Source: Acarospora socialis
Taxonomy: Eukaryota; Ascomycota; Lecanoromycetes; Acarosporales; Acarosporaceae
Assembly (NCBI GenBank): GCA_025617375.2
Contig: JAMYGW020000005.1
Location: 2,170,001 to 2,234,000, forward strand
Length of the DNA: 64,000 nucleotides
Reading direction: 5' to 3'
The stretch's first letter is position 1; the number at the start of each line of letters is the position of its first letter. A program made the translations under genes and the position numbers. Shown here one piece after another: positions 1-64,000 of this stretch. The notes beneath the pieces were generated by a model that had not been told where the DNA came from, made no database searches, and saw only the letters and a list, made by a program, of their open reading frames with translations.

Positions 1-975
1 TCTACATGTATAGATTTGTAGTCTACCCGAATCACGGGCATAAACATACCATAGATACCCAACTAGGTCACAAAGATCTCCGAAAAGTGATCTACTCGTA
101 GAGTACTGTTGCCTCCTCTACAGGCATATAGAAATTCGGCTCAGTTTTGCTACCTTCTCGTATTCTCCCCTCCACCTGCCACCGATGTGTAAATACACAC
201 CTGAACCCCCACCCCAAAGTTTTACCTACACATACGGGTAAGCCCTTACCTAAACTCCTACCTGACCTCCCGCCTATACTCCATACTCACACCTATACAC
301 ACCCCCCGAGTCCACGCCCAAGTTCACACTCAAGCTCATGCCCAACCCATGCCCCAGATTCGCGCCGCCCATACACACAGGACCGTCTGGGTTTCAGTCT
401 AACCAGACTTCTAAAGGTGGCCGTTTCAGAGTCTACGCAGAGACGTATATGGGGAGGTTTGAGTAAACTCACATCCCCACATGCAGCATGGGAGATATGA
501 CCATAGCAACCTACCGGCACCAAAAATCAGACAGGGTAGCTGTCCGTACTCCGACAGGACGCAAACTCGGGTGACTGGGAGTAACGGACAGTTTAGACAA
601 CCTTATTGTTTCGGCACGCTGATGGATTCGGGAACGGACTCTACAAGGAGGTGCTTCTAAGCCATTGTACTGTACACCATGGGCCAACCCCGTCCAAAAG
701 CCAACGACCTTGGCAACAATCGATACAGCGATCCCCATCATAACCCGTAATCATAACATGCCCGGCCTCCTGAGGGTTAGGTCCTCACACAAACGACGCT
801 GCGAGCAAGACTACCTATCCTATCCAGAAAACAGAAGGCCCCCAACGACAGAAACCCGCCCGCTGGTCTTAGCGTTAACGACAAGCATTGAGAAAGCCCC
901 TTATCCTCAACACGGTCACAGCTTCCCTACTTGTACAATCCCACCAAATGTACACCCATCCGTCCGGCCAGGACG
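1..975. other. Left-edge intergenic region
   Basis: No supported gene lies here. Short open frames are present, but none has a recognisable protein and they overlap on both strands. About 198-360 is a C-rich stretch with a degenerate period of about 12 bp, listed separately. The stretch next to 976 should hold the 3' UTR of the minus-strand TBC gene. Confidence 0.6.
198..360. repeat. Degenerate 12-bp-period C-rich repeat
   Basis: Cutting the stretch into 12-base blocks gives successive variants of a unit close to TACCTAAACTCC, for example TACCTAAACTCC followed by TACCTGACCTCC and CGCCTATACTCC. Copies are heavily diverged and the period was judged by eye. The same unit, in both orientations, recurs near 27.31-27.52 kb. 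It is not the TTAGGG telomere repeat. Confidence 0.5.
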
Positions 976-3375
976 CTACCTCTTCCCCACCCGGTTCTTC
1001 CGATCCTCCTTCCCCGCCGACCTGACACCCACCATGAACGCGTCTTCCGGCCCCACATCCCACCTCCCCCTCAACAGCCTCAACACGTCCTCCCTCGCGC
1101 CATAAAGCTTGCCCTCGAGCGAGCTCAGCACCGCAACAGCAGCGCGGATGCAGACGGTGTCGCCTTCGAAGACGAGGACGTCCCACACCCGACTCAGCAC
1201 GTCGATCTCCAGGCCGCAGGTGAAGAGGGTCTGGAACATCTGCTCGAAGAGCTCGGACTCCGTCAGGTGCAGGGTGTGGAAGAGATGGTGGTGGAGACGG
1301 GGCAGTTTGAGCGCGAGGATGTTGGTGGTGAGGGTGTAGGATTTGTGCATGGCGCCGGGGTCGTGCACGAAGAAGGCGAGGGGCAGGGGCCGGTTGAGGG
1401 TGTTGGCGAGGGTGCGGAAGGCGGTGGCGGGCGTGGGGAGGGTGAGGAGGAGGAGGGCGGCGATGAGCTGGGGAGGGTGGTCAGCAGACTGTTGGTAGAG
1501 ATAGGACGTCAGAGTTGAGGAGATCGTAATGCTTACATGTGTACCGTGGCTGTAGCCCACGTCGCTGCGATACATCGAATAGGCCATGAGCACGTCCACC
1601 AGGTCTTCGCTCAAGGGTCCACCGGGCTGGAAGATCTTCAGCTCGGGAAAGGTGTGCTGGATGTCCCTTCGTATGGCCTTGAACCACTGCTTCTCCCGCT
1701 CGTTGTTGGTGTTGCCTTCCGTGACTTCGACGTCCACCTCCTTTGCTCGCCGCAACGCCTTCCTGTAGCTTTCCTCCGTCAACGCCAAATCGTTGCCAAC
1801 GGCTCTCTGCCACACCTGGCCCCGTGACTTGGGCGCGATCCCGCGCCACCATAGTTCACGGGTTCGCGGTTGACGGATGGTATGCTCCCAGTTGGGTAGG
1901 ACGTGTTCATCCCAGATGCGTAGCAGCGAGGCTTTGGTGTCATCGCGCGCGCATTGCAGCTCGGTCACTCTGGCAGCCTTCTTCTTTTCTACGGGCGCAT
2001 AGTAGTCAGCAAAGGTTATCAAGACGGTCATGGGGTGAATGGACATGTCATGAGGAACCCTACCGTTCTCTTGCGCTACGGCCATCATGCGCTGATACTC
2101 TTTGAGATGCTTCCTCTCTTCTTTCTGGCTCTTTGGTGGCAACCAACTTGGTCTCGTCCGACTGAGCACCTTCTCCTTCTCCCTACTGATCGGTAAAGGA
2201 TCGATCATCACGTTGTTCTTGCGTAACGGTGGCAACTCCACCACCGACGTCCGCGAACGCTGCATCTTCTCCAAACTCGGCCGGGTTTCAGTAAACGTCC
2301 CTGATTGTACCTGAGCTTCCCGCCGCTGCTCGTTGACCGAGGCATAAGCTTCCAACGCATCGGTCAGAGACTTAGCTTCGTCGGAGAGCTCGGAAATGGC
2401 AGCTGTCCACGACTTGGCTCGAAACTTCGCAAAAGCTGGAAGATCGGCTTGTGAAGTCACCGAATTGCCTTGTATAACTCTAGGTTCGAAGGGCGACACA
2501 GGTAGGGAGCCGCGGTGACCGGACATCGTATCTGAGCGCGCTGGAGCCGAAGCAGGCGGATGAACGGAGGACATGCCCGCATCCATGGCTTGCCCTAGAG
2601 GGCTCTTAGGGTACCGCTCCGGGCTGTTGCTCGCAGAAGCGTTCGCAGAAGCAGTCGCAGAAATGGTCCTTTCTTGCGGCGGTCTTGGCGAGACCGGCAC
2701 GTTCCACAAGCTCGCATCATCCGGTAAGTCTTCATCCGAGTCGTGGTATTCCTCTTCGAGTTCCTTGATCGACTTGCGACTTGGCTGCCAAGAGCCGCGC
2801 CGACTCGGCGGCCTGTGAACCGGACTCGACCCTTGCCGCATGAGCGGTGACCCTCGTGGCATCGACCTGGGAGAAGTGGGCCGCGCCTGCGTATGCGCCG
2901 GCGAGGGCGACCGCGACCGATCCCTCGCCAGAGGGCTCATCCCAAGGGACAGCGCCGACGGACTTGTCGGGTGCCTCTTCACTCCGCCTCCAACCGGCAA
3001 ACCAAGTGAATGTTGTAAGGCATTCTGATTCAATGCGCCCATCACCTGGCCCTGCAAGCTGGGGAAGCCCGGTCTCTTGGAATTCACGGAAGTCAAGTCC
3101 CTCGTTGTCATGATCGTACCCGCACTCTTGCCCGCTCCAGCCCCGTTCCTTGTATGCGGTGGCGGGCGTTTCGGAATGCCATAACCGTAAATGTCCTGAT
3201 GGGAAAGCGCACGGTGGTCGTCGTCAAGACCGATATCCTCGAAGTGTGATATGTCGGTAAGGGCACCGTCCGGGTTCGAGGGCAGAGAGGAGGAGTGCAA
3301 CGAGGAGGATTTGGAAGACTTGGAGCCGGTCAGATCCGGAGGGGAGCCTGGAACGGTAGGCGCGAAAGTCGTCAT
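976..3375 (-). CDS. TBC-domain (Rab GAP-like) protein
   Basis: Two exons, complement(976..1467, 1537..3375), encode 776 aa. The 69-bp intron at 1468-1536 is required: removing it in phase joins SHGTH to LIAALLLL, the usual continuation of a TBC domain, while the unspliced frame carries 23 foreign residues. Residues 1-430 are Ser/Pro-rich and probably disordered. The TBC domain spans about 500-755, with the WWRGIAPKSRG entry, the RRDI segment and the FPELKIFQPGG segment visible. TBC proteins normally speed GTP hydrolysis by Rab GTPases through an Arg finger (IxxDxxR) and a Gln finger (YxQG). Here the first reads RRDIQH and the second YSHG, so both finger residues look replaced. The target Rab cannot be told from sequence. 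Confidence 0.88.
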   Translation of the reverse strand: MTTFAPTVPGSPPDLTGSKSSKSSSLHSSSLPSNPDGALTDISHFEDIGLDDDHRALSHQDIYGYGIPKRPPPHTRNGAGAGKSAGTIMTTRDLTSVNSKRPGFPSLQGQVMGALNQNALQHSLGLPVGGGVKRHPTSPSALSLGMSPLARDRSRSPSPAHTQARPTSPRSMPRGSPLMRQGSSPVHRPPSRRGSWQPSRKSIKELEEEYHDSDEDLPDDASLWNVPVSPRPPQERTISATASANASASNSPERYPKSPLGQAMDAGMSSVHPPASAPARSDTMSGHRGSLPVSPFEPRVIQGNSVTSQADLPAFAKFRAKSWTAAISELSDEAKSLTDALEAYASVNEQRREAQVQSGTFTETRPSLEKMQRSRTSVVELPPLRKNNVMIDPLPISREKEKVLSRTRPSWLPPKSQKEERKHLKEYQRMMAVAQENGRVPHDMSIHPMTVLITFADYYAPVEKKKAARVTELQCARDDTKASLLRIWDEHVLPNWEHTIRQPRTRELWWRGIAPKSRGQVWQRAVGNDLALTEESYRKALRRAKEVDVEVTEGNTNNEREKQWFKAIRRDIQHTFPELKIFQPGGPLSEDLVDVLMAYSMYRSDVGYSHGTHVSITISSTLTSYLYQQSADHPPQLIAALLLLTLPTPATAFRTLANTLNRPLPLAFFVHDPGAMHKSYTLTTNILALKLPRLHHHLFHTLHLTESELFEQMFQTLFTCGLEIDVLSRVWDVLVFEGDTVCIRAAVAVLSSLEGKLYGAREDVLRLLRGRWDVGPEDAFMVGVRSAGKEDRKNRVGKR

Positions 3376-4242
3376 TTCATCTCAAAAATTCCTCCGTAGG
3401 TCAGTCTGGTGTCGCAATTGCGACTCGCGATCGTGCAAAATCAATCGACAGGCTTGTGGCTATGTAATGATTGGGTGTTGTTGTGTATGTATATATTCGC
3501 AAACGAGTGTCCTATTTTCTATCGTGCCCCGGCATTGTTAACGAATGGCATGGTTCATAAGGATGTCAGTCAAACATATGTTGACTTGAATGGAGGAGTT
3601 TTTCGTTTCGGAGTTTTTGGTGGATATTGATGCACATGGGAAGTGGCTGATCGTAGATCGTGAGATTCCCACGGGCAGGTGCAGAGACGGAAAATGGTGG
3701 GGAGTCTGGGAGGTCTAGAGTACAACTGATTAGGATCTTGTTTTCAGGGGTATGCGGTCAGCAACGGCAAGCAGCAACCAGCACCAGCAGAAACAGAGCA
3801 GAGACCGGGCGCGTAACCGAATGCGGATGGCGTCGTCAATCTTGAGACGATACCGGTTCGAATATCGCACACCAATGTCAACACAAACACGAGGTCAAGC
3901 GGCACTGATTGGATGTTGATACTTTACGATTGTTTGAGCATACTCGTATACTCCAGAAGTTACTTCATGCTATGGCTTCGGCCGTCAGCACGCAGTGTTT
4001 GAGCAAAGATAAAGGTGCAACGAAGAGAATATCGAGAATCTCAATTTCGAACTCTCTTGCATGAGGCTGAGATCATTGTTACACATCAGCGGCTGATTGT
4101 TAGCGGCTACAACGAGCGTAATGCAAGCCATATGCACGCCGCCAGGTCTGGCTTTGTGAAACAAGCGACGATTTTAAAAGATAACTTATGCTCAATTACC
4201 AGGAGCGATTTCGACCTAAGGACTTGTCTCCAGATCCCCAAG
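3376..4242. other. Intergenic: TBC promoter and TERT 3' flank
   Basis: This stretch separates the start of the TBC gene from the stop of TERT, both on the minus strand. It should contain the TBC promoter and 5' leader and the TERT 3' UTR. No conserved reading frame or RNA gene was seen. Confidence 0.6.
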
Positions 4243-7200
4243 TCAGAATCTGAAGCCTTGAAACATCCGGTTGCCTTCCCTGACGACCCTGTTCATCCTC
4301 GTCCTTTCGACTGTGCCCTTCGCTTGACTCGTTTCGATCAGTCCGTCGAGGAGAGAGTTGACTTCCCGATACCTACTTTGCTTCCTGCCCAGCACGTGGC
4401 GGAAGGCCATCGATGCCAGCCTGGGTGCGCCGTGTCAGCCGGCATAAACCATTGAGAGCTATCTAGCCCATGGCCGAGTATGTCTGGGTGCGGAAATTGA
4501 CACTTACCACTTGATCTGCTGTCTGCTGACGGTGCATTGGTAAGCTTGCACGGCTGATGATCGTTGTTTACTTTTGGTGAGGTTGAAAGCCAGGTCTACG
4601 AGGTCTGAAAAGGTCTCTGTTGGTCGTCAAGCTTGTGAGATACATATCGTGAAGAAGTAATGAATTCGAGTTGTCTTGGAAAAAGCATACCCATCAGCAG
4701 CGAGGTCTTAGGTTGTCTACCGGACGGTAGACACTTCAGATAATGGTAGAACCGTGTAGCTGTCACGAGGAAGTTCTGGTATATGTTGCATAGCACCGTG
4801 TTGAGGGAGTTGAAAGATGTGTCAAGGAACATGGCATGCGCTTGGATCTTGAAGGAGCTGCTCGGAACATGAATCAGTCCTTCATACAGTAGTAGGCAGT
4901 TTTCTCAAGCCTTACTCTAACACTTTGCGATGGAAAGTCTTGCCTGGCACTCTCGAGAGTTCCACCGTGAGCGAGTCGGAAATTGCTGCGTGGATCAGTA
5001 CAGGTGCGGTTAAATCCCGAACAGGTTATTCGTACCCGTTTGTCGCTTCTGCTCCCTGTCCTTGGTGATCTCCAGACTCCTTGTGTCGATCAAGTTCCCG
5101 CAGTAAGGAAACCTCGTCGTGCCTACCAGCCTAGGCACCCGTGTCCCGTTGACAATCGTTTCAAAGTTGACCAGACTTTTCTCCCGATTGACACCGACAC
5201 CATACTTCTCTACTCCGTTGTGCATGATCTGAAGGAAGCTTTGAGCATGCTCTTTCCTTGTAGTAATCAAAAGGAAGTCATCGATCAATCTCAATAAGAG
5301 GCTCTCGCCGTCCGTGAGGAAGTCGAGCCATTCTCTCTCTAATTCTCCGTAGAAGAAGCTGCAAAGCAGAGTACTTATGACCGAACCCTGCGGGATTCCT
5401 TGCTTTTGCCGGTAGAATCTCTTGCCTATCTTGACAATGTTCCCCTCAACATGCTCTTCGAGCAGATCAAGCAAGTCATCCTTGTTTTGGACGTTCCGCA
5501 CCACCGAATCCACAAAGACGGTGTTCTTCTTTCTTCTGGCTAATTCGTTGTTGACAGTATGCTCGAACACGGAGAGATCATGCGTTGGTCCAGCCTTGGC
5601 GATGAACTTTCGTGTTGGTTTGGCTGGCGGGCCGACACCGGCTTTATACCTGCGGGGATTGGGTGCTTTGATTTCCGAATGGCGTGCTATGCTATATTCG
5701 TCTTCTGAGACGAGCTTCTCAATGATCTCCAAGACACAGCGCTGCGGTATAGTGTCGAAGCATGACTGGACGTCGACCTTAGCAAAGTAGAGTGCTTTTT
5801 CTGATAAGCAGTTGTGTCGAAGACGTTGCTTAAATGCTTTAATCTTGGGATACATGTCGCCGACGCAAAAGAGGGCAGAGCTCAACTTATCTGGTTGCTT
5901 GACTTTTTCGTAGCTCAGCATATTGAAAACAGGAGCCATGACGGAGTTGACACTTCGTCCCAACATCACTCTGCCATTGTGCGCCTTCAATACCCTTCGT
6001 CGGAGGTTCATGATAGGGCGGACACCCGTCTCTTTGGGCAACAGTCGGACCTGGCTGAACCCGAGGGCTCTTGCATCCAGTATACTTCTTGCCCTCTCCA
6101 TCTTCATTTCTTCGAACATGGAAAGTTTCATCGCCGATAACGATGGCTCTGATAGAGACCGCCAGACGTCGTGCCGGAAGAAGAAGAGGCGGTTGCGATG
6201 GAGGCTCGACTCCGTTACATGGAAATTTGAGCGTATCAATGGTATCACCAACGAGTCGAAGATATAGTAAATGAACTCAGACAAGATTTCCGTACGTTTG
6301 GAGAAGTCGGACTGGGACAACGCGGCATCGGACCTCATGTTCGGTGGTATCAGCCACGGGACACTGCGTATCTGTTATGCCGTCAGTTAAGACAGTGCTG
6401 GTAATGGTCATTGACTCTTTTATTTACCTTGATGCCTTGGATAACCTCGTGTAGGGATAGGCATTCGAACCTTCGCATTGTGACAAAGCGATCTACGTTT
6501 CGCATCACTGATTCCCTGTTATGGTCTTGAGCAGAACCCCAAAACTTATCCGGCACGACATTAGCAAGGACGGCCTGGCAAAAGGCAGACACGTCCGCTA
6601 CAGGGGTTGCGAAATCCATGATCGATTGCTTTCGAGTCGATGCCGAAGAGTGGGCTGATGCTCTAATGACTTCACTCGACTGGGGGCGGGTACTGAAGAT
6701 TACCTGCGTGTTCAACTGCGTGGACTGACTGCCCAGCGAGTTTTGAGAAGCGTTCACCAACGCCGACCGGCCCAAGGGAACCTTGCACAACTGCCAAGTG
6801 GCTCAGCAGGGTTAAGCAGAGGACATACAGGGCGTAGATTACCAGATTTGGGCAGTAGTACCTCAGGAGCTCTGTGTATGCGCACCGGCCATGGAGCTTC
6901 TGCATCTTGCTTACCAACTCTTGCACCATTCCTCGTAGCCTTCTCGGTACATGTTCCTCGCGGTTTCGAGTTGTGGAACCTTTGGTGATTCTTTTCGACC
7001 GTCCTCGAGCTCTAAAGTGAGCTATCTCTTGCTCCCGCAGGGTGTAATCTTTGAAAGGTTGTACGGTCTCTTTCGGGTCTATCTTACACGTGAAAGCATT
7101 GTGTAAACCAAATTGTCGCGGAAAAATGTACATCAGGATGTGCACCGTATGTTCCGAGTTCTTAAAGTCCGGAAACCGATTGAAAACATCTACCATATTC

Positions 7201-8478
7201 ATGAGCCAAGGCCTGATCATGCGGACAGGACGACCCTACGAATGTGACGGAGCCCGAACCTGACATCTCCCTTCGCATTCAGCGCTCCGCGAGCATACAA
7301 CATCCGGCTGCGAACAAATGTGATGTTTCCAGGTGAATGTAAATTCGTCCTTGCCGAGCCTTGCTTGGATAAGGTACATGCTGCAGTTCCAGAGTTTGAG
7401 GGACTCTTTAGATTGTTTTGTGGGGTCATAGAGGGCTTCTCAAGTATCTGACGCTCGGATAAGGGAACCCCTTTGAGGGTATTGTCAGCCTAGTGTGACC
7501 GGGTAGCGGTGATGCTTGAATACTCACCACTAAGCTGGTAATAGTTGCCTGACCCAGTCACTACAGGTACAAAGATGTCGTTGTCCAGTAACAGATCCAA
7601 CATAATTCGTTCTGCCTCCTTCCCCAGCAGATTAAGTAGGCCTGTCCAGCCGGAGCTTTTGAGGGTGTTGACGTGATCATTTGGGTGATGAGATATAATT
7701 CCAGGGATGACGCCCACAGCGCCTAGGTCCAGGTGCATCTGTCGTGGCATTGACGCCCTTTGGAATCCGTGACATAGCAAATGCAATGGCCTATGAACAC
7801 TTCTGTACCTCTTGGTAAAAAGTCGCCAGATAACGAAATCAACAATCTTAGAACTAGGTCATTAAAAGCCCAAAATGATAGCTTTCGGCATACAAACGTA
7901 GAAAATATCGCAGTGTGGTAGAGTAAGAGACGAACAAGAGGATCCACGTTGACAGGAAGTGAGGGACGCACCTCCGATTGGGAGCAATTGCCACTGCCAG
8001 GGCTACTGCTCGCTGTTGACTTTGACTGATGCTGTGAGAACGTAGCCAAATCATTCATGCGTGACTGATCCTGCGCCGAGCAGGAGCTCTCCATGCAACA
8101 CACAAGCGTCGTATCCAACAGGCAGGCAACGACTTTCTGCGGATCATCACTGACACCATCTCCGAGCTTGTAAGCGTTGGTTGCGTGACTTCTTTTCGGA
8201 GCCGTTGGTTCAAGTCCTGATCGGCTCTGCTCTGCACGACTGCCCGTTGCGAGAAGTCGACGCCGCCTAGCTTTCGAAGGAATGGGGAGCTTCGACAACA
8301 AAAAACTTCTCAAGTTCACCACGCAAGGGTAGTACAGGGACAGAACCGGATGTTTGATGGTGTTACAGTCGACCGGGGTAGCTGAGATCGACTCCCTCAC
8401 GCTGCCACCTTTCACCCGTTTTCTTGGGCAGTCTTCTGTGGATCGACTGTGCCGGTTCCGTTTTCTCTTGCCCACCAT
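4243..8478 (-). CDS. TERT: Telomerase reverse transcriptase
   Basis: Ten exons, complement(4243..4420, 4508..4616, 4691..4857, 4916..4985, 5036..6371, 6428..6790, 6843..7189, 7240..7470, 7528..7846, 7972..8478), give 1208 aa. It is the protein subunit of telomerase, copying an RNA template onto chromosome ends. Visible in order: a basic start with KRKR; a TEN-like domain (about 40-300, with FVPVVTGSGNYYQLSG); the RNA-binding domain (about 330-585, with FVRSRMLYAR and IFPRQFGLHNAFT); motif T (FFFRHDVW); motif A (KVDVQSCFDTIPQ, Asp about 789); motif B (QGIPQGSV); motif C (LIDDFLL, Asp 953-954); then the thumb with AHAMFLDTSFN. All three catalytic Asp are present. Nine introns of 50-125 bp keep phase exactly. 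The first intron uses an unusual AAG acceptor and is the least certain junction. No break was seen. Confidence 0.96.
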
Positions 8479-10049
8479 GATTGCAGGCCTCTCCGAGAAG
8501 GGTTGGTAACTGTAAAACCGGCCGACCGAGTACAGAGAGAGATATAAGGTAACATCGATACTTCCTCCCCATTAGGGTTTCTGGGCGCGCGTGTATGGCG
8601 TTACTACGTGATACCGCGCCGAGAGCGCGTTGATTATGTAAGCTTTCAAGCTGAGAAGAGCCGAGTCACGGGATTGACACCTCGAACTCCAATGGCTACG
8701 AGCAACTTCTCTATCAGGAGGTTGTAAGAGTGTAGAGGTGTAGTTCAAATATCGGACTTCTTCAAAATTACCTCCTGGACACTATCATCGCCCGACTGTC
8801 ACTCATTCTCCCTCAATCTCAACTACCTACCGTGTACCTTATCCTTCCGGCCCTCTGCATCTGCATCTGCACTCTTTGTGCACCAAGGCACTTAGATGCT
8901 GTGAGACTTCATGCTTGTGTTGATCCTCCACCAATTAGCCGCCGTTGTTCTACGGCAACTGCCCTTTAGCCGATATCCGTTACAAGCCATCCCCAGTAAG
9001 AACGATACGGTATGAAGTACAAGGCATCGAAGAAAGTACCTTAATGACAAACACAAGTCAGTGTAACCGACACCGGCACGACGGGATTGTCGCTCATCCA
9101 TAACGACGGTAGGGTAGAGCAGTGACGAGAGATAGATATTTGTACTTCGTACCTACACACAGAGTGAGGCATCAGCCACCGCTAAGGAGGGCTATTGGTA
9201 AGATCGATCATCAGTACTCTACTCCATATTGGAACGTTTATCGTAAGGTAAGGTACTGTAAGTGAGCTCTGCCTGTGCTGTGCCGTACAGTACTCTGCAA
9301 GAGAGAAGAGAGGGGAATCCTGGCTCCTCACACATTACCTAGATACATACAAGTGCTGCTATCTGAGGCAGCTGCTTGCCTTTGTGCAACAACCAATCTC
9401 ATCGCGACCCTGTTCTACTTTACTCATATCGCAATAGTTACCTTTCAGAGACGTTGAATCATTTGATACCTTCCTTCTCCACCAAATCGCAGGAACAGCG
9501 TGTTCAAGCACCAGCGGTCGGGCATAACTCACTACCTTACGGAGTACCTACCTAAGGTACTGTATCTACCGTCAACATACATTACCTTACTTGTCCTCAC
9601 ACACATTGCTTCTTGCCAGACGTCCACGTTATTAAGGTACCTATCTTACCTAGATAGTCAACCTCATCGAGCTTCGACTGGCCATCAATATATGCGCCAG
9701 GCGCAAATGCGCCTCATCCTACAGACCGCCTCCCTGCACGCTCATTGGTCAAAAGGAGTTGAACACGCCTTTCGCTTTCAGGATTCTGGCACGACACCTC
9801 CTAAAATCAGTATCCATTGACGATTCACAATCGAATGACGCGACTTGCGTTCCTCCCACGCTCAGGCTAATGAGGTCCGCCGCTGCATTCACTGAGCTGT
9901 CAATCTGCAACGACTAGTACCTTGGACAACTCACCGGGTCCTGGTCGAAACGCCAGACCAGACATTCCCTGCTCGACTGCGCACGGTTGCACCCACATCC
10001 TGAAGAATTGACACCTTGAATGCTACATGTCCCGAGACAAGAAGCGAAA
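8479..10049. promoter_or_regulatory. Divergent promoter region, TERT / Rho GEF
   Basis: The starts of TERT (minus) and the Rho GEF (plus) face away from each other across 1.57 kb. The region holds pyrimidine-rich tracts, short CTGCAT repeats near 8856-8875 and several GGTAAGGTA / GGTACC-type palindromic words between about 9240 and 9660. An AGCGCGTTG element lies near 8625. No convincing gene was found; the short ORFs near 9275 and 9500 show no domain. Confidence 0.5.
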
Positions 10050-13000
10050 ATGCCATCGAGTAATTCGGATCACAATTACTACACTCTCGAACAACATTCA
10101 CGCCGCCCGTCACAGCAGTCGACCCGAGATCAATCTCAGCACACCGACAACGCCGACCAAATTCACTCAAGCCTGGCAGCATCCTTGTCTGGCGAGAGAC
10201 TATCGACGCTGCCAGCCTACACCTACTCGCAACCATTGCAGACACCACCAAAACGTCCTTCAATCTCCACCAACTTTGAGGACTACGCTCTCGAGGCTCG
10301 TCTGAATGGTTTCACTAGTGATCCCCCGACCGAAGATAACTCGCCTGATCCGCACGACTTCTACAAGCCATTTCGAGATCCATTCACTGAGACGCGCCCG
10401 GGGCATAGGGATATCGTTGTTCTGGGAAAGGGTGAAGGAATGACGACTTCGACATACCAGCGAAAACCGAACTCAGCAGCTCCACGCGCAAATGGAACAA
10501 ATCCGAAACAGGTTCCGCTCCATCCTCGAAGCGGTGCTCGTCCTCCACCACATGGTGCGTCACCAACTTCAGGCAATAGCTCCCCATTGAGCGCTGCAAA
10601 GTCATCACCCAACTTTTCTGGAACGGCGAGGAACCGGCAGACTTCGTTGAAGGATTTGGTGGATAAGTTTAATGGCACACCTAACGAAAAGCCACTGCTT
10701 CCGGCCAAGCCTGGGGCGAGATCAGCGTCAGCCTCGCTCAAACCAGCGAATAGAGTGCAAAATAGTGTGCGGACCCGTACGCCATCAAACTCCACGACTC
10801 CCGGTGGTGGGGAATCGACACAAAACTCCAAATCGGTCCGAGATAGACCAACGCATCCAGCCAAATCCACGCAACGCCGGGATGGTTTGGCCGATGGAGT
10901 TCGTTCTCCACCGCGTGTCACACCTGGTCGTACAACAGCCTCAAATCATCCTCCGCCCTCAGGCAACCCCAGCGCGGCTCAATCGTTGACTGAACTCCCT
11001 CAATTCCCACCCTTGAAAGCTACTTTCAAACCGCGCTTGTTCGGCGAAATTTTGTCTGTCAATACCAGTTCGCCTGATCTAGGATACGGCATTCCCGGCC
11101 CACGGAGACGGAGGGGTTCGGAAGGGAGCATGCACAGTCCAAACCCAATGTTTCCCCCAAACCCGAGCCGCGCAGATTCCGACATTTCGCCATCATCACC
11201 GACGGCTTGGTATTTAGGCTATACGCCGTCTTTGGATAGTGTCCGAAGCGATCGTCCTGGGATGCATCGGAGAGCTAGGAGTGACTTTCAAGGCAACACC
11301 TCGAAACCTGTGACGGCAAGTGCACTTGGCATGCATGTTGCGATCTGCTCGCCACTGCAAGAGACGCCAGCGGCCAACAAACCCCCGTCTGAATCCCAGC
11401 GAAACTCGCAATCACGTATCCCGGTGAGTACACGACGGATGAGTGCGACTTCCGACTCTGGGAACTCGGTTCGATCCTCAAGGGCGAACTCATCGTTAGG
11501 ACGTACTCCGATGAACAAGGGACACCCCAAAGGTACGAGCGGTTTGCCCAGGCCCCAGAGAATTTCAACAAGTCCTGGGAGGAACTCAAGAGAGGGTTCG
11601 TCGAGGTCGAGTCCCAGACGGCAGAATCACAGCCCTCCACCTCATCATCTTAGAACAAGTCCCTTGCTCAAGGCTTACATATCGGCTCCCTTACCGAAGA
11701 AGTCACCACCACTTCGGAGTTCACGGCCACGGCAACCTGTTTCTTCGGCCTCTACAGCAGCCTCGAGAGCCAAGGCTGCCGAGCGACCAGCAACAACCAA
11801 AGACATGTTGCGCAAAGACCCAAAAGAGGGCAAGGCTAGAAAGCTTCCGGAGCTTGGCGGAGTGGATTTTGCAGCGAGGAGGCAGAGGATACAACAGGCG
11901 TTTGCAAAGTCTGTCCAGGAGAACGAAAGGAAAGAGGTAGTCAAGGCAGAACAGAGACGAGCAGCTGAACACAAAGAAAATGAGGAGAGACAGGCGCGAA
12001 AAGCGAGGCAGGCTCAAGAGGGGACAGAAGTTGATCACACGGACCATCCAGAAGGTCACGTGGTGAATCAGGTGAACAATACAGACGACCAAGATAATCG
12101 GGTTCAAAATCACACCGAAGCGACCGCCGAAGCGCTCGTACCCGCTGAGCGGAACTTCACATTAGATACTAGCAATACACAGAACAGCTTCAATCACGTC
12201 GACCTGACGAAGGCACGTTTGCTTAACAAGGATGATTCACCTACACTTGGTGTACCTAGCGACTTTTCAGGACTACACGTTATAACGGACCGCAGCCGTA
12301 CACCTGGGTCGGATTGTGCTCCTTTGTCAGCTCTGACTGCAGGCACGGCAGAGACTGAAGACACAGTCATAGACAACGAGCCCCAGTCGGACAATCCTGA
12401 ACTCAACCCAAACCATGGGACTATTCTGCACCAAGTGATGCGCATGAGAGCGTCCAGTTCTGCGAGCCAGTCACTATCTGAATTAGCGGACGACTCATTC
12501 TCCGACAAGGATGACGGAGAGTCGATTCAGATTATGCTTCTTCCGACGCCCGTGGTGGGAGCGCTAGGTGACTCCATTGACGACGAGCATCAGGAGGGAG
12601 AGCTTCGGGGCGTCTTCTCCAACGAGGGACCAACTGACAGATGGAGCATGGATTCATGGACCTCATCAGTGCCGGAACGGCGCTCTCCTGAACCCATTCA
12701 AGATGTCTCTATGGAGCGTATTGATGAGTACTCCCCACCACCTCCTGCAGAACCGTTCCATCTCTCTTTTTCGACTACTGTTGACAGTGAAACCCCACAA
12801 CCGTGGTCTCCGACCGAGTTCTCCACACCAAGAACCGCTAGAACTACACTTGACAGCGAAGCTTATAACACCATCAATCGTATCTTAGAGCATTATCATG
12901 ACCCTGCTCTCTTAAGTCCGCAAATGGTGCAGGATTTCCAACAGCAGCTTCTGATACATTCGCCGGAGCTTGCTCGACAAGGAGGATGGGACCCTAGGAG

Positions 13001-16000
13001 GGTTACTCAACTCTACTTGCAAGAACTTTCCCGAGGGAGATTCAGTAGCGGGAGCGCAGTCCCAGTGCCTCTGAATCCAGGATTAAGCAGGCCTTTCGAA
13101 GCCCCGAGCACACTAAATGCCCGTCGATCAACTGAGATCATCAAGGCACCGAACGGCGTTCCCAAGGACTCTGGGCAGGATACAGAGGGCGGGAGGGAGT
13201 TGTCGGGGACTGCAGAATCTTCGAACCGACCAAGCTTGGATGTTGAATCCTCAGAATTGAACCCCCAGAGAGCAAGCCTAAACCACCCGGATGATTGGGC
13301 TCACACGTCACCCTCAATCCTAGACTGGATTCATCCCCAAGCCAGAGATAGTCCGGTCGACGAGCGTCATGAATCAGGCTATCGTCCTACGCCGCCACCA
13401 AAAGAACGGAGGTCGGTTTCTCCTCGAGCCGGGCTTCCCGACCCAGTTCCCACTCGCTTACAGCAGAACCATGCCCGTCAGGAAGACACACAACTACCTC
13501 AACGGTTGTCCGATAGCAGACCTTGTCTACCTGAGTTGTTCGGACCGGGTGAACTTGGCCTGAAGATCCACATTTCATCGCCCCAACAACATGGTCCACC
13601 CACGCTGGACTCGGTTCCGCCTCTGCCAGATTATTCTCCACCTTTGCCGCCTACCGTGCCGCTCATCAGTGAAATCATAAGTGCAGAAGACGCTCCCATG
13701 CAATTGTCACCCTCTCCGAGTACCTACGACAAGCATAGTCCATCTCACCCAATCGTGTATCCAGAAGTGATCCCCACCAAGTCGAGCGCAAGGAATAGCG
13801 ATGCTTCGTCGCAACAGCACGGCGTTCCTACACCGTCCACGCAAGCTTCCGGTTCGTCTTCTCGTTCTCATGAACAGAGTGGAGGAGACCGACCCTCGGT
13901 GTCATCGCAGAATGCAACCCAGCCCACGCCTGAGCAGAAACGCTTGATCAAACGCAGGCATATCGTAAAAGAGCTCGTGGATACAGAGTACTCGTACTGT
14001 TCGGATATGAAAGTTCTCGAGGATATATATAAAGGCAGTTGTCCCTGCTGTGTGCAACTGTCCAGCGAAGATGTCAGGGTGCTATTCGGCAATTCCGACC
14101 AGATCGTGGCTTTCTCGACCGAATTTCTCCACGGGCTAAAACTGGCAGCAAAAAGCATCTACGTGATGCCCAAATCCTGTCGATGGCGTGCTAAACGCGG
14201 TAGCGGTTCGACTTCCCATACCGGAGACACCGACGATCAAGCCTCTGTGAACGGGACAGATTTGACAGATGACGAGAAGGATCGCATGACCTCCATCGGC
14301 GAAACCTTTGTTCAATATATGGTAGAGATAGAGAAAGTCTATGCGGAGTACCTCAGAAATCATGACGCTGCCAACAAAAAGCTACAGGCGCTTATGCGCT
14401 CTGAAATCGTCGTCCTCTGGTTGAACGAGTGCAGGACTTGGGCGGCCGACCTTACGTCAGCCTGGGACCTCGATTCATTACTCGTCAAACCAGTGCAGCG
14501 CATTCTCAAATATCCTCTACTGCTTAATCAACTGTTAGACGTCACGCCAGAGGATCATCCGGATTATAACTCGCTCGATATCGCCGTGCGCGAGATGACA
14601 GGGGCATCCCATCGGATCAATGAGATGAAAAGACGGGCAGAGCTTGTGGAACAAGTTGCAAGCCGCCGTAAGCGCAAGGAGTCAGACGTACGCACCGGGC
14701 TCTCCAAAGCTTTCGGACGACGAACGGAGAAACTTCGGCAGCACGTGGGCTTGTCAGAGGTCTACGAAGATAAGGAGTACAACGTGCTGAGCGAAAAGTT
14801 CGGGACCCACTGTATGCAACTACAACTTGCCTTGCGGGACTTTGAGCTGTATACAAGAAATCAGCAGCTTTTTGTTGACAGATTCAACGAGATTATTGTG
14901 GCCATAGAGGGTTGTATAGATGTCGGTCCGACCAGTCACCCCGAGCTGGAGAGCAAATGGCGAAAGTTCAGGATGTCAATGAAAGAAGTGTCTGCAACTG
15001 CTCTCAGTGACCACGTAAGTCGAACTTCATCCTATGTATGCTGCTGGCCTGACCAATCTTCTAGATTACCGCCGTACGTAAGAGTGTCGTCGAACCAATA
15101 ACAGCGCTACTCAAGCTGCAAGAGGGACCGCAAAGGTTCATTGCGAAGCGCAACAAGCGACTCCTAGATTATGTGAAATACAAAGGTATGAAGAATCGCG
15201 GCGAGAAGCCCGACAAGAAAACATATGAGCAAGGAGAGCTGTTCAAAGCTCTCAACGACACTTTCAAAGACGAAATGCCAAAACTCTTCAACCTAACCGA
15301 CAAAATGGTGGAGGCATGCTTTAACCGCTTTATACAACTGGAAGCCCAGTGGTATACTGTCTGGCGAAGGAAGCTGAGCGCGGTGTTGGACTCATACAGT
15401 TTGCCAGAGCGTGCCTCTCAAATCGTCGACCAGTTCAACTCCGACTTCGCTTACCCTGAAGCCAGTGTGCTCACTCTAGGTATCTGCAATGGTTCGATGA
15501 CCAACGACACGGTGAATTTAGTTGGTTTCGTCTCACCCTCCACCACTCTTGTTGGTGACGACAATACTTCTGTTGGACAATCTGCTCGTTCTCTAAATGT
15601 CCGTCACCGCGGATTGTCGCTCAATAGCGATGTCTCACCGTCTCTGCCACAACCGGACTTTGGTCTGCGTCATAGTGGAAGCTTTACCTTTTCGCCTCTG
15701 GCAGAGTATGCGCCTCAACTACCATCTGCTCAATACGGTCCTAACCAGCTCTCAGCCAACAGTAGGATGCGTGCTGGGTCCGGGGTCTCGAGCAAACAGC
15801 CTACCACTCCTGATATGTCTGGCGGCACCCGATCCTACACTGCGAACACACCGGCGAGTTTGGATTCGGCAAGACCATCGACAGCCCAGCCGCGAATCAC
15901 ACATCCTTCGCCTTCGCTTCCCCGGCTCAGCGTCGATACTCCAGCCTTCAACCTCAGCTCGAACTCGCCCGGTGAGATCCAACGAACATCTGGCTCTACT

Positions 16001-16354
16001 TACTTTTCTGCCACCCAAGACAATCACGCCCCAGTTCCTTCACCTGAGGGCCATTACTCGTCTAATCTCTTCTCGTCTGCACTACCCATGTCCGACTCAC
16101 CACCTCCGCAGACTCCGCCCGATGGGCATAGTCCGAGGGAGTCTAACGTCATGTTCCTGGTCGCGAGCGTCTATCAATTTGAGATCGATCACACCAGGAT
16201 CGAAGGGGGCTACCCATACTTGACATACGTAGCCGGTGAGATCTTCGACGTCTTTGGTGCAAGAGGCGAATGTTGGCTTGCCAAGAACCAGGACGATCGT
16301 ACCAACAAGGTTGGCTGGATCTGGTCCAAGCACTTTGCGAGGCTACCGACATGA
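10050..16354 (+). CDS. DH-BAR-SH3 Rho/Cdc42 guanine nucleotide exchange factor
   Basis: Two exons, 10050..15014 and 15065..16354, encode about 2084 aa; the 50-bp intron joins in phase inside the BAR region. An in-frame ATG at 10020 exists, but 10050 has A at -3 and is preferred. Residues 1-1290 are low-complexity, Ser/Pro-rich and probably disordered, apart from a charged, Arg/Glu-rich, likely coiled stretch around 590-660. The DH domain is about 1300-1530, with RRHIVKELVDTEYSY and the hallmark VKPVQRILKYPLLL. A BAR domain follows at about 1560-1790, then a linker and a C-terminal SH3 domain (about 2030-2084, ending GWIWSKHFARLPT). This order matches the Tuba/DNMBP family and S. pombe Gef1-type proteins, which activate Cdc42 or Rho at curved membranes. 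The exact GTPase is inferred. Confidence 0.92.
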
Positions 16355-18968
16355 TCTGTTTACAACGCAGTAATGTCTCGGCATCTCACATCACGTCGGC
16401 CAGAATGGCATCCTCCGCAATCTGTATTCTCATTCAATCTATTCACACATCTGTTTCATGCCACGACTTCTGTTGGCGTCTTGTGCAGGCCAAAATCTTG
16501 CGGGATCTTACCGGAGGCTACCTACTTCATGTCTGAATGAGACATGAGCGACATGACGGCGTCCTGCACATACGTACCCCTTTCCCATACTTGCCCTCAG
16601 CTTCCTCCATACTTCCCTTCATATCATGTCATTTCATCTTTACAATGGGCCCCGCAACGCACTGTGCTCTTTCCCATCTACCCAACCGACTGTCATCTAT
16701 GCGCTCGCTCTCGTTCTGGCCAGCTAGCAAGATATTAAGATGGCGGTACTCATCAACGTTTGAATCATGAGCCGTGCAACCTTTTCAACCTTTCCGCAAG
16801 CGAGCGATGTGATTTACTCGTCTTTTCAGCAATGTGGCAGGCAGCGCAACCCTCATAACGATTGCTCCCACCCTCTTTGTCTCCTTGTCAGTTAGCATCA
16901 AAGGGTGGATCTGGAGTCTGAGTCGAAGCGTCGTGGGACGGAACGGCACGGACGGAATGGAACGGAGTAGATACCCTAGTGTAGCAAAACAAAATGTAAT
17001 CAATAAAGAGTCCAGAATCTGCGCAAGAGAGCCATGGATGCTTGTGATTCGGACCTTTGTCTTAAAGACGGACCATCACTACTAACATAGATTGCACCTC
17101 TGAGAACCACAACAGCTTACCCGTGAACCCAAGAACCCTATACACCCCGTAGACCTTTACCGCACACAGCCCACACGACCAAACCCACCTACCCTCCCCA
17201 CCACAGCTCAAAACCAACGCCACACCTTCCTCGATTCTCAGCATCAGATACCGCCGCTGCAGATCCCGATCTTAACCCTCCCTTCCTACCACCCCTCGCA
17301 GGTCTAGTCCTTCACATCTTACCAAGCCCCCCCGTCGTATGTCCCCCCACTTGCCACGAGGGCGGCGCACAAGGCACGAGGCGGGGGCGATTAGCATGTT
17401 CTATCCCTTAGCCAGACCCGTCAATAAATCGTGATCCGCAGGACAAAGAGAGAGAACTCATTCAACCCCTGCCCATCGGGATACAAATGATTCTGCTCGC
17501 CCAATGACGGAAGGAAAAGCACACACCTTGTCCCCCCCACCTGCGCTGCACGAAGATAGACAGATGGCAATGGACACCGCCACCCTCTGCCCATCATTTT
17601 TTCACTCTGTTCCTGCTCGCTGAATGCAAGTAAATACACACACTTACTCTCTCCCTTCTGATCTTACGATTTCGTCCCCACTTCCATCTCTTTGGTCCTC
17701 GTCATACGCCCCTCCCCTTCTTTTTCCCCTTTCCTTCCTTTCCATCCTTATCTTTGTAGCTTTCCCCATCATTTCACCGCTCGATATCGAGGGACAGAGC
17801 AAGACCTGCCGGCTAGGAAAGGAAAAACAAGTCGCCAGCGATCCCAAGGCGTGGGTGGGTGTTTCTGCGTCCTGTCACCGACTTACGAGTAGACAGAGCA
17901 TGTCTTCTCAGTCTGTTGTGTTGCTCTGTAGCAAGGGCCGAGAATGGGACTTTCAGTTCTGCATTTGACCGACAGCCTGTGGTTGAGGGCGGGCGTAATC
18001 GGACGAAGGAAGGGAATGGAGGTGGGTGGGGTGTTCTTGGGGGTTAAGAGTGGTCATGGGAGCGGTGTGTATACGGTGCCGTTTGTTCGGCTTTGGCTGC
18101 GTTGGGTAGGAGGGAGGAGGGCATGGTGGAGCCTTGGGCTGGATGGCTGCTATGGTGTGCTTTGCTTGCTTTGAACTTCTGACTTTGCTGTGCTTGGGTA
18201 GTTGGTTGGGGTAGGGCGTAGGGATAGGTTGAGGAATAGAGATACTTTTGTGACGGTGTGTGAATGGCGATGGCACAATACTACCGGGACTAAGGCTAGG
18301 TTTGAGGTTCGTTGACTTCTATTTAATATGGAAGGTAGCTCTTTGACCGTAGAGCCAAGGAGGAGGAAGTTGTCCGCACACGGCCCGCCCCCGTCTTGTC
18401 TCGGCCCCTTTTCTAACCTAAACGCCGACCAGGGTGTAGAGTTAGCAGAGATCTAGCAAAGGGGTTCTGCAATAACATTGATATGGTTTCGGTCTCAGAA
18501 AGAATAGACTGATTTGGTTTAATCTCATAGCTTGACAAGCTCGAACATTAAAACATATTTGGATTGATCATCATTGTGGAAATCGATAAGAAAGGGGTTG
18601 AAATTGACATACGGCAGGGCTTTGTCTGAGATATCTGTAAGCAAGGTAGTGCGTTGGACTGCGTCATGGGGTGGGATGGAAGGAAGACCTGATGCGACTC
18701 TCAAGGAATTAGTATAGCGCTGAGAAGCTTAGTGCTAGAAGCCACTCACTGTTTGTGCTCCGGGGGGGTGGCCCCTGAGATGGTTGAGGAGAAGACTTGG
18801 CTGCATGGGTCTCTGCATTCTAGTTTGTAGCTCAGGTCGGAAGTAAGCGGGGAGCTATGTGAAAAGCAATGCGCGTCGAGTTTGCGAAGCTTTACCGGTC
18901 GAGCACTACCTTCGTCAAAGAGCTACATTTCGAGAAAGGTGATGGTGCGAACTTCATATCTAGCTCTG
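16355..18968. other. Long gene-poor gap between Rho GEF and MSH3
   Basis: Two genes converge on this 2.6-kb gap. It contains pyrimidine-rich tracts (about 17,640-17,770) and purine-rich tracts (about 17,990-18,250). Short ORFs on both strands, the longest about 100 codons, are Pro-rich or low-complexity with no recognisable domain. UTRs of both neighbours should occupy its ends. Nothing else can be supported; a non-coding transcript is possible. Confidence 0.5.
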
Positions 18969-21900
18969 CTACAACCGTTCGATCCCGGTAACGAGCTGCT
19001 CTAGCTGTTCGGTACGCTCTTCCGTTACTACAGCTCTGACCATCCTCGACCTGCAGCAGTTGATCAGCAACTGTCAACGAGGAGTAGCCAGGACAAAATG
19101 CTTACAGATTGCTCAGCTTCTTAACCTGCATCTGTTCCTCAAGCTCCTTCGACTTGACAGAGGCAACCTCGAGAACTGCTTCTGGGACGTTTGCGAGGCG
19201 AGCAACGTTGAGTCTACAAGAGTATCATATCAGCCTCCCGTCCACATGCGCGGAAGATGGGAAAGGCTTACCCATAAGACCTATGTGCAACGCCATCGCC
19301 AAGCTCGTACAGGAACGTTATATCTTGGCCATCGGTCCCGCTCTCTTCGAATTTCATATGGACATTCTTCAGCTCGCCTTTTTCGAATCTCTTGGCCATG
19401 GTGCTGAGGTTCTGATAGTGCGTGATGAAAAGCGTCAGGCTCTTGGTCTCCCTCACGACATAATCCAGTACGGCCTCCGCGATTGCCACGCCATCATGAG
19501 TCGAGGTGCCTCTGCCCAGCTCGTCCAGGACGATCAAAGACCGCGGCGTGGCTTGCTTAAGAATATCAGACGTTTCCGAGAGTTCGACCATGAACGTCGA
19601 TTCTCCGGCCATCATGTTGTCGAATGCGCCCATACGTGTAAAGACAGCATCGAGCATACCCAATCTGGCAGATGCTGCGGGGACATAGGATCCAATCTGG
19701 CCCATGATTGCTATGAGAGCAACCTGGCGGACATAGCTCGACTTACCGCCCATGTTGGGGCCGGTAATCAACAAGGCTCGAGTATGGTCGGATGCCAGGA
19801 AAATGTCGTTAGGTACATAAGCATCAAGAAGTAATTGTTCCACCATGGGATGCCTGCCTTGTTCGACGGTTATACAGATATCATCCGTGTACTCTGGTTT
19901 GACGTAGCCTGGCTGGCTGGCAACAGTAGCCAATGACAGAAGGCAGTCAAGCAAAGCAAGCGACTGAACACAGTCACGGAAAGCTTGGTACTTGTCAGAG
20001 ATTTCAGCAAGAAGGGCAGCAAAGGCTTTGTCGCAAGCCGCTGCTAGAGCCTCCTTGTGTTGGTCGCGCTCTCGAATGAGACGAACAACTTCAGGAGTGT
20101 GGAAGCGAGAAACCTTCTTGGTCCCACTGATCTTAGCCCAAGACGCTGGTACGTTCTTCAGCTGCGTGTTCTCCATTTCTATTAGGTATTCGATACCGGC
20201 AACGGTAACGTACTCCACCTTCTTTCGTTTGACCTTCTCCGCTGCAACGGCTCGATGAGCATCGAGCTCGTGCTCGACACTAGCAATGCCTAGCTTGTGC
20301 TCGACGATGTCGTCGGTCTCATGCTCACCCCGGAAGAAGGCGTATTTGTCATCTTCCTTGGCCGCTTGTGGGTTGATCTTCTCTAAGTAACTGACAACAT
20401 CCTCCAAGATTGACGGCAATACGGCGATTGCTTGGTTGATCACCGTCGACCGAAAGCCTGCATCTGATGCTGACTTGACAAAGGCAAACTCACTTGCGAT
20501 ACGCTGCATGGTCTGCAGCAATGTCAATAACTCAGGTCGGCTACACTACTCAGTGTTAGTCACATGAATAAGCTGCGGAGCTGTAAGTATGTACCTTTCC
20601 ATAGTATATTCGGATCAGGCTCTTCTCCAGATCGGACTTGATCTTCGACAGGAGGCTCTTGAGCTTGTCAACGATAACACTGCGCTCTCCATCTTTGAGC
20701 TCTTCGATCGCTGATATCCGCTCCTCCAGCTTGGATTTGTCAAGCAAAGGCCGGCCGACCCACGTCCTTAACAGACGTTGACCGAATCGAGTTTGCGTTC
20801 GGTCAAGCGCCCAAAAGAGGCTACCTTTGGCTGTGTGGTCGGTCTGATTTTGATATAGCTCCAAGCTTGTCAACGTGGTGCCATTCAGGAGCATGTGTGA
20901 CCTAGCACTAAAGGACTGAAAGTACTTGGTGAGGTCAAACACATGCTCTAGACCGTATTCTTCCATGTGTTTGATCATGGCAGACAGACAGATCGTAACG
21001 TTTTCTGGAAGTTTCAAGACCTTCTCCAACAGGTTGCTTGATTTCTCATCTTCGACATAATTTGTTGCCTTCATCTTACTGGCGTAGAAGTTGGATACGT
21101 GATTATAAGATTCGGCGGCGATTGTCTTCGGTCGTTCGACTCGCTCCACCCGGACCTTATCACCAAACACATTACTCTTGCTTCCGGAAAGATGCTGCAC
21201 CAGCTTCTCGGTTGCTTTGGATAGTTGGCCCACGATGAGGAACTCGCACGGAGCGATGTGCAGTAACCTGGTCTCGATCTCGCTGCGCATGAAACCATCC
21301 TCGAAGTCATCGTAAATCACGTCTCCAGTGGCTGGTTGGACGGCGACAATTCCTACATTGACCTTTTCGTCCGTTCCCCACCCTTTGGCGTTGTTCTCAG
21401 TGATACACAACAAGTAACCAGTTGCCGGAGCTCCACCACTTGGTCCATCCGTTGGGACATCCAGTCCCGTCACATCATCGATGTAGGTGCCTTTTGTGTA
21501 GAGATTGGTAAGTTTTCGTACGAATGGAGTGTTCCGGTTGTCACCAGCGGCTTTAAGAGCGGCAGTCTCCAGTTGCCTGACAACCCCGACTTTATGCCCA
21601 GCAGCGACGAGACGTTTGACATGAACATGCAGCCTGTGAACAGGTATACTAGCGGACGCGAATCGATCAATATGAGCCTCGGAGGGATGCTCGTCGTATC
21701 TGAATTTTCCTGGGATACACACGATATGCAGTTCTTTCGCCGCTATCCTCGCATCCTCACCGAAGAACCTGAACTTATAGCCGACTTCTACTACCAGAAG
21801 CGTATCCATATGTCTCCTCTTGATATCAAGGACTTGCTTATCCAGTGGAGTGAGCTTATTGCTGCCTTTCTTCGCTGCAGCCCCCTTCTTTCCCTTCGCG

Positions 21901-22601
21901 GTAGTCTTTGGTACAGCTTCCTCCCTCTCCGAATCTCCTTCGTCACCTTCAGCGGCGAGCTGATCCTCAGCAGTTTCCTCCGTGATGTGCCAGTTCCTTC
22001 TCTTAATCTCTGCGATGCTATCCGGCCTGCCTAATTTCTTGACAAACTTGAGATGTAGCTTTTCTTTCCGTAGCCTTGCCTCTTCATCGATCTCGGCATT
22101 TTCCTCGTCGCCTGCAGGAGAGCTTGAGAACAGGTATTTGGAAGTTCGTTGTGATGATCTTGGGTTTTTGGGACTGTTAGCCGTCGTGCTCCTTAGAGTC
22201 TCGCCCCCGTTGCTAGTATGTCTGTGTGATTCGCGTGCAATTGCTGTAGAATCAGCATCAATGTCGGACGTGTCCGACCTGCGTAGCCTCTTCCGGTTTG
22301 GTAGCTCCACGCCGGCATTGTCTTTATCGTCTTTCCCATCTTGGACGGGCTCTCGCGATCGCTTGGAGGTTTTGGACCCCTTTCTCGTAGCAGAGGTCAC
22401 CTCATCAGAGCTGTAATCCGGAACGCCATCGTCAGGGAGGGATCCGCCATCTTGTCCAATAGAGTTAGGAGTGTCCGCTATCCCGGCTCTCAGTGTTGAA
22501 GGTGTTTTGTCGGTAGAGGTGGGTTTGGTGAAGAAGCTCGAGATTGATTGCTGTTTTTTCGCCGTGCCAGCACTCTGAGACGAGCCTTTGAAGAATGGCA
22601 T
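18969..22601 (-). CDS. MSH3: DNA mismatch repair protein Msh3
   Basis: Four exons, complement(18969..19050, 19106..19213, 19272..20545, 20595..22601), encode 1156 aa. Msh3 pairs with Msh2 as MutSbeta, which recognises insertion/deletion loops in the nucleus. A PIP box for PCNA binding is at residues 17-24 (QQSISSFF). The MutS mismatch-binding domain follows (around 265-370, [24 protein letters not shown]), then connector, lever and clamp, and the ATPase with Walker [14 protein letters not shown], Walker [17 protein letters not shown] and FITHYQNL. The three introns (55, 58 and 49 bp) were placed by phase and homology: YYGK joins CSRPELL, HRSYG joins LNVARLA, and the last exon gives a short helical tail. 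An ACGCGT box lies 137 bp upstream. Confidence 0.96.
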
Positions 22602-23243
22602 CCTTGACTGGGTACAACATCCAGCATTGAGATAAACGTGGTGATTGTTGCAGAGTGCAGAAGTTGCTGTCGTCGAACCTACTTTATTGTACTCTAATTT
22701 TTAGATACCTAGTAGAGCTTTGTCCAAATTACGGGTGACGCGTTGTGACAAATTGGACGTGTCGCGGTAGGGTTAGTCTTAGTCATCAGCCACGGGGATC
22801 GAGACAATATTATGGTATAGCGATCTGGGTAATGTGTCTTGGGGTTCTACTGGCAGCCTGTGCTGCTTTTCTCTATTCTTTGTTGTCTATCTAATCTACT
22901 GTCTAAGCTACACAAAGTGCCAGTGATGTACACATTCCATGAGCAATGCAAAGTACATTGAAAGCATACCCCGTAAAAACCTGATCCCGATCCTCCCGCC
23001 TTTTTTAACCTCTGCCTCAAAAACTGAACGTAAACTGACCCGATAAGCAGCCATGAAACGTATCCTCCCACTATCCTCTGAAACCGGAAAGAATTCTTTG
23101 AGCTCGAGCGGAAGCTCCCAAATCTTTTGGCACACAACGAAGAATAACATGGAAGGGATCGATACACTCGTAAGCGATGAACGAGGAGCGGGGCGCTCGA
23201 CGTATAACATAGAACCTGCCAAGAAGGTCCCAAATTGAGATGA
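22602..23243. promoter_or_regulatory. MSH3 promoter and 3' flank of zinc-finger gene
   Basis: This is the upstream region of minus-strand MSH3 and the 3' side of the next gene, also minus. It includes one ACGCGT word. Small ORFs at 22.85-23.23 kb overlap on both strands and show no domain. Confidence 0.55.
22738..22743. promoter_or_regulatory. MCB-type box upstream of MSH3
   Basis: A perfect ACGCGT palindrome lies 137 bp before the MSH3 ATG. In fungi this is the MBF binding word that drives G1/S transcription of DNA replication and repair genes. The function here is inferred from position. Confidence 0.45.
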
Positions 23244-25205
23244 CTAGTCAGTCATCCCTCCAAAGAGAATGCGCTCATCCGCGTCCAGCCCAAAGTTGTC
23301 GGCACCGTTGTGGTGAGTCCCATAGCAGGGATCCGATCCGGTGGTTTTCTCCATCCGGCGACGCGGGCTAGTCATGATTTTAGTGTGGAATCCCGACGCA
23401 TGGTAACCACTGTTCTGCTGAAGGTGCAGCTGCTGAAAGTTATAAGTCATGGGATGGTACGAAGGGCCATAAGTCTCTGCTCCTGCGAAGCCCCCCAGAT
23501 CCGTGTGGCGGGAAATAGTATGATAGAAGTTAGGCGCAGTTCCGCCTTCAGTTGAGAAGTACTGCTGGTTGTTTCTATTGGTAGCGAAGAGACTGCCGTG
23601 GCTAGAAAGCCCTGGTCGTTTCATCATAGGTTCAACGTTTTCCTTGTCGGCTGTGCTCCTGGGGCGGTATTCTTTCGGTTCAGAAAATGCTGGGACCGCT
23701 TTGTGATCCTGCGAAGTGGTTGAGCGAACGGTCTTCCCGGGAGTATGTGCAGACGGGAGGTGAAATTCCGAGCTGAGAAGGGATGTATCATTGAGTTGCC
23801 CAAAGCTCTGGGAGCCATATCCATAGTAGGTCGGCTGATGATAGGTTGCTGCTGGATATTGAGTGCCTGGGGCGCTAACACCTTCGCTATGTCCGGACTG
23901 CTCGGCATCCGCGAAAATTGTGAAACCACACCTCTTCTTAGGGCCAAGGTTCCCTAGGGTCAGTCTCCACTCATTATCTTCATCTCCGGTGGGCATGTAG
24001 AGGCGATTGTTATTCTGGGACCAGATCGCAGAAGTTGTGTCCAGGGTGGCAAGCGCATCTCGGGATACCTGTTGGACGCCGGTCACCCGATATCCTTTAC
24101 CCACTTGCCCGGCCTTGGCTCCTTGGTTGGGTTTTGTGACTCTTGGGTAGTTACCGCTGATCTCGGCCAAGACTGGCTTCCTCGGGTTCGAACGACGACG
24201 TTTTGGCTTCGGGGACTCTTCCTTCATAGGACTGCTGCTCTCAACCATGCCAGTAATGGGCTGCTGTTTCTTCAATTTACCTTCCGTGGTGAAGACGAGC
24301 TCCGTAGGCTCGACCTCTGCCGAGTTGATCATCATCTGCTCCAAAACAGAGCCATCCTTCTTCTGGTTACGCTTTCGTTTCATCTCCGGCGTGGCAGAAT
24401 CGAAAATGTCCATGCCTGGCCAGAATACACCTTTCAACTTTGTGCCTTCGCCATCCATATCAGGGTCCCCCAGCCCGGTAAGGCGTGGGCAGTTAAGAAC
24501 GTCGTTCTCCTGGTCTTGGGTGAGGACGTTATGCTTCGAATCGAGAAACGAAGAGTCCTGGAAATGGGACAAGGTTGATGGGTCCGGATAAAAGGTGCTT
24601 GTAGGGTTGTTTGCGAAAGGTGTACTGTAGCCAGAGTTCTTTTCGGACAGCGTACCGTTCTCAGACTCAATGCTCAGGAGGCTTTGTGTATCCAGTGGCT
24701 GGATTCCCTCGCGCGTTTGCTCCTGAGCTGTCGGCCACAGATGCATTCGAGGTACTTGGGTTCTAGGTGTCGAAGCCACTTCGGTAGTAAGAAGTGGGGT
24801 GGTGGCAAAGCCTGGATGCTCCGATTTCAAGTAGGGCAGGGGATGCTGGGGACCTAACTGCTCCTCAACGACGTAAGACCCGGCTCTGTGGCTGAGTGCC
24901 AACGGGCCCGTTTTCTGCTTATTGGCCGATTTGATGTGTTTCACGTATCCTCTCGCTTCCTTTTCTTTCTTCGCGTCCTTCAGAGTCAGCCGCTCAGAGA
25001 GCAAGCGCTCAACCTCATACTTCGCAAACCATTGGTCGTACGCGTCAAGATGTTCTCGTGCGGTAGGATCCTGACGACTTCGTACCTGAAGCTTGAAGTA
25101 GCAGGACAAGTGACCTTTCGAGCCGACGTGGGTGAGTAGATGAGATAAGTCGCTAAACTTGCGTTGCTTGGGGCAGATATTGCAAAGGAGTGGAATTGAA
25201 GCCAT
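23244..25205 (-). CDS. Fungal orphan protein with N-terminal C2H2-like zinc finger
   Basis: A single exon encodes 653 aa from the ATG at 25205; an upstream in-frame ATG at 25250 would add 15 residues, but the zinc-finger segment sits naturally just after MASIP. Residues about 7-32 carry a C2H2-like pattern (CNICPKQRKF, then HLLTH), followed by a basic, Lys/Glu-rich helix to about residue 95. The rest is Ser/Pro/Gln-rich with basic clusters (KPKRRRSNPRK, PRRRME) that look like nuclear localisation signals. There is no transcription-factor dimer or activation domain I recognise. A nuclear role is inferred; the family could not be named. Confidence 0.75.
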   Translation of the reverse strand: MASIPLLCNICPKQRKFSDLSHLLTHVGSKGHLSCYFKLQVRSRQDPTAREHLDAYDQWFAKYEVERLLSERLTLKDAKKEKEARGYVKHIKSANKQKTGPLALSHRAGSYVVEEQLGPQHPLPYLKSEHPGFATTPLLTTEVASTPRTQVPRMHLWPTAQEQTREGIQPLDTQSLLSIESENGTLSEKNSGYSTPFANNPTSTFYPDPSTLSHFQDSSFLDSKHNVLTQDQENDVLNCPRLTGLGDPDMDGEGTKLKGVFWPGMDIFDSATPEMKRKRNQKKDGSVLEQMMINSAEVEPTELVFTTEGKLKKQQPITGMVESSSPMKEESPKPKRRRSNPRKPVLAEISGNYPRVTKPNQGAKAGQVGKGYRVTGVQQVSRDALATLDTTSAIWSQNNNRLYMPTGDEDNEWRLTLGNLGPKKRCGFTIFADAEQSGHSEGVSAPGTQYPAATYHQPTYYGYGSQSFGQLNDTSLLSSEFHLPSAHTPGKTVRSTTSQDHKAVPAFSEPKEYRPRSTADKENVEPMMKRPGLSSHGSLFATNRNNQQYFSTEGGTAPNFYHTISRHTDLGGFAGAETYGPSYHPMTYNFQQLHLQQNSGYHASGFHTKIMTSPRRRMEKTTGSDPCYGTHHNGADNFGLDADERILFGGMTD

Positions 25206-25897
25206 TGCAGTAGCTGAGGATGGTTGATGATGCAAATAGCAAGGAAGCAACTATGAGCTCGACAGGACAGCTTCCTGCTCGACTACACACCCACACCGCG
25301 TACTCACTCTTCTAGGTCCGAAAGAGGTTGGGAACGGAGAGAGGGTAAATAAAAGAAGTGACGGAGTTATGGACGTAAACTTCGCTAATGATTGTCTGCC
25401 TGTTGAACTGGAAATGGAAGTTGCGTTTCATCAAGGTGAGTTGATGTGTTTTGAAAGAGAACATTGATCTGGGAAACATCTTACGTGCAAATGAGGAAAG
25501 GTCGACCGGCGAACCCTCGGAAAATCTGGCGATGCAGTCATGTGTCAACGCCGACAATAAAGCATTTGAACACCATCGACATAGACGAGTATCACATTCA
25601 TTTAGAGTCAATGGATGAAAGGAATATCTTCAGAGGATCTGAGCGTCAAATTAATTTTTCACACATCGCATGTACCTTGAAGTCTATGATGCCCTAAAAA
25701 AACAGAGCCTTACAGAAGTGATGAAGCGGAAATAGAAAGCCAAGGCTACAATCTTCTCCTGCCTTGTATCCCATCATTCATAGAAAAATCGTAAGGTGGG
25801 TTATTAGATGGCAGGAGACGTATTGAGGACGAATAAAAATCATTGATCAGCTAGGAAGCCTATTATGTCACGCATACGGAACACTTCGTAAACAGTT
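25206..25897. other. Intergenic: promoter of zinc-finger gene and BET2 3' flank
   Basis: Upstream of the minus-strand zinc-finger gene and downstream of BET2. It is AT-richer than its neighbours. Small ORFs near 25.31-25.70 kb overlap on opposite strands and are not supported. Confidence 0.5.
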
Positions 25898-27123
25898 TCA
25901 TATACCTACTACCCTCTTAACGACGTCGCGGGGCATACAACTTCGAGAAGGATCAGTGTCTGCGCTGCTGTCTTGATCGTGGGGACTTACTAAACGGGGT
26001 CAACTTCTTTTAAACCAGGGTATCCTAACAAGCTCAAGCCTGCAAGGCCGAAGTTGGTATGAAAGACGTCCACCATATCACCAGGTCGATCCGCAATACC
26101 ACCCAGCTCAGGGTCCTTCCCGATATCAGTAAACATTCCAGGCGCGCATTGAAGCACATACCTGACACCTGAGTATGAATTTCGCTAATTTTCCTCCATC
26201 GATCCAGTGTAAGCGGCCTATCATGGCCAAGCTGCTCATCACCCACCAACTATAGCAGACATCCTCGAGCTTTTGTGGCCTACCGTTCAGTCCTCCATTA
26301 TCCAACTGTCTCTCACTTAGCCATCCACCTAACCTATCTTTATCCACCAAATCCAGGCGACCGGCGATTGCCAAAGCACCAAGACAGGTGAAGATCTGTC
26401 CGGCATGTGACTCTGCGCCTGGACTGACACCATATCCTCCGTCGAAATTGGCACATGCTTGAATGTGTGATACCGCTTTCGGAACGTTGACGAACGAGGT
26501 AAGGTTCAGTAATGACAAGGCGTTGAGGGCGCCGTAGAGAAAGCGGGTGTCGGTCTCGCCCCATTCATCCCCCGCGAAAGTGCCGGTTGTCTGATCTTGC
26601 AAGTCCGCAATGACTGAAAAGCCGATTAGTAGATATCAGAATTCCTCCGCAAGGTCCGGATCTACATTTGGCCACCTTCTCCTTTCCACCTTTCCCGTGT
26701 TTCTCTAATTCGTCAAGGGCACCAATCATAGCGAGGATCTGCACGGCGCTGACGGTATATAACATGTGGGCATCGTGTCCAGGAGCAGCGCCGAAGCCTC
26801 CACTAGCATGTTGGCACGACAAGACAAAATCGATCGTCTCATCCCGGGGAAGTGCTTCGGGATGGCCGAGCAGATGTAGGGCAGTGAGACCCCAGTAGAT
26901 TCCGTTCAGTCGTAGATGCTCAGTGAGCCAGTACTCTATCTCATCCCTCCGCTGAGTATTCTTCGTCAGTATTGGAGCGGAGAGAGAGAGTTGTAGCTAT
27001 GGGACAGACGGTATCAAGGCTTTGGATGTAGCGAACATGCTTGTCAATATATAACTTTAACTCGTCAGGAAGTTCGTTGGCATCCGCCCTACCGCCTCGG
27101 CCAGGGCCTGACACCAAAGACAT
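25898..27123 (-). CDS. BET2: Rab geranylgeranyltransferase (type II) beta subunit
   Basis: Five exons, complement(25898..25940, 25991..26115, 26162..26613, 26666..26951, 27010..27123), encode 339 aa, the family's usual size. With its alpha subunit it adds geranylgeranyl groups to C-terminal Cys of Rab GTPases presented by escort protein. Visible are the YIQSLDT start segment, [16 protein letters not shown], repeated alpha-alpha barrel segments such as [20 protein letters not shown] and NFDGGYG, and the zinc ligands in [10 protein letters not shown] (Asp, Cys) and DVFHTNFG (His). Introns are 46-58 bp. The first has a weak donor (GTCTGT) but joins SLDT to RRDEIEYW in phase, with a TACTGAC branch site. 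A longer 5' ORF from 27283 was not used, because the start at 27123 gives a normal N-terminus. Confidence 0.93.
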
Positions 27124-28006
27124 GCTTGTTTGTGATTGATACAGAGTAGTGGTGGACGTTAGCTCCTCGAAGTACCAAATGTTGGCTCCCGCAATTACTT
27201 CCCGGACTCACCCCTAAATCAAGCGTTTTTTCCTCCTCATACCCGTTGCGCTTGCAATCTGGCCACTCTTCCTCTAAACTCATTATTACTTATTATCTTC
27301 AAGCCTGGAACTACACCTGAACACACCTTAAACCACACCTAAAGCCTAGACTCACAGTTTTATTCATACTCCAACTCGATCTAGATTTGAGTACAGATGC
27401 AAGTTAGCCCCCGAGTTTAGGCATTTGCTTAGGCATGAATTTAGATACTGTCTAAGTTTCGGGCAGAGGTTAGGCAGAAGTTCAAGCATAGGTTTAGGTA
27501 TAAGTCTAGGCGGAAAGGTCTGAAGTCTCCAGGTTAGAGGGAGAAAAGCGGGGGAGAGAAGTGGCTGGGGTGAATCCAGAAAGAAACTGCAAAGTTGAGG
27601 TGATTTGACAGAAAAGCTACTTGTACCTGGACAGACCCATGTATTTCACCTAGTTCGTACGGAGTCTTACCATTCAAGTTGTGGGTTCGCATCGAGCATC
27701 GCCCGCTCAGCAGCAGCGTTCCATTCGTGATCTCCCATATCAAGGGTGGTTTATTGGTGTGCTGCGGCTGCGATCTGCCATCAGTCCGCAGCACATGGTT
27801 GGCTGATCTTGCGAGCTCAGCCAGTTGCGTACTTCGAGGCTCCGAAGCCTGATCAGCTACGATACGTGCCGGGCGCTGCACAGCCCAGTGCACATGATTT
27901 ACTATGCCTGTTACCTCGTGTCTACCTTACATTATCTTTCCTGTCTCAAAAACGTTCCTCTCGTCACATATCTATATCTACTACTGTGGAAAAGCATCAA
28001 CCTTTG
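27124..28006. promoter_or_regulatory. Divergent region between BET2 and the NACHT-ankyrin gene
   Basis: The two genes diverge across 0.88 kb. The BET2-proximal half contains the inverted 12-bp-period array described separately. The gene-proximal part near 27.9-28.0 kb is pyrimidine-rich, as expected of a fungal promoter. No gene is supported. Confidence 0.5.
27305..27524. repeat. Inverted degenerate 12-bp-period array
   Basis: From about 27,305 to 27,380 the plus strand carries C-rich 12-base blocks (CTACACCTGAAC, ACACCTTAAACC, ACACCTAAAGCC). From 27,413 to about 27,524 it carries the opposite orientation (GAGTTTAGGCAT, TTGCTTAGGCAT, then GGTTAGGCAGAA and GTTTAGGTATAA). The two halves are therefore head-to-head copies of one unit, which also occurs near position 200-360. 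Divergence is high, and the period was judged by eye. Confidence 0.5.
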
Positions 28007-31000
28007 ATGGCGTTCGCTCTCAGCTCAGATCATGTTTCTACCAGCGTACTTCAACTCGATTACTTCAATTTCGAAATTTCACGATGTCTAGATGAATTAC
28101 GCTTCAGCCTAGGAGAGTATTCCGAAGAATCTCCTCATATCAAAGCTGAGTTACCTGTGCTGCAAGATACTCTATATCGTTTTAGGAAATATGTCAATGC
28201 CCGCACCATAAGAGAAGACAATGAAGGAACTCTACTACATGCTCTCGAGGAATGTCGAGAACAGTTCAAATTGCTTCAATCTTAGGTTGAAAAAACAGTA
28301 CAAACGCCATGTGACGCCTGGAAAGGAAAGAGCAGAAAGGCGTTTTCTTTACATGATGATGCAGACGACAAGAGCATGTTCAGAATTTTTCGGAAATATA
28401 TTGAGATCCTGGCAAGCTATCATGCCGTCACTTCGGCAACACTGCGATCCTTGAAGAAAAGAGGTATGCTTTTCCTCAACCAAGGTGTTACTTCAACTAA
28501 TACTAGTTTCCAGAAAAAAGGCTAGTCAAAATCTGCGATTGGCTGTCAGCACCAGATCCATCTCCAAATCACCAGAGAGCACTCGAGCAACGTCAAGGCG
28601 GCACCGGCCTTTGGTTTCTTGAGAGCGAACAATACAACAAATGGAAGACGGACGCTGGATCACTTCTCTGGATACAGGGACCTCCGGGATGCGGCAAAAC
28701 AATTCTAAGCACTGCGGTCGTCCAAGACATGATACAATGTACCCGCGACGACCCTGGGAAGAGAGTTGTATACTTCTACTTCGACTTCCGGGACACTCAG
28801 AAGCAGAGACCTAGCTCGATGTTAAAGTCGATGATCACTCAGCTCTTGCAGCGCTGTCTGGAGATACCGTCGGCCCTGAACAAACTGTTCTCGCATCGCG
28901 CCCTGAGGGAGCAACCAACGCTCTATGCATTGCTAGCTGTGCTGCAACAGTTCTTGAAGGAAAACTCCTTTGTTTCATACCTGATTCTGGATGCTCTCGA
29001 TGAGTGCAGTTCTCAAGCTGAGCTAATGGGCATCATCAAGAAAATTGCTAGCTGGCGAATTGCGAATGCACACATTCTAGTCACAAGGCGGAAGGAGCAA
29101 GATATCCAAAGCTCACCTGAAGCCATCGTGCACAATTCTATATATCTTCACAGCAATCTAGTGGACAAAGACATTGGCACATATGTTCAACAGAGATTGC
29201 CTGAAGACCAGGCGATACGACATGAAATTGAGGCAGCGTTGATGCAGCAAGCTGATGGAAGGTGAACCTCTCTCTCCATCAGCCCAGAAACTGATGTAAT
29301 AACGTTCCATTAACTCGTAGGTTTCAATGGGTGGTATGTCAGCTGAATGAGTTGAGAGGGTGTCTAAATCATTCAATGCTACGGAGATCCTTGGTGCAAC
29401 TGCCAGCAACCTTAGAAGCAACATATGATCGAATGTTGAGTGGTATCGATAGCCACCAATTTGAATATGTGCGCTGCATTCTACAGTGGCTCACTTTATC
29501 TACTCGGCCACTCCGAGTGGAAGAGCTGGCCGAAGCGCTCAGAATTGCGGTTGACGGCTCTCCTACATTCGATACGGATCAACTTCTCGCAGATCCCTTC
29601 GATATACTAAGAATCTGCCGAAGCCTTGTTACTATAACAGACAAGTCTGGCCATGCACTTGGGAAACCTACAGGCGAAAATCTCCCCGATCAGCAGGATA
29701 CAGATACGGAGCGTTTCTTCTCTTTGGCTCATCACACTGTCAAAGAGTACCTGCTCTCTGACAGCATTCAGGATGGTCCCGCAAAGGCGTTTGGTATTCA
29801 AGCTGCGGCTTCGAACACACTCATTGCTAAAAGCTGCCTCATATACATTCTACAGTTTCAAGAACACGACTGCCTAAGCATCGAGACTCTCCGAGAGCAT
29901 AGCTTTGCCGAATATGCCGCACGGTTCTGGGCTATTCATGCTCGAGCAGCGGAACAAAAGGCAACATCGATGTACAAGCTAATCAGACAGCTCTTCTCAC
30001 CCACTAATGGTGCGTATCTCAACTGGATTCGAATACACAACTTGGACGAACCTTGGACAGGCTTCAATCTTAGCAGAAGCTTACATGAAGTTCCAGCTCC
30101 GTTGTACTACGCGTCATTAGCTGGCTTGACTGCGGTTGTACGGCTATTTGTAAACGAGGTGGGGGTAGATATCAATGCAACAGGCGGACAATATGGCAAC
30201 GCACTGCAGGCGGCAGCAGGCGAAGGTCATGAAGAGGCTGTGAAGGTGTTGATAAAGGCAGGAGCGGATCTCAACGCTCAGGGCGGATATTACAGCAGCG
30301 CACTGCAGGCGGCATCAGGCGAAGGTCATGAAGAGGCTGTGAAGGTGTTGATAAAGGCAGGAGCGGATCTCAACGCTCAGGGCGGATATTATAGCAATAC
30401 TCTGCAGGCGGCATCAGGCGAAGGTCATGAAGAGGCTGTGACGGTGTTGATAAAGGCAGTCGCGAATCTCAACGCCCAGGGCAGATATTACAGCAATGCT
30501 CTGCAGGCGGCATCAAATGAAGGTCATGAGAGTGTGGTGAAATTGCTGCTGGAGTCGAAGCCAAATCCACACACCAAGTATGACTTCTACAGCACTGCTC
30601 TGCAGGCTGCGTCAAATCAAGGCCATGAAGGAGTTGTGAGGTTGTTGCTGGACTCATGGTGGGTGGATCCTGATGCTCGAGGTGAATATTACGGCACTGC
30701 TTTACAGGCTGCATCAAATCAGGGTCATGAGACCGTGGTGAAGTTGCTGCTGAGTGCAGGGGCAGATGCTAATGCCCAAGGTGGGAGATACGGTAATGCC
30801 CTACGCGCAGCATCAATTGCAGGCAATAAAAAGGTGCTTCAGCTGCTCCTCAAGCATGGGGCGGATGCCACCGCGGAAAGGGAAGACGTATGGTTGAAAG
30901 CTGCACGTGAGCATACATACGGAGATGTTTCGCAGCTTGTTGAGGACATTAAGGTGGCTAACTCTGCGGAGTCATCAATAAGCATGACGTTTGACTGCGA

Positions 31001-33056
31001 GATACCTGCTGTCATAAGCTTGGGGGAACACCAGCTTGGGAAAAGAAGAGAGCACTGCGTGGATGAGCTACTAAACCACGTTGTCCTTGTGGCGCGGACC
31101 GCCACCACTAAACAGTCCCGAGGAATAGAAGCTCTCACTTGTCTTGAGTACATGAAACGACGATGGGATCCTCTGGGAGAGCAGGTATTGAGAGATACTT
31201 CAGAACTTTACAGAGTAGGACCGGGTTTTAAGCTCGAAAATTGTAAGTTCCAACACTTTCGCCACAAGCCCCTCGTCAAGAAGTCTTGGTCTGTTGAGTC
31301 GACCGTGGCCATCTACAAAACTGACACACGCCTAGCATACAAAAACATGCATCAGTGTGAAACCCGATACATTCTAGCTTTCAACTCCAACTTCTCCCAA
31401 CTATCGGTTGATATTGACAGTGCCATACTGGATCACAGATTCGTCACCTTGATCAGCGCTTTTGATTGGCTCTGTAGAGCAATTCGGACTCCCAAGGACA
31501 TTCATAACTACGAGGGGCTCCCGCTTTCGTCATCTTCCTGCAGGATGTTTCAATCAAACGCAAAACACAAGGTCAAAATTGGATATGAACCATCAAAACA
31601 TGGAATATGCCTTGACTTCTCACTGTCAATAGAATCTTTCGGATACACGGAACACGATTGCTGGCAGCAACTCTTTCGCTCTTGCTTCGTAGTTGAAGAC
31701 AAGGGACTCTCGGAAGATCAAAGTCCTCATGGGAAGGGCTTGGAAATGTCATTTGATCTCATGGTCTCTCTTGCAGCTGTTGAATACCCGGTCCAAGTTA
31801 ACGGCGGAGTTGTTCTTGTCGGATATCATACTCTCTTGGTTCCCACACAGCTTGGAGAAGACTACGTTCAATTTCATCTTGAAGTCGACGAGAATCACCA
31901 GATCAACCCTTTCACTTTGAGTTACGGCAAAGGAATTTCCGTAATGGACTACACGCGATTCAAGAATATGCGTTGCTTCGTTGGCTGGTGTGAGATCGCT
32001 CATATCAAACTTGGAACCCAGGGACTCCCAGCCAAGGTTAAGTACTCTGGAGCCCAAGAAGTAAGGAGGACTCTGAAATTGACAGGCATTTCGGCGGGTG
32101 TCCAGGCTTTATCCGCGAGCCCATTACAAGCTGGACTGAATGGCCAGGCACAGTTCTCTTTCGTTTTCCATTGCCTAAGCTTCAGCCCTGCATCAGTGTA
32201 CACGAAGATGCTTTTGGATGCCTCGAAGCAAGTTGTTTTGATCTTGGACGTTGCAGCTCGACGGTCGTGGCTCGTCCCAAAACTGAGTGTCGTACTTCAT
32301 ATGGCTCATGCTTGGACCATCGAGAACAGTCTGGCGCAGACTACACTTTCAAGCCCGATACCATTTGCAGATCCCCACGGTAATGGAGCCGCTCTTGTAC
32401 AAGCATTGGAAGGCCACGGCGACACTATCATCTGCGGTCAGGGCGACGACTCCTTCAGGCTCCGCAGCCTATTCTTAGGCTTGAACATTAACCTGCTCGA
32501 GACCGTCAGTCATTGCGTCAGGAGTTCCAGCAAATCGCTCTACGGGTTCGAGTTCATGGACATGGTCACGCAACCTGGAAGAGGAGGATTCATGAAGAAG
32601 ATCAAGATCAAATTAGGTCAGAACTGGCTTGCACTGGCCAATCTGGTGGACGCAGTGATTGTCTGCTCGGAACTCGGGGAGGCGATGGCGCCTGCGAACG
32701 GAAACTCTCGCCGGAGCTCGAAGTGCAACAGTCTTCCTACCGGACAGGATTATCTCGCTGCCCACGTTTCTTGTCTGTGTTGTCTCGCAACCCGCGCTGG
32801 TAGAGAGTTCACCCAATCCCTGCAATCTTCGCGAGTTATGCTATCACAGGGAGAATTCTGGACGATCTCCGGGGAACCTTTTGAGACTTGCATCCATGAC
32901 GACCACAACACGGAGACGTGCTGGAATAGGGTAGGCATGGTTCAGAAGGTAGGCCAGAATAGCATTCTTCATGGAATGCGTTCCATTCTGGAGCAAAAGC
33001 ACGCAATAGGTCCAGCAACAGTGTTTCCGGAAGGTGCTGTTGTTTTTGGTAAATAG
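28007..33056 (+). pseudogene. NACHT-ankyrin NLR/STAND gene with in-frame TAG near its 5' end
   Basis: Exons 28007..28463, 28514..29261 and 29321..33056 would give 1646 codons. The N-terminal helical region continues in the same frame across a TAG at 28283-28285 with no obvious intron. The NACHT domain has Walker A IQGPPGCGKT and Walker B YLILDALDEC. A winged-helix-like stretch (QWVVCQLNELRGC, LEATYDRML) leads to about eight ankyrin repeats (30.1-30.88 kb). A further 690 residues or so follow that I cannot name. Fungal NLRs act in non-self recognition and cell death; that role here is family knowledge. Both introns are in phase, and everything after the TAG is open. Possibilities are a recent nonsense allele, read-through, a shorter product from the ATG at 28376, or an unrecognised mini-intron. 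Confidence 0.8.
30183..30875 (+). repeat. Seven tandem 99-bp ankyrin-coding units
   Basis: Seven consecutive 99-bp units, each 33 codons, begin at 30183, 30282, 30381, 30480, 30579, 30678 and 30777. Units 1-3 are almost identical at the DNA level over the GAAGGTCATGAAGAGGCTGT part, while units 4-7 have drifted. This points to recent duplication or gene conversion in the first three. They lie inside the NACHT gene and encode the GHEEAVKVLIKAGADLNAQG consensus. Confidence 0.85.
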
Positions 33057-33501
33057 TAAGACGAGTTGGGCAACTTTTCTGTGATCTTGACATAGGAGGA
33101 GTTGAATGGTGGAAGCGCTTTCATGCTTGAGTATTACCATTTCTCACAGGGCCCGATTCAGGACCCTTGATTCAGTTGTCGCGACTGATAGTTGTGGGAT
33201 TTTGGGGCTTTGATGAGACTTGGCTTAGCGATTGATAAGGCGTGTGAGGATGGCTAGGGCTTGAGTCGTCATTGAGGAGAAACTGCCGGCCTAGGCAATG
33301 AACCTCCGCCATTTGTCGTTGCTATAGGAGCAGGTATGAATCTCTATTCATTATTCTATGCTACATGTCGTTTTATTCACTTGCCCAACAAAACAATCGA
33401 GGGGCAACTTCAGCGCTACCTGCTATGGGACGTATTCGGGCAGATATAACGATTTAAATACAAAACCCACAAGCGCCCATCGAGCTAGATTCAACCGTAG
33501 C
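33057..33501. other. Convergent gap between NACHT gene and SNU13
   Basis: Both genes end here. It should hold two 3' UTRs. No other feature was seen. Confidence 0.5.
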
Positions 33502-34079
33502 TCAGATCATCAGCCTCTCAACATTGTTCTTCAGCGTCTGAATCTGGCTCATCAGATCGCTGGCCTCGTTCGTCGTGATGCTCGCCGCTATAACTGCACG
33601 ACTCACTCCGCACGCTCTCCCCAAGGCAATCTTGCTTGGAACGTACACGTAGGGCACATTCTTGTCTTCCGCGAGCAAGGGGAGGTGGAGGAGAATCGCC
33701 AAAGGAGACGTGTCTGAGTGAATAGGTTAGCGTGTATTCCAACGGCAAAACCTTGGATTTTCATCCCAGAATAATCAAGGGGTGAGTATCGTACCGGCGG
33801 CAAGAATGATGATTTCGGAAATGCCACGGTTCAGGGTTTTAGTAGCTGTTAGATGCGCTGGTCAGCCGTGTGCTCCTCAGAAGCGAAGAACGAAGATGCT
33901 TGGACGAACCTTCGTTAGCGCCTTTTTTCAGTTGATGATAGTGCGATGCTTGCTGAACGAGGTCGAGGATGGTTTGGGTAAGAGTTTGGTCGGCTATAGG
34001 CCAAGCTGTTGAAGGTCAGTCATGCTACGTTATCGACCTGGTCTTAGGCAAGCTCACCGGCGGAAGTTTGGTCAGCCAT
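33502..34079 (-). CDS. SNU13: Snu13 / 15.5K RNA-binding protein (L7Ae family)
   Basis: Four exons, complement(33502..33713, 33795..33845, 33910..34005, 34058..34079), encode 126 aa, the same length as yeast Snu13. It binds kink-turns in U4 snRNA and box C/D snoRNAs, serving both the spliceosome and rRNA methylation. Hallmarks are [40 protein letters not shown] and [10 protein letters not shown], ending in VERLMI. The first exon codes only seven residues plus one base (MADQTSA). Introns are 52, 64 and 81 bp and keep phase; the second has an unusual GTTCGT donor. Splitting of this short gene by three introns explains why most of it is not seen as one open frame. Confidence 0.96.
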
Positions 34080-35584
34080 GATGTCGGCGTTTGTTGGCGA
34101 AGGGTTCACTGCCTCTACGATGGCTCGCCCTTTGCACAGTGGTCTATGACGCTGGAGAAGTGCAGTAGTCGATGTAGTGAGAATAAATTTGGATGACAGC
34201 CAAACCACGAGAATAGCAAATTTCTCGCAGGTGTAACTTTCGGCCCGTTCTTTAGTCCGGCAAGGCTTCGAGGGTTCGTTCCGTCTTAGCGCCGGCTGAT
34301 CCCGCAGATGATAGCCCTACCAGCTGATTAGGTAAGTATTCACCTCCGAGCCCTCCCTATCCCAGTCCAGAAGAAGTTGTCCAGACTTTTGAATAACTTA
34401 CAACTTCTGTTTGGCCATCACAACTCTCAAGTTTTGTCTTCACTCTCTCAGCATTACCAGCTCTGACTAGCTACCGCAGATTCACAACGAATGTTTCCTT
34501 GGGAGGCGATCGCAGACCGGCAAGAGTGTTTGCAAGGCCTGCGATAGTAGTACAGAGATACCATCCAATACGATCAGCCAGGAAAAACGTACGACCGCCT
34601 ATTAACAGCGCCCTACGTGGACCGGGCCTTGCCAAGCTTCTTCGCTCCACGTTGGCCGACTTGCTCGCTACCTCAGGCATTGTTGGAGTGTTGAGACGTT
34701 GAGACAAGTGGGTTATAAGTTCGGTCACCGAGTTACCTAGTACGAGAATCCAACCGTGATGGTGGAATACTGCTTCTACGAGTACATAGGCTCGCAGACA
34801 GAACATGATCAGCACTACGTCTAACAGCAACTGTAGGATCAAGAGCCTATAGAATCGGAGAACGTCTGACTTCGCTATCAACTTCTGTCAAGGTGCAATT
34901 CGAAAGAGATACGGACTGCTGCCAAAGCTAGTCGCCACTGCAAAGGCCATGAACGAGAGGGTGTGGATGTAATTGAAGCCTGCGCCTTTGGCGGAAATAC
35001 TTACATGGAAGACCAGTCAACGGGCTTCCACGATTCCCATGGACTGCGGCAGTTACTTGTTCAATTGATGGAGACAGTCTGATGCCACCGAACAGCAGGT
35101 GTGCAGGCTGATCCTTGGGTGGTGCCTGGCCTTTGATGTTTCCTGTATCGCTTGTCTGATGGGGCTATACGGAGCTTATCTTTCTGACTACAGTCCTCAT
35201 CCTACATGAGCCGTACGCATGGTCGTTTTCTTTATGGAACATCACCGAGTCCACCCTTGTCTATTCAGACCTAGATGTCAGCATTGTATATTGGGTCTCC
35301 GGCCAGGAGAGGGATGGATGTTCAAGTATATGCAGTATCCAGACACACCGCTCCACACCTCAAGCAGCGTTTCAACCTATGCTCATCCTAACCTGAATAC
35401 CTGAGGTCAATGGATGAAGTAGTGAATATACAGGGCTAAGTCTTTTTATATTCTTCGACGACCTACCTTACACTTTGATGACACCTACTGCAGGTGTGAC
35501 GTTAGGCAGGGCTGGGCATAGCGTGTTTCAGTGGGAGGACTAAATTAGATTCCTGCCCCCAATACCTAAACCCCTGACTGTAAG

Positions 35585-35695
35585 GTACGAAGGCTATTTG
35601 CAAAATTGTCCGGCACCACACCAAACGTTTAGCGACAAGATCCTACCCTCGAGATTTGGTGTGGTGCCGAACAGTTTTGCAAATAGCCTTCGTAC
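35585..35695. repeat. 111-bp inverted repeat (MITE-like hairpin)
   Basis: Two 41-bp arms, 35585-35625 and 35655-35695, are inverted copies with two mismatches, both C/T transitions; the loop is 29 bp. The arms begin GTACGAAGGCTATTTGCAAA. No coding capacity is present. It may be a miniature inverted-repeat element or a transcribed hairpin. A clear target-site duplication was not identified. Confidence 0.75.
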
Positions 35696-36189
35696 AACCA
35701 GTAGGTACTTCGTACACTAACTACGGTAAGGTACAAGTACCTGAGGTACGAGTACAGGACAGGTACGGCAAGGCTCGAGTCACTCTGGTAAATTCCGACC
35801 AACTGCGGCAGCGATTTCGAGTGAGGTAAGGTAAGGTCCCGGGCAGTTGACGTTTGATGTTGATCGAAGCGGAGTATCATACTACGCGTCTTTCAACTTC
35901 ATAACCGCTTTTGCTGTCTCTCCGGACCCTGATTCGTTGCCACAGCGCCCCATCTCCGGGTCCGTTGTCCTTTCGATCAACTCAGGACCGACGACTATCT
36001 CGAGGTTGGCCTGCAGCAGAGATCCCGAAGGCCAAAGCACCTCAGCTATCTTGACACCTGTTCAGACCTATAACTACCTTACCTTTTCTGTCACCGCATC
36101 TAGGCCCCTGCCGCATCAGCAGAGCCGCGTATACGCCAAGGCTTCCTGCTTTCTGGAATGCATAGTTACCTCAACCAGCGCTGGGCGCA

Positions 36190-36786
36190 TTAATCGTTAA
36201 TCTCAGTGCTTCTCCAAGAGTAAAGTCTCCTGCGGTATCGGGGTGGTGGCACACTCGTCATTTCTCCGAAGTACACGCATACACCGGAGCTCCTGTCGTC
36301 TGCAGGATCCTGCGCCCGAGCTTTTCGTCGGTTTCGAGCGTCTTTTGGCAGCTGGTGCCTGCAGGCATCATACATGGTTTGGAAGAGCTCCCGGTTGTGC
36401 AAAATGCTGGTAAGCAAATGTGCGTTCAGGAAATCATCATCAATCCAGATACGCTAAGGTTGTGATACCACTCCATTCGTGTAATTCTCCCTCCGTGAAG
36501 CGAGCAGCGTCTGCAAGCAAATCTTTCGCGGATATCTTTGCATATCAACAAATGTGGTTCGATTGGTCGCCATTCTTGAAGTGTCATATTGGCTAATTGA
36601 CGTGTCATACCTTGCAGAGCCGACAAACCGTACAACAACAGTCTGCCTATCCACCAAGAGCCACTCGAAGGTTCTATTGCGCCCAAACGTCCAGCGTGTG
36701 TTCTGCAGCATACCCGGCATAGCTTTGTACTCTACACAAAAAGCCTTCTGCCTAGTCGAGAACCGGGTTCCCACTGCAAGCAGCAA
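36190..36786 (-). pseudogene. Probable degraded gene of unknown family
   Basis: Reading the minus strand, a frame from 36786 gives residues such as RWTFGRNRTFEWLLVDRQ. Another frame, ending at 36190, gives HLLTSILHNRELFQTM and VYFGEMTSVPPPRYRRRLYS. The two look like parts of one protein, but they change frame near 36,460-36,490, where the coding-like sense also passes briefly through the third frame. No standard intron explains this. I do not recognise the family. It could be a broken gene or, less likely, a gene with an unusual intron. Confidence 0.35.
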
Positions 36787-36969
36787 GGGTTATTTCTCCA
36801 TCCTGCTTCGCACTAGGGGTTGGTACAATCAAGGGGTGTCATTTGGCATAGTCGCCAGTGCTATAGCAGCACTTGTGGAACTAGATACTTCAGGTACATT
36901 CTCAAGAGCACCAGCTCTCTGTTCTTTATCTCCGGGGATTTCGTTCCGTTTGAAAGCAGAGCTAAGACT

Positions 36970-39389
36970 ATGTCCTCTATACAGGCTTCCTCTGACCGGA
37001 ACTGGACATCAAATTCCTTATCAGGTCCGAACACGTTTCCGGAGTCGACGGTGTACGGTTGTCGACACGGGAGATTAACTGGATCCTGCTCCACGGAACC
37101 TTCTCGGAACCAAACCCAGTATCGCCTTCCGCATTCCCCACATCAAAACCTTCCATCAAAGCGTCTGAGAAAGATGCCAAAATCCTCCACCCTGTCTGTG
37201 ACATTGTCTCATCCTTTCATGGCGGATGATGGCCCACGCTCGCAAAGAAGCCCAAGACTACCAAATTCCACAAACCGTGAAAGCTTTGTATCAAGGGAGA
37301 CAATGGACCGAACAAATGCCTTTGGGAACAATTTCTCGGCGGCGGGGGTGTCACTTTCAAAGGAGCCGCAAGGCAGTAATGAACTATCAGAATCACCCAC
37401 GTTCAAATCTCGACCTCCCCACCCAACTTCACCCAAATCAGCAACCAACCATATTCACGAGCCTTCACATTCGTTCTTTGCCAATGTTCAGGCTTCAAAG
37501 TCATCAAGCCGAATAGAACCGGCGGACTTAACAATAAGACACGTAACTGAAGAGCTGCCGTCGGCACAAACACACAGTGAGGAGGATAGCATCTATTCTC
37601 TGCGTCCGACCCCTGGGTCAACTCCTGATCTGAACAATTCGAACCTCATCAGCTCAGAAGCAGGTCAGAGCGTTGGTACGTCCTCTATCCTTGCGTGCAA
37701 GGTCAATGTTCACGCTCTCACACGTATTGTTACGTACAGATAGTATACTTCAACCAACCAGCGTTGCACGCCCACCAACCGGGAACTTCGCCTTGTCCGA
37801 CGGCGTGCTACCTCAGCATTCGCTCAACAATATATCGTCGAAGAGAAGTAAGCCCAAATTTCCCCGTTTGTTAACTCGAACACGGTCTATACGTCTTGAC
37901 GACCCAGGACGGCGGCTCAAAACTTCGAATCCCACCAACCTCCGTGAGGGTCAGACCAGCTCGCATGGTGAGGAAGATCTAGCAGATGAACATGGACTCA
38001 GGACAGCACCTCTTCAGCAAGACCGATCCTTCAGAGACTTCATGGGTTCGAACATCCGCAATCGTTCCGCAGATCGTCAAGGTCACGATGCTGGTTATAC
38101 TCCAGTGTTCTCCGCACCGACCGCTCTCAGAGATGGCGCTGGATCCAAACTGTTTGCAAACTTCAAGAGTACTTCTGCGAAGGCTGCCGATGGCATCGGC
38201 AAGGCTGGTAAAGGATTATTTGGCAAGATTACCCGGGGTGGTAATGGCGGCAGCAGCAAAGATGTCGCTGAAGTCGAAAATTACAGATTTTCTGTCATCA
38301 AACTCCCCCTCGTGGAACAGACACGACGTACCAGGATCGCGAAGAGGCTAGAGGACTCTAAAGACAAGACAGAGTTCTGGATGCCTGCTTTACCATGGAG
38401 GTGCATCGAGTGAGTTTATTCCTGTTGGTGCGAGGAGAACCTTGCTCACTTTCTTGTATAGTTACCTAAACTTCAGGGGATGTGAAGAGGAAGGTCTATA
38501 CCGGGTACCTGGTAGTGGGTACAGGATCAAGGAGTGGCAGAGGAGGTTTGACAGAGGTACTCCAAGATCTCCCATACAGTGGACATCTCGGACGCTGACG
38601 TTTGGTTCAGAACTTGACATCAACCTTTTTGACGAACCCGACTTGTATGATATCAACATCATCGGATCGATCTTCAAATCATGGCTTCGAGACTTACCGG
38701 ACGAGATATTCCCTAAGGCGACTCAGGCCCAGATCGCTGCTGAATGTAAGGGCGCTATAACGGCACCTCAGATGCTCAAAGATGAGCTTTCCAAATTACC
38801 ACCTTGGAACTACTACCTCCTTTTCGCCATCACCTGTCATCTCAGTCTTCTTAACTCGTACGTCGACAAGAACAAGATGAACTTTGCGAATCTTTGCATC
38901 TGTTTCCAGCCATGCCTAAAGATGGACCTCTTCGTCTTCCAGTTTCTCGTCTGCGATTGGAGAAATTGTTGGCAAGGGTGTTGGACCGAGAAGCAAGCGC
39001 TTGCAGCGGAGTATGCCATACTTGATGGCTTACCCACCAGCGCTGGTGCGAGCTCCGGCGCATCAGCATACCTGGCAGATGAGAGAATGATATCTTCTTC
39101 CGACAGCAGCAAGCCATCGGTTACGGGCAATATCCCGGAAAGGGATAGAATCCGGCCACCAGCGCTCACCTTGACGAAACCGAGTATTAGCGATTTATCT
39201 TCCCCGCCAGCACAACATAGAAGGATCCCGGACCAGGTGAGACTGGAGCCGTCAACTCCAAGGTCAGCCCGGGCTACTAACGGTGGCGTTCTTCCAACAC
39301 CGCAGGGTAACGAGGCAGATCAATCCGGTAATGCCTCGCGACTGCCTGAGCTGTCGCCTGTCGTGCCACTATCTCCTCTTGGGATTTGA
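36970..39389 (+). CDS. RhoGAP-domain protein
   Basis: Three exons, 36970..37675, 37740..38409 and 38462..39389, encode 767 aa. The N-terminal 330 residues are Ser/Pro-rich. Around residues 360-440 is a basic, Gly/Lys-rich segment (AADGIGKAGKGLFGK) and FWMPALPWRCI. The RhoGAP domain spans about 455-650, with EEEGLYRVPGSG carrying the Arg finger (about residue 473), SWLRDLPDEIFP, and NFANLCICFQPCLKM. RhoGAPs switch Rho/Cdc42/Rac GTPases off, so this opposes the Rho GEF found 20 kb away; a direct partnership is only a guess. The C-terminal tail is Pro/Ser-rich. Introns of 64 and 52 bp keep phase. The start was chosen as the first ATG giving a normal N-terminus; a 5' exon cannot be excluded. Confidence 0.88.
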
Positions 39390-39862
39390 AACAGCTGTTC
39401 TAATCAGAAGTAAGCAAAGGGAGGTTAGCGCACATGTCAAGCTACTGTTTATTCGTTGTTAATGTCTAGAACTCGTGAGGGGATACACGCCTCGAATTGT
39501 CTGTCCCCTTTGACACTCTTCTCGGGTGGCATCAGGTAGTTCTGCTATCGACCGATTGATTCCCTATCTTCTTTGAATACCCCGTCTCATCTTCCTAGCA
39601 CTTGCTATTGCGAGATTGTCTTTTCCGTCGCAAACTCCGAATTGGCGTATGAGCGGATCACTGATCTGGACGTGGTTATGTGTACGATAGAGACGATGAA
39701 CCATGCTACAGCGATTGAGAGATTGAAACACGCATATGAGCACGAAAGTTTAAGACGAAAAGCCATATCTATTGTGATAGGTGAACGTAAGCAAGCAAGT
39801 CCGGCCATAACTCCACCAAATGCAACCCTAGCCACCCAACGTAGACCAGACCAAAACACCCA
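39390..39862. other. Convergent gap between RhoGAP and RRS1
   Basis: Two 3' ends meet here. No other feature is supported; the plus ORF through this stretch is the opposite strand of RRS1. Confidence 0.5.
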
Positions 39863-40557
39863 TCATCCAACCTTCCTCCCCATCCGATCATTCGCCCTCT
39901 GCTTCCTCTCATTCCTCCTCACCGACTCCTTCCTCTCCCTCCTCCCAGCACTCCTCACATCCCCGCCACCCTCCCTCTCCCTCTTCTCATCCACCTCCGC
40001 AATCCACTCCCCCTCCCCCTCCTTATTCACCCCCTTATACCCCCACTTCGGCACCCACTCGCCCTTCCCCTCATCAAACACCATCTTCCCCTCCCCGCTC
40101 TTCCGGTCCTTGATCCCCTTCTTCGCCGCAAACTTCTCCCACTTCGTCGCCTGCTTCTCTGCCGGCAGCGGCTTTTCCCGCGGTAGGGATGTCGTCGTGG
40201 GCGGGAGCGTTAGGAGCACGCCGGAGGATGTGGAGCTGATGGCGCAGGTGGTGAGCAGTTGGTTGATGAGGGCTTGGGCGCCGTCGCGCGCGGTGGAGGC
40301 CAGGTCGGCTTCGGTGGGGTGGGGGGGGAGAGGGTTCGGGTCGAGGCAGAGGAGGTTGCCGAGGTCGAAGGTGTAGGGAGTTGGTTTGGTGACTGTTACG
40401 GGTCTGTTGGAGGGGGAGCTTGTTAGTCTTGAGACGATGTGAGCGGTGGTGATCGTGGTACGTACAGTCGTTGCGGTTTTGAGGTTGTGCCTGCGCTGTC
40501 TTTCGAGGAGGTCGTTTTGGTTGTTGTTACCGTTTCAGTCATTGTCTGAGTTGCCAT
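39863..40557 (-). CDS. RRS1: Ribosome biogenesis regulator Rrs1
   Basis: Two exons, complement(39863..40403, 40466..40557), encode 210 aa, close to the yeast protein's 203. Rrs1 works with Rpf2 to load the 5S RNP (5S rRNA, uL18, uL5) onto the pre-60S ribosome in the nucleolus. The family signature is clear: YTFDLGNLLCLDPNPL, LPREKPLP, TKWEKFAAKKGI, GEWVPKWGYKG, then a basic tail. The 62-bp intron, with CTAAC branch and CAACAG acceptor, joins QRL to PVTVTKP in phase. It shares a 225-bp promoter with the mS29 gene on the plus strand. Confidence 0.95.
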
Positions 40558-40782
40558 TGCTTCGGCCGTGTAGTCAAAGGTGTAGCTTGATAGTGGCTAA
40601 TCGAAATGCGGCAGCTTGTGTTTTGGTAAAGCATGCACAAAATGTTTCTGATAACTTTCGGTTCCTAGAACTGGCCGGCACGCCGCCCTATCGGGAGCTA
40701 GCAGAGTCTAAAGCAGCGCAAGCGACTCTCAACTACGATCTTCCTCAATCCTTACTGCGACATCGAATTGGTCCTCCAACGC
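40558..40782. promoter_or_regulatory. Divergent promoter RRS1 / mS29
   Basis: Only 225 bp separate the two ATGs, so both genes, each for ribosome production (cytosolic and mitochondrial), are read from one short shared region. No specific factor site was identified. Confidence 0.6.
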
Positions 40783-42296
40783 ATGGCTTCAACCAAGTGC
40801 TGGCGGTGTCTTTCACAGACACCGTCACTGTCTTCAATTCCTCGTTCTCTCATCAGGACTCCACCGTTGCCGTTAATTTACAGCAGCCTGGGCAGCGCAT
40901 CCTTCTCCACCACGGCAGGTCTTTTTGCCCAACCGCCGAGGAAGAACACAGGAAGGCAGCCAACTGGACCTCCAAAACGAGGTCAGAAAACAGGCGTTCA
41001 TATCAAAAAGAAAGCACCCGTCGCCAAGGGTCGCCCACCGGCGGTCGGCGAGCGAAAAGCCATACGCAAGCGGATCGTGCTCAGCAACACCAATGCCTTG
41101 GAAGTGCCGGACATGCAGGAGCTCAGTGGGGAGACGATGCTTGATATGCGTTTGCGGGGTCAGGTCGTTGGCATACCGGGTGCTGTGGTGGATCAATTGA
41201 GAGCCGTGGAGGCTTTCAAGGTCACGCAGGGTTGGAGCATGTTCAGAAGGCCCGGCGTGCTGATGAGGAGGGAGAGTGTGGAGATGGGGAAATTGGTTGA
41301 GAGATTGAGTTCTGAGGATCTGGGGTCGACTGAACGCAGAGTTTTGACTGGGGAGAGGGGGAATGGGAAGAGCATGTTGCTGCTCCAAGCTATGGCCATG
41401 GCTTTTGTCAAAGGGTGGATTGTCATTAGTATACCAGAAGGTCCGATTCTCCAACAATCCATTCTGTGGCGATGGACGACAGCTGACAGTATCTCATCAT
41501 AGCCCAAGAACTCACAATTGGCCATACCGAATACGCTCCGCTCCCCAACATCAGGCCGGTCCAATACGTTCAGAAAACATACATGGCCAACCTCCTATCG
41601 CAAATCGCCAGAGCAAATGCTTCTGTCCTATCCAGTCTTCAGCTTTCTCAAAAGCACACCCTACCCATCCCGCTACAGTCCAATATCTCACTCGACCGCC
41701 TTGCCGACCTGGGAGCCAGGGACCCAGACATTGCATGGCCAATCTTCCAAGCTCTATGGACGGAACTCACTACCTCATCCACTGAAACCGCCAAGCGGCC
41801 TCCAATTCTACTCGCTCTCGACGGACTAGGCCACGTAATGACAACCACCAAATACCGGGATCCCGACTTCAACCCCATCCATGCGCACGATTTAGCCATC
41901 GTACGGCACTTCATAGACCATCTCTCCGGCGCCAGAAGCCTACCCAACGGAGGCATGGTCATCGCCGCGGCATCACAGTCCAACAATCCCGGCATCCCCT
42001 CCCTCGCTCTCGCACTCAGCCAGATGGAAGCACGTGCTTCCGGCAACAGTGAGGTCCCGCAACAGCAGCCGTTCCAGTCCTATGACGAGAGAGTCTTCAA
42101 GAGTTTGGAAGGAGTCACGGCACAGAAGTTGCGCGGTTTGACGAAGGACGAAGCGCATGGATTGATGGACTACTACGCTAAGAGTGGCATCTTGAGGCAG
42201 ACGGTCACTGAGGCGCTGGTTACAGAGAAGTGGACGCTTTCGGGTGGGGGTGTTGTGGGGGAGTTGGAGAGGGCGGCGGTGAAGATGAGGAGTTGA
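40783..42296 (+). CDS. RSM23: Mitochondrial small-subunit ribosomal protein mS29 (DAP3/Rsm23)
   Basis: Two exons, 40783..41440 and 41503..42296, encode 483 aa. mS29 is the GTP-binding protein of the mitoribosomal small subunit. The N-terminus is Arg/Ser-rich and lacks acids for about 60 residues, typical of a mitochondrial targeting peptide. The P-loop is TGERGNGKS near residue 190, followed by a helix that contacts nucleotide. The second exon supplies the rest of the ATPase-like fold, with PPILLALDGLGHVM as the Walker B-like strand, and KLRGLTKDEAHGLMDYY near the end. The 62-bp intron has donor GTCCGA and a GCTGAC branch site, and joins in phase. The ATG at 40783 is the first ATG of the frame. 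Confidence 0.93.
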
Positions 42297-42582
42297 GGTT
42301 TGTAAGGATAGGAGAAGGCATATTACATTGTATATGGCTTGTAGAATTGGCTTGGCTACCATTACCTATCCCTGCATATTCACCAACTCTCGTGTTACTG
42401 CCCTTGTGCATAGAGCTGTCTCCTTGAGTTGACGTGTCTGGTGCCTGGGGTCATGATTGAGCATCATTTTAGGATGCTTGCTAATTCTCATAACCTCATT
42501 GAGTCCTCCGTGAAAGCAGACTAGACCGATGACGCCCCGTTACCACTAATGCAGAGTACAACCAGAGCGTTGAAGCAACCAT

Positions 42583-45321
42583 CTAGAAAAGACCGTCCTC
42601 ATCCTCCATATCGACATCACCATCCCCGGACTCGATGAAGACCAACCGCGTGCCTTCTGCTGCCGTTTGCCAGACCTGCCATCACATTAGCCATCGCACT
42701 GGGAAAGAGAGCCCACCACACCAGCGCAGAACGTACATCAAGCAAGGAATACTCATCAATCGCCTGACTCAACTGATCCTCCGTAAACCCCTTCGCCAAC
42801 ACCCTCTCCCTCACCCTCTTCAAGCTCAACTCCCCCCGACTCCCATCCCCCACCGCCGCCGCCCCACTATCCTTCATCGCCCTCACCAGATTATAAATCT
42901 TACTGCTAGCGCTCTGATCGCCCGCCGCACGCGACTCATTATACAAACTCGCCTTACTGACCTCAATGAGCCTAAGCGCCTCGTCCACATCGTCCGAGAC
43001 CACTTCGGCCGCGAACCGCAGCCTCGCCAGCGCCTGCGACAGCCGCAACACACCCAGCAGCGTGCGCGGCGACGTGTGCGTGAACTGCTTCTTGCCGCCC
43101 TCGTCACGCTTCTGCGCCTGCCGCATCCGCACGTACGCGCCGACCATGTAGTCCGAGACGGCCTTGGGCACGGTGGGACGCCAGGAGCGTGCCTGCGCGA
43201 TGTACTGGCGGACCTCGTGCGGGGCGAAGACGACGCTCTCGGCGCCGTCGGCGCCGCCGCCGTTGGTGTCCGGGTGCTTGTTGTGCATGTGGACGTAGGT
43301 GACGTGGCGGGCGAGGTCCTCGTCCGCGTCGCGCGACGGCTGGTCCAGCATCAGGAAGAGCACGTCGAAGCGCGAGAGCAGCGCCGCCGGCAGGTTGATG
43401 TTCTCGACGGGCGAGATGCGCGGGTTGTACCGGCCGTACAGCGGGTTGGCGGCGGCGAGGATGGAGGTGCGCGCGTTCAGCGACGTGCTGATGCCCGCTT
43501 TGGAGATGGAGATGGTTTGCTGCTCCATGACTTCGTGGATCGCCGTCCGGTCGCCGTCGTCCATCTTGTCAAACTCGTCGATGCAGCAGATCCCGTTGTC
43601 CGCGAGGACCAGGGCGCCGCCTTCGAGCACCATTTCGTCCGTCACCGGGTCGCGCATCACCGCGGCGGTCAGACCGACGCCGCTGCTGCCGCGTCCCGTG
43701 GTGTACACGCCGCGTGGGGCGACTTTCGCGATGTATTTGAGGAGTTGGGATTTGGCGACTCCGGGATCGCCCATCAGGCAGATGTTGATGTCGCCGCGGA
43801 TCCGCATGCCGTCGCCCATTTCTTTCGTCACGCCACCAATTAGTAGAAGAAGGAGGGCTTTCTTGACGTCGAGATGGCCGTAGATTTCGGGGGCAATCGA
43901 TCGGGATAGATACTCGTACATGTGGCCGGAATCTTTGTATTGCTCTATCCGTCGTAGGGTCCGGGCGTCCACAGTGAGATCTTCGTAAGCTTTCTTGTGT
44001 TGATTGACGTACTGCGCTTCGAGATAGGTGTCTGTAAGCAGGCCAGCTCGAATAGCTTTGAAGCCGGTGTATGGTGTTGGCAGGAAGATACCGGCAACAT
44101 CGACGACGTCTCCAGGGTTGATCTGACGTGTCAAGGTTCCGTGACAGTGGATTGTCAGCGACCGTGGTATGTGCCCTACCGGTACTTGATCCGCCATCTC
44201 CTGGATCTTAACCTCCTGGAACGGCAGGAACTTGGACGCTCGAGTGGACAGAAATAATTGTCCCTTGGAATTGTTGATTCTGCATTCGTCGGACGGGCAC
44301 TCGACCATCGGAGTGAACTGCTTCGTGGTGACAGGTTGGAAAATCTCGCACCCGCATCGATCGCACGTGTAGGCGTTAACCTGGACTGCGGGCTTTACGT
44401 CTGATACTCGTGTCGTGATGCCTCGGACTGTGATGAGGTGACCCAGATGCTCTCCGCGGACATTGCGAACGGCCAGAGCCTTCTGGTCTCGCTCGCTACT
44501 CGAACCTGATGGCGTCAATGGCTTGAAGTTAAGAGTGTATCTTCGAGTGAGCTCTGCAGGAAAGATGGAAGAAGGAAGGGATGTGTCGAGGTCGTTTTCT
44601 GCTGCCATGGTCATTGTCTCATTCCGCCTTTCGCGCTGGGACATGATGATATCCAGGACGTCATCTTTGAAACTTCATCCATAGTGTTAGTGCTCGTCAC
44701 GGCCTAGAGCTGAGATCTAGCACTCACGAGACCTCTCTCGTCTCTTTCGGCATGACCTTATCGACTGCTTGAGAAAGAATATCAATGTAATGCTTAGCAT
44801 TTTTCTCGATGCTTTCCACAAGTCGTAGGTCTATGTCGTCTCCGAGAGTCTTCTCATACTATGTGGAAACGAACGTTAGCAACCCCTAGAATCGCGCCGA
44901 CATATCATAACGCGTCTATATACTGCGGGCGCTAGGACATACTATATCCAGATCATCCAGCTCGATCGTGATCTCCGATGTATACCGATCTGCGACGTCC
45001 TGTAGTATGGCCATATACTTCTTCTTCGGATCCTGCCTCATATCTCCCTTTCCCGTCGGCCGTCGAGTACTGCCGTTTGCCACATCGTCCATGAAATCGT
45101 ACTCATCACTGAGGTTATCCTCGTCAATATTCAGGTCTTCTAGCGCCCTCGTCGCGGACGATTCTGTTGCTGATGAGGATGACTTGAAGTTTTGAAGAAA
45201 GTCCTCGAAGGCTTCTGAAGTCGAATGTTAGCAAGGCAGTGGTGGACGGTGAGTATTCTGCCGCACCCTGTTGCGCCTCATAGTTTAGGTATACCGGCGC
45301 TTTGTAGGTAAGGAGAGCCAT
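42583..45321 (-). CDS. MCM7: MCM7, replicative helicase subunit
   Basis: Five exons, complement(42583..42675, 42737..44672, 44728..44858, 44943..45214, 45267..45321), encode 828 aa. Mcm7 is part of the MCM2-7 helicase that is loaded at origins and unwinds DNA in S phase. Present are the zinc finger (CDRCGC near residue 256, then CPSDEC), Walker [10 protein letters not shown] near 455, Walker [10 protein letters not shown] near 517, and the Arg finger SRFDVLF. The winged-helix tail ends with an acidic run. Introns (61, 55, 84 and 52 bp) all keep phase: the first joins NYEAQQ to AFEDFLQNF (the junction codon reads GAA, Glu) and the last joins YSLLD to [11 protein letters not shown]. It diverges from PEX1 across a promoter holding an MCB box. 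Confidence 0.97.
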
Positions 45322-45792
45322 TGTGCGAGTCGCTTCACATCGATTGCTATAATTCGTGATTCAATAAGAGCTGAAAGGCTTGTGCAAGATGATGCTATCA
45401 ATCAGATCTCTCGGGTTCATGAGAAGTGGGCATTCGGTCGGTTGATGGATCTTGGTAAGGGCGATGAAAGAAAATTACACGGGTTGACGCGCCGGAACGC
45501 GTTCTAATTGAGCCCAATCGGGGATAGCGTTTCAGCAGTAGGTCCGTGGATTCGACCTCGGCACATGCGATTCGAAAGCTTTGGGTGCTCGAAGTTGGCG
45601 CTTTGCGGACATTCGTCCTTGGATTATGTCTTCTTGCTTAATGGCTGTACAAATTTCGGTTTCCGATAGGCAAGGTCTAACGATCAGTTTTACCATTCAG
45701 ACGCATCCTACGTGTCGAGATACCTGAAGCCAGGACTACAACTCAGGAAAGCTGCCGAGGCCATCTCTATCTTCCTGTAAAGGGTTTCTACG
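45322..45792. promoter_or_regulatory. Divergent promoter MCM7 / PEX1
   Basis: This 471-bp region separates the two ATGs. It holds GACGCG at 45486-45491 and a perfect ACGCGT at 45497-45502. Nothing coding is present. Confidence 0.6.
45497..45502. promoter_or_regulatory. MCB-type box upstream of MCM7
   Basis: ACGCGT, the MBF recognition word in yeasts, lies 176 bp before the MCM7 ATG, with a GACGCG half-copy a few bases away. Cell-cycle control of MCM genes by MBF/E2F-like factors is well known in other fungi. Use here is inferred. Confidence 0.5.
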
Positions 45793-48700
45793 ATGCCCGC
45801 TACAGCTAGACAGTCACCGGCATCAGCAGAGATAGCCCTTGTTCAGCTCAAGAATTGTCTAATCAACCTACCGTCCTCCTTAGTTGCGGTTCTTGTCAAT
45901 GCGAACACCCCAGCTCAGAACGTCATCGTTGAGATTCAGTACCGGCAACCTTCCTCTACATCACGTGCTAAGGATGGCGGCAACAGTGCAAGCCAGCAGA
46001 GACCCTTATACGTAGGATGGACGGGTATGCCCAGCAAGCGCAAGCTTGCACCAATCGTTGGTCGGGAAGGCATCAGTGGCAGCAGGGGCAACACGGCTGG
46101 AAGAGAACAGGAAGTCGCAGTGGTAGAGATTGATGCAACATTCGGGCGAATGATTGGTTTAGCGGAGTCTCAGAAAGTTGGACTGCTGCTCCATGTTGAT
46201 CCGCCGTTGGCACATACCGTCAATATCGAGCCATTGACGCCGGCTGATTGGGAGATTATCGAGCTTCACGCTACCTTTCTAGAACTCAACCTTCTGGCAC
46301 AGATTCGAGCTCTACCAAACCCGTCTTTCTCTGCATCTTCGGCGGTTCAATCTCAGCATGCCCATCCTCTCACGCTACATCTTTCACCAACCTCTACCGC
46401 AAACATCATTGTGACATCGCTTGCTCCTAGTCCACCTTCATCATCTCCTTTCGCAAAGATTGCTCCGGACGCCGAAGTCATTGTTGCACCTAAGACCCGC
46501 CCAAGGTCATCACGTAACAATCCTGAGAACCGAAGCATTACAAGTACAAGCCGCAAGAGCGCTGGTGGAAGAAGTGCCGCGAGCACGGTCCGGCACAGAA
46601 GCTACAAGGATGAGGTTACGGCAAGAGAAGCAATGTTTTTTCGGGGGATTGATAGAGCAATTGGTGGAGAATGGTTCGATGATGAAGACGAAAGCATGAA
46701 GAACGAACGCTTAAAGATCTGGATCGATAGAGATCAACTCGCTTCGAAAAACTTGAGAGGCACGGAGTTCGTCACTGTATCAATAGTCAAACCTGCTGGA
46801 CTGGAGGCGCCCGTGGACCCTCAGCAGAGACAACAGCAGAAAGAGCAAGAAGCTGGAGAAGCAGGGAAGCCGGCAACTAAAGTTGTGGCACGAGTAGTGG
46901 CTTGGGACGATGGTCCAGATAGCTATCACGTCGCACTGTCTTCGGTATTGTCTGCTGCGTTGGGCTCCGAAGGTCTCAGTGGTGGAATTGTTCGTGTTGA
47001 AGCTGCGCAGCCTCAGTTACCGAAAAATGCGATCAAATCCATCAAGGTCTTTCCGTTCGCTTCGAGTACTTCGCGGCAGGGTGATGGATTGAAGTTCGGA
47101 GGGCAGTCTAAAGCAGATAGAGACGAGGCTGCAGACCAGATAAGAAAACTATATAGCAGTCTAGGTGACGGTAGGGAAGGATTACTCGACGGACCACTTA
47201 CCGATGGGCTTATCTTGCCTGGGCCTGATGGTGTAGGTTCAAGCGCTGTCTGGGAAGGTGGACTTGTCCGCTTCGAGCCTCCACCGGCTCCGCAAGCCGA
47301 GTTGCAGAAGAGCCCATTGAGATGGCTCATAGGACCAGAGACAAATTTACAGTTAGCCGTTCAGCCAGATGTACCACGGCCCTTGAGCTTGTCCAAATCT
47401 TCACAATCTGGGCAAGCTGTTCCTTCTCAGATTCCAGCCCTGGTCGGTATTGATCAACTGATCACACGTTTGATGTCGCATTTGTGCCACTCATCATCCG
47501 TACTTTTGACAGGTGGTCTTGGGTCTGGCAAAACTCAGTTGACCCATCTCATCACAAATCGCTTGCGCAAAGAGCATCTTTACCACGTGACTTACTTTCC
47601 ATGTGCTAAGCTCCTCACAGACGAAACAAGAGTGTCTACTATCAAAGATACTCTAAACAGGATCTTCATGGCTGCGACCTGGGGTGCTCGTTTGGGAGGC
47701 CGCTCGGTCGTTGTCCTGGATGACCTGGACAAGCTGTGCCCTGTTGAGACAGAGCTTCAGGTCGGTGGGGAGAATGGACGCAGCAGGCAGATAAGTGAAG
47801 GAGTTTGCTCGATCGTGCGACAGTACTGCGGTATGGATTCTGGCGTTGTTCTACTGGCTACGGCGCAGGCTAAAGAGTCGCTGAACAATATCATTGTCGG
47901 AGGTCACGTCGTCAGGGAGATCATCGGTCTGAAGGCCCCGGACAAAGAGGGCAGAAGGAAGGTCCTGGAAATGCTTGCTTGTTCCAGCACTAATTTGAAA
48001 ATCCCGAGCAAACCAATCAATGGTCATCATGGTGGACTTGATGCAGAAGATGAAGCATCTTGGATGGATGGTCTCGCCAGCAACCATGACCATGGTCCTG
48101 CCGGCACAGCAGATGGTTTTGTTATTGATCGAGACTTGGACTTCCTTGACTTGGCTGGGCAGACTGATGGCTACATGCCCGGCGATCTTGTTCTCCTTGT
48201 CTCACGTGCTCGTGGTGAGGCCCTCATTCGGTCTGTGCAAAAAAGGCCAGACATTAAAGAGTGCACCACAATCCGTCTGGGCAAGGAAGACTTTGCTGCT
48301 GCCCTGAAAGGCTTCACCCCAGCTTCGCTTAGGAATGTCACCCTCCAATCCTCCACGACTAAGTTCAGTTCTATTGGGGGCCTCAATGACACTCGAAAGA
48401 CACTACTCGAAACACTCCAGTACCCAACAAAATACGCTCCTATATTCGCTCAATGCCCACTCCGCTTAAGATCAGGCCTGTTGCTTTACGGTTATCCGGG
48501 CTGTGGCAAGACTCTATTAGCAAGTGCTGTCGCTGGCGAGTGCGGTCTCAACTTTATAAGTGTGAAGGGCCCCGAGATACTCAACAAGTATATCGGCGCA
48601 AGCGAGAAGAGTGTGCGAGACTTGTTCGAACGTGCTGAAGCTGCCAGGCCGTGTGTCCTGTTCTTCGACGAGTTCGACAGTATTGCTCCAAAACGCGGCC

Positions 48701-49542
48701 ATGACTCGACTGGCGTAACTGATCGAGTTGTAAATCAGCTACTGACGCAGATGGATGGTGCCGAAGGCCTATCTGGGGTGTACGTACTTGCAGCGACATC
48801 TCGACCGGACCTTATAGATCCAGCATTGCTGCGGCCTGGTCGATTAGACAAGTCTCTGCTCTGCGATATGCCCAACCTCGATGACCGTATAAACATCCTA
48901 CAAGCGCTCAGTACAAAGCTGAAGATCGACCCAGAAGTACTCAACGATCGAAGCGGTCACAAGGGGCTTGGAGAAGTAGCACGACGAACAGAAGGCTATT
49001 CTGGCGCAGACCTACAAGCAGTTATATACAATGCTCAACTCGAAGCTATCCATGATGTTCTTGGCAACAATAACTCTAAAGGACAGGTCAACGGCAAGAG
49101 CGGCAAAGACAAACGCAACGGCATTACCTCTTCGACGACTAAAGACTTCATCCAGTTCCGCTTCAGCGAAGACGAAGATCAAAAGGAAGCCGCCGCTCTC
49201 GCAGCGTCGGGCGTGAACCGCTCGAAGCAGATCGCCGAGCGTGCCGTCATCACCGCCAAGTTAGATGTCATCAAGCAAACTCGGATGAAGCAGAAGCAAC
49301 TCCAGCGTGGCCGATTGGAAAGTGACAAAGACCGACCAAATGATGAAACAAAGCATGACCAGGAGGTGGTCATTGGGTGGAAACATATACAAGCCTCACT
49401 CACAACCACCAGAAGCTCGATTAGCTCTGAGGAGAGGAAAAGACTGGAAAGGATTTACAGAGAGTTTTTAGTGGGTAGGAATGGGGAGATGCCGAATGGA
49501 CAGGGCCCTACAGAGGTTGGGGGGCGAAGTAGCCTCATGTGA
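45793..49542 (+). CDS. PEX1: Peroxisomal AAA ATPase Pex1
   Basis: A single exon encodes 1249 aa. Pex1 forms a hexamer with Pex6 and pulls the import receptor Pex5 off the peroxisomal membrane. The N-terminal double-psi barrel domain is visible (VQLKNCLINLPSSLV, PLYVGWTGM, DWEIIELHATFLE). D1 has Walker A GGLGSGKTQL near residue 574 with a less regular Walker B (SVVVLDDLDKL). D2 is the canonical active AAA domain: GYPGCGKTLLA near 900, LFFDEFDSIAPKRG near 955, and the second region of homology AATSRPDLIDPALLRPGRLD. The C-terminus is charged. No intron is needed and the frame is unbroken. Confidence 0.97.
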   Translation: MPATARQSPASAEIALVQLKNCLINLPSSLVAVLVNANTPAQNVIVEIQYRQPSSTSRAKDGGNSASQQRPLYVGWTGMPSKRKLAPIVGREGISGSRGNTAGREQEVAVVEIDATFGRMIGLAESQKVGLLLHVDPPLAHTVNIEPLTPADWEIIELHATFLELNLLAQIRALPNPSFSASSAVQSQHAHPLTLHLSPTSTANIIVTSLAPSPPSSSPFAKIAPDAEVIVAPKTRPRSSRNNPENRSITSTSRKSAGGRSAASTVRHRSYKDEVTAREAMFFRGIDRAIGGEWFDDEDESMKNERLKIWIDRDQLASKNLRGTEFVTVSIVKPAGLEAPVDPQQRQQQKEQEAGEAGKPATKVVARVVAWDDGPDSYHVALSSVLSAALGSEGLSGGIVRVEAAQPQLPKNAIKSIKVFPFASSTSRQGDGLKFGGQSKADRDEAADQIRKLYSSLGDGREGLLDGPLTDGLILPGPDGVGSSAVWEGGLVRFEPPPAPQAELQKSPLRWLIGPETNLQLAVQPDVPRPLSLSKSSQSGQAVPSQIPALVGIDQLITRLMSHLCHSSSVLLTGGLGSGKTQLTHLITNRLRKEHLYHVTYFPCAKLLTDETRVSTIKDTLNRIFMAATWGARLGGRSVVVLDDLDKLCPVETELQVGGENGRSRQISEGVCSIVRQYCGMDSGVVLLATAQAKESLNNIIVGGHVVREIIGLKAPDKEGRRKVLEMLACSSTNLKIPSKPINGHHGGLDAEDEASWMDGLASNHDHGPAGTADGFVIDRDLDFLDLAGQTDGYMPGDLVLLVSRARGEALIRSVQKRPDIKECTTIRLGKEDFAAALKGFTPASLRNVTLQSSTTKFSSIGGLNDTRKTLLETLQYPTKYAPIFAQCPLRLRSGLLLYGYPGCGKTLLASAVAGECGLNFISVKGPEILNKYIGASEKSVRDLFERAEAARPCVLFFDEFDSIAPKRGHDSTGVTDRVVNQLLTQMDGAEGLSGVYVLAATSRPDLIDPALLRPGRLDKSLLCDMPNLDDRINILQALSTKLKIDPEVLNDRSGHKGLGEVARRTEGYSGADLQAVIYNAQLEAIHDVLGNNNSKGQVNGKSGKDKRNGITSSTTKDFIQFRFSEDEDQKEAAALAASGVNRSKQIAERAVITAKLDVIKQTRMKQKQLQRGRLESDKDRPNDETKHDQEVVIGWKHIQASLTTTRSSISSEERKRLERIYREFLVGRNGEMPNGQGPTEVGGRSSLM

Positions 49543-50574
49543 ATACCGCCGAGCGTGTGGTTATGGGCAACATTTGGCGGGGATGTCCAGTGAATCAGCG
49601 TTCAATAGTGCAATGCTGTCTTCGAAACCTGGGCGGCGAATACAGGTCTTCCGAGTAGCACGTCATTCTCCGGCTTTTGAAGACTAGATCCGTATTCCAA
49701 GCGTCGGAGTATGACCCGACTATCCACACCTCTGCTTCGATCCACAGACTCGGTCCCAACGCCCATCTTGCGAGACGTCACGGCGCCAGGCATCAGCTAC
49801 CGTTCGCCTTATCTCCAGCGAAAGTAGGCCTAGTGCGCATGCGTCCTGCATTGAGGAAATCTACAGCAGTTCAGCTCCACAATCTCGTTCACAGACTTGG
49901 TGCCTGAGACTATGCAACGAAGCATCAGACCGTCGGTAGATCTTTCGATCCGCACGCTCTGCCACTAACAACGAGCCAGCGGTGGAATTATCAGACCGCA
50001 ATAGCAGGCTACTATTCAACATCCCTGCTTCATTTTCTTGACTCAACCCAATGCAGACGTAGCCGGTTTCTCATTTTTGCAGAGCTCTATTCCGGTCCTC
50101 TCATTTGTTCCATCGATCCGGCTTTGAATACAGACCTCAGTGTACCTCTACGCTTGACTCGAGAGCCGTAATTTGGCCTAGCACTTACAAAGTAACAACC
50201 TAGCGCAGATAGGATCTGAGCCAACGGTTTTCATACACTTCAAGAGCTAGGCATTCACATTCGCAACGGCTATACCTCAACACGAGGTCTATTCACAATC
50301 AACGCAGCTCTGCCAGATGACCCAACCGTAACGCCAGGCATCCTCAGGGTGGCAAGGATTTGGTCATGTCGGCATTTAAGAACACTCTTTCCACCCTCGA
50401 GCACGCCTTTCTTTCCTCAAATCAACCGTCTTCCACGCTGCCAGGATCACGAGCAGAGCTTCTCGCAACAGTTACACGAACGCACACCAACAACCTCGAA
50501 GCACCATTTCTTCCACCACCCTCACTTAACCTTCGCTCCATCATCCCTTTTTCACTTCACGCAGCGCCGAAAGG
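49543..50574. other. Intergenic after PEX1
   Basis: One kilobase with no supported gene. Overlapping short ORFs on both strands have no domains. The part next to 50575 would be the 5' region of the small Cys-rich ORF if that is real. Confidence 0.45.
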
Positions 50575-50724
50575 ATGTGCGTCGAGTGGACGACCATATT
50601 CAAGTGCGGACACAGCATGATGACGATCGAGTACTGCTTGCCACGCCTGGAACGGAGACCCTGCGAAGGAATCATCCCTTCGTGCAACAACTCACCGTAT
50701 CCATGTGCTGGTTGCGACTACTGA
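50575..50724 (+). CDS. Small Cys-rich protein (49 aa)
   Basis: This ORF is too short for usual length cut-offs. It starts MCVEWTTIFKCGHSMM and has seven Cys in 49 residues, including a KCGH motif and CAGC near the end, a spacing suggestive of metal binding. There is no signal peptide, so it is unlikely to be a secreted effector. Small fungal proteins with a CGH motif of this type are common, but I cannot name a family. The ATG context (AAGGATG) is acceptable. It could be one exon of a longer gene. Confidence 0.4.
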   Translation: MCVEWTTIFKCGHSMMTIEYCLPRLERRPCEGIIPSCNNSPYPCAGCDY

Positions 50725-51913
50725 CGGGCAACCTCCGAAGAAGGGAACGGGCGAGAGATGCTTAGCTGATCAGAGAGGTATTGCAGGTGTTGGTGGTGTC
50801 GACTTGCAAAGGATGGGGTGGGGTCGGGGTTTCCGGGTAATGGATGTGGATTGAAGTTTTGTGTTTCTGATGGACGGAGAGTGGAGGGGGTACACAAAAG
50901 CTATGCTTCTTGGTGGATGGAGACTGAAGGGGTAATGGGAGACATAAAAGTTCTGTGATTGGAGACGTGAAAGCGAGTTTGCATGGATGGATCAAGGCAA
51001 CTATCTTTAAATACTAAAGCACATATCCTCCTACACTAGGTCCGCGTCATGTGACTACCCAATCATGAAATGAAGCCGCTGCGGAATTACAAGTATGCCT
51101 TGGACTGTATATGCTGTGACCGCTCGATGAGGCTTGGCAGACGCAGGGCACTCGGATGTGCCGCATCGCAGAAAAGACCAGGACGAATAGATATCACAAA
51201 CCCCAGCGGCGTATGCCTTCCTACACCCCCAGAATGAGAGAACCGGCAGAGTGGTGGATCTACTTTTCAGCAACTTGAGGTAGTATGACTTTGACACTCA
51301 TATCTCAAGTTCTGCAAACATCGGGGCCATAGCCCTGCGTCCAGATTTTGCTGTTACTAGTCTCGTATCTGCGAAAGTACGGGGCTTGATTCACGCGAAG
51401 AAGCCCGCTAAGCAGCTGGATGCGCTTTGAGTGTATTGATAATATAAAGATCTTTTGGGAGAGGTTTCCCTCCACACTTTATAATATCTTTAGGGCAGTT
51501 TGGACGCTTATCAGCTTACTAAGACATGCATTGGCCTCTCAAAGAGGCTGAAACGGTTGGACGCCAAGCTTTCGACTAAGCTCCGCGTCCCTTGCAGCAA
51601 GTCCAAAAGCTTGGTTGTGCGCCAAGTTTCAAGGTCACGATCCTGATCATGAAAGTGACGTAGCGTTAAATTATTGGAGTCGCATGCATGTTCAGTGCCG
51701 CGTGTGACGAATTGAATAATTTGCTTAAAATGAAACCAACCGGCGGTCTGCTTTGCGCAAACAACTTGCTAATAAATAATTTCACATAAGAAGGCCGCCC
51801 ACCATTCACCGCCTCCATTTCCCACATAACTCGCCTTTCCACATCCACATCCTTCCTCGTTCCCTCTCACGTCGACTTACAACCCAGCTTGAGCAATCAA
51901 TATCATCATCGCA
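50725..51913. other. Intergenic between Cys-rich ORF and SUR7-like gene
   Basis: No supported gene. The stretch has short ORFs on the minus strand only. A pyrimidine-rich leader just before 51914 fits the promoter of the membrane-protein gene. Confidence 0.45.
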
Positions 51914-52835
51914 ATGGCTCGTACCACTCCATCTCACTGGTACGCACTTGATTCTGCGCAGTCATAGCTCTGACCTTACTGACAATATAGGGTTGGCGTC
52001 CTCTTCCTCCTTGTCGCGTCCATACTACTCCTCATCACCACAATCTCAGCGCCAGTAGTCCCCGATATCGCCATCCTGAAAGTCATGCTCACCAATCACA
52101 CCCAAATCCGCAATTCTGCCGTGACCTTTGGTACCTTTGGACACTGCATTCTAGATGTCCCACCGGTCCAGTAAGTTCTCCCATACCACTCACGGCCACC
52201 GGCCACTACCGCAATCCGTGTTCTGTCTGCGATTTCGCTAACACTGTCGGTCTTACAGGACTGACCAGGACTATTGCTTCCCAAAGCACATCGGCTACCA
52301 GCCTGCAGCAATCATGGCGGCAATCGATGGCACCAGGTTCGACCGAGCCGCCTCCGGTAGCGCCGACGGTCTCACGCACGTCATGATCCTCCACCCGATC
52401 GCGTGTGGTCTCGCGTTCATTGCCTTCCTCCTTGCCCTTGGCGCCGGCGTTTCGGGATCCATCCTTTCGGCGATGGTGGCGGGAGTAGCTTGGATCATCA
52501 CACTGATAGTCATGGCCATTGACTTCTCGCTTTTCGGGGTATGCTCGACTAATCGAGTACTGGCGACGTTAAAACTAATCGTTGGTCACTAGATCATCAA
52601 AAACCATGTCAACAAGGACGGCACTGGCTCACACGCCTATTACTCGACCGGCATGTGGACCATCCTCGCGGCCATGATTTTGCTCTTCCTTGGCACGCTC
52701 ATCGTGCTCTTCACCTGCTTCAGTGCGAGGAAGAAGACACGCGCAGCCAAGACACATGCTGACACCGGGTACGACAATGGCTACGGCGGCACTCCCGCGC
52801 GTACGACACGGCGTAAGAGATTCGGTTTTATTTGA
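51914..52835 (+). CDS. SUR7/PalI-type four-helix membrane protein
   Basis: Four exons, 51914..51939, 51991..52170, 52259..52538 and 52593..52835, encode 242 aa. The first exon codes just MARTTPSH and two bases. Four hydrophobic helices are visible: GVLFLLVASILLLI near residues 10-30; then, after an extracellular loop holding FGHCI and YCFP cysteines, CGLAFIAFLLALGAG; MVAGVAWIITLIVMAI; and ILAAMILLFLGTLIVLF. The tail is basic and cytosolic. This layout matches the Sur7/PalI family, which organises plasma-membrane domains (eisosomes) or supports ambient-pH signalling. Which of these applies cannot be decided. All introns (51, 88 and 54 bp) keep phase. Confidence 0.82.
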
Positions 52836-53446
52836 GACCGCGGTGTCCCTTCAGAACAGTGGGTTGGTAGTCTTCCTCCGAGGCTATAATGCCGTCTGGC
52901 TTGCTTCCTTTGAGTCAGCTTGGCGTAGCTATAGTACCGGCGTCCAATTGAACCTTTTTCTTCCCTTTGAATTTAGCGGAGGCGCTGGAACTGTATGTTT
53001 TCCATATACCCTAATACTTGTCAATCTCAATTCGGAATATGATGAAGCAATGTCTTGCATTCTGCTAGCTCGGCGCAAGAACAGCAGCATCAACTGTGAC
53101 ACTTTAAAGTACCCATGGAGGTGCGCGTCCAGGGGCTCCTTTGTTCCTGTCCACGGACGGTATTCTTACTTTCCCCTTCAACTGAATGAGTTGATCATAC
53201 TGTTGACGGATAGCCGGACATGGTCAAGGACGGCGAATTCAGACAGAATGTAGAAAGCAGCAGCTCAATCCAAGAAGTCAATTTAGTCCGCTTAGTCAAC
53301 AACTACCCTCCCCGCACCACCCCCACCCCCCGGGACAACGCCTCCCCCTTCCACGACACCCTCCTTACCAACAACAGACCTTCCCCGCCTCCCACAGCTT
53401 TGCCCTCATCATCGAGCTTCCCGCGGCTCCACCAATTCCGTCTAAA
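52836..53446. other. Intergenic after SUR7-like gene
   Basis: This holds the 3' flank of the membrane-protein gene. A C-rich tract lies near 53.30-53.40 kb. No gene is supported. Confidence 0.45.
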
Positions 53447-53668
53447 ATGCGACCGCGACGGCCGCTTCCCGCTTCCACGCCCGCCGCCAAGCCATCCTCC
53501 GCACCTGACGTCCGCCGCCCTTTGCGCAAACGCCAGCACACGCCAGTCGCGCCTGATGGAATGCCTATTCCGCCTTCGGGGCGTGTCGGGTCAAGGGACG
53601 GTAAGAATTCTTGGGGTCACGCCGGGCGAAGGTATCGGGGTTTCTTAGGGAAGAGCAGTAGCGGTTGA
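53447..53668 (+). CDS. Possible small Arg/Pro-rich protein (73 aa)
   Basis: The ORF starts MRPRRPLPASTPAAKP in good ATG context (A at -3) and ends RYRGFLGKSSSG. It is basic and low-complexity. No domain, signal peptide or membrane segment is seen. It may be a real short protein, one exon of a larger gene, or chance. Confidence 0.25.
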   Translation: MRPRRPLPASTPAAKPSSAPDVRRPLRKRQHTPVAPDGMPIPPSGRVGSRDGKNSWGHAGRRYRGFLGKSSSG

Positions 53669-54076
53669 GGGTTTTGATGACGGATGTTTGTACGATGTGA
53701 GGAAGATGACTTCCTTCTACATAGCAATGCCATCACTTATGGACGTTCCGTTGCAATTGCCAGTGATCTAAACGTGCTTGGGCAACCTCTACCCCTGACC
53801 GCGATCATATATGGCAACAACAGTACTTTGAAACTACTCCGGGAGGATCAACTGAGATGGGAATCGCACGACACATACCTTAGCTCTGACGGAGTGAATG
53901 TCAGACTACCGCTATCTGCCTCGAGCTCTCCACTCACACTCACCTGTGTGAGTACAACCAACACACTCAATCTGCGCCACAGTGACAACCTAATTCAGAA
54001 GCCACTCAGACCATGTCCATTTGACTACTTCACAAGATTCTCCCAATCTAAAAGTCTGTTTCGTTCGCTTTGCTTA
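53669..54076. promoter_or_regulatory. Upstream region of the P-loop gene
   Basis: The frame of the downstream gene is open through most of this stretch, back to an ATG at 53684, but the translated residues look non-conserved and the protein starts naturally at MHLPFIYINGWPG. It is taken as promoter and leader. Confidence 0.4.
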
Positions 54077-54877
54077 ATGCATCTCCCCTTCATATACATC
54101 AACGGCTGGCCCGGTGTCGGCAAGCACACCATTGCCCGCGAACTCAAGGCACTCTTAAGCGGACATGGATCTGTTAATGTGGTCAGTGATCCCAAGACTG
54201 CGCAGTCGCTTTGAGTTATCATTCCTTCCCTATGCTTTCAGGAGGTATTGCAGTTTCTCACAACATGCGGAAGCAGATCCACAACCACCTGCACATCGAC
54301 CTCGCGGGCGCGCTCCTCGACCGGTCCAGTCCGGGCTACCAGACCCTGCGCCGACGTCTACGGTCCGTCCTCTTCGAGACTCTCACCACCGACCCCGACA
54401 CGTTTCGATCTATGTATGTTGCGTCCGTCTCCTCCCTGCCATTCTCTCCCTGAATGCAAGACCCCGACGCTCTCATTCTCCCCCAACCTCGCTCAACCCA
54501 CATCCCCTAACCCCACGCCCAGCTACGTCTTCACCGACTTCAACTGCGACAACGACCTCGGCACCAGCGTCGCCAACGAATACGCCTCGGCCGCTCAAGC
54601 CCGCGGCTGCGCCTTCATCCCCGTGGTGCTGACGTGCGCGGTGGAGGAGAACGCGCGGCGGATTCGGTCGCCCGAAAGGGTGGAGCTGGTGAGTATGGGG
54701 AAGGGTTTGTTGCTCGATACGACGGTGCTCGAGACGATGCGAGGGAATCAAGGGCTTTTTCGGTTTCGAAGGCCAGAGGAGTTAGAACTAGATGTTGGTG
54801 GTTTAAGGGCTGAGGAGGCGGCGAGGGTCATTGGAGCGCATGTGGAAGGTGTGATTAGAGGGCTGGGGAGTCGTTGA
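54077..54877 (+). CDS. Small P-loop kinase-like protein (AAA_33-type)
   Basis: Three exons, 54077..54181, 54277..54413 and 54523..54877, encode 198 aa. The P-loop is NGWPGVGKHT. The residue after Lys is His, with Thr next, a variant I associate with small fungal kinase-like P-loop proteins. Exon 2 gives NHLHIDLAGALLDRSSPGYQ. Exon 3 gives YVFTDFNCDND (Walker B-like) and the Arg-rich lid ENARRIRSPERVEL. The fold resembles small-molecule or nucleotide kinases of the zeta/chloramphenicol-phosphotransferase type; the substrate is unknown. The first intron (95 bp, donor GTCAGT) and the second (109 bp) keep phase, but the first acceptor has neighbours and is moderately sure. Confidence 0.72.
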
Positions 54878-55551
54878 CTTGGAATGTGTGTGGCGGCTGC
54901 ATCAGGTTGTTACGGTTGCAGTTTGTATTCACGTACATCAAAATTGGAGCAGAGGGATTGATAACATTCCACAAGCCGCAGCGCACATATTCACTGAAAC
55001 ATCGCGTTTGACAAGTCAATATCTCTATCGATGATAAGTGAAGGCAGGCAGCTAGATTTGGGAGAACTCAACCTCTTCTCACTTAATAAAGCATCACAAG
55101 CGTACTGTTGCGCTCTAGGACGCTGGCTAGGGCTACAACCCTATGATTGATCTTCAACACCGAGCAGGTTTGTTTAACGCTTGAGTTCACCACTTATCAC
55201 TTGAACTATCATAGTCTTGTGTCATTTGGAAGAGTATCTCAAGTGATTCGTGGGTTGATGTTCCCACGTGTTTGATTCAAGTGCATGCTCTGCCTAATGG
55301 TTGCACATTCAAAGTCTCAATTGCATTCACAAAGTAAAACTAGATGATTTGTGTTACTGATAACCTGCGCTCAGACTCACCTATAATCTTTCACTCGTAC
55401 TACTGCTTGTATCTTAATGTACCTGCCAAACAGCACTTTAACACCCCCTCGACTGCATGCTCTCGTCTACATATCCCGATCAACAAGGGTCTCAATTGCT
55501 CCATATCTCCTGGAGACTCGGAAACGTCAGAAGAATCAAAACATAGCCATC
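54878..55551. promoter_or_regulatory. Intergenic upstream of the asparaginase fusion
   Basis: AT-richer region of 0.67 kb, containing the 3' flank of the P-loop gene and the promoter of the fusion gene. An upstream in-frame ATG at 55417 could extend the fusion protein but gives a non-conserved leader. No other gene is seen. Confidence 0.5.
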
Positions 55552-58500
55552 ATGGCTGCCTCCAGATACTGCGTAATCCTGCATGCAGGCACGACCGACT
55601 CATGGCAGACGAACTTGGCTAATCAAAAGGACGTGGAGAGCATCCTTCAATCCGTTGTCCAAAAGGCTGGTGCTCGGCTGGCCATTGGAGAAAAAGCTCT
55701 GGATGTCGTCCAGTCAGTTGTATCTGCTCTGGAGGACTGTCCACACTTCAATGCGGGGAAAGGCGCTGTGCTGAACGAAGATGGAGAACATGAGGTTGGT
55801 CCTATGCCGAATCAAACAAATCTGGAGTGTAACTGGCTTCTGCCTGGGCTAAACCTTCATTACAGCTAGAAGCCGCAATCGTTGACGGAGCTACCGGAGC
55901 ATATGGTGCTGTGGCTTGCGTCCGAAATATCAAGAATCCCATCAACGCTTCACGTGCGGTTCTGAATTTTGGGCGAGCTTGCTTCCTTGTTGGCCATGCT
56001 GCAGATGCGTTTGCCGAATCAAGGGAATTGGAAATGGTCTCTAATGACTTTTTCACAACAAACACGCGGAAATCGCATTGGAAGGCACGCATAAACGAGT
56101 TACCTATGTCATCCAATGACCTAGAAACTGTTGGCGCTGTTGCTTTAGATCTTCATGGCAATCTAGCAGCAGCTGGATCCACAGGGGGCATGACCGGGAA
56201 GATGAAAGGTCGCCTTGGAGACACAGCTGTCGTGGGTGCTGGAATATACGCTGACAAGAAAGTGGCTATTGCTTGGTAAGTTCCATCATCTAATAATAAT
56301 GCATTGAAGGGGTTTGTTTAAGACTTTGAAGGTAAACTGATCGTGGATGATGTTCGTTTACAGTAGTGGCTCGGGAGACGACATTTTGCGCCATTCTGTT
56401 TCCAGCAAGATAGCGGCACACCTGCAACAGGGTAAACCGTTAGATGATGCCGTTGCCCAAGCAATCATCAATAAAGCAACAGAGAGCCCGTCTCCGTGCG
56501 CGGCGATCGCTATCTCTGCCGAGGGCGAAATGTCTGTGCAGTCTAGCGGTCGAGTGTTCCTTACTGCATCCCAGACGCCTTCGGGATCGCAAGTCTCCTT
56601 GAACGGAACGACTATTCCTCTGCTTCCACAGCATACTTTCTTTCAAAACGCATGTGTGTCTGCTAGGTTAACTCGATATCCTATCACTCTTTGTCACACT
56701 GTGGTTGTTTGCCATGGAACCAACGACTTGTCGTCATTGAGCCTTGACAAATTTCTCAGTGTTCTGTCTACTGCTCGTGCCATAGCTACTGCTGTCAGCT
56801 CCGTTAGCCAAGTCCATCGCTGCGGGCTGGTCAACGATGGCAGCGGTACAATTTCGCTTATTCCTTTACATGGGCTCTCTGAGGAGTGGAAACCAATCTT
56901 GCACAATGCGGAGGAATACAATGCCACTTTTCCTGGTTATCTGACATCGAAAAATGGACCAAAATTGGACGACGAAACCATGGATAGGATCCTAACAAGC
57001 CTCGGTAGTGTTACAGGTATCAAGAAACCCTTCAACAACCGGTTTAACGGGAAATCTGAAGATCAGAACCTCTTCGCTCGGATCATCCGTGGGGAGCTGG
57101 CTCAATGGCGTATCTGGGAAGACGAGTCACACGTTGCCTTCTTGACACCCTTCGCTAACACTCCTGGATATACCGTGCTAGTTCCTAGGAAACATTTAAG
57201 CAGTGATATCTTCAGCTTGAATGACCAAGCCTACGTGGACGTTATCACAGCTGCCCATACAGTCGCTCAACATCTCAAAGTGGCGTTCGGAGTCAAGCGG
57301 TGCGGCATAATCTTCGAAGGATATGAGATTGACTATGCTCATGTTAAGCTGATCCCCGTACATGAAAAGCAGTCTCTTGACGGTACATGCTTTACCCCTA
57401 TCGCTGGGCCGGCTTCCTTCCAAGAGACTTATTCAGGATATCTCACTTCTCAGTTCGCACCACTTGCGTCGGACCTTCGCCGACTATCTGAACTAGCTAT
57501 CCAGATACGAGAACTGCTAAGGCCCGAGACCAGTATCGTGGCACCCAAAACCTGGCAACAGCCTGAGACACATTCGCTACAGGCTATGAACAGCCCTTGG
57601 TACGCAGCTGTTTTTGCTCTCCAAGACACTCTCTTCCACACGACCACTGCTTTCTTCCAGCACCAAGTGGGTTACAGATACGCTTTTCTACCCGCAACTA
57701 CCGATTCCATCAGCTCCCCGATGGGCCTAGGCTCAGACTCTCTCCCTGTCCATGTCGCGCTTCACGGACGAAATACCTATCTTGCAGACTCAATGCAATT
57801 TACGCTCGAGTACCTCCTCCGGGTGGAGCCAGAACTCAAAGGCGCTTATTATATTGGCTGTTCGTTCCGCGGCGAAGATCACGACGAAACCCATCTCAAC
57901 CAATTCTTCCATATCGAGTGCGAGCTTCTCGGCACGCTGGACGACGGAATCGATGTCGCGGAACGGTATATTGCTACATTGGCATCAAACCTACTAGAGA
58001 TGAACCAGGATATCATCACCGCCTCAGCAGGATCCACGTCACACATCACTGCTCTATTATCTCAACTAAGACTCAACGGCGGTAAATTCCCGCGCATCAC
58101 GCTCGCCGATGTCATGGCAATCCTCGAGCAGACATCAGCTACAAACGCATGGAAACTCGCTGTTCCGGATGATCCTAGCAAAGGGTACTCGTTGACCCGC
58201 GCCGGCGAACAAGCTCTGATCAAGAAATTCAACGGCGCAGTCTGGCTTACTGAGCTCGATCACCTTAGCGTTCCCTTTTATCAAGCCTACCTTCCGGGTA
58301 CCGAGAATCGTAAAGCGCTCTGTGCCGACCTGCTCCTTGGGATTGGTGAAACGCTGGGGCTTGGACAACGGCATGTTGATGCTGAGACGGTCAGGGAAGC
58401 ATTGCAGATGCACGAGGTTCCGGTGGAGAACTATGAATGGTACGTTCGCATACGCGATGAGAGGAAGGGCGGGAGTGCGATACAGACAACAGGGTGGGGA

Positions 58501-58599
58501 ATGGGCATGGAGCGGTTTTTAGCTTGGGTGCTGAAACATCATGACATTCGCGACTTGGCAATTGTCCCGAGGTTGAAGGGCGCCAAGTTCCATCCTTGA
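55552..58599 (+). CDS. Asparaginase - HIT - HIT - AsnRS-like fusion protein
   Basis: Three exons, 55552..55794, 55866..56275 and 56364..58599, encode 962 aa. Residues 1 to about 330 are a type-2 (Ntn) L-asparaginase/isoaspartyl peptidase: NAGKGAVLNEDG, the nucleophile Thr169 in LETVGAVALD, STGG and GRLGDTAVVGAG. Residues about 330-440 resemble a HIT unit without its histidines. A second HIT unit (about 450-560) has ARIIRGELAQW and HVKLIPVH. Residues about 620-962 match the class II synthetase core of the AspRS/AsnRS group: LADSMQFTLEYLL, motif 2 CSFRGEDHDETHLNQFFHIE, and motif 3 GWGMGMERFL. There is no anticodon-binding domain, which recalls archaeal AsnRS-like asparagine synthetase. Both introns (71 and 88 bp) join in phase within the conserved asparaginase. 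Activities are inferred; a role in asparagine or amide-bond metabolism is likely. Confidence 0.88.
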
Positions 58600-58890
58600 G
58601 GTTTCAAAGGTGGTCAATCGGATAGATCAAGACTGATCGATGGACATGTCTCTAGATGTAATGCCATTAGCAGTTAAATTTATTACCTCTAGAGTCTAAC
58701 ACAAGTTGATAACATCAGTATCCTGATATCTCAAACTCGCTCATGCCAACACCCTTAACGCTAACCGAATCTGGGAAGTAGCTCCTCCACGCTAGTCACC
58801 TCACATCAAAACAGATCAGACCTCACCATCGACCGTAAATCACATCCCTACCCACCATAACTACCTCCAACTACCTGCAACATCACAGCC
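58600..58890. promoter_or_regulatory. Intergenic between fusion gene and 58.9-kb gene
   Basis: Short spacer holding the fusion gene's 3' end and the next promoter, with a C/A-rich leader before 58891. Confidence 0.5.
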
Positions 58891-60450
58891 ATGTCGTTCA
58901 TGGTCTTCAAACCCACCACTCAAGGCGTCTCCGACATGTCGAACCTAATGCAACCACGAACCGCCCAGATGTCCTCCGCCCAGACGCGTCCAACCAACCA
59001 AGTCCCGCTGCCCTTCGCGGAATCAATCCACGTCTTCGATCCCAGCTGGCATCCGCCGACTCCGCAAAGCCAAGCGCGTCCACTCCATCAATCCCATCAA
59101 TTCCCTAGGTCGCCGTACCAACACCAGCACGTCTCCCCTCGCTATGGCAATAACAACAACAACGCGCAACAGCAACAGGCCCGCGACATCATTCCCGCGC
59201 CAGCGACACTGACCGCTCCCGGCGTGACGATTGGTGCTATCGCGCTTACGTGCTACGATGAGCTGGCGCTTATTCGCTACTGTGTGGACTATCAAGGCTA
59301 TTATCGTTCCGGCTACCGGACGAAGTTCTGGGTGTCTGCGCGTAAAGCGCTCGGGTCGGTCGTGGGCAAGGACGTCGAGGACGTGGAGCAGCGGATGCGA
59401 GTATTGCTCGCGAAGAGGCGGGTGGAGAAGGGCCAGCTGGAAGACCACGGAGTAGTACGGAAGGCGTTGGTAATGCCGGAGTACAGGGAGTTACTGGACA
59501 AGTGGGATGACCGGGTCCGGTATGTGGAGAGTGGCAACGAGAAAGTGGCGAGTCGAGAGACGGGCATGGATGCGGGCGACAGTGACGGCGTCGGCTCGCC
59601 CGTCAAAGGCGCCGCCGAAGTCCCGAACATGACCACCCCGAGCTCCAACCCTGGCTGGCTGCTCGAGAGTCCCACCCGCGCCCACGAAACAAGCGAAGAG
59701 ACCTCCCCCGCGCAGAACGCCAACTCCGGCGACAAACCGCACCGCACGCGCCTGAAGCCCGCCGAGGAAGTCGTTCTCCTCCGCCTCTGCGTCCAGCACA
59801 AAGATCTCTACAAGACGCTCTTCAAAGCGGCCTTCTGGAAGTTCATCCAGAAGAAGCTGCGCGAGGAGACGGGCAAGCACTTCACAAACCCGGACGGCCG
59901 CATCAAGGTCCTGCTGAAGCGGCGCGAGCAGGAGCGCAAGGAAGTGCAGGAGCGCGGCCGTCTGACAAGCGACCTCGTGGACCGCCGCTACAAGCCCTGG
60001 CTCGACAGGTGGCAGGAGTGCGTCGACGAGGTCGGCGGCCACCGCAAGCGCCGCACCCGCGACGGCACCGAGCTCCGCTCCGCCGAGGAGGTCCTGCGCG
60101 ACTCCGACGCCGTGCAGCAGCAGCCGAGCCCGCAGACTTCGGACGCCTTCCATAACGGCACGGCTGGCACTGACGCTTACCCGCAGCGTCATGATGGCGG
60201 GTACGGGCACGAACACGACGCAGATCTCGAGTCGGTCAAGGTCGAGCACGACAAGATCATGCACGATCTGACGTCCGACCCGAGCGCCGACAACACCTTG
60301 CTCCTGCGTCTGGAAGGGAACAGAGCTAGGGAGATGGATCTTTTCCGGAGGAGGCTGGATTCCGTGACGGACGTCGTGAGTTCGATGAGGAGGGAGCGGG
60401 AGGAGATGAGGAGGCAGCTTGAGGGGCTGAAGAAGGGGGTCGAGACGTAG
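58891..60450 (+). CDS. Fungal protein with duplicated helical (Myb/trihelix-like) domain
   Basis: A single exon encodes 519 aa. The first 110 residues are Pro/Gln/Asn-rich. Two related domains follow: about 120-220 (CYDELALIRYCVDYQGYY, FWVSARKALG, RMRVLLAKRR, YRELLDKWDDRV) and about 290-385 (PAEEVVLLRLCVQHKDLY, FWKFIQKKLREE, RIKVLLKRREQE, YKPWLDRWQECV). They align over their whole length and have Trp spacing like Myb/trihelix DNA-binding folds. The C-terminus (470-519) is a likely coiled coil. DNA binding is a guess; no family name is offered. Confidence 0.78.
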   Translation: MSFMVFKPTTQGVSDMSNLMQPRTAQMSSAQTRPTNQVPLPFAESIHVFDPSWHPPTPQSQARPLHQSHQFPRSPYQHQHVSPRYGNNNNNAQQQQARDIIPAPATLTAPGVTIGAIALTCYDELALIRYCVDYQGYYRSGYRTKFWVSARKALGSVVGKDVEDVEQRMRVLLAKRRVEKGQLEDHGVVRKALVMPEYRELLDKWDDRVRYVESGNEKVASRETGMDAGDSDGVGSPVKGAAEVPNMTTPSSNPGWLLESPTRAHETSEETSPAQNANSGDKPHRTRLKPAEEVVLLRLCVQHKDLYKTLFKAAFWKFIQKKLREETGKHFTNPDGRIKVLLKRREQERKEVQERGRLTSDLVDRRYKPWLDRWQECVDEVGGHRKRRTRDGTELRSAEEVLRDSDAVQQQPSPQTSDAFHNGTAGTDAYPQRHDGGYGHEHDADLESVKVEHDKIMHDLTSDPSADNTLLLRLEGNRAREMDLFRRRLDSVTDVVSSMRREREEMRRQLEGLKKGVET

Positions 60451-61320
60451 GTTCTGTACCTATGGGATTGAAAGATCTTTGGATGGGAGGGAAGGAGAAG
60501 GAATGGAGGGACTGGAAACGGAGGCGGAGAGGAAGGGAGTGGGTGTACGGGCTCATTTGGTTGTTTGCTTGCTTGCATGCTGGGCTGGTTGGCGCTTGAG
60601 CTACGGTATGGATTTCCGGACTGCTCTGCTTGGACCACTTTCTTCCATTCCCACGCGTACCTTACCTTGGAGCGTGATTGCTATCGCGCTACCCTTTCCC
60701 ATTCCTGCTTGTCTATCGATCTGTCTTTAATGAGCGCGGCGGCGGAGCGGACAAGGGACAAGGCGGAGTTGGGGCAGCTAGCTACCCTTTTCTTTTAGCT
60801 AGAACAAAGCACTTTGCACCGTACTGTATTATTGTGTGCTTTGCAACTACGGGACTAGTACATGTGATGCGATGTAATACAATGTCACGGAAAACATGTT
60901 TCCACGTTGTGACATAGCTGTGATTCGGTTTCGAGATGGATGATGCGGTGGTAGGATCGAAGGAGGACTGGTTTTGCGCTATCAGATGCTGTGAGGATGC
61001 ATGATCTCGTCCCTCGTACCACCCTATAGGACTTCCATACAGCAACGAATTCCGCGGCGACATCTCGGTATCTTATCGACGAATCCGTTCGCATTAAGTA
61101 ATACATACAGTTACCCATTAGCCGGACCTGCCAGAGGCGGCCTAAAGAAAGAGTCATCGCGTAGAAATACATCAAGTAATAGTCTGCCGGTAAGACTGAA
61201 AGGAGGCGCTCGCTGGAAGTAAGCAAGTAAGTAGCAAAAACATCAAAGCGAACTGCAGAGACATGTTATACAACTCCCCGCCCCCGCGTCACGGGGTATC
61301 AGGGCAGGAGAGAAAGTAAA
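60451..61320. other. Convergent gap between 58.9-kb gene and LYAR-like gene
   Basis: Two 3' ends face each other across 0.87 kb. Short ORFs on both strands overlap and are unsupported. No other feature. Confidence 0.5.
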
Positions 61321-62933
61321 CTAGAAGAAAACCACGACCTCCCCCCGCTCGTTCTTCCGCAACCGCAAACTCTTCCACAACTCCTTCTCCTCTTCCGCCT
61401 TCCCGAGCCCCAACCCCTGTTCCCCCCGCTCGCGATGGTACCGCTTCAGCGCCTTGTTGATGCTGCAGCCGTGTTCGCTCTCGGGCCCCTTCTGCACAAA
61501 CGACATGAAGTGCTCGGCACGCGTGCGGTACACGACGAGCTGCTGCTGGGAGTCGTCGGCGTCGGGGGCGTGGTACGCGACGGCTTTGAGGTTCCTAGCT
61601 GGCGTTTCGAAACGCACGTCGTGGTGGTGATGGTGGTGGTGGTGTTTGCGGTGGTGTTTGCGCGGCCGGCTTTCGTCGGAGGTGCGGGTCGAGGAGGAGA
61701 TTTTGCGCGTGCGGACGAGGGCGGAGGAGGCTCGGGTGCGCGCCTTGCTATTTTCCATGGTCGTTCGCGTGCGTTTGAGCGGGCTGAGCGGGCTGGCTTC
61801 GAAGCCGTCGCCGCCGGAGTAGTCCGGGCTGGGAGGGAATTCTGAGTTGGAGAGGAGGCGCGTTAGTCCGCCGGTTAGGCCGGAGTGTAAGACGGGTGGC
61901 GCGTCTTCCATGATCTCGTCTCGCTCGTGTGATGATGGTCGGGCGGCGGATAGGTCGAGTTCTTCGACGTGGAGCCGCTTCCGCTTCTTGTCCGTTGACT
62001 TTCTCTCCTTGACTTCCCTGTCTTTATCCTTGACTCTCTTCCCGTCTTTATCCCTTTTCGGTGCCGGAGTCGCATACGCTTGCCAGACATCTTCATGCAT
62101 GATGCGCACTGGCTCGGCGCCGTAGGAGAAGCCGTTCTCTTCGTAGTCGTCGTCGAATCCGTTCATGTCACCTGATCCGTTTGTGATCTTGGCCAGCTGA
62201 TCGCTGGCTTCAAAGACACTAGGTGCATGCTCCACCATTTTCATCTGCTCCCTCGAACCACCCAAAGAGACCCTTGACGCGTTCGGTGTCTCCTCCGTCA
62301 CGAGAAAGTCAAATACATTAACGGGATCTAGGGAAGGGCGCACAGCAGGTGGCGGAGTCGGCGCAGGAGGCGGGGGGTCGACGATCGCGATGGCACCAGA
62401 ATCCGCATCGGGCGCGTCTTCGACATACGCCTTCCGAGGGACTAGCGCCGTGGACTCGATCGTCACCGACTTTTTATTGCTCGAGTTCTTGGAAGTTTGT
62501 GGAGGGCGGTAGAGGGCGCCCTGATATTTTTGTGCTTCGGAGATGCATGACTATTTGTGATTGGATGATAGGATCAGCGACGAACAGGTGGGGCGGGCTA
62601 TTTGAATCGATCTCCGCAACGACGAGTGGAGGATCGCGCTTTGCGCACACGAGTAAAGATGATAGCTTGCCAGGAGGTGACAGTATCACGCGATCAGGAC
62701 GTACAGTATGCGCTTTGTATTCCGTGCCGCGAAAGTGCACCATGCAGTCGAGGCAGGTAAAGGACGCGCCTCGACATTGATTCCGATGCGCATCGAGCTT
62801 CTTCTTCGTGAGGACGTCGCCGCAGTTCTAAGGGTAGCAAACAAGTCTTGTCAGTAACGTTTCCGTTATCGAGGAGGGGCAGTGATTGACGATAGGAAAA
62901 TCAACAGCTTACCTCACAAGAGAATGACACCAT
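61321..62933 (-). CDS. LYAR-type zinc-finger nucleolar protein
   Basis: Three exons, complement(61321..62550, 62705..62827, 62913..62933), encode 457 aa. Residues 1-55 are the LYAR C2HC finger pair: MVSFSCE, NCGDVLTKKKLDAHRNQC, then FTCLDCMVHF and the YKAHTSCISEAQKYQG segment. The rest is charged and disordered, with a basic run (DKKRKRLHVEE), a SPLSPLKRTRTT stretch, and nine His within a dozen residues near 310. It ends with a conserved-looking helix, CSINKALKRYHRE. LYAR proteins sit in the nucleolus and support rRNA processing; this role is family knowledge. Introns of 154 and 85 bp keep phase, and the first exon codes only seven residues. Confidence 0.9.
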
Positions 62934-63441
62934 AACTGCAGTTATTGACAGATGGATAGAATGGAGAAGAGATGGTTCTTTCCAGATGTAGAAGATTATT
63001 GTGGAAGGCTTCGAAGTCGAGAGATGGAAAGACACAGCTGTCTCCCTGTGGTGGTGTGGGGTCGGAAAGAAGGGGGAAGGTTCGAGGGAGGGTTTAGCTC
63101 AAGGGGGTTATTTTCGGTCTCGTGTTTGAGATGACATCGGTCTCCTATATCTGTTTTGTCCGTGTTTTGTGTTGTGGGCCCATCACACATATGGCCTAGT
63201 CGAGGAGAGCATCACGTGCAGTTTCGCACATTCTACTCTTGTAGCTCACCAGACCACCACACTAAAACCTCAGAGTAATGTCTTCTAGAATGAACCGAAA
63301 ATGATGGAGAAGCGAAAACCATACAAATCTAAATGCGTGATGATACTGAAGATGAAATGATGGCCCAGGGTACGTTGATGAAAGAAGTCAAAACATCAGC
63401 AACGTCTTGATATAAGGGCAAGCCGTAGAGCAAGGCCTAGC

Positions 63442-63470
63442 GCGCGACGGGCACCTGCGACGCGTCGCGC
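63442..63470. repeat. GC-rich inverted repeat
   Basis: GCGCGACG at 63442-63449 is repeated inverted at 63463-63470, and GCGACGCGTCGC at 63457-63468 is a perfect 12-bp palindrome. The function is unknown. Confidence 0.6.
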
Positions 63471-63739
63471 TGGTACTACCTACATATATAGGAACTTAGC
63501 GATAACTACGCCATATGAGCGCAGTTATAGTAGTCTTTTTACTCAGTGAGGTCGCGCTTCGTTCGCTAAGCGCTGCGGTTTACACTTGAACAGGACCTTC
63601 ATACATCACTGCAGTGTTACGTCCTGACCTGAGATTCCTCGGGTATGTAGGGCTAAGGGTTTGTGCTTATTGATATAACGATTTGTATGGTACGATAGGA
63701 TCTGGATTTAACTCTTAGATGGTAACTGAAGTTGAACAC

Positions 63740-63764
63740 GATCGATTCCATAAGGGAATCGATC
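63740..63764. repeat. Perfect 10-bp stem-loop
   Basis: GATCGATTCC at 63740-63749 and GGAATCGATC at 63755-63764 are exact inverted copies with a 5-base loop. Confidence 0.7.
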
Positions 63765-63796
63765 CTACTATATACTATGGGATCGCTCCTCGTGCT

Positions 63797-63817
63797 GATA
63801 GTGCCCAGAGCACTATC
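63797..63817. repeat. Perfect 8-bp stem-loop
   Basis: GATAGTGC and GCACTATC flank a 5-base loop, about 30 bp after the previous stem-loop. Confidence 0.65.
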
Positions 63818-64000
63818 TGCTCGCCGTGCCAAGCCTCGTGCTTGTCGTGCCGTCACGTGACTGCTGCCTAGCCAGTCCCCCGTGTACGCGTCCTAGGCGA
63901 ACTCCCGGGTCCAGGCTCGTGAGTTCCTTCCTCATAGGGTATGGCCGTAACATGCAGCTTGGGTTGGCAAGAGAACTTGTGTTTTGACACAACACCTCAG

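Follow-up and report, generated by a model that had tools for sequence, protein, structure and literature searches.

Enzymes of the Asparaginase_2 family hydrolyse N-substituted β-aspartyl amides (β-aspartyl peptides, GlcNAc-Asn). In microcin C, the phosphoramidate (P–N) bond is made by MccB and cut by MccH, and the carboxamide is cut by MccF or MccG (PMC9239234). MccH is described as one of the HIT phosphoramidases, acting specifically on aspartamide-adenylate and bearing the motif ExxxxxHxHxKxx; an essential Lys stands in place of the third His of HinT, the H39 equivalent is replaced by Phe (F44), the H101N and K103H substitutions abolish activity, and stand-alone homologues are found across diverse bacteria (PMC7157772). 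AgnA is described as a truncated AsnRS homologue without an anticodon domain (PMC4392301). Although adenosine 5'-phosphoramidate is believed to occur widely, Chlorella is reported to be the only source in which it has been found among the nucleotides of the cell (PMC7072326).

Here, we describe a gene of the fungus Acarospora socialis in which an asparaginase, a pair of HIT domains and an AgnA-like synthetase core form a single polypeptide. We found no published description of such a fusion in the literature searched, which came mostly from outside the subscription journals.

Structure of the fused gene

The gene lies within a window of 64 kb (positions 2170001–2234000 of contig C5; the genome has 31.1 Mb in 38 contigs), by which we mean the whole stretch of DNA that was analysed. 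Its 962-aa product is read from three exons joined in frame. In our judgement, the gene structure and the neighbouring genes are typical of a filamentous fungus.

55552..55794, + strand: exon 1, from the ATG start to a GAG^GT donor; its junction is ungapped in an intronless bacterial frame (L015, see below)
55795..55865, + strand: intron 1, 71 bp, GTTGGT...TTACAG
55866..56275, + strand: exon 2, translated in frame
56276..56363, + strand: intron 2, 88 bp, GTAAGT...TTTACAG
56364..58599, + strand: exon 3, ending at the stop codon

Both introns are of the GT-AG type, and HIT1, HIT2 and the synthetase occupy a single unbroken reading frame. There is also an in-frame ATG upstream, at about 55417, a possible alternative start that would add 45 residues.

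Pfam gave four matches in the 962-aa protein. Asparaginase_2 (residues 7–290, 2e-77), HIT (463–533, 4.5e-7) and tRNA-synt_2 (627–955, 1.9e-24) were above their curated cut-offs; the fourth, tRNA-synt_2d (713–752, 1e-4), overlapped tRNA-synt_2. No anticodon-binding domain was among these matches. An earlier note on this DNA had proposed one spliced frame made of an Ntn asparaginase with Thr169, HIT units in the plural and a class II synthetase part with motifs 2 and 3 and no anticodon domain, and had named the Pfam search for the three families as a check. This description held throughout: the frame joins across GT-AG introns and aligns with L015, all three families appear over cut-off, a nucleophile-type Thr is found at 169, residues from about 306 to 452 match a HIT2/MccH-type profile (98.6%), both class II motifs (FRGE...THL and GWGMGMER) are present, and the class II homology of the C-terminal part is borne out by tRNA-synt_2 and by a profile match to AsnRS.

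A fused frame in Candidatus Parabeggiatoa

A scan of prokaryote species genomes with the C-terminal alignment confirmed 187 relatives, of which the best 80 were used. The best match was L015, on contig QNER01000461.1 (6,460 bp) of Candidatus Parabeggiatoa. L015 is a single open, intronless frame (1–4500, 5' end open) that aligns with fungal residues 6–962 and crosses both fungal splice junctions without a gap. Identity is 41.5% over the 1028-position alignment (41% in the asparaginase, 37% in HIT1, 48% in HIT2 and 54% in the synthetase). The catalytic residues checked are identical or conservative between the two proteins, except Glu168, which is Gly in L015.

These observations bear on the gene model itself. 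Intron 1 has a donor, GTTGGT, that falls short of the consensus, as might be expected if separate genes had been wrongly joined by annotation or assembly, but the uninterrupted HIT1-HIT2-synthetase frame and the alignment of L015 with nearly the whole fungal chain argue against such an artefact, as does the flank of the L015 contig, which matches other contigs of the Parabeggiatoa genome. On these alignments the artefact can hardly be credited and appears largely refuted; we rejected it because the bacterial frame spans both splice junctions.

The GC content of L015 is 48–57% in the gene and about 40% in the 3' flank. Repeats of the flank had at least 108 matches in the Parabeggiatoa genome, 7 on the same contig and 101 elsewhere (40 of 1180 candidates scored). 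Since they recur on other contigs, the L015 contig belongs to the Parabeggiatoa genome, and contamination of the bin was rejected.

L015 thus carries the same Asparaginase_2, degenerate HIT, HIT (ExxxxxYxHxK) and AgnA-like domains in one chain as the fungal protein. It differs from the latter in its N-terminal Carn_acyltransf domain (9.4e-55), which also has relatives in the PDB, in the Gly before the nucleophile and in having no introns. The acyltransferase domain has no real counterpart in the 64-kb window (best E 1.9). Members of the carnitine-acyltransferase family are seen on contigs C1 and C2 of the fungal genome. Taken with this extra domain, the fusion could be read as a synthetase that passes Asn to another acceptor (lipid, peptide or protein), with the asparaginase and the HIT part as editing units. 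Pfam, however, shows no acceptor-binding domain in the fungal protein, and the kin of AgnA adjoin genes of the nucleotide-antibiotic type; we consider this reading unlikely.

A HIT1-HIT2-synthetase query found matches in 9 of 398 Pseudomonadota genomes: the fusion in Parabeggiatoa only, an MccH-type HIT alone in one, and the synthetase only in seven (27–29% identity). Among 42 genomes of Parabeggiatoa's order, the AgnA-like domain was found in Parabeggiatoa itself (E 1e-40) and in no other. Two fused copies are thus known from the fungus's own genome and the prokaryote genomes searched, and we infer lateral transfer between the two lineages, in either direction.

The asparaginase domain

55570..56580, + strand: Asparaginase_2 (Ntn, isoaspartyl peptidase type), residues 7–290, introns included; Pfam 2e-77, PDB 2zak 5.4e-46
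56127..56129, + strand: Thr169, the expected autocleavage nucleophile (ETVGAVALD); PDB β-subunit chains start at query 169 or 170

The domain scored 260.8 bits against a Pfam cut-off of 27. The ASPARAGINASE domain retained T169, T187, R197, D200 and N67. We take T169 and T187 to be the Ntn Thr and the second Thr, and R197 and D200 to be the substrate Arg and Asp, from the human and E. coli enzymes. At the oxyanion position, the fungus has Ser and L015 has Thr. The E. coli-type L-asparaginase/β-aspartyl-peptidase (2zak) is alike in the Ntn domain, the Thr nucleophile, STGG and GR.GD, whereas the fungal domain has Glu168 before the nucleophile and is fused. It fell below the cut-off of the NCBIfam β-aspartyl-peptidase model (179.9 of 567 bits). 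Judged from the sequence, autocleavage before Thr169 is expected.

The HIT pair

56626..57066, + strand: HIT1, a degenerate copy, residues 306–452; hhalign 98.6%, E 7e-16 against the HIT2/MccH-type profile
57067..57480, + strand: HIT2 with an MccH-type C-terminal extension, residues 453–590; Pfam HIT
57316..57348, + strand: HIT2 signature E536-xxxxx-Y542-A-H544-V-K546, compared with ExxxxxHxHxK in MccH

HIT1 has lost the catalytic motif. HIT2 reads E-GYEID-Y-A-H-V-K in the fungus and E-GMGID-Y-C-H-V-K in L015. The Glu, the catalytic His and the Lys of the MccH motif are therefore present (E536, H544, K546), and its first His is Tyr in both (Y542 in the fungus). The H39 equivalent, which is His in three canonical HIT proteins, is also lost, being Y487 in the fungus and Phe in L015 and in L127. 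A C-terminal YSGYxTS extension is found in HIT2 of both fused proteins and in the MccH-like proteins L116, L117 and L024. Four other HIT genes were found in the fungal genome; three have a canonical HxHxH (HLHTH, HLHIH, HVHFH), and no motif was seen in the fourth, a weak match. AF2 modelled the HIT pair poorly (mean pLDDT 43.8 in a second model).

HIT2 thus shares with the MccH clade, as described in PMC7157772, the Glu, the catalytic His, the Lys, the loss of the H39 equivalent and the C-terminal extension. It differs in the Tyr at the first motif His, in lying beside a dead copy and in being fused. Because both fused proteins have Tyr in place of this His, HIT2 stands outside the strict MccH clade. 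From the likeness of its motif to that of Hyalangium minutum MccH, we hypothesize that HIT2 may work like MccH, cleaving aspartamide-adenylate.

The AgnA-like synthetase domain

57541..58596, + strand: core of an AgnA-like AsnRS paralogue, residues 611–962; Pfam, plasmid tblastn, profile, tree and AF2 fold
57868..57894, + strand: class II motif 2 (FRGE...THL; R720, E722, H728), by alignment
58492..58515, + strand: class II motif 3, GWGMGMER (R935), by alignment

A tblastn search of plasmids with the synthetase domain found 29 records, the best 18 at 38.5–49.8% identity. These included agnA of pAgK84, annotated as Agrocin84-synthetase, at 38.5%. A family profile of 41 rows, the fungal row among them, scored 162 bits with AsnRS (1x54), 102 with AspRS (1b8a) and 80.9 with archaeal asparagine synthetase (3p8t). 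In a tree of 99 rows, made by a quick method and with long branches flagged (AgnA's own rows, L013 and L014, among them), the fungal and Parabeggiatoa domains were sisters (SH-aLRT 99), and the pair was nested in 90 AgnA-like rows (SH-aLRT 99), apart from 9 AsnRS-like rows. The AF2 model of the synthetase part was good: from construct residue 311 onward, 29 of the 36 blocks of ten residues exceeded 80. The first 30 of its PDB fold matches were AsnRS, and archaeal asparagine synthetase was not among the best 50 of 885. The synthetase retained motifs 2 and 3 as well as the columns that are invariant across the AgnA-like alignments. Among viral contigs, the synthetase profile gave 85 pattern matches and no relatives.

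The pocket motif is DSMQFTLE in the fusion. Two synthetase genes of the same genome carry QSSQLYLE and QSPQLHKQ, which we take to be of the AsnRS and AspRS types, respectively, the latter presumably marked by its Lys; a motif search found no such stretch in the remaining synthetase loci of the genome. Compared with these two genes, the fusion pocket lacks the AspRS-type Lys. Besides itself, the synthetase core matched a single gene of the fungal genome, the C1 gene with QSSQLYLE (30% identity), and we rejected the housekeeping AsnRS as an identity for the fused domain because of this separate gene. Archaeal asparagine synthetase was likewise rejected, on its 80.9 bits against 162 for AsnRS and on the fold matches.

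The domain shares with AgnA of pAgK84 the class II AsnRS core without an anticodon domain and the same clade, whereas AgnA is a stand-alone protein on a long branch, encoded together with MccF-like and LeuRS genes in the cluster of a Trojan-horse antibiotic. AsnRS (1x54), the best profile and fold match, shares the LE of the pocket motif, while the fusion has no anticodon-binding (OB) domain and a long branch separates it from the AsnRS-like rows. By these sequence comparisons the C-terminal domain appears to be an AgnA-family AsnRS paralogue rather than an archaeal asparagine synthetase.

The earlier note had likened this part to archaeal AsnRS-like asparagine synthetases, and had suggested a self-contained cycle in which Asn is made and broken and the HIT part clears stray adenylates. 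The comparison is not supported by the profile scores, the AsnRS-type pocket or the place of the domain inside the AgnA-like family. As to the cycle, the asparaginase domain is intact and the closest NCBIfam models are indeed named 'asparagine synthetase A', but every such match is below the curated cut-off. The same was seen in six of six AgnA-like proteins scanned, AgnA included, so that the label says little on function. With a profile far nearer AsnRS and an AsnRS-type pocket, and with Asn_synthase (AsnB-type) matches elsewhere in the genome (strong on contig C2, weak on C6), the Asn/Asp cycle is very unlikely. Of the note's interpretation, there remains one protein with three presumed activities in Asp/Asn amide and adenylate chemistry, whose HIT part has an adenylylated compound as its plausible substrate.

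Neighbourhoods of the AgnA-like genes

We examined 89 loci with AgnA-like genes, 9 from plasmids and 80 from genomes. In at least 51 of 74 loci an MccF-like S66 peptidase lay near the AgnA-like gene, the median gap being 1.3 kb, after 15 of the 89 were dropped in which the ORF caller had missed the synthetase frame; 51 is a lower bound because one or more genes annotated as LD-carboxypeptidase (that of L010) escaped the caller. Eight S66 genes were over the cut-off in 60 sampled Pseudomonadota genomes, giving an expectation of 0.06 for the loci, a rough figure with a control from one phylum and loci that are mixed. With looser clustering, and gene names taken from the annotated plasmid loci, S66 genes were found in 58 and SAM methyltransferases in 39 of the 89 loci. 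Of the 89 loci, 29 also had another aaRS-like gene of a type that we queried.

Outside the fusion, HIT genes were near AgnA-like genes in two loci (expected 0.9, P 0.22, from a density of 124 matches that includes the fusion itself, with a one-phylum control) and Asparaginase_2 in one (expected 0.05, P 0.05). Both counts scarcely exceed chance, if at all. By number these associations are weak, although they are close in kind. In L062, a tandem HIT-HIT gene, whose HIT motif is not MccH-type, ends 1 bp before the AgnA-like frame. L024 has an MccH-type HIT together with LuxE, a methyltransferase and a class II aaRS gene, and L051 has Asparaginase_2 with ThiF and LuxE, and S66 at 9.4 kb.

The window around the fungal gene holds 21 other frames of at least 200 aa, and 13 of them have Pfam matches: MCM7, PEX1, RhoGAP, RhoGEF, TBC, telomerase, BAR, NACHT, ankyrin and, in two frames each, MutS and DAP3. 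Biosynthetic, methyltransferase, S66 and aaRS genes are absent from the 13, and the scan of the 21 frames revealed no nucleotide-antibiotic or AgnA-type cluster.

This absence of biosynthetic neighbours within the window is consistent with the main rival explanation, namely that the fungus destroys aminoacyl-nucleotide toxins of bacterial origin (microcin C, agrocin or phosmidosine-like compounds). HIT2 would cut the P–N bond, the asparaginase the carboxamide, and the AsnRS-like domain would capture the adenylate analogue. MccH, MccF and MccG are reported to confer resistance by these two cuts, HIT2 is MccH-type, and stand-alone MccH homologues of diverse bacteria fit the same picture. A mere binding domain, however, would not need motifs 2 and 3 and the AgnA-invariant columns, which are all kept. 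We regard detoxification as rather doubtful.

Proposed mechanism

The domain architecture, the kinship of the individual domains and the retention of most of the expected catalytic residues are plain from the comparisons above. For the function, our tentative reading, to which we give somewhat less than an even chance, is a single-chain Asn-dependent enzyme of aminoacyl-nucleotide P–N metabolism. The best-supported substrate class would be an (iso)asparaginyl phosphoramidate nucleotide, and not free Asp/Asn turnover. The activity of the fused protein, its direction (biosynthesis or detoxification) and its product are put forward here as conjecture.

The AgnA-like domain would bind Asn and ATP as AsnRS does, without charging tRNA, and would build an Asn-derived N–P bond to give (iso)asparaginyl-NH-AMP, a step that we draw from the structure of agrocin 84. 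The asparaginase, standing in for the MccF-like S66 peptidase of the bacterial loci, would take as substrate an Asn whose amide nitrogen bears AMP, and cut the aspartyl amide to release Asp and adenosine 5'-phosphoramidate (H2N-AMP). HIT2, forming an internal pseudo-dimer on the dead HIT1, would cleave or transfer at the P–N bond and so limit or redirect the nucleotide.

We favour the P–N reading because the C-terminal domain is AgnA-like, and kin to AsnRS rather than to asparagine synthetase or AspRS; because AgnA-like genes have MccF-like S66 genes nearby far more often than expected; because HIT2 has residues of MccH, which acts on aspartamide-adenylate; because HIT genes (L062, L024) and Asparaginase_2 (L051) occur with AgnA-like genes; and because the catalytic residues checked, Glu168 apart, are kept or conservatively changed between the fungus and Parabeggiatoa. 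The strongest argument, by analogy with microcin C, is that the three activities would converge on one bond system. Against the P–N reading, a synthetase joined to two hydrolases of one product looks futile, unless there is channelling or HIT2 is a transferase. Tyr542, the non-biosynthetic fungal neighbours, the near-chance HIT and Asparaginase_2 counts and the number of fused copies, two, also speak against it. Its weakest point is that we found no demonstrated reaction for agrocin 84 or any AgnA-like protein in a literature taken mostly from outside the subscription papers.

A bolder version is a eukaryotic P–N module on a single polypeptide, in which Asn would supply the nitrogen of adenosine 5'-phosphoramidate, or of an asparaginyl phosphoramidate nucleotide, that the AgnA-like domain makes, the asparaginase releases and the MccH-type HIT consumes or transfers. 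We hold this to be possible, if doubtful.

Implications

The nearest bacterial relatives of the three fused enzymes handle amino-acid nucleotides of the microcin C and agrocin 84 kind. This kinship and the occurrence of the same fusion in a giant sulfur bacterium suggest that the fungus has a nucleotide chemistry not described before. As an AgnA-like synthetase is here joined to two hydrolases for which its product would be the expected substrate, the pathway is testable with one purified protein. The finding brings a eukaryote into the range of the microcin C/agrocin enzymes, with a lateral link to a giant sulfur bacterium besides. If the P–N module were true, AgnA-like and MccF-like proteins would form a general biosynthetic P–N module of agrocin 84-like clusters, and MccF-like enzymes would act in synthesis, beyond immunity alone.

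Genes around the fungal fusion gene

Upstream of the asparaginase–HIT–synthetase fusion gene, we found an in-frame ATG that offers a possible alternative start. Translation from this codon would lengthen the protein by 45 residues, including several basic ones, and this candidate N-terminal extension may act as a mitochondrial targeting peptide. The following features were observed in the window.

28507-33053 (+): NACHT (NPHP3_N) frame and, after it, a frame with ankyrin repeats
54078-54877 (+): gene directly 5' of the fusion, apparently spliced, with a P-loop, INGWPGVGKHTIAREL
55417-55551 (+): candidate N-terminal extension of the fusion gene, from the possible alternative start
58861-60447 (+): frame of 529 aa with no Pfam match

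The gene directly 5' of the fusion is perhaps a small kinase; a Pfam scan of one of its exons gave no match. The 529-aa frame contains two blocks that are alike, around YRTKFWVSARKAL... and YKTLFKAAFWKFI..., respectively. The NACHT and ankyrin-repeat frames are likely to represent a fungal NLR-like gene.

Fusion and related genes in bacteria

The Parabeggiatoa fusion (L015) has an N-terminal carnitine-acyltransferase-like domain (76-1173; 9.4e-55) in which an EHTIVDG motif is present. This family had no match in any of the 14 prokaryote control genomes (0/14).

A MccH-type HIT gene is borne by a small mobilizable plasmid of 6.6 kb in Acinetobacter lwoffii (L117), a location in line with a mobile function.

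Bacterial loci with AgnA-like genes had the following compositions.

L007, Xenorhabdus bovienii megaplasmid, 8977-17627: AgnA-like, methyltransferase, LD-carboxypeptidase, LeuRS and aaRS-like genes
L009, 6948-17859: AlaRS-related gene and full AlaRS gene adjoining the AgnA-like gene
L010 (NZ_CP109191.1), 8971-17113: AgnA-like, methyltransferase, FAD and molybdopterin hydroxylase subunit, class II aaRS-like and LD-carboxypeptidase genes
L012, 4798-9999: AlaRS-related gene and full AlaRS gene adjoining the AgnA-like gene

The Xenorhabdus set is agrocin-like; an XyeA/XyeB RiPP locus also lies near it on the megaplasmid. Phosmidosine is a methylated prolyl phosphoramidate of 8-oxoadenosine, and the L010 gene set looks like a phosmidosine-type cluster. 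L009 and L012 may specify an alanyl-nucleotide antibiotic, with self-immunity conferred via AlaRS.
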